From the NCBI GenBank assembly GCA_904066235.2, contig CAJFCV020000005.1:1984001-2048000 (forward strand): DNA of 64,000 nucleotides, written 5' to 3'. The number at the start of each line of letters is the position of its first letter. The stretch's first letter is position 1. The notes under the pieces were generated by a model. The model did not search any database and was not told where the DNA came from. It saw only the letters and a program-made list of their open reading frames with translations. Position numbers and translations under genes: made by a program. The stretch is from Bursaphelenchus xylophilus. Its lineage: Eukaryota > Nematoda > Chromadorea > Rhabditida > Aphelenchoididae. Below are positions 1 through 64,000 of this stretch, one piece after another.

Positions 1-220
1 GAGCTATGTCATTTGTCTGTATGATAGTCAAAAAGCAGAATATCTTTGGCAAACCAAAGTTTTTTATAGGAAACCGGAAAACACTTCAAAATTTTTTGTG
101 AAAAAAAAACTATGAAAAATCTGCTAAATAACAACTTCATTGTTACAATTACACGTGAAAACAATGAAAAACGTCATTGAATTTGGCTACAAATTCAATT
201 GCAAACAATTGAGGATTCAA

Positions 221-586
221 TTTATACCGCACAGTGCGAAAAAGCAAAAAATTTTTTGCACAGTGCGCAAATTCGAAGAATGATGATTGCACAGTGCAGA
301 AAATAGAAAAACTGATAAAAAAGAATTCCAAATCACAGTAAACGATTGTAAGATACATATTTCAGAGCGCTGGAAACTTGGCTCATACTATTACAGAAAA
401 ACAATTAAAAAGAAATTCACTGCACAGTGCAAATTTAAAAAGAAAATTTTCCGCACAGTGCAAAATTTAAAAGAAATTCGCTGCACAGTGCAGCGTTAAA
501 AACCGATGATGTTATTGACATAAAATAAAAGAGAGAAAAAAAGGCCATAACCAAAGAGGAATTAACAAAAAAGGCATGCCAAAAAA
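221..586. repeat. GCACAGTGC-rich dispersed repeat, copy 1
   Basis: A block of about 366 bases that recurs in the same orientation at 6570-6936 with scattered substitutions. It holds six copies of the near-palindromic 9-mer GCACAGTGC or one-base variants, spaced through AT-rich sequence. It starts at TTTATACCGCACAGTG and ends after AAAGGCATGCC. The short ORFs inside it are not gene-like. It is probably a dispersed mobile-element relic. Bases 1-220 and 587-1149 hold nothing I recognise. Confidence 0.8.
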
Positions 587-1149
587 AATAGTACAGGTGA
601 TTGTGCATCTAATACAATAAGACGTGCAATAAGCCGCTTTAACGTGAAATAGGATTTGATTTTTTGGGCAGTCTAAATTTCCTTATTCCTCAGCAGTCTG
701 CTCTCCAAGGTTTTTCCAAAAAAATAATCCTCAAAAAATGTGAATATTTTTTTAAAAATCCCGTTTCTCAACCAAAAAATTTCCAATTTCTCAATCTTTG
801 ACCACTCAATGACCATTCAAACCCAAATATTTTCATTCAACCCGCTGTAACTCCTTCAAATCTCCTATAAAGTCGAAAATGAAGAAAAAAGTACTGGCCA
901 ATTTTGTTGTCCACATAACTTCCGAACCCAAATTTTCAATCCTCTCCCGAAAAAATATGTCAAAAGAGCCTGAGGGGAACCCTTTCTTTTCCTCGCTGAT
1001 CCGGCTGTTCTTTATGCTCGAAGGCCCCCCTCCGATCCTCCAAACGCCTCCGGATCGAGAGGGTCCGACTTGGGGCGATCCGTTGGGGACAAGGGCTTTT
1101 GCTCCCGACGAGTTTTCGCGGCCGAAAGAAAATATTTTGCGGGTTTATT

Positions 1150-1910
1150 CGAATTTAGCGCAGAGGGGAATTGGCGGCTATTCATTTTGGACAAACTTGA
1201 TATCGGGAAGATCGATTCTATTGCTTGGAATGGAGAAAATGGATAGCCAAAGGGTTGGATTTGCCTTAAAATCTCGCAAATGGCTAGCCAAAGAGTTGGA
1301 TTGGCCTTAAAATCTCGCAAATGGCTAGCCAAGGGGTTGGATAGGCCTTACAATATCTTAAATGGCCAAACGGGGAGTTGGATTGGTCTTAAAATGTCAT
1401 AAATAGCTAGCCCAAGGGTTGGATTGGCCAAAAATCTCGTAAATAGCCAGCCAAGGGGTTGTCCTGGCCTGAAAACCTCCTAAATGGCTAGTCAAAGGGT
1501 GGAATTGGCTTCTAAATCACCTAACTGAGATTTTTATGCCAATCCAACCCCTTGTCTAGTCGTTTATGAGATTTTAAGGCCAATCCAACCCTTTTGCAAG
1601 CTATTTATGAGATCTTAAGGCCCATCTAACCCTTTAGTTAGCTATTTATGAGATTTTTAGGCCATTCCAACTACCTGTATATCCATTTATGAAATTTTAA
1701 GCTCAATTCAACCCTTTAGGTAGCCAATGAGATTTTTAGGCCAATCCAACTCCCCGCCCAGCCATTTATGAGATTTTACGGCCAATCCAACCCTTTGGCT
1801 AGTCATTTCGTCCATTCCAAACAATGAATTCGATCTTCTCGAAATCACGTTGGTCCGAAGTGAATAACAACCCAAACCACATACAAAGCCCCCTAAAAAT
1901 TGCCCAAATT
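1150..1910. mobile_element. Foldback element with arms made of 41-bp tandem repeats
   Basis: From about 1231 a unit of roughly 41 bases (ATGGCTAGCCAAAGAGTTGG and on) repeats about seven times. From about 1520 the same unit continues as its reverse complement to about 1810. The outer flanks are also inverted copies: the stretch around 1165-1230 (GGAATGGAGAAAATGGATAG) matches the complement of 1800-1900. Arms built of direct repeats and arranged as an inverted repeat are typical of Foldback-type transposons. The exact ends and any target duplication could not be fixed. Bases 1911-2370 hold nothing recognisable. Confidence 0.75.
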
Positions 1911-2370
1911 CCAAATTTTTTTACAGAAACGACTCATTAAACTGGGTCAATAAACAACATTTGTCTGCACAGAAATTAAATGCCTCCTCGAAAGCAGCCG
2001 AAGGCTTCGTTTCTCGAACACACGTGAACATTTAAATGAATGGCACCACAAAATTGCCAATGGAAAGGCATATAAAGTCCAAGAACACTTATTTTCTCTC
2101 GTTTTTCTTTTGGATTCCGGCTTTCAACTATGATTCTATTCTGTTTTATTGCAGTTTGTGATAAAATCCAAATCAATTTTATAAAAAAAAGAGAACTCAA
2201 TAAAAATTCAGGCAAAAAATAACAAAAATATTATAAAAAATTTTGCAAAACGCACAAAAATCCAGAAAAGTTATATCTTCTAAGACACAGGACATCTAAA
2301 ATACCTCAAAAAGGGCATTACCACACAACATGCGGCGTTATTTCAACGTAAAAATTCGCAAAAAATCACT

Positions 2371-2442
2371 AGGTCTCACCGAGATTCGAACTCGGGTCGC
2401 AGGATTCAGAGTCCTGAGTGCTAACCGCTACACCATGAAACC
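2371..2442 (-). tRNA. tRNA-Gln (anticodon CTG)
   Basis: The minus strand folds into a full cloverleaf of 72 nt. The acceptor stem GGTTTCA/TGAGACC has one G-U pair. The anticodon stem CAGGA/TCCTG encloses the loop CTCTGAA with anticodon CTG. The T arm CCGAG-TTCGAAT-CTCGG is perfect. The A box is TGGTGTAGCGG and the B box is GTTCGAATC. There is no intron. Unlike the degenerate tRNA-like segments elsewhere in the window, every stem pairs and it is not inside a palindromic element, so it is probably functional. Confidence 0.95.
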
Positions 2443-3517
2443 ACGGCTGCTCGGGGCTTTCGAAAGGCTCTTTCTTTCTTCGTTCGGAATAAAAGTGATA
2501 AAAAAGCAACAAACTAAATATCATCTCGTGTTTGTAGGTATTGAAAACTAACGATAAAACTAAATTTTTTTGTGCAAGATAAACTTCAAATTTTAAAGTT
2601 TCATATTGAAAGGCCAAATTTGGAAAGCCAAGTTTCTCAAACATTTGCTCCCAGGCCCTTCACTTTCATCGTAAATTCCCGGTGTTTCCAAGAAATATGC
2701 TAATTACGGGCTAATCTTACACCTGAAAAGTCGCCGTTTCCCCGCGTCGAGGCGTTTGACGTAAATGGGGGAAATATAAAAATTATGAAAAGGTGAGTGC
2801 GCACGAACTTCAGAATACAAAAACAGCTAGCAATTAGGAGGAATTGGCCAGAGATAAACGCTTAGGGTTCATTATTTCGCCAGAATATTGTAAACAGCGC
2901 TGACACGTCAAAGATTGGAAAGATAAATGGAATTGAAACCACATTTTTCGACAAGTTTTAACGACTTTGAAGGCCCAAAAATCTCAATTTTTGACCCTCA
3001 GTTGAATATTCTCCAGCCTAATTAATTTGCCGCCATGGCTCTCTAATCTTTTTCAAAAACATATTCAAAGCGTTGGAGGCGAATTCCAAGTCATAAAGCC
3101 CATTTCCTGCGCCAATTTCTCAGAGTCCAAGAGTAATCGTAACACCCTCTAATCCCGAAGACGCTGTATTAAATATAGACCCGGAGGGCGTGAAAAAAAA
3201 ACTCCGAAGGGCCAGTGTTTTTGCCGGCGGCGCGGAAAATGAATAATTTATTCAAAAGACCCGCCGAGATTTATGTTACTGCAAACCGTTTCGTTTTGTC
3301 GGCAATGACGTCACTTTGCAGAGGATTTCCAGAGGTCAACATGCCAAAAATTCGAAATATCATAGCACATGGTAAGGTGAAAAAACACGTTCTGGCCGAC
3401 GCAAGCAGCAAGAAAAGAAGTTTCTTGAGCCTGAAGCTACAACTAAGTTTGGGGTAACTTCACGCCAAAGCTCAAGATGATTTTGTCGGCTTCCATTTAT
3501 TTCCGGCAAATTTTATC
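2443..3517. other. Intergenic, no recognised feature
   Basis: No exon set with good splice sites, no structured RNA and no clear repeat was seen. An open frame of 80 codons at 3215-3457 on the plus strand matches nothing I know. Confidence 0.4.
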
Positions 3518-4068
3518 TATTTTCACTCGGCTTTTGCACTTTTACGTCCAACGGCTCACTCCATTCTAGCAGATTCAAGTTTCAATTTGCTTATTTTGGC
3601 TCTTGCTTATACTGACATCAGCGATGAGTTTCGGGATGGGTGACAATTAAGTTTCTTTTTATAGCCTCTGAAAGGCCCAACATAGCCTATAGTTTGGGCG
3701 AGGAAAACGTGGATTTCCTGAAAGTAAAAGGAAGTTCTAATCCCTGTAATTTGAAGGTTTATAGCTCGAACGTACCGTGAAAAATATTAGATTGTAAACA
3801 ATTTTACATGATTTGGGGAAAAGAAGATGATTTCTTCGGCTTCCATTCATTTCGAGCAAATTTTGTCTTTGGCACACCAAATTTATCGCTTGTAAACTAC
3901 CAGATAGGTAGGCAAAGTGTTGGATTGGCCTAAAAAAATTGTCACCCATCCCGAAACTCATCGCTGATGTCAGTATAAGCAAGAGCCAAAATAAGCAAAT
4001 TGAAACTTGAATCTGCTAGAATGGAGTGAGCCGTTGGACGTAAAAGTGCAAAAGCCGCGTAAAAATAG
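3518..4068. mobile_element. Foldback element with arms of about 140 bp
   Basis: The left arm, about 3518-3650, reappears as its reverse complement at about 3939-4068. The core pairs almost perfectly, for example GCACTTTTACGTCCAACGG against CCGTTGGACGTAAAAGTGC. The middle, 3651-3938, contains a diverged direct copy of the segment just outside the left arm (GATGATTTTGTCGGCTTCCA at 3477). No protein is encoded. Confidence 0.8.
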
Positions 4069-4868
4069 GACGAAATGCAATTTTTGCCGAAAAAATATAA
4101 TAGTGGGTGTGAAAGAAGTTACTTTCGAATCTATATAGCTAGTAGACTTTGAAATTTTATGTTACCTCAAAAAATGTATAAAATAGTTTAAAACCCCAAA
4201 AAAATTCCACTTCAAGTACCGAAAACAACAAGAAGAAAGTAAACAACGCTTTCGGATGACGTCATATCCGGCCAAACACATCAATAAGACTTCAAAAATG
4301 TCCTAAGAGTTCGACTTTCACTAATTTGAGGAGCAAGTTCGTGGAAAAAATATAACTTTCATACAAATATCTACAATTTTTCGGAATTTTTGAAAAATAA
4401 AATGATTTTTGATCTTCCAAACAAACTTTTCTATGACAATAAAGTAATTTGAAGTGTATTAGGTCCAGTTTTAATACAAAACTTATGTTGTCAAGCCCAT
4501 TAAAACGTATAAAAACGCAAAAACAAACAGAAAGATGCCGTCAAATTCGTTTAGAAGCGCAAAAAAATCTTTTTGGCAGCACTTTTTGGAGACTCTCTTT
4601 TTTCATAATGTTCAAGACCTCCGGTCCTTTTCAAGGGCCGCGCTTTCGGCCGCAAAAAAGGAAGAAAACGAAAAAGTACTCGTTAGGAGCGAGAGGAAGG
4701 AATTCCGCTGCGTTTCGGCACTTTTTCCGCTTTGTTTTTTGGAGAAAATTAACCTCGGGGCGTTTTAATTTTTTCCGCACTTCCAAAATGCCTCCAGGGA
4801 CATGGAGGAACGGAGGAAATTGGTGAGAATCATAGGTTGTTCCATTAAAATTTCAGCGAATGAACGTT
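4069..4868. other. Intergenic, no recognised feature
   Basis: AT-rich sequence with a lysine/arginine/phenylalanine-rich open frame of 125 codons at 4449-4826 (plus). It has low complexity and no splice context, and a second frame at 4535-4768 overlaps it. I do not call a gene here. Confidence 0.4.
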
Positions 4869-5067
4869 ATACTAGTCCTTCCGGAAAGTCGCCGGACGGA
4901 AATCGGCGACATGCACTGTGCGAAAAAAGTCAGGGTGCGAGCGACAGCTCGAAAAGCCTATTGCACTGTGCAAAAAGCCAAAAATTGCACAGTGCAAAGT
5001 GAACTTTCGATTTCGCGGAGTGCACGTCGCCGATTTCCGTCCGGCGACTTTCCGGAAGGACTAGTAT
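4869..5067. mobile_element. 199-bp MITE with perfect 42-bp terminal inverted repeats
   Basis: Left end 4869-4910 (ACTAGTCCTTCCGGAAAGTC onward) is an exact reverse complement of right end 5026-5067. The loop contains three GCACWGTGC motifs, the same 9-mer that fills the repeats at 221-586 and 6570-6936. Perfect arms suggest a recent insertion. It has no coding capacity. Confidence 0.85.
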
Positions 5068-5369
5068 TTCGGCGAAGAACTGTACAACTGACTTGTTTTG
5101 TGTTGCCAATTTCTTGGGAAATCTTGAATTAAATTTTACAAAAAATATATTTTTGGGATCTACAGAGACGGACCTGATCCAGTGGCAAAAAATGTATCAT
5201 TTAGCATCCGGGAAGTATCAAAAATGTGGCAAAATGCCTCCCTCTCCAAGTGAAAAAAATTCGTTTGTAGGGCGCGCCCTTTTTCCTCACAAAAAGAGAC
5301 AAGTCTTAAAATAACAAATTTGATTAATAATGCACCTTAAAATTCCAATGATCCAGTGGCAAAAAATCT

Positions 5370-6068
5370 ATTAAAATTTTTGAGAATGTAAGGTAATGGT
5401 GTCGGAGAAGAATGGTGTAACTAGTTTTGATAATGCAACTTACATACGGTCTGGAAATCAACTGAATCTGGAAGATCTACGATGCCAATTTCTTGGAAAA
5501 TTCTGGAGTAAAATTTGCAAAAAAACATATTTTTACGATCCAGAAGACCTTCGGAAAACAAATTTTTTTCAAAATTTTATTTTTTAAGTCCGGCGGACAT
5601 GATCCAGTGGCAAAAAACGTACCATTTTGCATCCAGGAAGTAACACAAAATGTAGCAAAATACCTCCATCTCCAAGCGAAAAAACTCCGATTTCAAAAGT
5701 TTTTTTTGTGAGGGAAACGGCGCGCCCTTCAAAACGAAGTTTTTCCACTTGGAGAGGGAGGCATTTTGCCACATTTTTTGATACTTCCCGGATGCAAAAT
5801 GGTACATTTTTTGCCACTGGATCATAGCCATTGTACGAGGACATAAAAAATAAAATTTTGAAAAAAATGTGTTTTCCGAAGGCCTAGTGGATCGCAAAAA
5901 TATGTTTTTTTTTGCAAATTTTACTCCAAAATTTTCCAAGAAATTGGCAGCATAGGTCTTCCAGATTCAGATGATCCAGACCGTATATAAATTTCATTAT
6001 TAAAACAAGTTAGTTACACCACTCTTCTCCGATATCCCATTAACTTACATTCTCAAAAATTTTAATAG
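5370..6068. mobile_element. Foldback element interrupted by a CAGTGG-family MITE
   Basis: The left arm, about 5370-5590, and right arm, about 5838-6068, are reverse complements (GAGAATGTAAGGTAATGG near 5385 against the complement near 6045). At the centre, about 5597-5830, sits a CAGTGG-family palindrome (ATCCAGTGGCAAAAAACG and its complement CCACTGGATCAT). A truncated related piece lies at about 5090-5330, itself followed by half of a CAGTGG-family element. Bases 6069-6279 are the 3' flank of the UCH-like gene. Confidence 0.75.
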
Positions 6069-6279
6069 AGAATACCCTTGATTCTCACAAATTTCCTTTT
6101 TTCCATCTTCCTGAGGGCCTAAAAATCCGACTGGCCTAGTTCAAGAAGAAAAATTTCCGTAGTCCACACATTCTGGAGCCGGAAAAGGATATTACATTCC
6201 AAATTTTACAAAATTTTCAATTCATACTCATCACATTTCTTCCATTCTTCAAACTCAATATTTATTTCGAACAACTTAT

Positions 6280-7665
6280 TCACGAATCTGCGATCAGCGC
6301 CAACGCGCTGAACGAGCAATTACCGAATTTTTCCACCATCTCCTGCACCACAATACCAGCGTCGCGAAGCAATGTGTCTTGCGAAGTTGGGCCACAAGCT
6401 CGCGGGAAGCTTTGAGACGAGTCTACAACGATCTTTCACACTTTTTTCGGGTGAATCAAGTGTGCAGTTTTTGAAAAATTTAAAAAATTAGTGAAAATTT
6501 GCGATGCAAAATCTCGCACAGTGCATTCAAAATTAAACCCATAACTCGAAGCGCATTAAAATCGCTCTATTTATACCGCACAGTGCGAAAAAAGAAAAAA
6601 TTTTTGTGCACGGTGCGGAAATTCAAAGAATGATGATTGCACAGTGCAGAAAATAGAAAAAGTGATAAAAATGAATTCAAAACCACAGAAAAGTATTGTA
6701 AAATACGTATTTGAGAGAGATAGAAACTTGGCTCACACTATTACAGAGAAAAACTCGAAAAGAAATTCACTGCACAGTGCAAAATTAAAAAGAAAAATTT
6801 TCCGCACAGTGCAAAATGGACAAGAAATCCACTGCACAGTGCAGCGCTAAAAACCGATGATGCCATTGATAAAAAATAAAAGAGAGAAAAAAATCCATAA
6901 CCAAAGAGGAATTGACAAAAAAGGCATGCCAAAAAATTGAGGAAAAATTAGCAATGCAAAATCTCGCACAGTGAATGCAAAATTAAACCCATAACTCGAA
7001 GCACAGTAAAATCACTCCTCCCAAATCCGCGCACAGTGCAAATTCACCCACAAAAATAAATAATAAACAAAAATTTCTCACCAAATTCATAGAGTGTGCC
7101 ATTGATGTTGCTGTAGGAAACAAAGTGGTGTTCCACTTTTTCTGGATTGGCGTCGGTTTCTCCGGACTTTGCTGAGGCTTCATGCGCTCGACTGATCTCT
7201 TCTGAAGCCGCCAAAAGGGCCGATCTCTCTTCTACGCCCACTTTTTTGGCGTCTTCAAACCATTTGGCGAAGGATCCTTGGCCAACTCTCAATTTGTCGG
7301 TATTTTGAGCGATTGCGTGGAGAAGAGCGAAAGTGCCGCAGGCATTGTGGATCTTCTGCTTCATGAAGAAGACATCTTCGGGTACACTGGCGCCTTTCTG
7401 GGCGAGATCATCATAGACGGACTGCATTACAAGCTGAAGCTAAAAAAGGCGACATTTTATACGAAAAATTGCAAAAAAAATAAATTTTTTTTTTTTTTTT
7501 TTTTGAAAAATCTACACTTCGAAAGCGTTCCAAACCCACTTCATCCGGCTCCGGATAGCATAAAATTAATGCTAGATGAGGTTTCGGGACGAATTCGATC
7601 ATTTCTTCATCCAGACCATAGACATCAACGCACTGATGCAAAAACAAGTCAATATTTATTGTCAT
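6280..7665 (-). CDS. Ubiquitin C-terminal hydrolase paralogue lacking the first exon
   Basis: This is a second, downstream copy of the UCH gene at 7730-9324. Exons on the minus strand are 7665-7540, 7433-7082 and 6422-6280, which join in frame to about 206 residues. The second and third exons match the full copy closely. The oxyanion Gln and catalytic Cys (MKQKIHNACG), the His (EHHF) and the Asp at the last splice junction are all present. No equivalent of the first exon (start Met, conserved Trp-Leu-Pro-Leu) exists upstream, because that DNA is the 3' end of the full copy. The first exon here either begins at the ATG at 7665, or starts at an acceptor after ATCAG at 7633. In the latter case it would need an exon from the upstream gene by cis-splicing. 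An AATAAA lies downstream at about 6265. It may be a truncated functional gene, an alternative 3' half of the full gene, or a young pseudogene. Confidence 0.65.
6570..6936. repeat. GCACAGTGC-rich dispersed repeat, copy 2
   Basis: A direct copy of 221-586 inserted in the last intron of the truncated UCH gene. Further GCACAGTGC words flank it at about 6515 and 7030, each beside a phrase that also repeats (ATTAAACCCATAACTCGAAG). It is therefore probably part of a larger composite element. Confidence 0.8.
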
Positions 7666-7729
7666 AAATTAGCAGCGATAAAGCCAATGAAGAGTAATGC
7701 AGAATGCGTTGATGGTGATGTCAAGCGGT

Positions 7730-9324
7730 TTAGGAGTCGCCAACCAGGGCCAGAGCGCTGAATGAGACATTTCCCAGTTTGTCCATGAGTTCTTTAGCGG
7801 CGGTACCAGCGTCCTTTAGGAGGTTGTCTTGGGTGGTGGGGCCGCAGGCGCGGGGGAAGGGTTGGCGGGAGTCTGAAATCAAATTTTGATGTCTAATGCA
7901 CCGTTTATTGAATTGTTTTGTGGTTTGAAGGTGATTTTGAAGGTGGTTTTACTATTTAGCGTTTGAATTTCCCAATTATTTACTTTGGGCACAAAATTTT
8001 TTTAATTTTGGTGATCTTGCACAGTGCGGTTTCAAGCGAAAAAATTTTAGCGTTTTATTTGGATCAGATCGAATTTCTAGCTTGTAGTCTACAGTGGGGG
8101 CCTGATTCAGTGGCAAAAAACGTACCATTCTGCATCCCGGAAGCATCGAAAATGTGGCAAAATGCTTCCCTCTCCACGTGAAACAACTCAGATTTCAAAA
8201 GCGCGCCCGATTTTTTTGTGCAGTAAAGGAAGTTTTTCACTTGGAAAAGGAGGCATTTTGCCACATTATTTGATACTTTCCGGATGCAAAATGGTACGTT
8301 CTTTGCCACTGGATGAGGTCTGTACTTACTGAATCGTCAAACGACTAATTAAAATATTGGATTGACCCAAAAACTCGATCTGAATAAACAAAACCGCAAA
8401 ATTCTGGACCTCAAACCCGCACTGTGCAAGACCGTCCAAAATAAAAAAAACTCACTGTGCCAAAAAAATAATGGACCAATTCAAACAATAAACAGGATAA
8501 TCCACCTTCAAATCACCTATGACCATCCAATAATCCCCATTCCCACCAAAAATTTTTAAGTTTAAAAATCACTGACCTATTTCATAGAGCGTGCCATTGA
8601 TGTTACAGTAGGCGATAAAGTGATGTTCCACCGTGTCTGGGTTGGCGTCAGTCTCTCCGGAAGCGGCTGATGCTTCATGGGATTGGCTAATGTCTTCGGA
8701 TTTGGCCAACAAGTCCGATCGTTCATCTACGCCCACTTTTTTCGCCTCCGCGAACCATTTGGCGAAGGATCCCTGGCCAATGTTCAATTTGTCAGTGTTT
8801 TGGGCAATCGAATGGAAGAGAGCGAAGGTTCCGCAGGCATTCGAGATCTTCTGTTTCATGAAGAAGACGTTCTCGGGGACGGTGGTGCCTTCCGCCGCGA
8901 GCTTATCGTACACCGGCTTCATGATTTCATCGACCTGGAAAGAGAAAAATCAAAAAAATATATATTTTTTTTTGACCGTAAATCATCACACAATACTCAA
9001 TCCACACAAAAACTAGTAACTTTGCTCAAAATAAAAGTCATTTTTGCCTTCAACCATATAAATCATCACCATGTTATACTAACTTTTTTGTAGTCGGGAT
9101 AGCACAAGATTAGGGCAAGATGCGGCTTCGGAATGAAGGCCAACAATTCGTCATCGAAGCCGTAGACGTCAACACACTTGGCGCCACTGATCCCGATCTT
9201 TTGGATGAACTGAAAAAAGAAAAATTACCACAACTTTCAAAAAATTAGAAAACTATTTTACTCCACCACTTACATCGTTGAAAACATCGGGATTAGATTC
9301 CAAGGGAAGCCATTGAGTGGTCAT
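7730..9324 (-). CDS. Ubiquitin carboxyl-terminal hydrolase (UCH-L3 type, peptidase C12)
   Basis: Exons on the minus strand are 9324-9274, 9209-9084, 8934-8577 and 7872-7730, giving 225 residues (family members are about 220-230). The product is a cysteine protease that trims small adducts from ubiquitin C-termini in the cytosol. Visible landmarks are the N-terminal WLPLESNP, the block VDVYGFD, then Gln87 and Cys93 in FFMKQKISNACG. His164 lies in EHHF, and Asp179 is split across the last intron before SRQPFPRACG. All four catalytic residues are therefore present. Introns are phase 0, 0 and 1 with GT-AG borders. The 704-base last intron contains a CAGTGG-family MITE at about 8092-8325. A nested transposon stack begins about 105 bases upstream of the ATG and may have replaced or altered the promoter. 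An AATAAA lies about 65 bases past the stop. Confidence 0.92.
8092..8325. mobile_element. CAGTGG-family palindromic MITE (in UCH intron)
   Basis: Follows a TA and begins CAGTGGGGGCCTGATTCAGT. The two halves are reverse complements around a short centre at about 8215. The right end is degraded. It belongs to the family found complete at 9779-10017. Confidence 0.8.
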
Positions 9325-9778
9325 AACTTTAAAGATTTACCGGTTTCTGAAAAAAATTCAGGTTTTTAACCAAAAATAGTTATAAAATCAGCAAAAAAAT
9401 CACGAACGTGAACTTTTGCGAGCTTCCCTATGCACTTTTCCCCCAATTTTAGGCCGAAATTCCTTTCTCGGACCAGCGCTCCATCCCTAAATTTCCTCTC
9501 ATTTGGCCAAAGACTGGTCTCAAAACAACAAAAAAACTGCCGGATATTGCTGAAGGATAGTGTTATTTAACCCGTAAAAGGTCATATTTGATAAATTTTT
9601 GTGATAAAAGCTGTTGATTTCGGGTAGATCTCATGTCGGACAGATCGAATCAGCTTGTAATCTATCTAATAAATCGTCCAAACGGCTAGAAAAAGAGCTG
9701 GATTGGCCTGAGAATCTTATAAACGGCTGGCGAAAGAGGTTTATTATTTGCCAAATTAACCAAATGATGAGCCATTTA

Positions 9779-10017
9779 CAGTGGGGGACCTGATCCAGTG
9801 GCAAAAAACGTACCATTTTGCATCCGGGAAGTATCAAAAAATGTGGCAAAATGCCTCCCTCTCCAAGTGAAAAAAAATCGTTTTGAAGGGTGCCCTTTTC
9901 CCTCACAAAAAAGAGCTGAGTTTTTTTCACTTGGAGAGGGAGGTATTTTGCCTCATTTTTTAGGCTTCCTCGATGCAAAATGGTACGTTTTTTGAAACTG
10001 GATCAGGTCCCCCACTG
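9779..10017. mobile_element. CAGTGG-family palindromic MITE, complete copy
   Basis: A 239-bp palindrome with ends CAGTGGGGGACCTGATCCAG and CTGGATCAGGTCCCCCACTG, flanked on both sides by TA. TA duplication and a CAGT start fit a non-autonomous Tc1/mariner-type element. This is the best reference copy for the family in the window. Confidence 0.88.
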
Positions 10018-10051
10018 TAAATGGCTGACCATTTGGTTAATTTGGCAAATA

Positions 10052-11266
10052 TTAGGTTGGGACGAAAGTTTTCCCCTTAATTTTCGGGAAAAGTTGTGGA
10101 AGTTGTGGAACTTCCTGGAAAGTTCTATCATGTGACTATGTAAGGGTGACTTGATAGCATATAGACTGATATGTAACTTGTCCCCATAGCGCTCTCCAAA
10201 CGTGGAAAAATTTCCGTCCCAAAGTTGCTGTTTCGATGCGTCAAATTTTAAAACTATCGCAGAATACCAAAACCCATGGAAGATATAACCGAAGTCTAGG
10301 ATGTTATAGGCAAGGACGTCCTCTTTTATGGTGTGGCCAAGTATTGGTTCCAGAGGTTCAAAAAAGGAGTTAGACGACCAAGTTCTGGCGGCCATCTGAG
10401 ATAGATGATGACGCCCTAAAAGGCTTAATCGTGAGCTATCCCAAATTGCCATTACGTGAACTTGGAGAGCTCTTTGGGTTCTCCCATACTACCACTATGG
10501 ACCATCTACATCGGTTGGGAAAAGTGTGGAAGTGTGGTTAATTTGTTCCGCACGAACTTTCGGAGTCACGGCTTATACTGTTGCTCCTAATTTTTGTCGT
10601 ACCGCCGCACGCTGACTTGGCTGACCAATATCATTACAGGGAACCAGAAATGGGTGATGTATATAAACCATACCCGCAAGCTTCAGTAGCTTGAACCCGA
10701 CCATCACGGTGAACCAACCCCAAAACCAAAATTCACCCAAAAAAGGTCATGTTCTGCGATTGGTGGACTTGTATGGGAGGTATTTATTAGGAATGGCTCC
10801 CTGATGGTAAAACTGTCCCTAAATAGCATTATTATCGCCAGTTGGACCGCGTCGCCGAAAATGCTAGATAAAAGTGGAACAAATGTTTCTCCTTCACGAC
10901 AACGCCTGCTACCACATTGCAAAAATCGCGCGCAAAAAATTCAGGGAGAATGCATGGACTTTGCTGCCCTACCCACACTACACCCCAGCCTTGGCACCTT
11001 CTGATTACCATTTGATCAGATCGCTAAGCTACCGTTTGGGAGATGTGCGGTTCGATTGTTTGGGGGACCTCAAAACAGGTCTTTCTGACATTTTTTATTA
11101 TAAATACCCCAGTTTTTAAGCTCGCCAATTGAATCCTTGTCGGAACGTTAGCAATACGTAGTGGATACCGACGGTGGATGTTATGTTTGGTTTCCCGTTA
11201 CAACTGTCAAAATAAATTTGTTTGGAAAAAAACAAGAAAAAGGGGAAAACTTTCGTCCCAACCCAA
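10052..11266 (+). mobile_element. Degenerate mariner transposon
   Basis: Ends TTAGGTTGGGACGAAAG and CTTTCGTCCCAACCCAA are inverted repeats flanked by TA on both sides. The length of 1,215 bp is close to a full mariner. Broken transposase frames run on the plus strand between the ends. Confidence 0.9.
10330..11190 (+). pseudogene. Mariner transposase remnant
   Basis: Several plus-strand frames show pieces of a mariner transposase in the right order. The helix-turn-helix region reads roughly LRELGELFGFSHTT then LHRLGK at about 10440-10530. The DDE-domain piece, 10874-11119, reads HDNACYHIAK and then YTPALAPSDYHL. The tail near 11150 resembles the usual ERWQ...DTDG end. Frameshifts and stops separate the pieces, so it cannot make an active enzyme. 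The first third is the most decayed. Confidence 0.88.
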
Positions 11267-11570
11267 TAATAAACCTCTTTCGCCAGGCATTTATGAGATT
11301 TTCAGACCAATCCAGCCCTTTTCCCATGCATTTGGTAGATTACAAGCAGCAAAATTCAATCTGTCCGACATGAGATCCACCCAAAATCAACAGCTTTCAT
11401 CCCAAAAATTTATCAAATATGACCTTTTCGGTCGAAATAAAACTATCCTTCAGTAAAACCCAGCAGTTTTTTGGTTATTTCGAGGCCAGTCTTTGACCAA
11501 ATGAGAGGAATTCGGAGATGGAACGCCGCTCGGAGAAAGGAATTTCGGCCCAAAATTGGGGAAAAACAGA

Positions 11571-12070
11571 CGCCCACTGAAAAAAAACTCCATTTACAAA
11601 GTAAAATGGAAGGGGGGATATTACTTTTTAGGGGGCATTTGTTGTTTTGAGGTCATTGCACAAAGCAATTTCGAAATTTTGGTAGAAAGAGACCTCATCC
11701 ACCTAATACAACGTAATTTTCTCGTCCATCTCCCCAAATTACCCTCGCATAACGAGATATTCACGCAATCAGGTATCGTGCCAATGAATTACCATGGAAA
11801 CTGCGACAAATTGGACAAACAAACTTTCATAAAATATATCTTTATTATATATACATCTGTACAGCTATATACATCGGTAACAACATGGTAGAAGAACCGT
11901 AGAATAAAAATATATCGTTTCTCGTTTGTATATGTGGAGCTGATATCGGATTAGAATGCAAGTACCGGTTTGAGTATTATACAACGGATGAAAAGGTATT
12001 TGTATGTAAAAGGTGCGACTTTACGGGATTTAAAACTTCACTCTCCCCTTTCGACTCCAAATGGTCTTTC
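11571..12070. other. 3' flank of the MADF gene, no other feature seen
   Basis: AT-rich. Reading minus, the sequence after the MADF-gene stop has AATAAA-like words, so part of this is probably its 3' UTR. Nothing else recognised. Confidence 0.4.
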
Positions 12071-12879
12071 TCACCATTTTGGAGTTGAAGTGGACGCGTT
12101 GACTCGCTCATCCATCAATTCCATTGATGGGTTATGGACCAGTCGGAGTATTTTTTCAACAGTAGACTTCCTGATGGTGTCCTCCATATTATCAAGCCGA
12201 AATGCGATATAGTCAAAGATCCCGGCAAATTCCGTGCGGCAAGCCGCCGACTTTTCTTCAACATGCCGGCGTTTGGCTTCAGTTGGCCGTTCATCAGAGC
12301 TGGGACATGGTGAATATGGAGAGAACAGGATATTGGGTTCGGATATACAGCTGGCCGTTTCACTTCTGAAACAAGTTCTTTGGGCTTCATTCAAGCTGTT
12401 ATTATCTAAACACCAAGGAAAAAAGAGAAATACTTACGTAGCAGACTTCTCAGCCAGGGAGTTGAGAAGTGGCAGCAGATCCTCATAATAAGCCCAATGA
12501 CTCTGCAAACCACGTTGAACTTTCCGATATTCGGTCAAGAATCGTCGTTTCAGGACTTGAAATCGGTCGTTTATACGGTGAACTGAAATTGCATCAAAAT
12601 TATATTAGACTAGACCGTCAGACGCCAGAACTCAAAAGAGGCATAAACCTGTACGAAAATAAAAAGAGAACAAGCTAAAATAGTCGACGATCCTAAGTTG
12701 AAGTCAAAATACCAACCTTGCTCTTCATTTGCGCCTCGATCTCTCAACCGTTGACCAAGTCGAACATACGCCATGTGACGTTCATTGATGTTATTGAAAG
12801 CCGGATCAGCCGGGTCGTAAATACATGGCTCGTCGACTAAAATCTCAATCAGGCTCTTGTTGTACTCATCAGCCTCCAT
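12071..12879 (-). CDS. MADF-domain (possible MADF-BESS) DNA-binding protein
   Basis: Exons on the minus strand are 12879-12717, 12582-12438 and 12395-12071, giving 210 residues. The first about 100 residues read as a MADF domain, a Myb-related DNA-binding module: LIEILVDEPCIYDPADPAF, then a mid block ending INDRFQVLKRRFLTEYRK, then SHWAYYEDLLPLL. The C-terminal part is a weakly conserved linker followed by a possible BESS-like helix pair around FAGIFDYIAFRLDNME. The last exon must use the acceptor after AACAG at 12396, because the earlier TTTAG would put a stop in frame. It is probably a nuclear transcription factor; targets are unknown. It lies 340 bases downstream of the small membrane-protein gene on the same strand. 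Confidence 0.8.
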
Positions 12880-13218
12880 TAGACCTCATGGATACAATAA
12901 TCTCTTCAAAATTTCAAATATTATATTATACTCGAGCTCGAGGTTCGCGAGACAAACAAAAAAAACGAATCCCGTACAAATATCAATTACAAAGATCACG
13001 AGGATGTCATGAAGAGCAAAGGACAACGCGCCTACTCTAATTATCTCGAGGGGGAAATGAATTTCACAAAATTTTCACGAAAACAAGAAGAGAGAATCGA
13101 CCCAGAAACAAATTGGGTCAAGTCTGCCGTCATCGCAGCAAAGCAGTAAACCTTGCTGTAAGATCAAGCCAAAGCAGGAAGATAGCATGCATAACATCCG
13201 AAATGTCAGTTAACTTCT

Positions 13219-13623
13219 TTATTCACCAGTCTTGGACTGACTGGTCGGAGCTGAAGCCGTCTGAGCGCCTCCTTGAACAGTCGATTTCCCGGCCGCCGCT
13301 TCTCCAGATCCCTCGGCCGGCTTTTCTCGCTGTCGCATCGGGTTCGCTTGTCCGCCATTGGCCAGGAATTTGTCCTCTTGCTTCTTGTACTCCTGGAGGT
13401 GTTCCCGATGAATCTTGGTGGGACCTTCCTGGTCCTCCTTGAAAATCAGACCTTTTCGATAAATCACCTCGAATATCGCCAAGGAAATAGCGAATCCGCC
13501 TAAAAATAGAAGGAAAACAAAATGCATGCAACAAAGAAACTTACCGAGGCATGAGAGCTCAATGATCAGTGGGACAATATCGAATTTGGGCTCAAAAACG
13601 TCTGGAACATCATCTCTTGTCAT
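13219..13623 (-). CDS. Small single-pass membrane protein, unknown function
   Basis: Exons 13623-13545 and 13499-13219 (minus) join to 119 residues across a 45-base intron, a typical short nematode intron. An acidic N-terminus of about 15 residues (MTRDDVPDVFEPKFD) is followed by one hydrophobic stretch, about residues 16-42, running from IVPLIIELS through GGFAISLAIFEVIY. A hydrophilic tail rich in Lys, Glu and Gln follows, with an Ala/Gly/Ser-rich end. There is no clear signal peptide. I do not recognise the family; a small integral membrane or organelle protein is plausible. It is divergent from the SART1 gene, with 446 bases between starts. Confidence 0.7.
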   Translation of the reverse strand: MTRDDVPDVFEPKFDIVPLIIELSCLGKFLCCMHFVFLLFLGGFAISLAIFEVIYRKGLIFKEDQEGPTKIHREHLQEYKKQEDKFLANGGQANPMRQREKPAEGSGEAAAGKSTVQGGAQTASAPTSQSKTGE

Positions 13624-14069
13624 GTTACAATTAGTTTTACAATGGTTCGGGTCGGAAACCCGACGGATTAGTGGGCAGAGTCAATCAAAATAATGGTTAT
13701 TCACAAAAAGGAAATTTTAGCCGAAAACACAGAAGGAAAAATGGATTTTTCCGAACATTTTCCAAAGACAAGAACAACATCAATAAATTTTGATCGGAAA
13801 GTAGAAAAACAACAGCAATGTCTGGCCTTGTGGCAAAAACTCTGCAGAGTGGAGCAAGTTATTTTTCTAAATCCGAAAAACCAAAGGAAAACAATATCCA
13901 GGGCGCGAGTTGCGGAAGAGGAAAAAACTTGGCACAGCTTGTCTACGTGTCAACTCTTCTCTGTCGAAATATTTTCCCGCTTCTTATCGTCGAAATTGCA
14001 GGCAAATATCTTCGTTATTTATTGCTTCTTGTTGCTAGCTAATTGAATTCTTGTTAAAATCTGCACAAA
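13624..14069. promoter_or_regulatory. Shared intergenic region between divergent genes
   Basis: This 446-base stretch separates the start of the minus-strand membrane-protein gene from the plus-strand SART1 start, so it must contain both promoters. No clear TATA box is visible. An open frame of 117 codons here (13693-14046) lacks recognisable similarity and is not called. Confidence 0.5.
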
Positions 14070-17000
14070 ATGAGTGGAAAGTAAGGTTGAGGTCAGTTTA
14101 AAACCATGAATAATTTGCGAATCTTTTCAGGTATGCCCGTAAAAGAAAACACGATCTAGATCAGGATACCACCAAAGAAGGAAGTAATGAGTAGGTGCTT
14201 TCGGTTTATTTTTGTTCTTTAGGTTTATTTTGAGGATTTGGTTGACGTTGGGTTGAAGAAATTGGGAGATTTTCGAAATTTCTTTATAGTTTCATGCTTT
14301 ATCGGTTAGATCCTCTCTTATCAGTTAGATAAGGTAGTTTGGCATGCGTCGAGGTGTACTCGTCATATTCTGGAACAAAAAGGCTTGTTTTTACCCATTC
14401 CTCTTCTTTCAGTGAGCCAAAACGTAGATCATCTCGTCATTCCGCTCCTAAGCCATCCAAAAAGGACGAAGCAGAGGAAATATCGATCGAGGAGACCAAC
14501 CGAATCCGTGCCGAGCTTGGTCTAGCACCCCTTCAGGTCGAAGAGCCTCCAAAAGCACCGGAGGGAGATGAAGGGAATGAGGACGACACGAACGCTGATG
14601 ATGAGAAGGTCTACAATGAAGATGGAATTGAGATCCACCACAAGAAAGCGGAGAGTTGGACTGAGAAGCGGGAGCAGGAGAAACTCCGTGAGAAGATTCA
14701 GACGCAAAAGGAAAAGCAAAAGATCTACAGCAAGGTGCTGAAGGTGAAGAAAGGCCTTGCTGATTCGGATGAGGAGGAAGATTTGGATTCCTGGCTGGAG
14801 AAGAGCCGAAAGGCAGCTGAGAGATTCGATGAAATGGATGAGATTGTGGAGAAAGCGGCGGAAGAAGAGGTGTGTTTTTTTTTTTTTTTTTTGTTTTTCT
14901 TGAGTTTAGGTCGTAATTCTATTGAAGAATGAAGTTTTCCTCAAGGCTGCTGTCCTTTTTGCTCAGTAAATTGCAATTTCAGACAAAAAGGGCTAAACCG
15001 AAAGTCAAGAAAGGAACGAAGTCGGCGCCTTCATCTTCAACCTCCAATCTTCTTATTGGTCACTCAAAAGAGGCATTTGCCGATGGATCGGAAACCGTTC
15101 TTGTTCTGGAAGACCGAGGCGTTCTTGATGAAGATGGCGAAGAGATTCTGATCAATCCGAACTTGGTCGACAATGAGCGACATAAAAAGAATGTGGAGCT
15201 AAGGAAACAGAAGAAGGATTATAACCCATATGATGATGATGAAGTGGATGAATTTGGAATGACAAAGAAGCAACAGATCTTGTCCAAATACGATCGAGAT
15301 CTGGATGGCGATGTCAAACGAGAGACTTTCCGATTGGGTAAGGGGTTTTTGAGAATTTAAGTTATATTATAGTGGGCTAGTGTTTAAAAAATTTTTATTT
15401 TAGATGAGGCTGGCGGCTATGATTTGGACAAAGAAGAGCGTGAATTGGAAATGAAAAGGAAATTGTTCATGGCAAATAAAAAGCTGGAAAGTTTGGAGTC
15501 ATCGAAGTACACCTTGGCCAGAGAATTTTACACCGAAGAGGAAATGGTCTCATTCAGAAAGCCAAAGAAAGTAAAGAAGGATAAGATGAGGAAACGAAAA
15601 ACTTTGAAGGCATCTGACATCCAACCCGAAGATAGTGGGGATCTGGAGGCAGAAAAGAAGGAAAAGTAGGTTAATGAGGTGGTGTGGATGTCATCGGAGG
15701 CTTCTGGTTGTATTATTGGAGTGATTTGATCGGTTTTTTGGCAAGGAAAGCACTTATATGGAGTATGGAGCTACAGGTCGAGATATGCATCAAAAAATCG
15801 CAAATTTTTTTTTGATTTAGAATGTGTAAAAATTAGCTGCCCAATTTTAGTTTGTAAGGGCGAAAAACCCCTCAGAACTTTAGTCGCAACACCTCGCAGC
15901 CTTTTTTTTACATTGGAACTACTATGAAGTTGTAGTATTAATCAAATTTGATATTGCTTGTCGAGATGCTAGGGTTTACTTGAGCTCAAAACAAAATTTT
16001 TGAAATGGAAAAAACTTGGTCAAAAAGGAATTTGCTGGTGTTGCAAGAAAAGTTGTGTCAAGGGAATTCGCATTTTTCGCAAATCGACCCATACTGGTGA
16101 CCTAGTGGACGTTGAAGGCCTCAGACAGTGCAATAAGAATCTGGTTTTCAAAAGTTTTTACGGGCCCTGAGGGCAGAGTTATGGCTCATCAAGGTACACG
16201 CAAAAATCCCACCGAAAAGACCCTTCAAAAGAGAGGTTTAACTCTGCCCTCAGGGCCCGTAAACACTTTTGTAAGCCATTTTTTTATTGCACTGTCTGAG
16301 ACCTTCAACTTCCACTAGGGCACCAGTATGGATCGATATGCGAAAAATGTGAATTCCCTTGTCGGAACTTTTCTCGCAACACCAGCAAATTCCTTTTTGA
16401 CCAAGTTTTTTTCCAATTCAAAATTTTTGTTTTTAGCTCAAATAAACCCTGACATCATGACAAGCAATATCAAATTTGTTTAATACTACAACTTCACAGT
16501 CGTTCCAATGTAAAAAAGAGGCATTTGCGTGTTGTTTCGAGAAAAGTTCTGAAGGTTTTTTCGCCCTTACAAACTAAAATTGGGCAGCTAATTTTTACAT
16601 ATTTTGGATCAGAAAAATTTTGCGATTTTTTTGATACATGTCTCGACCTGTAACTCCATACCCCATAGAAGCACTTTCCTTGTGATTTTTTTTGTTATCT
16701 CGGCAGCCTGCGCCCTGCACAACCTAAAATACGATTCAATTTCAGGGCCAAACGTCTCGCCGCCCGCCGCCAAGCCGAGTCGGGCGAAGCCCCGGAGGGC
16801 AATGGGAAGTCGATAAGTTCGTTTAAGGAAATAAAAACTGAAGAGGAAATGGAAGAAGGAGAAGTTGAAGACGAAAAGCCTCAGGTGAAAATTGGCGGGA
16901 AGTGGAAGGAAAATACTCGAGGGAATGTGGACATAAAGAAGTTGAAGAGCTTGGCCGAGAGGATTGGGAAAGCCAGCGACAGCGAAGAGGAGGAGAGCGA

Positions 17001-20000
17001 TGATGATGGTGGGTTTTGAAATTTTTTGATTTTTTGGAGGTTTTTTAGAAGAAAAGAGATGATTTTTAAGTAATATTTGATTACTTTTTTTTTGGGGTTT
17101 TTGACAACGAATGTACTTCTATGAGGTAAAGTTACAGGTCGAAATATATATCAAAAAATTTGCAAAAATTTTGGAATTCAGAATATATAAAAATTACCTG
17201 CCTAATTTTGGTTTAATGACATGTTTTTGTCCTCAGAAATTTTCTCCCGACACCATGCAGGTGCCTTTTTGACGATTTTTTACCAACTAAAATTTTTTTG
17301 TTTCACGCTAAAATAAACTTGGGGTCCTGACAAGCCATAACGTATCAAATTGGATTAAGACTACACCTTAATTTTAATTGGTAAAAAAATAGTCAAAAAG
17401 GTACTTGCATGGTGCCCCGAGAAAACTTCTGAGGACAAAAATATGTCATTAGATCGAAATTAGGCAGCTAACTTTTATATATTTAGAATCAGAAAGCTTT
17501 TGCGAATTTTTTGATATATATCTCGACCTGTAACTCCATACCCCATATAAGTACTTTCCTTCTGAATAATAATTGATGATTTTTTTTTATTTTTGGCTCC
17601 TATTCGGCATTGCTTTAGATTTTGTTGGCGGCGCGAACATTGGAGGCGTGATTCTCGATGACGAAGCCGAAGACGAACTTCACGCTGCACTAGAGAAGAC
17701 GAGGAAACTGAATCAAGCGAAAGAGAACGAATCCTCGGACAAATGGCGCCAGGAATTGCTGAAACGACGGATAAAGAAGGAGGAGGATTCGGACGAAGAA
17801 GAAGAGGACTTTGCCCTCCCCGGCAACTCGAAAGGCCTCGTCATCGATGCCACCGCCGAGAGCTACAAATCCATCGGCGAAATCCTGAGCCTGGGCTTGG
17901 CCGGCAACCGCGATGACAATGTGGATTACTCGGAGATCAAACAGGAAGAAGAGGCACGAAAAGTGGTCAAGAAAACCGAGAGCGAGGTGTCGGACACGGA
18001 TTCGGAAATGGAACAGGATGAAGAGGACCTACAGTCAAAGGAATTGAAGAACAAAGTGGAATTGGACAGCAGAATGGGCGACTTTGAAGAGGACGGACCG
18101 AAATGGAAGGAAATTGGAGACGATCCGCCAGAATCAAGCAGAAGAGAGGCCAAACAGGAAAGGAAGAAGCCCAAGAAGGAGGTAGGAAGCATTTTGTATT
18201 GGTTTGGAAGGGTTTTTGTGTTGGTTTGCAAGGGAAGTACCCGACGCTCAGATTTTCTTTAAATTTTGCACAAAAGTCGGGAATAGACTAAATATCGGTT
18301 CCAGAAAGTCTTAGCTCGCGCTTTGCAGACCCAGCCGAGATATTGAACGGTTTTTTCGGCCGAGAGAGTACACTAATTGGAGAGCGGTCAGAGAAAACAG
18401 CACTTTTTGGCCATAACTTTGCTAGTTTAGCGCGGAAAACATCGATTTTTTGGGGAAACATTACCCTCTATGGTAGAAATAGACATGAAATTTTTCGTGC
18501 CGAAATTCGGCAAAAGGTATCAAATTTTCGCCAACTTTCGAACTAAAAATCTCAGTTATTTCGACAAAGCGCGAGCTAGGATTGTCGCATATATTTTACA
18601 AAAAATTACTCTAAATTTGTGCCAAGTTTCATCAAAATCTGAGCGTCGCACTTGGGGCACTTCCCCTGTTCGGTAATAAATTTTGAGTTTTTAAAAATTT
18701 TCAGAATGGCTTTGTATTTGTATGTTGTTATGTTTTTTTTTTACTTTTTAGGACGAAGAAGTCTTTGGCGTTGACTATGAGAATGTTTTGGGAGAAGAAA
18801 GGGATGTAACAAAAGGTGTGGGGGCCATGTTAAAGATGGCTGCAGAGAGAGGATACCTCCCAACGAAAAAACAGGGATCCAGTGGAAGCCATCTTTCCCA
18901 TTTGGAATCCAAGCGCTTCTCGAGAGTTGAAGGAGGGAATAAGTAAGTTTTTAGAGGTTTTAAGATGCCTTACGAGATTTGATTTGTGGTGTTTTGTATG
19001 ATTTTTTGGTGGATTTTGGGGATTTTTTTACAAGGAAAGTACTTCTATGGGGTATTGAGTTACAGGTTAAGAGATGTATCAAAAAACCGCAAATTTTTTC
19101 TGATTCAGAATGTGTGAAAATTAGCTGGCTAATTTTGGTTTGCAAGGGCGAAAAAACCCTCAGAACTTTTCTCGCAACACCCGAAAATGCCTTTTTGAAC
19201 AAGTTTTTACAAATTCGAAAGCTTTGTTTTGGGCTACAGTAAAGGACCTGATCCAATGGCAAAAAACATGTCATTTTGCATCCGGGAAGTATCAAAAAAT
19301 GTGGCAAAATGCCTCCCTCTCCAAGTGAAAAAACTTCATTTTGAAAGGCGCCGTTTCCCTCACAAAAAAAGCGGGCCCGCTTTTGAAATCGGAGTTTTTT
19401 CACGTGGAGATGGAGGTATTTTGCTACATTTTGTGATACTTCCTGGATGCAAAATGGTACGTTTTTTGCCACTGGATCAGGTCCGCCACTGTAGCTCAAA
19501 ACATTGCTTTTCAATTTGTAAAAACTTGGTCAAAAAGGCATTTTCGGGTGTTGCGAGAAAAGTTCTGAAGGGTTTTTCGCCCTTACAAACCGAAATCAGG
19601 CAGATAATTTTTGTATATTCTGAATCAGAAAAATTTTGCGATTTTTTTGATATATCTCTCGGCCTGTAACTCCATATCCCATAGAAGTTTTTTCCTTAAA
19701 AAAAGACCCAAAATCCACCAAAAATCTTATAAAACACAATTTTGCGATTTTTTTTTGATACATGTCTCGACCTGTAACTCCATACCCCAAAGAAGTACCT
19801 TGTAAAAAAAACTATTTTTTCTTGGCAAAATTTTTTGTCTTTTCAGTGACTTGGAAGACAAATACATCCGGAAATTGGAGCGATCCGCGGGTTCCGGCCC
19901 CACCCGCCACTTTGAGGACAAGGCCGACTACAACCCGGACATCCAAATCATGTACACGGACAAGAAGGGACGCGTCTTGGATCAAAAGGAAGCCTTCCGA

Positions 20001-20222
20001 GAACTGAGCTGGAAATTCCATGGCAAAACCCCGGGCAAGAAGCAGATCGAGAAACGCCAGGCGAAGCTGGCCAAGAAGGAGAAGATGAAAAAAATGAACA
20101 GCTCCGACACCCCGTTGGGCACCTTGGCCAAGCAACTCAAGAAACAGGAACAGACCCAAAGCGCGTATTTGATCCTCACCGGCTCTCAGAGGTCCGACAT
20201 GGCTCCAATTCAAAAGGACTGA
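14070..20222 (+). CDS. SART1: U4/U6.U5 tri-snRNP-associated protein SART1/SNU66
   Basis: Nine exons: 14070-14080, 14131-14190, 14413-14869, 14983-15337, 15404-15665, 16746-17008, 17619-18181, 18752-18942 and 19847-20222. They join in frame to 845 residues; the human protein is 800. It is a nuclear component of the tri-snRNP needed for spliceosome assembly. The diagnostic N-terminal block SIEETNRIRAELGLAPL lies at about residues 48-64. Long Lys/Glu-rich coiled stretches fill the middle, with GGANIGGVILDDEAEDEL at the start of exon 7. The C-terminal signature NSSDTPLGTLAKQ is near residue 805, followed by YLILTGS. The first exon is only 11 bases. Every long intron (5, 6, 7 and 8) is swollen by palindromic MITEs while the coding sequence is intact. 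An AATAAA lies at about 20305. Confidence 0.93.
15742..16682. mobile_element. CAAGGAAAG-type foldback MITE (SART1 intron 5) with nested palindrome
   Basis: A 941-bp palindrome with ends CAAGGAAAGCACTTATATGG and GAAGCACTTTCCTTG. The arms carry the family phrases GTAACTCCATACCCCATAGA and TTAGCTGCCCAATTTT. At its centre, about 16097-16325, is a second inverted repeat: TAGTGGACGTTGAAGGCCTC pairs with the complement near 16310, and GGGCCCTGAGGGCAGAGTTA pairs with 16238-16258. The flanking trinucleotides TGG and TGA are one base from a TNA duplication. Confidence 0.85.
17105..17562. mobile_element. CAAGGAAAG-type foldback MITE (SART1 intron 6)
   Basis: A 458-bp palindrome of the same family, flanked by TGA on both sides. 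The left end is slightly degraded (CAACGAATGTACTTC). The arms share ACAGGTCGAAATATATATC and its complement. Confidence 0.82.
18229..18668. mobile_element. CAAGGGAAGTACC-type MITE (SART1 intron 7)
   Basis: Ends CAAGGGAAGTACCCGACGCT and the complement of GTCGCACTTGGGGCACTTCC form the terminal inverted repeats. The interior holds this family's hallmark phrases TTAGCTCGCGCTTTGCAG, GAGAGAGTACACTAATTGG and GAGCGGTCAGAGA. It is the second large MITE family in the window and shares its terminal dozen bases with the CAAGGAAAG family. Confidence 0.82.
19031..19802. mobile_element. CAAGGAAAG-type foldback MITE (SART1 intron 8) containing a CAGTGG MITE
   Basis: The outer palindrome runs from CAAGGAAAGTACTTCTATGG to AGAAGTACCTTG, with a second partial right end at about 19660-19695. 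Inside, 19237-19491, sits a complete CAGTGG-family palindrome flanked by TA on both sides. The CAGTGG family was therefore active after this one. Confidence 0.85.
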
Positions 20223-20384
20223 GCAGCTCTGATATTATACTTGGATTTGGTTTAGATTTTTTTTGGTTTTTGTTTTTGGATTTTTTTGGGTTTCTAGTAT
20301 AAAAATAAATTATGTTTCTGACTGAGTAGTGATAACGTAATATTGTTCGGGCATTTTTTTGGGTTTTTTTATAAAAGGATTTTT

Positions 20385-20820
20385 AAGATAGAAACACTTT
20401 TTTGGCCGTATCTTCGCAAATTTTGTGCGAAAAACTTTGATTTTTTTGTGGAATTTTTTCTAAGATATATGCGAGAATCCTAGCTCGCGCTTTGCAGAAA
20501 CAACCGAGATTTTTAGATCGAAAGTCGGTCAAAATTTAGGACTTTTTGCCGAATTTCGCATTTCTACCCTAAAAAATAATTTTTCTATAAAAAATCAAAT
20601 TTTTCCGCACGAACCTGCTAAAGTTATGGCCAAAAAAGCGATTTCTCTCTGACCGCTCTCCACGTTTAGCGTGCTCTCTCGGCGGCAAAAATTGTTCGAT
20701 ATCTCGGCGGCGCCCGCAAAGCGCGAGCTAAAACTTTCAGGAATTGATATTTAGTCCATACCCGACGTGTGTGCAAAGTTTAAAGAAAATCTGAGCGTCG
20801 CACTTGGAGTACTTCCCCTG
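20385..20820. mobile_element. CAAGGGAAGTACC-type MITE, rearranged copy
   Basis: Shows the family phrases CTCGCGCTTTGCAGAAAC, GACCGCTCTCCACGTTTAGC and AATCTGAGCGTCGCACTTGG, ending ACTTCCCCTG at 20820. The left portion is shuffled and its end is unclear. Confidence 0.7.
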
Positions 20821-21058
20821 TAAGAAAAATTAGACGTATTTTGTGTCTTCGCCGAGCCTTCACCGAGCTTCTGCCGACCATCCAACGGCTTTGTCAGGTC
20901 TTGTCGGCACTTCCGAGAACCTTTTTTTGACCATCCACTTAATTTTAGGGATGAAAAACGTGATTTTTCGTTTTGGTGAGATTTAGGGATTAAAAACGTA
21001 AATCGCCTCGTTGGGCAAGGCGTAGGGCTTTTGCTGACCCGAAGATGCGGGACGCCTA

Positions 21059-21830
21059 CAGTGGGGGACCTGATCCAGTGGCAAAAAACTTACCGTTTTG
21101 CATCCGGGAAATGCCAAAAATGTGGCAAAATGCTTCCCCCTCCAAGCGAAAAAAACTCCGATTTCAAAAGCGGGCCCGCTCTTTTTGTGAGGGAAACGGC
21201 GCCTTTCAAAATGAAATTTTTTCACTTGGAGAGGGAGGCATTTAGCCACATTTTTTGATACTTCCCGGATGCAAAATGATATGTTTTTTGCCATTGGATC
21301 AGGTCCTTTACTGTAGCCCAAAACAAAGCTTTTGAATTGGAACCCGAAAATGCCTTTTTGACCAAGTTTTTACAAATTGAAAAGCTATGTTTTGAGCTAC
21401 AGTGGGGGACCTGACCCAGTGGCAAAAAACGTGCCATTTTGCATCCGGGAAGTTCCAAAAATGTGGCAAAATGCTTCCCTCTCCAAGCGAAAAGACTCTG
21501 ATTTCAAAAGCGCGCTCTTCAAAACGAGGTTTTTTCAGTTGGAGAGGGAAGAATTTTGCCACATTTTTGATACTTCCCGGATGCAAAATGATATGTTTTT
21601 TGCCGCTGGATCAGCTCCCTTACTGCAAATTTTTGCCAAGTCTGATCATCAATCCGGGAAATGTCAAAAATGTGGCAAAATACCTCCATCTCCAAGTGAA
21701 AAAACTCCGATTTCAAAAGCGCGCTCTTCAAAACGACCTTTTTTCATTTGGAGAGTGAAGCTTTTTGCCACATTTTCGATGCTTCCCGGATGCAAAATGG
21801 TACTTTTTTGGATCAGATCCCTTGCTGTAA
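21059..21830. mobile_element. Cluster of three CAGTGG-family MITEs
   Basis: Three palindromes lie almost end to end: 21059-21313 (TA on both sides), 21400-21625 and about 21636-21830 (ends eroded). Each has the paired phrase AAATGTGGCAAAATGC and its complement, and TTGCATCCGGGAAGT. The spacers repeat the phrase TTTTGACCAAGTTTTTACAA, which also flanks the copy in SART1 intron 8. The cluster thus probably derives from one duplicated nested unit. Confidence 0.8.
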
Positions 21831-21874
21831 ATTTTTGCCAAGTTTGATCAAGATCCGAGCATCGCACCTGGGTC

Positions 21875-22430
21875 ATTTGCTTGTCAACGACAAAATTTGC
21901 GGCCAAAAGAATCCTTGTCACGAGTTGAGAGTGGACAATCTCCATTGGGTTTCGAATTTCTCGGCTCCAACCTTTCGAAATGAACCCTTCAAGTCCTCGT
22001 CAAAAGTGTGCCTCAAAAAACCGGCGATGACAAATCCGTATTATATAATGTTGGCCACTCGAAATGCGGCCCTTCACAGCTGTCCGTTCCGAACGAAAAG
22101 CCCTCTGGAAATCCCCGCACAGCCCCGAATCTCTTCAATCTGCCGCCCCGAGTTTTCACCGGAGCAAATACGTTTTTTTGAGGGAAAAATACCTAAAACT
22201 TTATTAATGGGTCCTTTGCAGATGAAAAAAATTGTAAAAGAAGGGAGATGGAGGCAATTTTTGGGATTTTTTGCATTCTTCGAATGATTCTTGGAAAAAA
22301 ATTGATTTTTTTTGGGAAAATTAAATTTATGTAATTTAACAAGCGAAGTTTTTTTGGGTTACAGATTTTTCTAAAATTTTGCATACGAGTTCTCAAATAA
22401 CCACCTATGAATCTCTGAAGGTTTTAGCTC
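21875..22430. other. Intergenic, unrecognised unique sequence
   Basis: About 290 bases (21875-22165) of balanced composition, unlike the AT-rich surroundings. Only short open frames are present and I recognise nothing in it. The rest is AT-rich. It could be a fragment of a decayed gene. Confidence 0.3.
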
Positions 22431-22659
22431 GCTATTTCCAGTGGCTGCCGAGATATTCAACAATCTTGTTTTCGAGAGAGCACGCAAAATGAGGAGAGTC
22501 GGATGGACGGGATACGGTTTTTGCCTGTAACTTTTTTCTCTTGGCTCGGAAAATTTTGATTTTTTGGTGAAAAATTTTACGCTGCAATGGTAATTGAGCC
22601 TGAGATTTGCAAGCCAAAAATCGGAAAAAAGTATTTAAAAAAAATGATGATTTTCAGAC

Positions 22660-23122
22660 ATCATGGCAAAAATTTTTAATGGAAGTGCTCCAAGTTCGAG
22701 CGTCAGATTTTCTTTATATCTTCTACACTTATTGGGCATAGACCACATATCAAATCCTAAAAATTTTTGCTCGCGCTTTGCAGGCACCGCCGAGATATTC
22801 AACAATCTTTGCGGCCGAGAGAGTGCGCGAAATGCGGAGAGCAGTCAGAGGGAAAATCCTTTTTAGGCCGTATCTCTGTCAATTTTGTGCGGAAAAAATT
22901 GATTTTTTGTGGAAACAATACACTCTACGGTAGAAATAGCCACAAAACTTTTGATGTCAAAAATTTGCAAAAAAAGCGTCGAATTTTCGCCAACTTTCGA
23001 GCTAAAAATCTCGTTTGTTCCTAAAAATTGCGAGCTAGAAATCTTGTATTTGTCTTGGAAAAAAATATTATAGTTTAAATTTGTGCCAAGTTTCATCAAA
23101 ATCTGAGCGTCCCACTTGTTGT
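22660..23122. mobile_element. CAAGGGAAGTACC-type MITE, diverged copy
   Basis: Contains GAGCGTCAGATTTTCTTTA at its left and CATCAAAATCTGAGCGTCCC at its right, with TTGCTCGCGCTTTGCAGGC and GCGGCCGAGAGAGTGCGCG inside. A further partial piece of the same family lies at about 22420-22560. Confidence 0.7.
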
Positions 23123-23128
23123 ATTATA

Positions 23129-23513
23129 TTGGATCGTCCAGAAAGTTCGTTCGTTTCCGTTTATTGCCTTGTTTTACAAGGATTGCTTGTTATTTGGCAA
23201 AGGAAATATACTGATTTGATACTTTTTTTTCTCTTCTACAAAACCGTGTTTATAATTTTTTATGAAAACTTAATTTTTTATTATTTTTTGGGGTCAAAAT
23301 GTTCTTGAAAATAAAGCCATCGGGACGGGAAACTTTTTGAGCCTAAAAAATAATAAAAAATTAAAACTAAAAAAAACTAAGAACACAGGTTTATAGAGGA
23401 GAAAAAGCTGTATCAAATAAATATTCACCCTTTGCCAAACAACAAACATTCCTTCTAAAACAAAGCAATGAAAAAAACGAACGAACTTTCTGGGACCACC
23501 CAATACTTTCCCT
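23129..23513. mobile_element. Mariner-like MITE
   Basis: A 385-bp element between TA dinucleotides. Its ends are TTGGATCGTCCAGAAAGTTC and, as complement, TTGGGTGGTCCCAGAAAGTT. These CCAGAAAGT(T)CGTTCG ends resemble mariner termini. A lone copy of the left end is at about 24427-24455, inside the DHCR7 first intron. Confidence 0.8.
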
Positions 23514-23784
23514 CCTAGCCAACAGGCTTTATAATTTCGTATCGAAAAAAATGACTCTCCTCCCAGAGCATGGTCAGGTGGTGACACCTGATTTTTTTAT
23601 TGTTGTTTTTCTCGAACGAATGAGCCTAAAACACGACCCCTTTCAATCGACACTTTGTCCCATGTCGCTTTGTCCGAACGAATTTTCGCTCTTTTCGGGT
23701 CCTCTCCAGAAACATGTGTGTTCTCCGAGATTGCTGATTTTCGCAAATTTCCAGCCCTCTTTTAAATGCCCAAACCGCGTGAGG

Positions 23785-26700
23785 ATGGCGGTGACCATGC
23801 GAGCCAACATTGTGCGTCGCCGCTCGTTGTCCAATCACACCAATAACTTGCTGTCCACGAACTTGTTGTCCACGAACGGCAATCGGCGCTCCAGCATCAG
23901 CCAGAAGGACATTGATTACATTCAGAATGTGTTGTCGGTAAATGATTTGTTTTTTGTTTTTCTTTACAGTCATTTTGGCTGACCAGGGAAGTGTCACAAG
24001 TGCGACGCTCAGATTTGCTTTAAATTTTGTACACTTATTGGGCACAGACCACATATCAAGTCCTGAAAATTTTAGCTCGCACTTTGCAGACACAGCCGAG
24101 ATATTCAACGATCTTTGCGGCCGAGAGAGTACGCGAAATGCGGAGAGCGGTCAGAGAGAAACGCCTTTTTTGGGCGATATCTCTGCCAGTAGCGCGCGGA
24201 AAACATCGATTTTTTGGGGAAACATTACTCTCTATGGTAGAAATACGCATGAAATTTTTCGTGCCGAAATTTGGCAAAAGGTCTCAAATTTTCGCCACTT
24301 TCGAACTAAAAATCTCGGTTGTTCCTACAAATTGCGGGCTAGAAATTTTGTATACGTCTTGGAAAAAATCAATCTAAATTTGCGCCAAGTTCCATCAAAA
24401 ATTGAGCGTCCCACTTAAAGTAAAATATTGGTTTGTCCAGAAAGTCCGTTCGTTTTTTTTATTGCTTTTTTAGCACTCCCCCTGAATTGAAAAAACATTT
24501 TTTTGTTGTTTACTTGATTTCAGCGGACCAAACAAGTCTCATGCCAACTGATCCTGTTGTTTATGGTCCTTCTGCCAGTCTTCATTCATGCCTACTATCC
24601 GTTTATTTCGACCTATCATGGGAAGTTCAGCAAGGTAAGACTGGGAAAAAATGTAGGCTTCTGGAGCCAAGATTCCAATTGGCATTTTGTTTTTTCTCGC
24701 TGTAAAAAGGATTCGTGTCAAAAATATAATTTTTTCGATCCGCAACTTGCAGCGATATAATTCAAAAGGGTTTTTCTCTGTCCCTCTCCGCATTTCGCGC
24801 ACTCTCTCGGCCGCAAAGATTGTTGAATATCTCGGTTGCGCCTGCTAAGCGTGAGCTAAAACTTTTTAGGATTGATATATGTATTAGATAGATCATATAT
24901 GCAAATTTTTAAGGCAATCTGAGATTTTCAATTTTTTGAAATTTTAACCCAGAGATCTGCAAAATTCTCAATTTTCTCTCAAAAAATCCCAATTTCCCTT
25001 CATAAAATCGAATTTTCAGCTCTCCAAGATCCGTCTCAACGCCTTTCTCCCGGTGTTCCGCCGCCTTACCCCCTATGTCATCGTCTTCTCGACGATTCTC
25101 CTTCAATTCCTCTTCTTCTGGCTCCTTCCGGCCTCGGTGAATATTTATCGAACCCAAGCGAACCAACTGTTTCGACAGCATTGCAACGCGTTCAGCGGCT
25201 TACTACTGAACGCGTTGGTTTTCGGGCTGGGCGCCGCTTTCCGCTGGTACAGTCCGACGCTGATTTTCGACAACTGGAGTGGGATCATGGTGGTGATGGG
25301 GATGCTGAGCACGATTGTGGTCCTCTGGCAGTATTATGCGCAGGTGGAGAATGATAAGGATGATGAATGTAAGTTGAAAAAAAAATTTTAATTTTTTTAT
25401 ATTTTTTGGTAATAAAATAAAAATAAAAAAAATATGTTTTTTTAAGTAGAGTAATAAAAAATTATTTTTATTTTTATTAAAATTTAATAATAAAATAAAA
25501 AAAAATGTAATTATTTTTTTAGTAATGAAATAAAAATTTATTCTTTTATTTATTTTTTTCTTTTTTTTTGAAATTTTTAGTAATCAAAAAAAATATTTTT
25601 TTTAATTTACAAGGAAAGTACTCCAAGTGCGATGCTCAGATTTTGATGAAATTTGGCACAAATTTAGAATAATTTTTTCTAAGATATATGCGAGAATTCT
25701 AGCTCGCGCTTTGCAGAAACAACCGATATTTTTAGATCAAAAGTCGGCCAAAATTTAGGACTTTTTGCCGAATTTCGGCTCGAAAAGTTTCCTGCCTATT
25801 TCTACCATGGAGGGTAATGTTTCCACATAAAATCAATTTTTTCCGCGCGAAACAAGAAAAGTTATGGCCATAAAGCGCTTTTCTCTCTGACCGCTCTCCA
25901 CGTTTAGCGTGCTCTCTCGGCGGCAAAAATCGTTCGATATCTCGGCAGCGCCTGCAAAGCGGGAGCTAAAACTTTCAGGAATTAATGCTTAGACCATACT
26001 CAACATATGTGCAAATTTTAAAGAAAATCTGGGCGTCGCACTTGGGGGGCGTCGCGACACTTGCGGGCAACCACTTTGCGGGCAACCAGTTTGCGGGCAG
26101 ATTTTTTGCGGGCAGCCACTTTGCGGGCAAAATTTGGGGGGTCACATTTGCGGGCAGCTGAAACATTTGCGGGCAGCTGAGACACTTGCGGGCAACCGAC
26201 ACTTGCGGGCAGCCGACATTTGCGGGCAACAGAAAAAAAACAGTCACACAGACTGTATAGGAACTTTTGGAACTGTTGCCCGCAAATGTCGGTGTCCCGC
26301 AAGTATTGCCTGCCCGCAAATGTCGGAAAACTTCCAAAATATCGCAGTAATTTATCCACCTCTACCTTGTTATCATCAAGTGCCGGTTGCCCGCAAATGT
26401 CGGCTGCCCGCAAATGTCGGCAAATTTCCAAAATATAATATCATAGTAATTTTTCCACGTCCACCCTGTTACCCTCAAAATCAGGTGACGGTTGCCCGCA
26501 AATGTCGGCTGCCCGCAAATCTTCCAGGCTGCCCGCAACTGTCGACCCTGCCCGCAAATGTCCCAGCCTGCCCGCAAATGCCGGTGCTGGCCGCAAATAT
26601 CGGCTGCCCGCAAAGTGGCTGCCCGCAAAAAATTTGCCCGCAAACTGGTTGCCCGCAAAGTGGTTGCCCGCAAGTGTGCGCCCGCCCACTTGGGGTACTT

Positions 26701-28470
26701 CCCCTGTTAGTAATAAAATTTTAACAAATTTGATCAATTTTTCACTAATCAAATAAAAAAAATTTTTTTATATTTTTTAGCCGATGACCTGATCAACGAC
26801 ATTTTCTTCGGCAAACTGGCTCAGCCCGTGGTCTTCGACATGGATCTGAAGGCCTTTCTCACGAACCGAGTCCTTGCCGCGTTGTACTGCTGCTATTTGT
26901 TCTCGGCGCTGGCCAAACAAAGGATCGCTGTGGGCACGATTACGCCGGGACTGGTGTGCACTGTCAGCTTGCAGGTAGGAAGGAAATTTTTTGCAAAAAC
27001 GACATTTTATGGGTTGTTGTTGACGGTTTATGGACGGAAAACGTAATTTTTAGGGATGAAAAACGTAAATTCCTCTTTCGATGAGATTTATGGATCAAGA
27101 ACGTAAATTTTAGGGGCAAAAAACGTGATTTTTTCTTTTGGTGAGATTTAGGGATTAAAAACGTAATTTTTAGGTATGAAAAACGTAAATTTTCCTTTTG
27201 GTGAGATTTAGGGTTTAAAAACGTAATTTTTAGGGATGAAAAACGTAAATTCCTCTTTTGATGATAATTAGGGATAAAAAACGTAAATTTTAGGTATGAA
27301 AAACGTAAATTTTCGATTCGGCGAGATTTAGGGGAAAAAACGTAAATTTTAGGTATGAAAAACGTAAATTTTTGATTTGGTGAGATTTATGGATAAAAAA
27401 CGTAAATTTTAGGGATGAAAAACGCACATTTTTGTTTTTGGTGAGATTAGGGATAAAAACGTAAATTTTAGGGACAAAAGACGTAAATTTTAAGGATGAA
27501 AAACATAATTTTTTTGATTCGGTGAGATTTATGGATAAAAAATGTAAATTTTAGGAATGAAAAACATGCATTTTATGGATAAAAAACGTAAATTTTCGAG
27601 CGATTGTAAATTTTGTTCTCCCAACCCCCGTCAACACCTCTGCTTCCAGATGATCTACTGGCTCCGGCGCACCTGGAACGACCCCTGCCGCCCCAGCTCA
27701 CTGGACAACCAGACAGACAAAGCGGGTTTCTGTCGCATTTGGGGAGCGTTGGTGTTCCTGCCAACCCTCTACCTGACTCCGGTGACGCTGTTGGCGCAGA
27801 CGGCCAAGTCGCCGAACCTGTTCACGGCCTGCGTCCTCTTCGTTTTCGGGCTCGTCTTCCAGCTGTGGACGGGCATCATCGACGAGCAAAGGCGCGAGTT
27901 TAGGGACTGCGAGGGGCAGATGAAGGTCGACGGAAAGGATCCGTTTTACATCAACGCCAAGTATCGGAAGGAGGGCGGCGAAGCGGCCGTCAATATTCTG
28001 CTGGGTGAGTGGATTTTTGATCGTCGGAACTTATGCGAAATTTGGGCTTTTTGGAATTAAAATTTCGATTTCTTGGATGTTTCTGCATAACGCGGTTTTT
28101 ACGAACCCCATATTTTTATGTAAAAATCAACATAGTCCTTTGAAATGGTCCAATCTTCATTTCTCTCAAGTTTCATCAAAATCCAACCACTTATCTCAGA
28201 GCTACGTTCTAATTATATTACTTTACAGGTAGTGGCTACTGGGGACGAGCGCGTCACTTCAATTACGCCACCGAAGTCCTTTCATTTCTCTTTTGGACAC
28301 TCCCAACTCGCATCGACTTCTTCGTTGCCTACTTGCCGGTCCTGTTTTTGGCCGCATTTTTGTGGTTCCGCGCGAACCGCGACGAATTCCGATGCCTGAT
28401 GAAATACCAACATCATTGGATCCAATACACGAACAAAGTGCGCTACCAATTCTTGCCCAGTATTTATTAG
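23785..28470 (+). CDS. DHCR7: 7-dehydrocholesterol reductase (ERG4/ERG24 sterol reductase family)
   Basis: Six exons: 23785-23937, 24524-24634, 25020-25368, 26781-26974, 27650-28004 and 28229-28470. They join in frame to 467 residues (human 475). This ER membrane enzyme uses NADPH to reduce the C7-C8 double bond of sterols. It shows several hydrophobic spans, for example LILLFMVLLPVFIHAYYPFI and VIVFSTILLQFLFFWLLPA. The exon 5 block DKAGFCRIWGALVFLP is followed by RREFRDCEG. The family C-terminal block GRARHFNYATEVLSFLFWT and the closing VRYQFLPSIY are present. The start is uncertain because the frame is open further upstream to 23551; the chosen ATG precedes a basic, Ser/Asn-rich leader. Introns 1, 3 and 4 carry MITEs and a minisatellite. 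Nematodes do not make sterols de novo, so it presumably modifies dietary sterols. Confidence 0.9.
23984..24420. mobile_element. CAAGGGAAGTACC-type MITE (DHCR7 intron 1)
   Basis: Begins CAGGGAAGTGTCACAAGTGC and ends with CATCAAAAATTGAGCGTCCC. The interior phrases TTAGCTCGCACTTTGCAG and GAGAGAGTACGCGAAATGC identify the family. A small fragment of the same family in reverse lies at about 24770-24930 in intron 2. Confidence 0.78.
25610..26706. mobile_element. CAAGGGAAGTACC-type MITE (DHCR7 intron 3) interrupted by a foldback element
   Basis: Flanked by TTA on both sides (25607-25609 and 26707-26709). The left end is CAAGGAAAGTACTCCAAGTG and the right end is CACTTGGGGTACTTCCCCTG. The right terminal repeat is split by the 639-bp foldback at 26048-26686, which is flanked by a 9-bp duplication. 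Confidence 0.88.
26048..26686. mobile_element. GCGGGC-repeat foldback element with 9-bp target duplication
   Basis: The left half is made of the direct motif TTTGCGGGCAACCAC and variants. The right half has the complement, GCTGCCCGCAAA and variants, with more than 25 GCGGGC/GCCCGC words in all. The ends GGCG...CGCC are inverted repeats. The element is bracketed by CACTTGGGG at 26039-26047 and 26687-26695, a perfect 9-bp repeat lying in the end of the host MITE. A 9-bp duplication suggests a Mutator-like mechanism. Open frames through it are repeat artefacts. Confidence 0.85.
27030..27600 (+). repeat. ACGTAAATTTTAGGG minisatellite (DHCR7 intron 4)
   Basis: About nine units of roughly 60 bases, each holding two AAAACGTAAATTTTAGGG-type half units separated by TTGGTGAGATTTA-like spacers. 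The same half unit fills introns of the Argonaute gene and appears near 55800 and 20940. Confidence 0.85.
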
Positions 28471-28535
28471 ACCCGTTTTCTATCAGTTTTAATCCTTTTT
28501 ACTCGATAAAATGTCGAAAAAACGTGATTTTTAGG

Positions 28536-28620
28536 TTTCGTATAAAATGTCTCCCGCAGACTGCGGTTTGAAAATACGCAGACTGCGCCCGAATTGTCCG
28601 CCAAAAAAGTTGGGCCAAAT
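28536..28620 (+). promoter_or_regulatory. Conserved upstream segment with TATAAAA, copy 1
   Basis: TTTCGTATAAAATGTCTCCC, then a CAGACTGC inverted pair and GAAAATACGCAGACTGCGCC. It lies about 230 bases before the first receptor gene's ATG. A matching segment at 34632-34700 lies about 365 bases before the second gene. It may be a core promoter carried along by duplication, or part of a repeat. Confidence 0.45.
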
Positions 28621-28765
28621 TTTCAACGTGTCTTTGAGTTGCAAGCTTTCAAAATTTGCATAAAAATGCGTGTCAATTTGTGTCGTCAGTGGAAAACAAA
28701 AAAAAACCCGTTTTCTTTTCTGGTTTCTCGCCCAATTGGTCGCTTCTCTCGGTGTAAACGTAATT

Positions 28766-31700
28766 ATGGACCTTGCCAAAGTCGCAACGATCATCCAGGC
28801 TCTGAACGCCTGCGAGGTGCTGTTCGGTGATCTCAAGCCGAACCACTTCGAAGTGAAGTCGTTCAGGATCACAGATGATATAAAGCGGGAGATAAAAGAT
28901 TTTCTGAAAAATTTTTGAAATTTTTCTGTTTTTACTTTTTTTTTTAAAAAAAAGTAAATTTTGAAAAATTTCCGGAGATTTTCGATTTCGGAGAGTCAAA
29001 AAACATTCTTACTCCGAACGACAAATTTTTGGAAAGTTGGATCAAAAATGGCTCGCCAAAAGGTCGATCCGCAAAGTTGAAACAAAAATGGCTCGCCCAT
29101 TTTGGCTGGTGAGTAAGACGCCGTTTTTACTCACCAATTTATTTTCTTCACAAGGAAAGTACTTTTATGGGGGCTCCTACTTTTTGACGGGACATATCTC
29201 AAAAAATCAGAAAAAATGTGCTGATCAAGGATATATAAATCTTAGCTGCCCATTTTAGGTTTTTAGGGGTGAAAATGCCAAAAAACTGGCTCAATTTCCC
29301 TACAAAAGGCGCAGGCATTCGAAACGATAAAAAGCGCAGTCGGTCTCTTCCTTCGGAAGAGAGCGGTGTGGCCGAGTGGTTAGTGCCGTGGTCTGGGAAT
29401 CAAGCAGGAGGACGCCGCACGGGTTCGATTTCCGTTTTGGGCTGAATCAACTTTTTTTGAAGTTGAAGGTCGGAAAAATAAATTTTTGGGCCAAGACTGA
29501 TTTATTACGTCTTAGAAACTCAATAAAAATCATTTTAAGTCAAAATAAAAATTGTAAACCTGTGAAAAATTAAGCGAAAAGGGGTTCATATAGGACTTTA
29601 AGTCAACTTCCGATTGAGTTTTCACCCCTAAAAACCTAAAATGGGCAGCTAAGATTTATATATCCTTGATCAGCACATTTTTTCTGATTTTTTGAGATAT
29701 GTCCCATCAAAAAGTAGGAGCCCCCATAAAAGTACTTTCCTTGTCAAAACTATTTTTGCGAGCTGCGCCCGGGAATTCCAGATGTGTCAAATTTCTCTCC
29801 CCCGGAAGAAACGTTTTGATTTTTTTTGAAGTTGTGAATCTATTTTCTCCACGAAGATGGGCTGAAAAGTGATCAAGTAAGTTAGCATTAGCAAGAGGAG
29901 ATGTACTTTTTACATTTGACACCAAAAATTTTCCTTTTATTTCAGAGAAAGGTACAAATTTTTTCCAATTCGTAAAGCTTCATGACCATGGATAATGTAA
30001 GTGCGCTTATCGCGTTTTTTGTTCCGTTATTGGAGTTAACAGTTCTAGGCTGGCGAGTTCTAGAGGACACCTCACTTTAGTTTTGTTATATACTCTATCT
30101 ATCAAACCAAATTCGATTTCTAGGTGTCATGTACAATATCGAAATCCGCTCAGATCTGCCGTATTTTTGCCACGAATGCGTTCTAAACTGAGGTAATAAC
30201 GTAATAAGGCTCAAATAACGTTGTTACAATAACTTGAAGATAGTTTGCATAGGTTTTACTTTAGTATAACATACTTTTGGAAAGTTAGTATAGAATTTGA
30301 AATTTTTACGTCGTTATTCCTCAAAATTTATGGGGTTTCATACATGGAGAATATACATGAGAGTGGGGTATCCTCTAAACGTTTCCCGACTTAGAATCTT
30401 GACGTCGTAGCAAAAAAGGAGATAATCTCACTTACATTATCCATGGTCATGAAGCTTTACGAATTGGAAAAATTTTGTACCTTTCTCTGAAATAAAATGG
30501 AAATTTTTGATGTCAAATGAAAAACGTACATCTCCTCTTGCCAATGCTAACTTACTTGATCACTTTCCAGCCCATCTTCGTGGAGAACATAGCTTCACAA
30601 CGTCGCACAAACGTAAAAATAATTTTTTCGGAAAAGAAAAACTTGACACATCAGGGAAAGACTTGGCATCAACCTGGCAACCTGCAGTGCGGGGCCAAAA
30701 AGAGGAATAAAGTAAAAACAAGCTCTGACTTTCGGCGACTCCGAGCGGGGAGTAAGATCCGGTCCTACTCCCGACCTTGAAGTCGGAAAGCCAGAAACAA
30801 AATTGACTTTCTTTTGCATTTTCCTTGAAGTAAACTGAAAATTTACTTTTTTTTTAAAAAAAAAGTAAAAACAGAGAAATTTCAAAAATTTTTCAGAAAA
30901 TCTTTTATCTCCCGCTTTATATCAAGATCGAGTTGTTCGCCACAAAGGAGAACGCGACAACATTTGAAATGTAAGAAATTTTTTGTTATTCTTAGTAGAG
31001 CGAGAGGGCAGTGGGGATTTTGTTGATACCTACGGGGTAAACCGTGCTTTTGCTAGCTTTTTCGGTGAAAAAATATCGAAAAACGAGAATCTAAGGTGCT
31101 TTTTGGGATCTCGAACGGCTACGAACTTGAGGGCTAGCTAAAAAGAGAACCAAAGCTTGGGCACAGCTTGGATGAATTTTGGAGTGAGCCAACTGAAATT
31201 TTCTTGACTTGAATCTCTCCTTTTTTCGCCCACTCTGAAGAAAATTTGTCCAAGCTATGGTACGAACTAGGAGCCTAACGTAATTTCTTTTCTATTTCAT
31301 CTGTTTTCAGTTTCCCGATCAATTACACTGGTCCTGCCTTCAAAGAAATTCGACTGCAAATGTCGATTCAAGGAAACAAGACAATTGTTGGAGGTCAAGT
31401 GACTGTAGCAGATGGTGTTTGGCAACCGTCGTAAGTTTGCGGCTTTGGGGAGGAACCTTTGTTTTCTGGAACATGCTCAAAAATGGGCTAGAACATTTTC
31501 AGTTAGACTTTGTCGAGGTTTTCGTTTGCATTTAGCGCACTCATATAGGGGACGACATAAAAACGACGAAAATGGGGTTAAAATTTAAGAATCGGGTGCA
31601 ACTCGCTTTTGTGCTAATTCTGAAAAGGGGATTTTTACCGATTTGGGCATGAATCTTGTCGCTTCTAGTTGAATTAGAAATATGATTGTGCCGCTTTGAC

Positions 31701-33393
31701 GGCATATCATTTCAATCAAAAAAAGATCAATCTTATGGCTGATTATATTTCCGTTATTTTTTAGAAATTGTCCGGTAATTGGAGACGATAAGGAATTGAA
31801 AGAGGTCGCCGGTTGTAATAATGTCTTCTGCGCATACCTGTTTGGAGACGCGGTGTATCGGATAAACAAGGATCTTTCATTGGACTCTGTAATATATAAG
31901 AAACCGGGAGTGATTGCAGAAAAAAAAGTACAGCCCAACATCACTTGCGCCCAGCCATTTGGTGTGGATGACGTGAAGCGCGCATTTTACTTCAAGAAGA
32001 ACGGCACATGCATGCATGAGTTCTTTGACGGCTTCAAGAATCCTTGGCATCCACTTGAATGTGATCGCTTCGTCCCAATCACTTTGAAACCGGACACCCC
32101 CACACAATTTTATCATCTGGTAAGTCTGCGGGTAAATTTGGCGATTTGATCCAAGAAAACTTTGAGCAAAAATTTCAAGTGTTACCTCAAAGCTTTTCTC
32201 AAAACGGCGGTTTGAGTAAAACCTCGGGCGCAGTTCGGGAAAAATTTTTTTGAGAGGCGGCCAAAGGTGAAAACAGGCAGCTGACCCTCAAAATTCCCAC
32301 GAAGGACGGAAAGGTCCGCTGCGGAAAGGTCCGCTAAAAAAAGAAAAGACGATGGCGGGGCCCCGCCATGATGTTTTCGATGGCGCTGATTTCGAAAATC
32401 ATATCAATTTTTTCTGAATTTTACATTTTTGCTTAAGCAGTAGTGTTAATTAGTAATTTAAAAAATTTTTTTTTTTTTTTTTTGAGTAATGGATTTAGGG
32501 GTTTTCGGTGGTGCTGATTTTGAAAATTGTATCCATTTCTTCTGAATTTTTGCCTATCTTCCTCAATTGTTTAAAATGAATGTTTTAATTGGTAAAAACT
32601 TGGTCAAACTTGTATGATATTGTAAGAAAACTTATGACTTTTTTTCGTCTTTAGAGCGAAAATGACACTAGCAAAATTGTAAAATTCAGAAAAAAATTGA
32701 TACGATATTCGAAATCAGCGCCATCGAAAACCTCCCCCCAACCTTTCCTCCTCCTCTTCCCTTTTTTTTAGCGGACCTTTGCGCAGCGGACCTTTCCGTA
32801 CTCAATCCAAAATTCCAGCCTCGTTGCGCATTTTTGGTAAAACCGGTTTTTTAAGTGAAAGGTCGGGCGCAGCTCGGAAATTTTTTTATTTTCTAAAAGT
32901 GGGAGTTTTGCTGATTTTTTTGTGCCGTGAGATTGTTTTGGTGGTATATATAATTTAGTGAAGGTTTTTTGTGTCTTTTTGTATAAAATTTTTCTTTCAG
33001 CGACACCTCATTGTTGTAACCGGCTGCCAGATGCCCCGATTGATCACGGAGAACATGATTGATAACACTTTTGTTCGATTTTCTTTCGTCAATCCGACTG
33101 TGACAGCGTGAGTTTTGCGTTCAAATTTTTAAGTTTTTTTCCAGCTTGCCAATCTCGGCTTACCTGACCCCAAACGGATTCTTGATGGTGGTTATGGGAA
33201 CCTTTGGGGTTGTGCTTGTCCTTAGTCTGGTGGTTGCTATGATTATTGTATGCGTGGTGAGTTTACTGCAATTTAAATCCTGCACTTTGCAGAAGAATAT
33301 TTTTCTTTGGATTTATTATTATTTTTTTCGTTTCAGATTCGCATAAAAAAGTCTAAACTGAGTGGAGATCAAACCAAAGGACATGATGAATAG
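28766..33393 (+). CDS. Receptor-like single-pass membrane protein without kinase domain; exon 1 interrupted
   Basis: Paralogue of the gene at 34998-38334. Pieces: 28766-28876 and 30924-30970 (one exon split by a 2,047-bp insertion), then 31311-31430, 31765-32119, 33001-33107, 33145-33256 and 33337-33393. The ectodomain has paired-looking cysteines and NxT sites (GNKT, NITC). Blocks shared with the paralogue include DDVKRAFYFKKNGTCMHEFF and the end of exon 4 (PRLITENMIDNTF). A membrane span at about VVMGTFGVVLVLSLVVAMII is followed by a short basic tail (RIKKSKLSGDQTKGHDE) and stop; no kinase domain follows. The insertion brings an in-frame stop soon after FRITD. A splice from GTGAAG at 28853 to TATCAAG at 30926 would remove it and keep the frame. 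Its first intron resembles that of the paralogue, so the tandem duplication is fairly young. It could be a decoy receptor or a dying gene. Confidence 0.7.
29151..29743. mobile_element. CAAGGAAAG-type foldback MITE with tRNA-like core
   Basis: A 593-bp palindrome flanked by TCA on both sides. Ends are CAAGGAAAGTACTTTTATGG and CCATAAAAGTACTTTCCTTG. This subfamily has GGGGCTCCTACTTTTTGACG and TGTGCTGATCAAGGATATA in its arms. The arms enclose an asymmetric core with a tRNA-like segment at 29361-29440. Confidence 0.9.
29361..29440 (+). other. tRNA-like segment inside a MITE (Ser-like)
   Basis: Contains a good A box (TGGCCGAGTGGTTAG) and a B-box match with one extra base (GGGTTCGATTTCC), but the stems do not close into a cloverleaf. 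The D region resembles tRNA-Ser. It is probably tRNA-derived and could retain RNA polymerase III promoter activity. Confidence 0.75.
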
Positions 33394-34192
33394 AGGAGTA
33401 TATTATTTTTTTAAAATTTTTTTGCCAAATAAATAAATTTAAATTTATGGGTCGGAGCTGATATTATATCGAAGCCTAGTATACAATCAGATATAGCTAG
33501 ACTTGGCTCAAAATTAAAATTCTGAATCTCACAAAGAAAAGTTGGGTTGCCAATAAAATTAAAACGCAAAGCCAAGAATTAGGTCTATATTTTTCTCGCA
33601 GTAAGCATAATTTTATAAAAATAAAGCACGGAAGCACTGAAAAATTACTAATTATTAAGTAATTTTACTAGTAGTATCTATTAAGTAGTAATATATTAGT
33701 GTTTGTAGTAATTTTTTGAGCAAACGTACAATATAAACGTAATCGACATCTTTCTAAACAGAATTAAGAAGTCATGAATTAAGAGTATAACTATATTCAC
33801 ATATAACTATCATCTGGAAGTGGAAACCCTGATGAAAAATTTGATAAACATGGTTCCACCTTTACTGAATCTATAAAACCGTTGGTTAGTAATTTTTTGC
33901 TTTAAAAATTTATTGTTAGTTGTTATAATAAAGAACAATATTTCACATCTAACCCTGCAATCTTGACATCAAAGCGAAAAGGACAGCCTGACGTTGGTAA
34001 AGATTGCCCTTTTTTGGACAAATTCCCGCTGATACGAACTGTTTCCATTTCGGAGAGTCGAAATCATCGACTCAGACTCTTTCTCTCCCCAAAACAGTGG
34101 ATCAGGCCACTTCTAAAACATCCAAATAAATATTCTTACTTCTTCACTCGTATTTGTTCGACCTTTTCCACCCATTTTACTCCTTTTACTCA

Positions 34193-34602
34193 CAAGGGAA
34201 GTACCCCAAGTGCGACGCTCAGATTTTCTTTAACCTTTGCATACACGTCGGTCATGAACCTGAAAGTTTTAGCTCGCGCTTTGCAAGCGCCGCCAAGATA
34301 TTGAACGACCTTTGCCGTCGAGAGAGTACGCTAAACGCGGAGAATGGTCAGTGAGAAAAACGCTTTTTGGCCATAACTTTGCCAGTTTCGTGCGGCAAAA
34401 ATTGATTTTTTGTGGAAAAATTACCCTTAATGGTAGAAATAGGCATAAAACTTTTAAAATTTCGCTAACTTTCGATCAAAAAATCTCGGTTGTTTCTGCA
34501 AAGCGCGAGCTTGGATTCTCGCATATTTTTGAGAAAAAAATATTCTAAATTTGTGCCAAGTTTCATCAAAACCTGAGCATCGCACTTGGGGTTCTTCCCT
34601 TG
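34193..34602. mobile_element. CAAGGGAAGTACC-type MITE, complete copy
   Basis: 410 bp flanked by TCA on both sides. Ends CAAGGGAAGTACCCCAAGTG and CACTTGGGGTTCTTCCCTTG are inverted repeats of about 33 bp. This is the cleanest reference copy of the family in the window. Confidence 0.92.
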
Positions 34603-34631
34603 TCAATAAAAAGCTGAAAAAGGAGGCTGTT

Positions 34632-34700
34632 TTTCGTATAAAATGTCTCCCAGAGACTGCATTTTGAAAATCCGCGCATTGCGCCCAAATTCTTGGCCAA
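34632..34700 (+). promoter_or_regulatory. Conserved upstream segment with TATAAAA, copy 2
   Basis: TTTCGTATAAAATGTCTCCC, then AGAGACTGC and TTGAAAATCCGCGCATTGCG. It matches 28536-28620 and lies upstream of the paralogous receptor-kinase gene. A third copy is at 60280-60349 on the minus strand. Confidence 0.45.
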
Positions 34701-34997
34701 AGAGGAAAGAATCTCGCGATTTCCAAAATCTCGGAAGTTGAAAGTTCTGCAAGAACGGCCGATTTTTCGAAGATTTTCACTTGAAAATCAACCGCTTTTC
34801 GAAAAAATCGAAGATCAATTTTCAAAAAACGCATTTTCCCACAAATTTTTCAGAATTTGCATAAAGTTTTTCTGAATTTGCATAAAAATGCGTGTCGTCC
34901 GTGGAAAAAGTTTTCTTTCGTCGTGTTGTCGCCACGCGGTCAGTTTCTTCAAATTCTCTCCTGCTGAACGGTCGAACGTGACCTACTCTACACGGCC

Positions 34998-37900
34998 ATG
35001 GATCTTGGCAAAGTCGCAACGATCATCCAGGCTCTGAACGCCTGCGAGGTGCTGTTCGGCGATGTCAAGCCGAACCGCTTCGAAGTGAAGTCGTTCAAGG
35101 TGACGGAAGGCCAGATCGAGTTGTTCGCCACAAAGGATAACGCGGCTTCATTTGAAACGTAAGCGATTTTTTTATTATTTTTAGTAGAGCTTTTTTTATT
35201 AGTTTTTAGTAGGGCATTGGGGATTTTGTTGATACTTACAGGCTAAACCTTGCTTTTGCTAGCTTTTTCGGTGAAATAAGATTGAAAAAATAAATCTAAA
35301 TTACTTTTTTGGGAATTCGAACGGCTACGAACTTGAGGGCTAGCTAAAAAGCGAGCCAGGGCTTGGGCTCACCTTGGCAAGATGAATTTTGGAGTATGCC
35401 GAATGAAATTTTCTTTATTCCGTAATCTCCCATTGTTTCTCCCACTCTGAAGAAAATTTGTCCAAGCTAGGAGCCTAACATAATTTCTTTTCTATTTTAT
35501 CTGTTTTCAGTGTCCCAATCAATTACACTGGTTCTGCCATCCATGATATTCGACTGCAAATGTCGATTCAAGGAAACAAGACAATTGTTGGGGGTCAAGT
35601 GACTATAAAAACCGCTACAGGCCTTCCGTAAGTTCGCAGCCTGGCCCGTTTTTGAAAAAGGTTTTTATTTTCTGACACGGTTAAAAATCAAAAAAAGATT
35701 ATGGCTGCTTATGCATATTTCCATTTTTTTAGAAATTGTGCGGTGATTGGAGACGACAAGGAATTGAAACAGGTCGCCGGTTGTAATGCGGGCTTCTGCA
35801 TTTATCTGTTTGGAGACGCGGTGTATCGGATAAGCGATGACCCTAGCGAGTACTCTCGTATATTTAAGAAACCGGGGGAAGTATATGCAGAAATAAAGCA
35901 GCCCAACATCACTTGCGCCCATCGATTTGGAGTGGATGACGTGAAGCGCGCGTTTTATTTCAAGAAGAACGGCACATGCATGCATGAGTTCTTTGACGGC
36001 TTCCAAAATCCTTGGAGTCCAGTGGAATGTGATAGCTTCGTCCCCATCACTTTGGAGCCGGACACTCCCTCGCAATTTTATCATCTGGTAAGTCTGCGGG
36101 AAAATTGGTATTTTTTAAGTTTTGTTGATTTTTTAATGGTATATAATTTTTTGAATGTTTTGTTTTTGTATAAATTTTTTGTTTCAGCGACACCTCATGA
36201 TTGTAACCGGCTGCGAGATGCCCCGATTGATCACGGAGAACATGATTGATAACACCTTTATACAGTTCACCTTCATCGATACGAGTGTGACAACAACGTG
36301 AGTGTTTATGTTCATAATATATATTATCTCTGACTTTTCCAGCATCTCCACGAGTACAACCATTGATGAGGCCGCGGAAATGAGACTCCTTGCGCTGGTA
36401 GCCGGATGTGTGGGGGGTGGAACTCTGCTTGTTTTGGTAGCTACTTTAATCGTCGTTTTTTTGGTGAGTTTCCTGGAGTTTTTATCTATGCACACTTTAA
36501 TTTTTTTATTTGATTTAAAAAATTTTTGACTTTTAATTTTTTTTTGTTTCAGAAATGCCTTGGGATAAACATTTGCTGCTGCAAGAAGAAGAAGAAGGTG
36601 GCCCCCAAGAAAGCGCCCCCCGTGCCCGTCCGAAGACCCCCACAGCCCTATGACCTGTATCCGGAGTACAGTATGGACGAGAAGACGAAAAGCATCAAAG
36701 CGGAGCCGAAGGTGGAAAAGAAAGTGGCAAAGAAGCCGCGAAAGAAGAAGGTGAAGCCGGAAGAGAAGCCGAAGGTGGTGCAGGGAATTGACAGCAAAGA
36801 AGTGGACTGCGCTCAGGATTCGATGGGGTAAGTTTCTGCAGTTCAAATTTTTTGAAATTTAGGCTTGGACTGGAGATTAAAATCAATTTGAAATTTTTGA
36901 ATTCGAAAATTTTCGTTGCGGCAGAACTCTCCCCCTTTTTGAACGCTCCACCTCATTTTGAAAATTGAAAAATGAGGTGTGACATGTTATACGATGGAAA
37001 CATGTCACACCTAATTTTTTCAATTTGAAGAAAAATTTTCATCGTATGACCGTAAGGGCGAGAGTTCAGGCTCAACCGAAAATTTTTGCAGAAAAAAGTG
37101 ATTTGCGGTCTTTGTTTTGAGCACTCGTTTTTCAGAAACGTCGATGAGAACCTGAAATCCATGAATCCGTTGGACCACATGCCTATCGACGATTTGGAGA
37201 ATGTCAAGTTGGTCAATGATCCCGAGTTTGACGGGAAGGTCCCCGAGGTCTTGGAGAACATCCGAACCTACGTGTACGTGAAGAAGCTGGGCCAGGGCGG
37301 TTTCGGCGCGGTCTACAAGTACCGCGTGGGACACATTGGCGATGAATTTGTGGCCATCAAGTTTGTGAAGGCGTCGAATGTCGAAGAACTCCGCTACGCC
37401 AAAAAGGAATTCATGCAGGCCCGGCAGATCGAGCGGCTCTTGGGAGAGTGAGTTTGGGCGGGGGCATTGGTCGGGCTTGCAGTGGGAAAAGGCTATCTTT
37501 ATTATGCAATTTTTGGAGACTTTTGAATTTTGAAATCTTGGAAAGTTTACCTTATTATATTAGCCATTCTTTTCAGCCAAGACACCTTGATCGTGACGAT
37601 CTTGGGAATAGGCCGCAACGTGAGCGCCATGTACATGGTCATGCCCTTCTACTACCGGACCTTGACCTTCCTTATGTACGAGGATGAGCCGCTTCCGCTC
37701 CAGAAGAAATTGATCATCGCCTACCATTTGTTGCGGCCAATTTTGCAGCTCCAAAAGGTGAAGTACGCTCACTTGGACTTGAAACCGGATAATTACATGC
37801 AAAGGAGTCCCTATTCGAATGCGGTAAGGACTTGGTGTTTTTGTTGCGTTATTGCCATTTGTTATTCATTCTTTTGTGATGTCATTTTCAGTGTATTCTT

Positions 37901-38334
37901 TGCGACTTTGGACTGGCCAGACGTTTCGGTTGTAAGCGCGGCGGCGCCGAAGGCAGCGCCGACTACATGTCAGTGGCGTCCCATACCCATCAACGCGTCA
38001 CCCTGTTGGACGATATGCAGTCGTGGCTGATCACGCTGATTGCCATCTTTCGGCAAGACCTTCCGTGGAGACTTGAAGGGAACCCGAGGGTAAGACCAAC
38101 CTTTTTTGGCCATGATTGTTTTGCTTTTAGATCAACTCAAAAGGGGAGGAGTCGGAGACGGGGTTGCACACCGATCAGGCCGATTACAGGGACAAGTTGT
38201 TCTTGAAGAACTTGTACTTTGAGAGTGTTGGGCGAAGTTCTGTCCAGGACACGGTTATCTGCGATTTGGCCGAAATGATCTGGTTCAAGGGCAGGAGAGA
38301 CATGATCAGAATGCAGGAAGAAGTGGTGGCTTAG
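34998..38334 (+). CDS. Single-pass receptor-like protein with cytoplasmic CK1-type kinase domain
   Basis: Ten exons: 34998-35158, 35511-35627, 35733-36087, 36188-36297, 36343-36463, 36553-36827, 37136-37447, 37577-37823, 37892-38089 and 38131-38334; 699 residues. Residues 1-255 are a Cys-containing ectodomain with NxT sites. A span at about 262-288 (LLALVAGCVGGGTLLVLVAT) follows. Next comes a Cys-Cys-Cys/poly-Lys juxtamembrane segment, then a Pro/Lys-rich linker to about 380. The kinase domain covers about 425-660: glycine loop LGQGGFGAVYK, VAIK lysine 455, HLD at 549-551 in place of HRD, LKPDN, and DFG at 571-573. The CK1-like stretch LLDDMQSWLITL then DLPW completes it. Catalytic Asp551 and Asp571 are present, so activity is possible. 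The N-terminus is only weakly hydrophobic, so the signal peptide is uncertain. The C-terminus (MQEEVVA) lacks the last exon found in the inverted copy at 60901-63960. Confidence 0.88.
36170..38315 (+). repeat. Arm of a large inverted duplication (partner about 61170-63975)
   Basis: Exons and introns from exon 4 to the start of the last exon reappear on the minus strand at the right edge of the window. They are nearly unchanged: exon lengths 110, 121, 275, 312, 247 and 198 are identical in both, and long stretches of protein differ by single residues. Similarity stops near 38315. The arms are about 23 kb apart and enclose the Argonaute and ALDH genes. Confidence 0.92.
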
Positions 38335-38586
38335 GCTTAGGAAAAAAATGATTTTTTTTTAAATAAATTTTTTTAATGATTTTTTTTAAATAAATATTTT
38401 TAATGGTTGCACTTGTATTGTAATTGATTGAATTTCCAATTTTTTTTTAATGGTTTTCCCGGACTTGGAAATTTTTTTGGATTTCCGGCTAAAACATACT
38501 CGTCAAATTCGGTGAAAAATTTTTGAAAATTTACAGTTTACAGTGACTAAAAATTAAATTCAATCCGCCGAGGCGCTCGCGAATTA

Positions 38587-38795
38587 CAGTGGCGGAGCTG
38601 ATGGCAAAAAAAAAACGCACCTTTTTGCATACGGGAAGCATCAAAAATGTAGCCAAATACCTCCCTCTCCAAGTGAAAAAAACGCGGGCTTCAAAGGCCT
38701 CTTCTTTGTGAGGGAAAGGATGCGCCATTCAAAACGGAGTTCTTTTAGTCGGAAAGGGAGGCATTTTGCGACATTTTTTGATACTTCCCGGTCAA
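38587..38795. mobile_element. CAGTGG-family MITE, right end lost
   Basis: Starts CAGTGGCGGAGCTGATGGCA after TA. The second half breaks off after GATACTTCCCGG at about 38793. The remaining DNA from 38335 to 39082 is AT-rich and holds the 3' ends of the flanking convergent genes. Confidence 0.75.
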
Positions 38796-39082
38796 ATTGA
38801 TACAAATTTCATAAAAATCGGTGCTTTATTGGCGGAGAAATAAATAAAGATATGTTAAATTATTGTTGAACAATCAAGGAATGTGTTACAATACGATGGA
38901 AAATAGGGAATAAGGCAAGATAAGACGTGTTTCAGACAATTTTACATTGAATTTACTGAGTAAACATCAAAAAAATTATTGCATTTCTGATGGCATGGAT
39001 AACATAAAAATAAGTTAGAGGAGTAAACAAAAGTGCAAAAATGCAAAATAGATGGAATGTAAAGGCCAAATCCGCATCCTTC

Positions 39083-42000
39083 TCAGGCATTCACCCTGCG
39101 GCTCCGAAGATATTGACATTGTTCATAGGATAAGTCACCACTCAACTTGTGCAGATCATAGCTACCATCCGGGCTTCGCGGGAAGAAATATTGGCCTCTC
39201 TCGGCTTCTTTCTCACTGAAATTCGAAGGATTATTCAACAAAAATTCAAATTTTATTTTTGGTTGTCCCAAAAATGGGCAACTAGAATTTTTACGTTTTT
39301 CTTCCCTAAGATTTACGTTTTTTCTCCATAAAGCTTCAAAAACGTCCAAAAAATCCCGTTTTTCCTTTCAAAAATTGTTGATGACCTCTCATATGCCCAA
39401 TAGTTGCCCAGACAATGAAGAAATATCAAAAAATTCACTTCTTCGAGCTCTTTTTTCAAAATTTTTACGTTTTCCTTCCCTAAGATTTACGCTTTCTCTC
39501 CATAAAGCTTCAAAAACGTCCAAAAAATCCCGTTTTTCCTTTCAAAAATTGTTGATGACCTCTCATATGCCCAATAGTTGCCCAGACAATGAAGAAATAT
39601 CAAAAAATTCACTTCTTCGGGCTTTTTTTTCAAAATTTTACGTTTTTCTTCCCTAAAATTTACGTTTTTTGTTCCTAAACCATCAAAATCATCCGAAAAA
39701 TCGTGGTTTTCTTACAAGAGGTGGTCTGTTATTCCTTATAAATCTAATTTCTCGACTTTTTATATAGCAATTTTACGTTTTTTCGCCCTAAATTTTACGT
39801 TTTCTCCATAAAATTTTTTACGTTTTTCTTCCCTAAAATCTACGTTTTTTGTCCCTAAATCACCAAAATCATGCAAAAAAGCGCTTTTTTCTTCCATAAA
39901 AAAGTCTGTAACCCCTGGAAAGTCACTATCTACGTTTTTTCTAACTAATTTTACGCTTTTCCTCCCCAATTTCACGCCTTCCTCCCCAATTTCACGTTTT
40001 TCTTCCAAGATTTCATGTTTTTCTCCCAAAATTTCACATTTTTTGCCCCTAAACCCCAACTTACGCCGCTTTGAAGACCTGCTGTCCCCGATTCGCGTAA
40101 TCCTCGGCCACCACCGTCGGCGTGGGCAACGCTGTGGCCCGTCCGACAATCTGATGCTCATGGCAGAGTGCGTACGACATGGCTTCCAGGATGTCCAACG
40201 AAAAGTCGGGCTCGTTCATCAGCACGGTGTACCTGGGCACTCGGGCCGTTCCCTTTATGGCGGTATGGGCGACAAGGAAGAATTGGGTGTATAGTGGATG
40301 AACCGCCCGCTCGTCGATCACTGTGCCAGCGGGGACGTTATAATCGCCGTTTGTGACGCGATTACTCGGTTGTGGGAACTGAAAATGGGAAAATTAAGGG
40401 GATTTTTCGGAAATTAAATTGATTAGAGATAAGAAAAGGTAAAAAATAAATTTATCCAAGCCTCTACTACTCTTAAAATTGAGCTGGGAAGATTTTGGAA
40501 GGGGTATGGCAAGAGGGGACCTATTTTCGTCGTAAATTTTTTTTTGCTTTTTCTGATCTCCTCTTGCCATAATTCGAGAAAAAATACTCTAGAATTATCC
40601 CTCAAGCCTTTAGGCACTTGGTTGTCAAATTTTTTCAAAGCTTTTTTGGTGTCCCGTTTAAAAAATGGTTTTTTTAAAAGTCATCAAAAAAAATTTTTTT
40701 TTGGTCTAACCTTGCCATAATTTTATCCAAAAATTTTTCCAAATCGCCCTTCAAGCCCTTAGGTCTATATAAAATAATTATTTTTTGAAATTTGAAAAAA
40801 AAATTTCAAATTTTTCTTCTTACAAGGAAAGTACTTTTATGGGGCTCCTGCTTTTTGACGGGACATATGTCAAAAATCAGAAAAAATGTGCTGATCAAAG
40901 ATATGTAAATATTAGCTGCCCATTTTAGGCTTTTCGGGGTGAAAACTCAATCGGAAGTTGGCTTAAAGTCCTATATAAACCCTTTACGCTAAATTTTTCA
41001 CAGATTTACAAATTTTATTTTAGCTTAAAATGATGTTTCTTGAGCTTCTAAGACATAATAAATCAGTCTTGGCACAAAAATTTGTTTTTCCGACCTTCAA
41101 CTTCAAAAGCAGCCGATTCGGGCCAAACAGGAAATCGAACCCGTGCCTTCCTGATTTCCAGACCACGGCACTAGCCACTCGGCCACACCGCTCCCTTGCG
41201 AAGGAAGAGACAGACTGCGCTTTTTATCGTTTCGAATGCCTGCGCCTTTTGTAGGGAAATTATGCCAGGTTTTGGGCCTTTTCAACCCTGAACCCCAAAA
41301 TTGGGCAGCTAGTTTTTATATATTCTTGATCAGCATAATTTTCCGGATTTTTTGAGGTATGTCCCGTTGAAAAGTAGGAGCCCCATAAAAGTACTTTTCT
41401 TCTAAAAAGTATAAAAAATACAACTTTTTCTGCAAATTGCCAGCTAAAAATCTGTCATTCGTCTTAAAAAATCCCTCTCTAAATTTTTGTCAACTTCCAT
41501 CAAAATCTGAGCGTCCAATTTTGAGAAACTCCCCTTCGAAATCCATCATAAATAAATAATAATAAACTCACTTCATTCGGGAAGATCGAGAAATTGTTGT
41601 CCTTGGAAACGCAGATCAAACACAATGGCACATCGACATCACAGGCCTGTTTGATTCCGTATTTGATAAAAGGCGATCCCAATCGCAAAATATTGTCGTA
41701 TTGGCCGTCCGACGCACCGGAGTAATAAAATACAACCGTTTTCGGGGGATGTCGTCGGTTTTCGATAAAACGAGAGACACAACGGGAGGTGACGTCGCGA
41801 AGTCGAACAAAGTCGTCATTTCTGGAAACAAATTTAATAAATTTTTGAGAATTTCTTTTGCTCTCCCCTTACCACACCCCATCCCAAAATCTCTATAAAA
41901 TCTTCCTCCAGGCCCTTAGGCGTCCAATAAATTAATTTTTTACACCTTTTTTGATGGTCCGTTTGAAAATAAAAAAAATCTTTTTTTGTGGTCTCCCCTT

Positions 42001-45000
42001 ACCACACCCTATCCTAAGATCTCTATATAATCTCCCCTCAAGCCCTTAGGCGGCCAATAAATTCATTTTTAGAACCTTTTCGAAAGTCAGTTTAGGAATT
42101 AAAAAAAAATTTTTCGTCTGCTCTTACCACGCCGTAGCCGAAAACGTCCATCAAGTCATCTATTAAGCCCTTAGGCGTTCAAAAAAACCCATTCTTACAA
42201 CTTTTTTGACGGTCCGTTTCGAAAAAAAATTTTTGTGGTCTCCCCTTACCATACCCTATCCTAAGATCTCTATATCGTCGTCCATCAAGCCCTTAGGCGA
42301 CCAATAACTTCATTTTTTACAGCCTTTTTGACCGTCAATTCAAAAATTTAAAAAAAATTTTTTGGTCTCCCCTTACCACGCCTTGGCCCAAGACCTCCAT
42401 ATAACCTTCCCTAAAGCCCTTAGGCGTCCTACAAACGCATTTTTTATAACGTTTTTTAACGTTATAAAAAAGACGCTCTAAAATTTAAAATTTTTTTTGG
42501 CCTCCCCTTACCACACCCTATCCCAAGACCTGTAAATAATCAAATATGAGGCCCTTAAACGTCCAATAAATTTATTTTTTACAACCTTTTAGATGGTTCG
42601 TTTGAAAATAAAAAAAAAATTTTTTGGTCTCCCCTTACCACACCTTGACTCAAGGACTTCTTCAGCCCTCCCTCGAGCCCTTAGACGTTCAAAAAAAGCA
42701 TTTTTAACAACCTTTTAGATGGTTCGCTTGAAAATAAAAAAAATTTTTTTGGTCTCCCCTTACCCTACCTTACCCCAAAACCTCCATAAAATCTCGCCTC
42801 AGCCCTTAGACGTCCAACAAACCCATTTTACACAAAAATCTCTTACCTATAAGCATCAATATAGACAAAATCGCCAGCAAAATTGTCGGGGTCCTCACAT
42901 AAATTGGCAGCAAACCCAAGCACTCCAGGCGCGACATCTCTGTTATTTCTGGACATCTGATCCACCTGAGTCTTGGCTCCCGGCTGAGAAATCGAAATCC
43001 CAATAAACAGATTCTCCTCCAACTGCTTTTGTGCCTCCGGCACTCCGAGTTTCACCGAGTAGTTGCTCCCGCCCAACTTCATATTGGTTTTGGCGATGAG
43101 ATTCTCCAGCGTGGCCACTGCCTTGTCCAAAACCTTCTTCACAGTGGGAACTCGGATGTCTTGCGTCACAACGCAGTCGTACTTGTGCTCCGCGTGCTTC
43201 ATTGTCACTAAAAAAATTGAAAAATTGAGAGCTTAGTCACCAGAATATCCATTTTTACTATATAAAATAACATTTAAAGCCCCTTTTCGCTTAATTTTTC
43301 ACAGGTTTACAAATTTTATTTTAGCTTAAAATGATGTTTCTTGGCATAATCAATCAGTATTGGCACAAAAACTTATTTTTCAACTTCAAAAACAGCCAAT
43401 TCGGACCAAACAGGGAATCGAACCCGTGCCCTCTCGATTTCCAGACCACGGCACTAGCCACTCGGCCACACCGCTCTCTTGCGAAGGGAGGGACCGACTG
43501 CGCTTTTTATCGTTTCGAATGCCTGCGCCTTTTGTAGGGAAATTAAACCAGTTTTTGGGCATTTTAGGCCCCTAAACCCAAAATTGGGCAGCTAATTTTT
43601 ATATATTCTTGATCAGCACAATTTTCCGGATTTTTTGAGATATGTGCCGTTGAAAAGTAGGAGCCCCCATAAAAGTATAATACTTTCCCTGTTAAAACTT
43701 TTTTATACAATAACCTACCATGGGAGTGTTTGATGTGCTCGGGGCTAATAAAATAGACCAATTTGGTGTTCCTCTGGGCATTCTCTCCAACCTTCCTGTC
43801 TACATCGCTCTCAAAGATCCAATCGAACTCATCAATGGCTCCAATACACATCCCAAACCTTTTGGCCCACTCCTCGACATACTCGAAGAACCTGGCGAGG
43901 TCCTCCTTCGAGACGGGCATATTGCTGTCGCTCTCGGTCCCGATCAAATAAGCGCTGTATTTCGGGATCCGCGCGCCACGAAGGAACGGCATCTGCATCC
44001 AGGCGGCCTCTTGACCGAACGGCGAACTCAGCTTGGGTCGATTCGTCTTCAGATCTTTGTATTCCATTGATGGGAATGGAAGTTTTCGCGCCGGGATTTG
44101 CAAAACTCCCCGAGAAAATTTGATTCCGGCTTCGGTGGTGAAAGGACTATCGTGTAGGCGAATGGCGGCGGCTCCCGCCTGTGATTCGCGTTGAAAAACG
44201 TCCGGACGAACAGCGGTCATCTGGAAAAAAATTTTGAAAATTTTGAAAAAAATTTTTTGCCTTGGTCCCCCCTTACCTTCGATTTTTAGTCACGGCCAAA
44301 AAAAGTTTTTTTGTAAACCGCGAGCTAAAATCATGCGTATGTCTTATGGAATTCTATTGATTATCCTGTCAAGTTTTATCAAAATCTAGCAATACGAGGC
44401 ATTCATAAAAAAATTTTTTTGCTTTGTGAGGGGGGACCAAGGTAATTTTTGTCCTTATTGGTCCAAAAATCTCGATAATTTCTGCAAACCGCGGGCTAAA
44501 AATCTGGTATATGTCTTACAGGATTCATCTGTTAATCTTCACCGAGTGTCATCAAAAGCTGAGGGACAAAATTTTTTCGATCAGTAAGGGGGGACCAAGG
44601 TCAGATTTCTTCTCATCCGCCCAAAAATCTAAAATATCTCGAAAGTTTTTGCAAACTGCGGGCTAAAAATCTCACATATGTCATAAAGATCCCTGCTCTT
44701 AATTTGTACCACGTTTCATCAAAATCTGAATCACAACATTTTTTCGGTTACTAAGGGGGGACCAAGCTAATTTCCTCTCCTTACCTCCACCATTCTTGCT
44801 TTGGTCCTCATGTCCATTTGTTGAACCGAAACCAGCTGATTATCCGCCACAATCAGCACCTCCGGTGGGAAATAGATCAACGCGCCTCCGTGCTTTACCC
44901 CGACCAAATGTGCGTCCGGATATTCCAATTTCATGTCGTATTTCTGCATAAAATATTCGTAGATACTCATGTTTTCGGCGCTCTGCGTGCGCGCGGTCTG

Positions 45001-47571
45001 CTGCGAGAACAACGAGATCTTCATTTTGCGCTTGTTGTAGCTGGTCCCGAACGTGATGGGGCGCAAGAATTTGGTCATGGAGCGCAGATCGTTCTCCGAG
45101 CTTTGGCCATGGATAAAGTTCTCGTAATAGCGCCGAAAGCCGGGATGATCGCGGATGTAATCGACCAGCGCTTTGCAGGTGTGGAAGGGAGAGCGTCGGG
45201 CTGAAAAATGTTTGTTTTATCCGAAGAAAAACGGTGATTTTTGAAGCATTTTGAGGGTTTATGGAGAGGAAACGTAAATTTTAGGGAAGAAGAACGTAAA
45301 TTTTTGAAAAAGGTGGGAAAATGTAAACTTCCGTTGATTAATTATAATTATTGTGCACAGAAGTAAGCCTATAAGGGACTGTGATAAAATTTTGAAAGAA
45401 AAACGGTGATTTTTGAAGTATTTTGAGGGTTATGGAAAGAAAACGTAAATTTTAGGGAGGAAAAACGTAAATTTTTGAAAAAAGTGTTCGAAAATGTAAA
45501 TTTTCATTGATTTTTAAAAACTATTCCGTACGGAAGTAAGTCTAAAAAGAACTGTGAAAAACTTACTGGAAGAAAAACGAGATTTTTTGGTTGATTTTGA
45601 GGGTTTATGGACAAAAAACGTAAAAATTATGGAGGAAAAGCGTAAATTTTTGAAAATAGTGTTAAAAATGTAAATTTCCATTGACGTTTACAATCATTAA
45701 GGACAGAAATGAACCTGAGAGGAACTGTGAAAAAATTTTGAAAGAAAAACGGTATTTTTTGGATGATTTTCACGGTTTATGGAGAAAAACGTTAAAATTA
45801 GGGACAAAAAACGTAAATATTTTATTTCAGCCCCAAAATAACTTACTTTCGACCATAAGGCCGACACTTTTGCACTCTCTCGCCATCTTTCCAGTGTCAT
45901 AGCCCTCGATGTAAACGGCGCTTTTCTTGACGCCAGCAGCCAAATATTTGGTTCCTCCTTCATCGAGTGGGATCTCGGGCAATTGATGATCGGCACCGTT
46001 TATAATGTAGGAAGTGGAGCCGTGAAGAGTTAGGAACTCGTTTCTGAAAGAAGAACGCGATTTTTTGGAGAGTTTTGAGGGTTTATGGAAGGAAACGTAA
46101 ATTTTAGGGAGGAAAAACGTTAATTTTTTAGATTTGTTAATTTATGTTAGGGATAAAAAACGTATTTTTTGAGATTATCTTCAAAACTTTTTTTATCAAA
46201 AACAAAAAAATTTTTGAATTAAAAAATTTTTTTTTCATCGTATAAAATGTCGCCAAAAAATCAAAAGTCAACTCACTCATTAAACATTGGCAGTTGATTG
46301 GCGATTAATTCGATGATATTCAACAAACTTCGGTCTCTTTTTCCAGTCTCCGGATCGTGAATGGAGTCCAAATTTTTCATATCAATCTCATGACTTTTGG
46401 CCTTCTTGATGCTCAACAAGACTCGAGAAATGCCCTTTGGGAAGGTGGGATCCGCATCCTCCACCGAATCCAGCTCCAGATCAATCTGCGAATCCGGGAT
46501 TGGGAGTTCGTTCTTGGAGAACAAAATGCTCTGCAAATCGTAGTAGAGGGTCTCTCTGGAGGAGCCGAAAAATTCCTGATATTTGCGGTAGGCCAGACGG
46601 AAACAGGCGCGGCATTCTTGGCGACGGTCGGCGATTACAACACTGAAACAGAGAAGGGTAAAAATTTACGTTTTCCTCCATAATTTTTACGTTTTTTGTC
46701 CATAAACCCTTAAAATCACCCAAAGAATCTCGTTTTTCTTGCATAAGATTGCTCTGACACCTTCATAGGCCAAGTTAACAAACTGTAATTACCAACAATC
46801 ATTTGGAATTTACCATTTCTAACCCTTTTTTGAATTTACGTTTTTCTTACCTAATTTTTACGTTTTCCCTCCATAAACTCTCAAAATCATCCAAAAAAAT
46901 CTAATTTTTCATCGAAAATATTGTCTTTAGCCGCTGTTAAGCCAATTCAACACACTTTAACCATCAAAAATTGGTCAAAGTTTACACTGTGCAATTTTTT
47001 ATCACAAATTTACGTTTTTCCTCCCTAATTTTTACGTTTTTGCCCATAAACCCTCAAAATCATCCAAAAAATCTCGTTTTTCCTTTCGAAGAATATGTCA
47101 GAGGCTCTTATATAGACACTACCTAGACAATCATTTTTAAAAATCAACGGAAATTTACGTTTTCTAACCCTTTTTCAAAAATTTACGTTTTTCCTCCCTA
47201 ATTTTTACGTTTTCTCTCCATAAACCCTCAAAATCATCCAAAATCCCTCGTGTTTCCTCCAAAAAATCGCTCCAACTGAAAATTTACCTCTCTTGGCTCC
47301 TCTTTGTGAACTCAATCTCCTTTCCGCTTCTGCTTTTCCCAACCACGTTCACATCGTATCTGTATATTACACTTGGTTCGATCTTAACTTGATAAATATT
47401 GCTCTTCACCGTGAACCTTTTCCCGTACGTGCCTGGAGGCAACTTCTCCGGAAGCGTTGTGTCGCCGGGCTGGAGATTCAGGCCAGCCAATTTCTCCAAC
47501 ACATCGCTCTCCACCTTGGTGCGTTCCGTTATCAGGTTGCGTTGGGGTGGGACCCGTGAAGAAGACGCCAT
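39083..47571 (-). CDS. Argonaute, WAGO-like, predicted slicer-inactive
   Basis: Nine exons (minus): 47571-47288, 46642-46277, 46043-45847, 45200-44785, 44220-43719, 43207-42847, 41821-41572, 40378-40065 and 39215-39083; 940 residues, all in frame. It should bind small RNAs and silence targets. PAZ-type features include YFMQKYDMKLEYPDAHLVGV then YFPPEVL near residue 380. PIWI-type features include KTNMKLGGSNY, VVFYYSGASDGQY, VPAGTVIDERAVHPL and ALCHEHQIVG. The slicer residues are replaced: Ser for the first Asp (FIGISISQPG, about residue 660), Ser for the second (YYSGASDG) and Glu for the His (PTPTVVAED). It is therefore probably a non-cleaving nematode secondary-siRNA Argonaute. A 3' splice site lies 27 bases upstream of the ATG, suiting a 5' exon or trans-splicing. 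Introns hold the ACGTAAA minisatellite, donor-like tandem repeats and two tRNA-like MITEs. Confidence 0.92.
39295..40060 (-). repeat. ACGTAAATTTTAGGG minisatellite (Argonaute intron 8)
   Basis: Plus-strand TTTACGTTTTTCTTCCCTAA units repeat irregularly. A block containing AGTTGCCCAGACAATGAAG is duplicated at 39375-39460 and 39550-39640, about 175 bases apart. It is the same half unit as at 27030-27600. Confidence 0.82.
40823..41402. mobile_element. CAAGGAAAG-type foldback MITE with tRNA-like core (Argonaute intron 7)
   Basis: A 580-bp palindrome from CAAGGAAAGTACTTTTATGG to its degraded complement. The arms match the element at 29151-29743. The tRNA-like core lies at 41121-41195 on the minus strand, with B box GGGTTCGATTTCC and A box TGGCCGAGTGGCTAG. 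Confidence 0.87.
41121..41195 (-). other. tRNA-like segment inside a MITE (Ser-like)
   Basis: A box TGGCCGAGTGGCTAG and B box GGGTTCGATTTCC are present on the minus strand. The anticodon region GTCTGGAAATC resembles the ones in the other copies. The stems do not pair fully, so it is not a functional tRNA. Confidence 0.75.
41860..42790 (-). repeat. Tandem array of about 128-bp units with donor-like motif (Argonaute intron 6)
   Basis: Eight units start at about 41862, 41993, 42120, 42239, 42366, 42502, 42630 and 42755. In gene sense each reads GGTAAGGGGAGACC, then an A/T run, then AAGGGCT-type sequence. Each unit therefore presents a strong 5' splice-site-like word downstream of the true donor at 42846. 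Confidence 0.88.
43225..43691. mobile_element. CAAGGAAAG-type MITE with tRNA-like core, left arm truncated (Argonaute intron 5)
   Basis: The right end is complete (GGAGCCCCCATAAAAGTA then CTTTCCCTG). The left arm begins inside the family sequence at about 43250 (AAGCCCCTTTTCGCTTAATT). The core matches that of the element at 40823-41402. Confidence 0.82.
43403..43474 (-). other. tRNA-like segment inside a MITE (Ser-like)
   Basis: B box GGGTTCGATTCCC is a perfect match to consensus, and the A box is TGGCCGAGTGGCTAG. This is the best-preserved polymerase III promoter pair among the MITE-borne copies. The acceptor stem (CGGTGTGG/CTGTTTGG) is not paired. Confidence 0.75.
44260..44770. repeat. Tandem repeat with GGTAAGGGGGGACCAAGG-type motif (Argonaute intron 4)
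   Basis: Three units of about 160 bases, each ending in GGGGGGACCAAGG-type sequence (44431, 44589 and 44755), with an inverted copy of the motif at 44260-44277. Each unit also contains GCAAACCGCGGGCTAAAAAT and a TTTCATCAAAATCT-type phrase related to the CAAGGGAAGTACC MITE family. Confidence 0.8.
45235..46170. repeat. ACGTAAATTTTAGGG minisatellite (Argonaute introns 3 and 2)
   Basis: About four units of roughly 175 bases at 45235-45835 (GGAAACGTAAATTTTAGGGA and variants, each followed by a CTGTGA(T)AAAA phrase). One further unit lies in the next intron at 46080-46170, across the intervening exon 45847-46043. The orientation is opposite to that in introns 1 and 8. Confidence 0.8.
46660..47270. 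repeat. ACGTAAATTTTAGGG minisatellite (Argonaute intron 1)
   Basis: About four units of roughly 180 bases, reading TTTACGTTTTTCCTCCCTAA and CATAAACCCTCAAAATCATC on the plus strand. It is the reverse orientation of the array in intron 3. Confidence 0.8.
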
Positions 47572-48355
47572 GTCTGGCCTGGATTGGAGGCCTTCCTTCT
47601 GAAAAGAGTGATTTTTTCGACTGAAAACAAATAAAAAAAAATATAACAAAAATTCTCGGAAAAAATTGTCAGGGGGGACCAAGGCGAAAATTTCCGAGAA
47701 TTTTTGAAAATTTCGACCCTCGGATTTTACTAAAACTTGGTGAAAATAATCATCATGGTTTGCTAATAAAATTGTGAAACTTTAAGCTCACCCTTTGCAG
47801 TCACCACTGAGATTTTTTTAAAAACGTAAAAGTCGAAAATCAGGCAAAATTTTCAAAATTTTTAAATTTTTTAAAATAAAAAATTGGCATTCTGTCTCAG
47901 AAGCAGAGTTCAGTATTCCCATAAAAATTCAAATTTTTCCCCGCAACGTTCAAAAAGATACGCCCAAAAATCTTTGCTTTTCTCTAACCGTCTCTTCATT
48001 TTCAGTGCTCTCTCGTTGTCAAGGATCGTTGAATATCTCGGTCGTGGCGGCAAAGATCGAGCTGAAATTTTCAGGAATTGATATGTGTCTTAAGCACAAA
48101 CTATGTACAAAATTCTGAGCGTCGCTCTTTGAGCAACTCCCTCCGGAAATTGGCAAAACATTTTTTGAAATTTGGTCCATTTTCGACGTTAAAATCACGT
48201 TTTCTTTCGGAAAGCATGAGCTAAAAAACCATCCATATGTTTTACAAAATGCTGGCCTGGATTTGTGCCAAATTTCATCAAAATCTGAGCGTTTCAATTT
48301 TTTCATTTTTTGAAAATCTTGCCTTGGTCCCCCCTTACCGTCTTTTCAAAAAAAA

Positions 48356-48482
48356 ATCAGTCTGTCTGGAAAGTAATGTGGATTTTTCACAGCAAAATGT
48401 CTTGTCTAGTCGGAACCGCCAGTACGTCGCAAAGCGATGATCCGCGATTCCAATCCACATTATTTTCCCGACAGATTGATAT
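48356..48482. mobile_element. Small MITE with TCTGTCTGGAAA ends
   Basis: Left end CAGTCTGTCTGGAAAGTAAT and right end ATTATTTTCCCGACAGATTG form inverted repeats of about 28 bases around an 70-base centre. A lone end of the same type occurs near 49828. Confidence 0.7.
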
Positions 48483-50159
48483 TGCCCCTAAAATTGGATA
48501 AAAACTAAACCAATTCAACTAAAGTGCACAATGTTTTTCCTGAAAACGCAAGACAAACTCGTCTTCTGCTGTTATGACTGTTGTAAAAATACAAATCCCC
48601 CGTCGACACCTCGCAACATCACCCTTTTCTTTCCGAAAACGCCAAGTTAAGCGGCTCTTTTCTCGGGTTCTTGATTTTTATCCAAATAAAAAGCGTTGCC
48701 CTTTAGAGGTCTCATTAATTACAAGGAGAAACAAGTGACCTCAAAAGGAAAGACATAACATTGTCCGTCAAAATAAAGGTTGTTTTTGATGAAAAAAAAG
48801 ATGCGGTAAGGGGGGACCAGGGTGGATTTTTTTTTGATTTTAAATGTACAGCAACATCAAGCTGCATTTTTTAACAACGATTTTTTAGCTATGCCAAAAA
48901 ATGAAAATAAATTTTAATCTTTTCTTCAGAGTTTTATTCATAATCCGCCTTGGTCCCCCCTTACCATAAAATTTTTTGGCAAGTCCAAAAATTATTTTTA
49001 AAAAGTATTGCTGAAAGTTTTGACTCGCGCTTTGTAGGCACAGCCAAGATTTTCAACGATTTTTGGGGCCGAGAGAGCACACGAAACGTGGAGAGCGGCC
49101 AGAGAAAAGGTTTTTAGCCATATCTTTGCCAGTTTTGTGCGGAAAAACTTGATTTTTTGGGGAAACATTTCTCTCTACCGTAGAAACAGACAAACAACTT
49201 TTCATGTAAAAATTCGGGAAAAAATGGAAATTTTTCACAACTTTCAATCTAAAAATCTCGGTTATTTCTGTAAAATGTGAACTAGGATTCTCAGCATAGA
49301 CCTATGCAAAAATAATTATAAATCTATGCCAAGTTCCATCAAAATCTGAGCGTCGCATTTGGGGTACTTCTCCTGCAAAAATAAAAAGGGAATTTTTTTA
49401 CTTTTGGCGCTCCGACTTTCCTCAAAGTTTGCACAAATAATCTGTGTAGGCCAAAAAATGATCTATGAAAAATTAATCGCGCGGCTTGCATAGAGGGTCA
49501 AGGTATTAGAAAATCTTCCTCCGACGCTGGACTATGCAAAATGAAGAGGGGGAAAACGCGTTTCAGTAATCTTTATCTCGCAACGGCACACTCAGCGTTA
49601 GGTGAAGAGCCGAGATGGGCTTATCTTTTAATACGTAATAAATATTATATAATATGTATATAGCACCTCTGGTCACACTTGAAAATAAATTACCGGGAAG
49701 AAATGAGGTGCAATAATTTTTCTTTCACCATTTAAATAAAAATTTTTATAGACTTCTGGGACGTAGGTGTTTATATTATGATAAAACATGATAATTCATT
49801 TGCTTTTCGATGCGACAGAATGCTCATTACTTTCCCGACAGAATGATATGATAAATCTTATTTTTTGCTCCGCTATAATTCGTTTTGATATGATTTTACT
49901 GTACAAAGATATCGATAGCCCATTCCCTCGATGTCACAAATAAAACCCCGAAAATTGGCTCTCCTCTCAGCGGAATAACCAGCGAAAAAAGCGCCGGGGA
50001 AGAATTTCTTCCCGCTTTTTTGTTTCCCTTTCCCAACCATTAATTTCCTCTTTTTCTCTCGCCGCTCTCTCCATTCGACATGCGCTTTGTTTTCCTGGGA
50101 GAAAAGAGGAAAGCGAGCTGTTTACCAGCATCAGCGGTCAGCTTTTACGGGGCGTTTTG

Positions 50160-50606
50160 CAAGGGAAGTAGCGCAAGTGCAAAGCTGCAGATTTTCTTCA
50201 AATTTTGCATACAGTTTGGGCATGGGTCACAGATCAATCACCGGAAATTTCAGATCGCATTTTGCAAAGAGAGCCGAGATATTCAACGATCTTTTGGGTC
50301 GAGAGAGTACGCGAAGTGGAGAGCGATCAGAGAAAAAAAAACGCTTTTTAGCCATAATTTGGCCAGTTTCGTGCGGAAAAAATTTATTTTTTGTTGAAAC
50401 ATTACTCTTTATGGTAGAAATAGACATGAAACTTTTCATGGTAAAAATCGCAAAAAAATGTCACATTTTTTCCAACTTTCGACCTAAAAATCTCGGTCGT
50501 TTTTGCAAATCGTGAGCTAAGAATCTAGCATATGTCGCAGAAAATGTTTTTCTAAATCTGTGCCAAGTTTCATCAAAATCTGCACTTGGGGTACTTACTT
50601 CCCCTG
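50160..50606. mobile_element. CAAGGGAAGTACC-type MITE
   Basis: Ends CAAGGGAAGTAGCGCAAGTG and CACTTGGGGTACTTACTTCC then CCTG. The flanks are TTG and TTA. The interior phrases CGAGAGAGTACGCGAAGTG and TTTATGGTAGAAATAGACAT identify the family. Confidence 0.82.
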
Positions 50607-52150
50607 TTAGCAAGCATTTTTTGCGAAAAAAACAATTCGAAAAATCCCAAATTTTTTTTCTCTGAAAAATTGTTAGGCCAAAGCAAAAATTTCGACAATA
50701 TAAGCGAGATTCCACTATGCTGAAATTGTCGAAATTTTTTAATAAAAAATTGAAAAAATACATAAATTTTTTTGCGATTTTAAGTATGCAAATTTCAGGA
50801 TAAACTTCCAGTGCGTTGTATGATTTTTCTACAAAAAACCAGGTTTTCCCCTGCAGGAACAAAAAAGTTATGGACGAAAATCTTTTTTTTCTCTGCGACT
50901 CTCCTCATTTCACGTGCTCTCTCGAAAACAAAACAATTGAATATCCCGGCCTCCACTGAAAAGAGCGAGCTAAAACTTTGCGGATTTTTGGTATAGCTGC
51001 TTCAGAGCACATGTGCAAAATTTGAAGGAATTCTTAATGCCCTAAGGGCTTCACTTACGAGTTTACTTATTTTGCAAAAAAAATGGTTTCAAATTAATTT
51101 CCGATAAAAATTATCTTTTTTCCCCTCCCAAAAATAGATTGACTACTCTAAAACGGAGAGAAAAAATATCTGATACGGCAAACACCTGCCTGAGAAAGAA
51201 AGGTGGGGGGAACAGTCCGAAAAGGATGACTGTATACATTTTCTGGGCTTCTCTTCCGATCTCTTCTTTGCTCAAAAAACGATAAGAAAAAACATCTTTT
51301 GGAGAGAAACAATGGAGAAGACATTAAATCATGGCCACTGCGAGCCAAAATCCAAAAATATTTGTTCTTAAAAAAATTATGCAAATTTATGCAAAATTAA
51401 AAATTTGGATATTCCGAAAAATCGAAACATTCAAAGCTTGCCTGCAAGTCATTTTAACGATTTTTAAACCAAAAAATCCATGAAAAAATTTAAATATTCA
51501 AATTTCCTCCAAATATTCATAAAATTTATTGCTGCAAAAAACAGTAAAAATCAAATTAAAATTGATATCAAATATCTCAAAAATATATGCTATACAAATC
51601 TCAACAGTATTTTCAAGAAATACAAAAAAATATCAACATTAATGACATGTACAATAAAGATACGGTTAAAAATGGCGTTTGCAATGAAATGATCGGTAAA
51701 AACTCGAGATTATATGAAGTTACAATTGCTATTCTATAAAACAAATGTGATGTTACGGGATGCCAAGACAGTTTCAGAACAAAAATAGATTAAAAATGAC
51801 ATTTCGTCCACAAATTTTTGAAAAATTTAATTTTCAAATTTTGATTTCTTGGAATTGTCTCAAGCTTGTTCATAGTGCCCTTGAATACATTCTGATTCCG
51901 TATAAATTATTTCACTCCCCAAAATTTAAATTTTTAGACGAAATGTCACTTTTTCGAATTATTGATTTTATATCAATCTAGTGTAATTTAATCAAATCTA
52001 ATGCAAAAAAGTCAGCTCAAAGCGAGCTAAATACTATTTCAATCCATTCTACACTCCCTCATTTATCTATATACATGTTTTGCAGACGAAATGTCACATT
52101 AAAAAACCATTGATTTTTCCTCTATCAAGTGTAATATAATGTGTAATATC

Positions 52151-55100
52151 TTAATTTTTGTTGAAGATAAACTGTCCGATGAGGCCGACAATGACGGCCA
52201 GACCCACGCCCAACGCGAAGACATCGGTGTGGGCGAGGAGACGGCGAATAATCCGCGGCAGGATCCATCTATTTCCCACCATCTTCAGGGCCCTCAGCTT
52301 CTTTTCGGTGAGCGGCGGGTATCGGGCGCTGAAAACAAGACATTCGGCCACATGCGATATCATCAGGGCCGGCGATTGTTTTGGGGGCCATAAACAACCG
52401 AACTGACAGTTTTTGTGCCCCGACTTCGTGGCGGGATGGCAAAGAAGTTCGGGGGAATTGAATAAATTAGAAGGCCGGATTAAAAGGTCCCCAAACATGA
52501 AAAATCGACTTCATTTTTTCGAAAATTTTTCATATGCCTTCTACAGTGGCGGACCTGAACCAGTGGCAAAAACTTACCATTTTGCATCGGGCATGCATCA
52601 AAAAATGAAGCAAAATATCTCCCTCTCCAAGTGTAAAAAACACCGATTTCAAAAGCGCGCCCGCAATTTTTGTGGCGGGGTTTTTTGCGCGCCCTTCAAA
52701 ACAAAGTTTTTTTCACTTGGAGACGGAGGCATTTTGCCACATTTTTTGATACTTCTCGGATGCATACTGATAGGGTTTTTGCCACTGGATCAATCGTCAC
52801 TGTAAACAGGCCATAAACGAATCGCTAGAAATCTTAGCTCACTTTGCAAACTGAACCACAATATTCAACATTCTTTTTTTCACGAGAGAGCACGCGAAAT
52901 GAGGAGAGTCGGTCAGACAAAAGGCATGTTTCGACTATAACCTTCCCAATTCTGGATTAAAAAAATAAAAATTTTGCAAAAATATTACATACCTCTTGTT
53001 TACTGTGACCTAAAATTTTCGACAAGAAAATCAAAAAAAAATTTAGAATTTTTCCAACTTTTCACTTAAAAATCTCGACCATTTATGCAAAAGGGTGAGC
53101 TAAAACTCACCACAACGTCTTCTAAAAATCTCCTCTAAACCTATGCCGATTTTCTTCCAAATCTAAGAAAAAAAAAATTTTTTTAATCCGAAAAATTGGT
53201 AAAGGGGGGAGCAAGGCGATTTTTTCGCAAATTTCGAAAAAAATCGAAAAATTCTCAAAAAAATCGCTTCAAAACTAAAAATCAAGTACCAAAAATGCAC
53301 TTACGCTCCAAGCTGTTCGCCGAAAAAGGTTCGTTTGAGGACGGCCTTATGATGACTGAACTGGTCGAAGCCATGTCGGCTTCGATAGCGGCCGAATCCG
53401 CTTTGGCCGACGCCTCCGAATGGTAGGGTGTCCACTAAAAACCAACACAAATAAATTTCAAATTCATCACTTACAGGTCATATGAAGTACAACGTCATTT
53501 ACAGTAACCGCGCCGCTCCGACTCTCCTTCACCACCTTGTCCACGGCCTTTTCGTCGGTCGAAAATAGGTACAGAGCGAGTGGTTTCTCTCTGTCTAGGA
53601 CAAATTCGACCGCTTCATCCACCGAATTAACCGTTACGACCGGCAAAATTGGGCCGAAAATTTCGCTTTCCATCAAGGCGTCGTCGGGGTCCACTTCAAC
53701 GACCGTTGGTGGGATGAATAGGTCGTCTCGGTTGGGTTTGGCCGGTTGGATGGCCACATTTCCACGGGATCGGTCAAGGAGAGAGTTTAGACGGCTATAA
53801 ATTAAAAAAATTATATTTTAGTAGGTTCAGCTGACCAAAAATAGTAAATTCTCAAAAAATCATCACCCGATTTTGGCGAAAATTGGCACAGCTATTGGCT
53901 ATGCACTCCTTTGACTATCCACAAAGTTTCGCAACGCCCAATCCTGTATTTTTTGTCAAAAATTATATTACACTAGACATCTCAACCCAAAAAAAATCAT
54001 TCCAAGATCCCTCAAACTTACTCAAAATGCCGTTGATTGATGATTCGACAATAATCTTTGGATGACTCGACTTCTGGGTAGAATTCTTCAAGAGTTTTCT
54101 TCAATTCGATGAGCAGTTTGTCTTTTACATTTTTATTCACCAAGACGTAATCAGGGGCAACACAGGTCTGACCGTTGTTCATGAACTTTCCCCAGGCCAA
54201 TCTTCGAGCTGTGCAGGCAATATCAGCGGTGGAGTCGACGATTACCGGGCTGAAATTTATATTATTCATGAGGATCTGAATAGTTTTGAAAAAGTGATTT
54301 TTGATGGCCAACATAAATTTCGTTTCAAAAATTACCGTCTACGCTATGGAAGCCGTCCATTAAAAACAGTTTTTTAACTAAATGTTCAAGTTCATAAAAA
54401 TGTTTTTTTCCTCAAAAATCCCCTTGGTCCCCCCTTACCTATCAAAAATTTCAAATTTTTTTTTGTAATATCTGATATTCTCTGCCTAAAACTCAAAAAA
54501 AAACATTCAAAAAGTTCTTACCATTTCCCTCCCAACTCCAAAACCACAGGAGTTAAATGTTCCGCAGCAGCTCTCATGATTACACGGCCAACTGCGGTGC
54601 TTCCAGTGTAAAGGATAAGATCGAAGCGTTCCTTCAGCAGTTCTCCGGTACCTTCGGCATCAGCAAGGACGACGGAGATCTGACGTGGGTCGAAGTGCTT
54701 GGCGAACGCGTCTTTGAGGGCTTCGGCGACATTTGGCGACACTTCCGAAGGCTTGATTATGACAGTGTTGCCTAAAATAATGAAAAATATGAAAATAAAT
54801 GTCGGAAAATTTGGATGAAACTTGACCTAACTAGGGAAGTGTACAAACGAACCCTCACCAAATGGCAAGTGTTATACACCATTGGAAAGCCCTTGAAAAA
54901 TGGTGAAGGGTACCATTTTCATTTTTTGCAGAATGCCTTAGGGCAAAAAATTATAAACGGCTGATTTGTCCCTTAAGTAGTTACAATATCTGCTGTAGGG
55001 CAAAATAAATCTTATTTCAAAACGTTAAATGATACGTATTGCTACTAGGTTGGCCTAAGAATTATTATGAAGTTTGGCGCTTGCCAGTAAAACCATTTTA

Positions 55101-56455
55101 CATATGATATTTACTGGTTTTAGATACCCATAACGTGAAAAAACACTTTTCACTTTGTTTAATCTTGAAAAACATGTAAGTTTGATGATTATAACCGTAA
55201 TCTACCGTTTTCAAGAAAAATTAAAGCGTTTGTAAAAATTTAACTCAAATATTATCCTAACTGTAAGAACGCAAAACGTTTTTCCCCAAGCTGGGAATCG
55301 AACCTAGCTTGGTTTGGCTTATCAGCCTGCTCCGCAACCACTGCACTATTGAAGCAACCCTCTTCGAGGATTTTTATCCGCTCAAGAGAAAGAAAGATTT
55401 TTGTTGCGAAATGACCTAAAAATAGTACAATTTACAGTATGTCGTCGCGGAAAGGCATTCTGCAAAAAATGAAAATGGTACCTTGCACCATTTTTCAAGG
55501 GCTTTCCAATGGTGTATACCACTTGCGATTTGGTGAGGGTTCGTTTGTACACTTCCCTAGTAAGTTAAGATCACAATTTCCTATGACATACTGGGGATTA
55601 TTAGCTTGCTTTTTGCAAAAATAACCGAGATTTTCCGATAAAAAATCCTAAAAATTCAATTTTTAGAATTTTTACGTATCTTAACTCTGCCCGCAAAATC
55701 AGAGCTGATATTTTCAGCAATTCATTAGTAGGTCTTACAGACTATTTCCACAAAATTTGAAGAAATCCTGCAAATTGTCGGTTGAAAAAATCCTTTAAGA
55801 AATTTTACGTTTTTCCTCCCTAATTTTTACGTTTTCTCTCCATAAACCCTCAAACCCCTTCAAAAAATCTCAATTTTCTTTCAGAATAAACTCCAAGACA
55901 GCTCTTACCAGCAGCCAGCATAGTCGCCAGAGGCAAGAATACCATCAACAATGGGTAATTCCAAGGTGCGATCAGCAGACAAGTTCCGAACGGCTCTTTG
56001 ACGATCATGGCGGTGTCCAGAATCTGCGCCGGCCCTTTTTCCACATGCTCGGGCTGCGCCCATTCGTTCAGATGTCGCAAACACACTTGAACTTCGTTTA
56101 TGGCCATGCCAAATTCCATGAATTTTGTGTGCGTCGGGGTTCGGCGGAGGTCTTTGTAGACGGCCTCGCACAGTGCGGCCTCCTCTTCTTTGAGGAGCTT
56201 CGCAAGCCGATGAAGCTGGTCGCGGCGAGTCGACAGTTGGGCTGGAATGCCGGTGAGGACGTGTTGGCGTTGAATTGAGATTATCTGAAAATTTTTGACA
56301 TTACTTTAGACGGTCAAAAAAAATTTTTCGACTGGTCGACAATTTTTTCCCCTACAATTTTTTTCCTTTTGATTCTATAGCTATAATACTACCACAAAAA
56401 CAGCTTTAAAATTCATTATTTACCACAAAGTTTTCCTTACCTGTTTATAATTCAT
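52151..56455 (-). CDS. Fatty aldehyde dehydrogenase, class 3, C-terminally anchored
   Basis: Seven exons (minus): 56455-56441, 56284-55909, 54771-54522, 54249-54022, 53794-53475, 53434-53305 and 52328-52151, giving 498 residues. It should oxidise long-chain aldehydes to acids with NAD+. Catalytic Glu209 lies in VLELGGK and catalytic Cys243 in NNGQTCVAPD, exactly the positions known for class 3 enzymes. Other family landmarks are APWNYP, LYTGSTAVG, ESEIFGPILPV and LPFGGVGQSGFGRY, then FSHHKAV. The last exon ends in a hydrophobic span (VFALGVGLAVIVGLIGQFIF) plus NKN. This resembles the tail anchor of ALDH3A2, so ER or peroxisome membrane is likely. The first exon encodes only five residues. Introns 2 and 6 hold palindromic elements. 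Confidence 0.93.
52544..52802. mobile_element. CAGTGG-family MITE (ALDH intron 6)
   Basis: A 259-bp palindrome, TA on both sides, starting CAGTGGCGGACCTGAACCAG and ending near CCACTGGATCAATCGTCACT. A diverged CAGGGAAG-family fragment (about 52815-53160; phrases CGAGAGAGCACGCGAAATGA and GAGTCGGTCAGA) follows it in the same intron. Confidence 0.85.
54831..55560. mobile_element. CTAGGGAAGTGTAC foldback MITE with tRNA-like core (ALDH intron 2)
   Basis: 730 bp flanked by TAA on both sides. Inverted repeats of about 108 bases start CTAGGGAAGTGTACAAACGA and end TCGTTTGTACACTTCCCTAG; they include CACCATTGGAAAGCCCTTGA-type sequence. The interior differs from both other families, but the first bases resemble their ends. 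A tRNA-like segment lies at 55287-55357. Confidence 0.92.
55287..55357 (-). other. tRNA-like segment inside a MITE (Ile-like)
   Basis: The minus strand has A box TAGTGCAGTGG and perfect B box GGTTCGATTCCC, with GGCTGATAAGCC in the anticodon position (GAT if read as a loop). The acceptor ends do not pair. It is tRNA-derived but unrelated to the Ser-like cores of the CAAGGAAAG family. Confidence 0.7.
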
Positions 56456-58966
56456 ATTGATATTGTAGTAGACGTTAGTATCAGGTAGTGTATTGAATGG
56501 TCACTGAAATGAGAAGATAAATAAAAATTCGTCTCCTGATAGCCTATGAATGGTCCTCTCGCGATAAAATCAGTCAAAATTTTCGATTTCACCACGAATT
56601 TTAGAAGGTGACATTTTATACGAAAGGTCAAAAATAATCATCAAACTGGTTGGCAAAAAGCGGGATTCATCTGGATCGCTAGAATAAATAATGAGAAGTC
56701 AAATACAACATAACAGTTGAAGAAAATTAAAACTATGGCAAGAGAAGGCCATTTTTTCAAAAAATTTTCCCTTGGACCCCTCACTGATTTCTCGACAAAA
56801 AATTTTAAAAATAGTATGTAATGATCAGTGATCCAGACCTTTTCTACAGTACGTGTCTATTGTTCCGCCCAGGGCTCGGGTATAATCCCATCTCTTCCAA
56901 TATTTACATTAGAAACCAAATTTTACCCTTCTTTTTGAATGTACCTTGTTTTTGAATGGAGCAAACTCCGCTGGGTTCGCGAAAATGGACCGAAACGTAA
57001 ACAGACTCACACTACATACGCTCAAGTTCAAAATGAAAGGTGTTTTCACCGTATACAGTGATTTGGGGAGTTGTGTTTGGGAGCATACAAAATTAGAGGG
57101 GAGGAGGAGTTAATTAGCCGATTACAGGTGTTACAATAAAAAAACGGACTGATTTTTACAAAACTGTTTAGTGTGAAAAGGCGTCTAATTCGATTACACG
57201 ATAGATTTGCGAATAAACTGTAGGAAAATCATCAGCTTTGCAATTTTATGATATTACGGTAGATGCTAAGTAATTTTAATCACAAGGAAAATACTTCTAT
57301 GAGGTATGGAGTTACAGGTCGAGACATACATCAAAAAAATCGCAGAATTTTTCTGACTCAGAATATGTAAAAATTAGTTGCCCAATTTTGGTCTGTAAGG
57401 GCGAAAAAACCCCAGAACTTTTCACGCAACACTACGCAAATGCCTTTTTGACCAAGTTTTTACCAAATCTAAAGCTTTGTTTTGAGCTAAGGTAAACCCT
57501 GGCTTCTTGACAAGCCTTAAAATATCAAATTAAATTAAGACTGCACCTTAATAGCAGAATGTAAAAAAAAGCTCAAAACAAAAACTTTTGAGTTGATAAA
57601 AACTTGATCAAAAAGGCATTCGTGATATTGCGAGAAAATTTCTGAAGCTTTTTCGCCCTTACAAACCAAACTTGGGCAGCTAATTTTTACATATTCTGAA
57701 TCAGAAAAATTTTGCGATTTTTTTGATGTATGTGTCGACCCGTCACTCCATACCCCATAGAAGTACTTTCCTTGTCAAAAAAATCCCAAAAACAAAGTCA
57801 GACAAACTTCAAAATCAAAGATTCTTTAAGTTTACAGTCGACCCTGACTTAGTCTGTCCATAAATCAAAAGAAATCATCCGAATTTTGATAAAACACACC
57901 ATTTTGCTCCTAATGTTAGACGATTTCAGGTCATTTTATTCAAAAGTTGATCAAAACAAACTGAAAAGCCCTTACATCAAAAGATTCAGTCATTTTACAG
58001 CATTCCCAACCTTCTCTATCCACAAATAATCAAAAAAATCTCAAAAATAATCATTTTAGACTTCATTCTGCATAAAAAGCTCCCAATTCCAAACCTCCCA
58101 AGTAAAATCGAAAAGAAAAAGTAATAAGAGGGCCGGAAATGATTTCTCGTCCATCACTTTCAACTCCAACGTTCCGATTTATGAAATTGTTTCTCTTCCA
58201 TGCCCTCTTCAAAAAATGATTTCCGTGAAAATGAAACTTTCAAGCCACTTTTTACGTCAATATTTTTGTTTACAGCGCGTGTTTGGTGTTTAATCGAGTT
58301 AAACGTAATTGATGATTCCCAGGGAAAAATTAGTAATTACATCAACTTTAAGGGAACTGCTTAAAACTTTTTCGAAGAAATTGGAACCTTAGGTGATTTC
58401 GGCTAAACAAGGTCAAAATTGGATGAATCAAAAAAAAGTTTGGGGTCAAAATAACTCTCATGGCATCTCTAACAACTCTAAAATTTATTCTGAACCAACC
58501 AAAAGGTCTGTAATGATATCCATTGATACTTTTTTTACTCAAAGCTTATCTTGTGTAATATACGAAATTCACTAAGATGCGGAGAGCCAAAGAAAAAGCA
58601 GTATAGTTCATAAAAAAGTCCATGAAAGGTACTACTAGAAAATCCTTTCAATTTTTGCCGAATGCTTTTGCTACTCGAGAAATTCAGCCTCGAAATATAT
58701 TCACCTTGACGTTTGTTGACAATACTTCAAACCCAAATTCCAAGAACCTCAGGAAAAAATAAAAGGTATCTTATAATAGTAACTTTCACTGGCTTTCAAC
58801 CGACAGGTATTACTCCACATTTCTCAACCGATTTACAGTACAAATTCCAATATTATACTAGACATCAAGTAATCCCAAAATTTTTGTCAAACTGGCAAAA
58901 CTCCAAGCACATCTGACTAACACAGTTTCCAACACCTTCACTATGCTATTTATAGCATCTTACGGA
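56456..58966. other. Upstream region of ALDH, no further gene seen
   Basis: Contains a TTCGTATAAAATGTCACC motif (minus strand, near 56616) about 160 bases upstream of the ALDH start and a complete MITE at 57283-57774. The rest is AT-rich with no recognised feature. Confidence 0.5.
57283..57774. mobile_element. CAAGGAAAG-type foldback MITE
   Basis: 492 bp flanked by TCA on both sides. Ends CAAGGAAAATACTTCTATGA and CATAGAAGTACTTTCCTTG. The arms carry GGTATGGAGTTACAGGTCGA. No tRNA-like core. Confidence 0.9.
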
Positions 58967-59155
58967 TTATAATCTATTCCAACCCCGCCTTTTATAAAGA
59001 GAAATCGCCACAAAAAGGCCCGCGAAACCCTGCAAGCACAAAACACAAGCGCCCAGTGTAATCGCCGCCCCAAAGAATCGCTTCCAATTGTCATCATAAA
59101 TCGCAAAGCGCCAATTTGCATCCCCTGTTGTACAATGGGCAAGAGTTCTGCCTTC
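58967..59155 (-). CDS. Possible last exon of a small membrane protein
   Basis: After an acceptor TGTTTTAG at 59156, the minus strand is open for 62 codons to a TAA. It starts EGRTLAHCTTGDANWRF. A hydrophobic segment GAAITLGACVLCLQGFAGLF follows, then a basic end (YKRRGWNRL). The composition and the positive-inside pattern look like a real single-span protein. I could not find a first exon with certainty, and I do not recognise the family. It could equally be chance. Confidence 0.3.
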   Translation of the reverse strand, partial: EGRTLAHCTTGDANWRFAIYDDNWKRFFGAAITLGACVLCLQGFAGLFVAISLYKRRGWNRL

Positions 59156-60900
59156 CTAAAACACAAAAATCCCTCCGCTCGACTGTATAATTCGTCCGTG
59201 TAAACAGGACATTCCACGTTACTGCGTTGATACTAATTGTTTTTAACGACGGAAAACAATCGAATTGGCGGTGAGGCGAAAAAAATTACCAATTTTTATA
59301 GTCGGAACGAGTACAGAACAAAGCTTGGATATTGTACATGACTAACCGAGAGAACTGAAGAAATCTGTATGAAGCATAGTTTGAAACAACAAGGTTTATA
59401 TATCAATCGAAACCTCGCGAAGCATAGTTTCGAACATTCGCCGGCATTTTCGTCAAACGCTCTTAGGATTCCAGAAATAGCTGTCGAAATATCAGATGTT
59501 GGTACATGTGCAAGATAAAGAAATTTATGATTTCTCCGCCTTCTAAAAACCCAGGGATATATTCTTGTAAGCCTAAAACTAAATGCGGATATTATTTCAA
59601 AGAAAGAAACGTTCAAAAATTCATAAACCCATCAAGTTTACATTATCTTACACATGGACGAGCAAGCATATTTCAGGCGAAAATTTCTACCACAATGAAT
59701 CCACTCAGCCAAATACGAACATACTCATTCATTCTACTCTTCACGGGCTTTTAAATGATGTATAACACTCCACCCAAAACACCGTCTACTTTGCACATTG
59801 ACCTAAACAAATTCTTCCACAAAATTCGTCTAAAATAATATAAAAATTCTAAAGAATCAAGAAAGATGGTCAAAAATTCTCGTAAAAACCGATTGATAAC
59901 CTAAAGCAGCTGGTAAAGAGCGCTTAGCAGCCATTTTCGCACACAACACAGCAGAATTATACGAAAAAGCATCACTTCCCGATAAGCCGCTCATAAAACG
60001 GGGAAAAAACAACAAGAGCCGTGTAATTGACCGCTTATGGAGGTCGTCAGTGGTCAACCAGCGACACAAGGTCATTCAACATAACATAGCCTTACTCCGG
60101 GTGTTGAAAATAGGCTTTTTCGTTGGAAAAACTTAGTGTAATATACAATAATTGATCCCGAACGACAAAAGTGTTGAAAACAAAGAAAACTGAGGTCTGG
60201 AAACAACAAAAACGCCCGTAAATGGCTTTATTGGCGAGCTGTCCACGTTTCTTTTGGCCATTTCCAAGTTTCTTCCCTTTTTGGCCAACAATTTGGGCGC
60301 AGTCTTCGTATTTTCAAACTGCAGTCTGCGAGAGACATTTTATACGAATAGTTAAAACTACGTGTTCGATGATCCTTCAAAGTATTGCCCTTGATTTTTA
60401 TAAATATTTCGCATAGTTTGAGCGTTATATTTCATCACTACCTAAAGTCTGCATCAAATCTGGACATGAAGAAAATGTCTAAAAGCCTGCCCAATTATGT
60501 TTTGATAGATAGAATGCCAAAATTTGTATGAAAATCACAACGTAATCCCATCAAAGTTGGTTTCTAAAAATAAATTAGAACTTGTTCTTGAAATAATAAA
60601 CAAGAACTGGCCAGATTTCCCATGACTTATCTCCGATAACTGACTGAAGTTCGAGGAAAAAATAATATTTGGTGGGAAGACTTGACCACCCCATGAGAAA
60701 ACCTGACCCGACCAGCAGTGTTGCGCCCAGGCCCGAATAAAATTTCCTTTTTCTTCTATTTTCATTCTCACGTTCATGGGAAAGCGTTCATGTTTACCAA
60801 CCACCCCTACCTTTTACGAACGCAACAGTAAATCTTACAAAAACTTTATTTTTAAAAAACTCTACTGTAAAACCTATATTTTTTTTTAAAAACTCCTGTT
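59156..60900. other. Intergenic, includes a third TATAAAA-containing segment
   Basis: At 60280-60349 the minus strand carries TTCGTATAAAATGTCTCTCG, then GCAGACTGCAGTTTGAAAAT, a match to the segments upstream of the two plus-strand receptor genes. Here it lies downstream of the third copy. Nothing else is recognised. Confidence 0.5.
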
Positions 60901-63900
60901 TCATTTAGAGGGTTTAGATTCTCCGGAAGACTTCTGGGTAACGTCATCGGCTTGACTTAATTTGACGTCTTTGTACTTGACCCTTTCGTCGAACCAATAA
61001 TCCGTGTACTTGAAATTGTACTTCTCTGGGAGCTGAAAATTCGGAGAGTAAAAAGAAAGACAAGTTTCGTATATACAAAATAATTTGCATAAAGTTTTGA
61101 ATATGCAAATTTCCCATTTTTTTGCATCTACTCACCTTGTCCATATAGGCCAGCACCTGCTTCATGCTGATCATATCTCTCCTGTCCTTGAACCAGATCA
61201 TTTCGGCCAAATCGCAGATAACCGTGTCCTGGACAGAACTTCGCCCAACACTCTCAAAGTACAAGTTCTTCAAGAACAACTTGTCCCTGTAATCGGCCTG
61301 ATCGGTGTGCAACCCCGTCTCCGACTCCTCCCCTTTTGAGTTGATCTAAAAGCAAAACAATCATGGCCAAAAAAGGTTGGTCTCACCCTCGGGTTCCCTT
61401 CAAGTCTCCACGGAAGGTCTTGCCGAAAGATGGCTATCAGCGTGATCAGCCACGACTGCATATCGTCCAACAGGGTGACGCGTTGATGGGTATGGGACGC
61501 CACTGACATGTAGTCGGCGCTGCCTTCGGCGCCGCCGCGCTTACAACCGAAACGTCTGGCCAGTCCAAAGTCGCAAAGAATACACTGAAAATGACATCAC
61601 AAAAGAATGAATAACAAATGGCAATAACGCAACAAAAACACCAAGTCCTTACCGCATTCGAATAGGGACTCCTTTGCATGTAATTATCCGGTTTCAAGTC
61701 CAAGTGAGCGTACTTCACCTTTTGGAGCTGCAAAATTGGCCGCAACAAATGGTAGGCGATGATCAATTTCTTCTGGAGCTGAAGCGGCTCATCCTCGTAC
61801 ATAAGGAAGGTCAAGGTCCGGTAGTAGAAGGGCATGACCATGTACATGGCGCTCACGTTGCGGCCTATTCCCAAGATCGTCACGATCAAGGTGTCTTGGC
61901 TGAAAAGAATCCAAAATGGCTAATAAAACAAGGTAATATCAAACTTTCCAAGATTTTAAAACTCAAAAGTCTCCAAAAATTGCATAATAAAGAATTGCTG
62001 TGCAAAAAATAGCCTTTTCACACTGTATAAGACCAATTCCCCGCCCAAACTCACTCTCCCAAGAGCCGCTCGATCTGCCGGGCCTGCATGAATTCCTTTT
62101 TGGCGTAGCGGAGTTCTTCGACATTCGACGCCTTCACAAACTTGATGGCCACAAATTCATCGCCAATGTGTCCCACGCGGTACTTGTAGACCGCGCCGAA
62201 ACCGCCCTGGCCCAGCTTCCTCACGTACACGTAGGTTCGGACGTTCTCCAAGACCTCGGGGACCTTCCCGTCAAACTCGGGATCATTGACCAACTTGACA
62301 TTCTCCAAATCGTCGATAGGCATGTGGTCCAATGGATTCATGGATTTCAGGTTCTCGTCGACGTTTCTGAAAAGCAAGTGGTCAAAAAAAGACCGCAAAT
62401 CACTTTTTTCTGCAAAAATTTTCGGTTGAGCCTGAACTCTCCCCCTTACGGTCATACGATGAAAATTTTTTTCACAAGGAAAGTACTTCTATGGGGTGTG
62501 GAATTACCGGTCAAGATATATATCAAAAAATTCGCAAAAATTTTCTGATTCAGAATATATAAAAATTAGCTGCCTAATTTTGGTTTGTCAACGAGTTTTA
62601 TCAATAAATGTATTTCTCGAGGAAAAAAATCTGCGGCAACAAAAGCGAGCTCGGTCTCTTCCTTCGGAAGAGAGCGGTGTGGCCGAGTGGTTAGAGCGCT
62701 AGATTGGGAATCCGAAGGGGACGGGTTCGATTCCTTTTGCCACACTAGAACCTATTTTTTACGTTGGAACTACTTCTAAGGTGTAGTTGTAATCTAATTT
62801 GATATTTTAAGGCTTGTCAAGGCCTCAGAATTTATTTTAGCACAAAACAAAAATTTTTTATTGGTAAAAACACGGTCAAAAAGACACTTGCATGGTGTCG
62901 CGAGAAAACTTCTGAGGACAAAAACATGTCATCAGACCAAAATTAGGCAGCTAATTTTTATATATTCTGAATCAGAAAATTTTTGCGAATTTTTTGATGT
63001 ATATCTCGACCTGTAACTCCACACCCCATAGAAGTACTTTCCTTGTCAAATTGAAAAAATTAGGTGTGACATGTTATATAATGAAATTTCTTTCTCAATT
63101 TGAAAAAAAAATCCATCGTATAACATGTCACATCTTATTCTTTTCAATTGGAAAAAAATTCCATCGTATAACATGTCACACCCAATTTTTCAATTTTCAA
63201 AATGAGGGGGAGAGTTCAGAAAAGGGGAGATCTTTTCGAACAAAAATTCAAAAATTTCAAATTGATTTTAATCTCCAGTCCAAGCCTAAATTTCAAAAAA
63301 TTTGAACTGCAGAAACTTACCCCATCGAATCCTGAGCGCAGTCCACTTCTTTGCTGTCAATTCCCTGCACCACCTTCGGCTTCTCTTCCGGCTTCACCTT
63401 CTTCTTTCGCGGCTTCTTTGCCACTTTCTTTTCCACCTTCGGCTCCGCTTTGATGCTTTTCGTCTTCTCGTCCATACTGTACTCCGGATACAGGTCATAG
63501 GGCTGTGGGGGTCTTCGGACGGGCACGGGGGGCGCTTTCTTGGGGGCCACCTTCTTCTTCTTCTTGCAGCAGCAAATGTTTATCCCAAGGCATTTCTGAA
63601 ACAAAAAAAAATTAAAAGTCAAAAATTTTTTAAATCAAATACAAAAATTAAAGTGTGCATAGATAAAAACTCCAGGAAACTCACCAAAAAAACGGCGATT
63701 AGGGTAGCTACCAAAACAAGCAGAGTTCCACCTCCCACACATCCGGCTACCAGCGCAAGGAGTCTCATTTCCGCGGCCTCATCAATGGTTGTACTCGTGG
63801 AGATGCTGGAAAAGTCAGAGATAATATATATTATGAACACAAAAACTCACGTTGTTGTCACAGTCGGATCGATGAAGGTGAACTGTATAAAGGTGTTATC

Positions 63901-63960
63901 AATCATGTTCTCCGTGATCAATCGGGGCATCTGGCAGCCGGTTACAATCATGAGGTGTCG
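60901..63960 (-). CDS. Receptor-like CK1-type kinase, inverted copy, 5' part outside window
   Basis: Exons visible on the minus strand: 63960-63851, 63805-63685, 63595-63321, 62366-62055, 61899-61653, 61584-61387, 61345-61136 and 61032-60901. The first eight lengths are 110, 121, 275, 312, 247, 198, 210 and 132; the first six equal those of the plus-strand copy. This gives about 535 residues: the end of the ectodomain, the membrane span, the poly-Lys linker and a complete kinase domain (GQGGFGAVYK, HLDLKPDN, DFG). Unlike the plus-strand copy it continues through QVLAYMDK into a further exon. That exon encodes LPEKYNFKYTDYWFDERVKY and a Ser/Lys-rich end, probably the original C-terminus. The intron 62367-63320 holds a tRNA-bearing MITE absent from the other copy. 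The ectodomain exons lie beyond 64000. Confidence 0.9.
62475..63045. mobile_element. CAAGGAAAG-type foldback MITE with tRNA-like core, with known empty site
   Basis: 571 bp flanked by TCA on both sides (62472-62474 and 63046-63048). Ends CAAGGAAAGTACTTCTATGG and CCATAGAAGTACTTTCCTTG. The paralogous intron at about 37015-37030 (complement strand) reads straight through with a single TCA, so both the borders and the duplication are confirmed. Confidence 0.95.
62677..62745 (+). other. tRNA-like segment inside a MITE (Ser-like), paired acceptor stem
   Basis: The 7-bp acceptor stem GTGTGGC/GCCACAC pairs perfectly, with A box TGGCCGAGTGGTTAG and B box GGGTTCGATTCC. The anticodon stem and T stem are poor (loop TTGGGAA). 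This is the most tRNA-like of the MITE cores; it may be a recent capture or under constraint. Confidence 0.75.
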
Positions 63961-64000
63961 CTGAAACAAAAAATTTATACAACAATTATATAGTATCTCA

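Follow-up and report, generated by a model that had tools for sequence, protein, structure and literature searches.

Receptor Ser/Thr kinases of the TGF-beta type consist of an outer domain, one membrane span, and a cytosolic Ser/Thr kinase. To our knowledge, receptor Ser/Thr kinases in animals are few and of this type. Some CK1-group kinases are also held at membranes: VRK2A and palmitoylated CK1 gamma are tail- or lipid-anchored and have no outer domain. CK1-type kinases do not require activation-loop phosphorylation, and the HRD arginine of the catalytic loop is common in the CK1 group without defining it. In plant non-RD receptor-like kinases, the HRD arginine is replaced and the outer domain evolves fast. 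The catalytic loop of receptor tyrosine kinases reads HRDLAARN or HRDLRAAN.

Here we describe a gene, copy A, in a stretch of 64,000 nucleotides from the pinewood nematode Bursaphelenchus xylophilus (the window). As judged from its sequence and those of its relatives, copy A probably belongs to a lineage-restricted family of single-pass, receptor-type membrane Ser/Thr kinases.

Gene structure and kinase class of copy A

Copy A encodes 699 residues in ten exons on the plus strand, between positions 34,998 and 38,334 (Table 1). All nine introns have GT-AG ends, and neither a stop codon nor a frameshift occurs across the ten exons. The exon-by-exon frame proposed in the sequence-only reading, which joins an N-terminal domain, a span, a juxtamembrane segment, and a kinase, is therefore continuous. 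Spliced alignment of the database protein P0001 to copy A gives an identical start and identical internal borders. The parts follow in the order N-terminal helix and beta-rich domain, stalk and span, juxtamembrane segment, linker, and kinase. In a Pfam search with the entire protein, Pkinase matches residues 425-631 (E 1.9e-16) and PK_Tyr_Ser-Thr matches residues 428-620; no non-kinase family is found at E 1.

Table 1 Positions of copies A, B, and C and of other features within the window
Feature	Position	Strand	Content
Copy A exon 1	34998-35158	+	Start Met; N-terminal helix; Cys present in 8/8 aligned members
Copy A exon 2	35511-35627	+	N-terminal (ecto) domain; 74% protein identity to copy B
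Copy A exon 3	35733-36087	+	Central N-terminal domain; 78% protein identity to copy B
Copy A exon 4	36188-36297	+	End of N-terminal domain
Copy A exon 5	36343-36463	+	Thr/Ser-rich stalk and membrane span
Copy A exon 6	36553-36827	+	Cys/poly-Lys juxtamembrane segment, Pro-rich and with YDLYPEYS motif; basic linker
Copy A exon 7	37136-37447	+	Linker and kinase N-lobe: LGQGGFGAVYK, VAIK
Copy A exon 8	37577-37823	+	Kinase; catalytic loop HLDLKPDN
Copy A exon 9	37892-38089	+	Kinase; DFG, SVASH, LLDDMQSW
Copy A exon 10	38131-38334	+	Kinase end; C-terminus unlike copy B, no exon after it
Copy B (L043)	60904-63960	-	Exons 11 back to 4 inside the window; runs off the window
Copy C	28766-33393	+	N-terminal domain, membrane span, short tail, no kinase; outer borders by eye
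Insertion in copy C exon 1	28876-30924	.	About 2 kb; 87-nt terminal inverted repeats, 98%
Inverted-repeat element	29147-29747		Within the copy C insertion; arms 129 nt, 98%
Inverted-repeat element	62470-63050		In intron 6 of copy B; arms 130 nt, 92%
Dispersed repeat, examples	5577-5966, 8064-8336, 19199-19669		Translations include QWQKMYHFASGKYQKMW or near variants
Repetitive stretch	25990-26720	+	CGQPLCGQP-like units in open frames; similar repeats on minus strand
Presumed Argonaute-like exons	42800-47800	-	By eye
Presumed aldehyde-dehydrogenase-like exons	53467-56305	-	By eye

The kinase motifs named in the sequence-only reading (LGQGGFGAVYK, VAIK, HLDLKPDN, DFG, and LLDDMQSW...DLPW) are all found in copy A, and both sequence and profile searches bear out its assignment to the CK1 type. 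With the copy A kinase as a single-sequence query against the PDB, TTBK1/2 are best (57 bits), followed by CDK2 (43 bits) and CK1 alpha (36 bits). A kinase profile of seven paralogues scores 104.8 bits for TTBK2, 103 bits for TTBK1, and 86.2 bits for CK1 alpha. CK1-group kinases fill the first 26 rows among the best 60 of 1066 PDB matches. No animal receptor kinase, including the TGF-beta receptor, appears by name among these best 60, and so the refuting outcome named in the sequence-only reading, a known receptor kinase family that scores higher, does not occur there. In addition, structure comparison of the kinase part finds a CK1-like kinase fold: all 50 listed chains are of the CK1 group, mostly matching residues 492-711, where model quality is low. 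The kinase also contains a CK1-type SVxSH-like segment and DD..SW helix.

The catalytic loop of copy A is unlike those of tyrosine kinases. The replacement of the HRD Arg by Leu, already pointed out for copy A, extends to a loss of the Arg in all nine receptor rows (HLD, HGD, or HND instead). The Arg is present in 11 of 12 other CK1-like exons of the genome, and the twelfth piece starts past the site. The activation segment reads F/L-R/I-G-T in all 12 of these exons and G-S/T in the receptor rows (R-G-T in L038). In an unrooted kinase tree of 23 pieces, one branch parts the nine receptor-kinase rows from the 12 other exons (support 84/91; 98% of 200 bootstrap trees), and two unlabelled rows may fall inside the receptor group. 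The 12 exons are a selection from 78 genome matches, and their solubility is assumed. Midpoint rooting places L039 and L040 with the 12 other exons, and therefore the tree does not establish that the receptor kinases arose only once.

The catalytic Lys, Asp, and Asn and the DFG are all kept in copies A and B, in a pair of copies at C1:0.62 Mb, and in P0005, and P0006 has NFG instead of DFG. In all six kinases modelled on chromosome C6, DFG is replaced by GFG and the glycine loop is broken, which suggests that these six members are probably pseudokinases.

Membrane span, N-terminal domain, and divergence between close copies

Copy A has one strong hydropathy peak, located between the N-terminal domain and the kinase, and the same holds for 13/13 proteins, in line with the single hydrophobic span read from the sequence at first. 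Within 15 residues on each side of the copy A span, there is one Lys/Arg before and seven after. The corresponding numbers for copies A and B, P0003, and P0005 are 0-1 before and 6-7 after, which fits an N-out orientation. The charge rule agrees with N-out for P0023 (0 before, 4 after) and P0024 (2 and 7), and says little for P0006 (0 and 2) and L039 (1 and 1). In the C6 proteins (5/5), 6-7 basic residues before the span versus 3 after point to the reverse orientation. N-glycosylation sequons number four before the span and one after it in copy A, and two before and three after in P0005. To be active, the kinase would need access to cytosolic ATP, which would put the N-terminal domain outside the cell or in an organelle lumen. 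The orientation is the weakest structural point, and it is ambiguous in the C6 branch.

The N-terminal domain has six shared Cys positions, four of which are present in 8/8 aligned members and two in 7/8. P0005 is the single member with neither of the latter two, and the joint absence is the pattern expected of a disulphide pair. By hydropathy, no clear signal peptide is found in ten proteins (best 12-residue N-terminal hydropathy, 0.88-1.94). None of eight N-terminal rows matches a receptor outer-domain Pfam family (one row weakly matches DUF903, E 0.03), and the domain matches no PDB sequence at E 1.

Divergence between close copies is unevenly distributed. Between copies A and B and between L032 and L033, protein identity is 92-100% in exons 1 and 4-9 (98-100% for kinase exons 7-9 of A and B) and 87 and 90% in exon 10, whereas it is 74-80% in exons 2 and 3. 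Three C6 pairs behave similarly. In L025/L028, the first half of exon 3 is 85% identical, compared with 97-100% elsewhere after it; exon 2 of the L025 model is faulty (14% identity to L028) and is left out of comparisons. In L030/L031, exons 2-3 are 74-79% identical versus 85% for the kinase, and in L026/L027 the margin is small (68-70% versus 75%). The lowest identity thus falls in exons 2-3 in all five close pairs.

The introns flanking exons 2-3 are likewise more divergent in A/B and L032/L033, although at the DNA level copies A and B do not align reliably over exon 2 and introns 1-2 (41-50%). Intron 1 of copy A aligns with copy C at 84% and with copy B at 45%. Exon 3 of copy A is 83-85% identical to B or C alike, and so copy A is not consistently nearer to C. 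Because the raised divergence extends to introns, exchange between copies explains the pattern at least as well as selection does.

Pooled over the five pairs (a sixth, L027/L028, was compared and left out of the pool), the two halves of exon 3 have pN/pS values of 1.22 (first) and 0.92 (second), and the span and juxtamembrane segment and the kinase have values of 0.44 and 0.63, respectively. The first-half value, which ranges from 0.83 to 5.9 in single pairs, is not above 1 (P 0.21), and it does not establish positive selection on this segment. It exceeds the kinase value with a Fisher P of 0.029, the half-exon cut having been picked after seeing one pair. The L032/L033 kinase, with 14 non-synonymous changes and 1 synonymous change, runs counter to this and shows no constraint. 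Comparison of the sequences indicates that constraint is weakest in the outer segment and that the kinase is constrained in the pooled pairs.

These observations bear on a different function for the family, that of a CK1 scaffold anchored in a membrane, or of a kinase of organelles such as the sperm membranous organelles, that binds no variable ligand. The lack of a clear signal peptide by hydropathy, an N-terminal domain that matches no recognised family, and the altered catalytic residues of many members would all suit such a kinase. We nevertheless consider it rather unlikely, since the low identity of exons 2-3 in every close pair, small as the margin is in L026/L027, suits a binding surface better than an anchor, unless it is a mark of exchange. 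A receptor-type kinase is the reading that we prefer.

Copies in the window and across the genome

The second kinase-bearing copy that had been noticed in the window is copy B. Its exons 1 and 3 are matched past the window at C5:2048991-2049149 and C5:2048040-2048393, and the complete gene encodes 741 residues. After the sequence RRDMI, copy A continues for 8 residues and copy B for 54 different ones, partly encoded on a further exon that copy A does not have. By sequence, copy A is the less complete of the two kinase-bearing copies. A third copy, copy C, lies upstream of copy A, and its exon 1 is broken by an insertion.

The copy C insertion holds two nested inverted-repeat elements. An inverted-repeat element within the insertion and another in intron 6 of copy B (Table 1) both enclose a tRNA-like stretch, GGCCGAGTGGTTAG..., identified by eye; the tRNA-like stretches of the two elements are not among the tRNAs listed by ARAGORN. 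A dispersed repeat whose translations include QWQKMYHFASGKYQKMW or near variants occurs window-wide and also inside the models of C6 loci.

Copy A could also be a dying duplicate of a real family, from which no working kinase is made. Its departure from copy B after RRDMI with the loss of the last exon, the interruption of copy C in the same cluster, and the skipping of kinase exons in P0002 (499 aa; the database model nearest to copy A, with other splicing and much of the kinase dropped) would fit this. It is unlikely, given that the ten exons are free of stops and frameshifts and that exons 7-9 are nearly identical to those of copy B, a closeness that perhaps comes from recent exchange.

The N-terminal domain is found at 20 loci on chromosomes C1, C5, and C6: 16 are matched by an exon 3 query (E <=0.01), one more by a C6 member, and three more by a divergent member. 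Paired against 20 kinase matches in the genome, 16/20 loci are followed within 8 kb, on the same strand, by a CK1-type kinase exon, and no same-strand family member separates this exon from the N-terminal domain. A kinase exon lies upstream of seven of the 20 loci, where the layout assigns it to a neighbouring array gene, and none of the 20 has one on the opposite strand. The fusion of N-terminal domain and kinase first proposed for copy A is thus common to many paralogues. The four loci without a kinase are copy C, one C6 copy, and a pair at C1:2.38 Mb. At one of the paired loci, P0023 (C1:2042.8 kb), the annotation stops before a downstream kinase-like stretch that has lost catalytic residues. 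Three loci at C1:323-345 kb are remote when judged by exon 3; one of them, L039, has an open stretch whose N-terminal pattern, by eye, matches that of the family.

Spliced models that are complete or nearly so cover copies A and B, both members of the pair at C1:0.62 Mb, and six copies on C6. Among database models, all parts are present in P0001 (copy B save two residues), P0005, and P0008. In P0003 and P0006 the span is joined to the kinase, with the N-terminal domain partly or nearly all missing; P0004 joins N-terminal domains and has no kinase, and P0007 has no span. Another CK1-like kinase, L041 (C1:242500-251500, at about 2241-5787), has HLN in place of HRD and a Lys-rich linker. By eye, an open stretch upstream resembles a membrane span with Cys and basic residues, and no recognised N-terminal domain is seen.

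Wrong joining of neighbouring membrane-protein and kinase genes in annotation, which the four kinase-less loci, the early stop of the P0023 annotation, and the incomplete P0004 and P0007 might suggest, is highly improbable, because order, strand, and short distance are constant in 16/20 loci on three chromosomes, the frame and splice sites are continuous, and exon 7 is of one length, 312, in A, B, L032, and L033 while exon 6 is 275 or 257.

Protein searches cover about 5.77 billion proteins. Copy A as a whole retrieves six proteins, all from B. xylophilus. A profile of the N-terminal domain, span, and juxtamembrane segment, which scored 7997 candidates sharing most words, also retrieves six, again all from B. 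xylophilus; this search missed the known members P0005, P0007, and P0008, although P0005 and P0008 were rows of its query. The P0005 kinase retrieves 20 proteins, six from B. xylophilus and 14 distant kinases from other sources with E values of at least 3.7e-7. Among the proteins retrieved with whole copy A and with the profile, the N-terminal domain is accordingly found only in B. xylophilus, as a lineage-specific system would be; restriction of the family to the lineage is likely, a reading tempered by the three missed members.

Proposed working and comparison with known systems

Combining these results, we tentatively propose a more specific account, which is possible rather than probable. 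The family would be a receptor Ser/Thr kinase built on a CK1/TTBK kinase with a new beta-propeller-like N-terminal domain, restricted to one nematode lineage and expanded into kinase, pseudokinase, and kinase-less members, its central outer segment diversified and its membrane and kinase parts homogenised by exchange. On the broader receptor reading, the kinase would be cytosolic and the N-terminal domain would face outward (or into an organelle lumen). A ligand bound at the variable centre would alter how the proteins pair via the stalk and the span, which is rich in small residues, and CK1-type phosphorylation would follow inside the cell. Because CK1-type kinases need no phosphorylation of the activation loop, signalling would be governed by clustering and by access to substrates. 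Members with a pseudokinase or with no kinase may serve as partners or decoys.

The genes might be expressed in the male germ line or sperm. This is a guess by analogy with nematode CK1 families and kinase genes of the genus and is not gene-specific. In B. xylophilus, protein kinase activity is enriched in male-raised clusters, and kinase and membrane receptor terms are enriched among genes up in the D4 dispersal stage versus L4 (PMC6465311). Kinase activity is enriched among male genes of B. okinawaensis (PMC9095866). In Haemonchus, CK1 genes predominate in the male-raised clusters, and the majority of these are TTBKL, Worm6, or Worm10 (PMC4672506). The family genes themselves are not named in the accessible parts of these three papers, and casein kinase is not named in those of PMC8553787 or PMC3164644. 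The titles and abstracts searched, with most subscription journals outside their scope, contain no earlier description of a membrane or receptor-type CK1.

The new receptor architecture suggested at the outset stands in part: the CK1-type kinase, the single span, and the shared fusion favour it, whereas the sequence leaves the outer placement of the N-terminal domain open to doubt. Beyond that suggestion, we add the Arg-less catalytic loop, six probable pseudokinases, kinase-less members, and divergent exons 2-3. If the receptor reading is true, a CK1-group kinase, normally soluble and constitutive, has become a membrane receptor, the expansion of CK1-like kinases in nematodes, so far unexplained, acquires a testable use, and a serious forest pest possesses a membrane kinase family restricted to its lineage. 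What is recognised can be tested directly by way of the pseudokinase branch and the variable central segment.

Among known systems, the kinase is most like TTBK, its best match; nematode TTBKL sequences lie outside the comparison. The family departs from TTBK and TTBKL in adding a span and an N-terminal domain and in missing the HRD Arg in every receptor row. VRK2A and CK1 gamma share with it a membrane-held CK1-group kinase, but differ in having no outer domain. Plant non-RD receptor-like kinases are alike only in how they may work, their kinase group and outer domains being unrelated. The layout would be that of the TGF-beta receptor Ser/Thr kinases (TKL), with an outer domain, one span, and a cytosolic Ser/Thr kinase. 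Unlike in these receptors, no GS segment is seen by eye in the juxtamembrane part and no Pfam match to their outer domain is found, and the kinase of the family belongs to another group.
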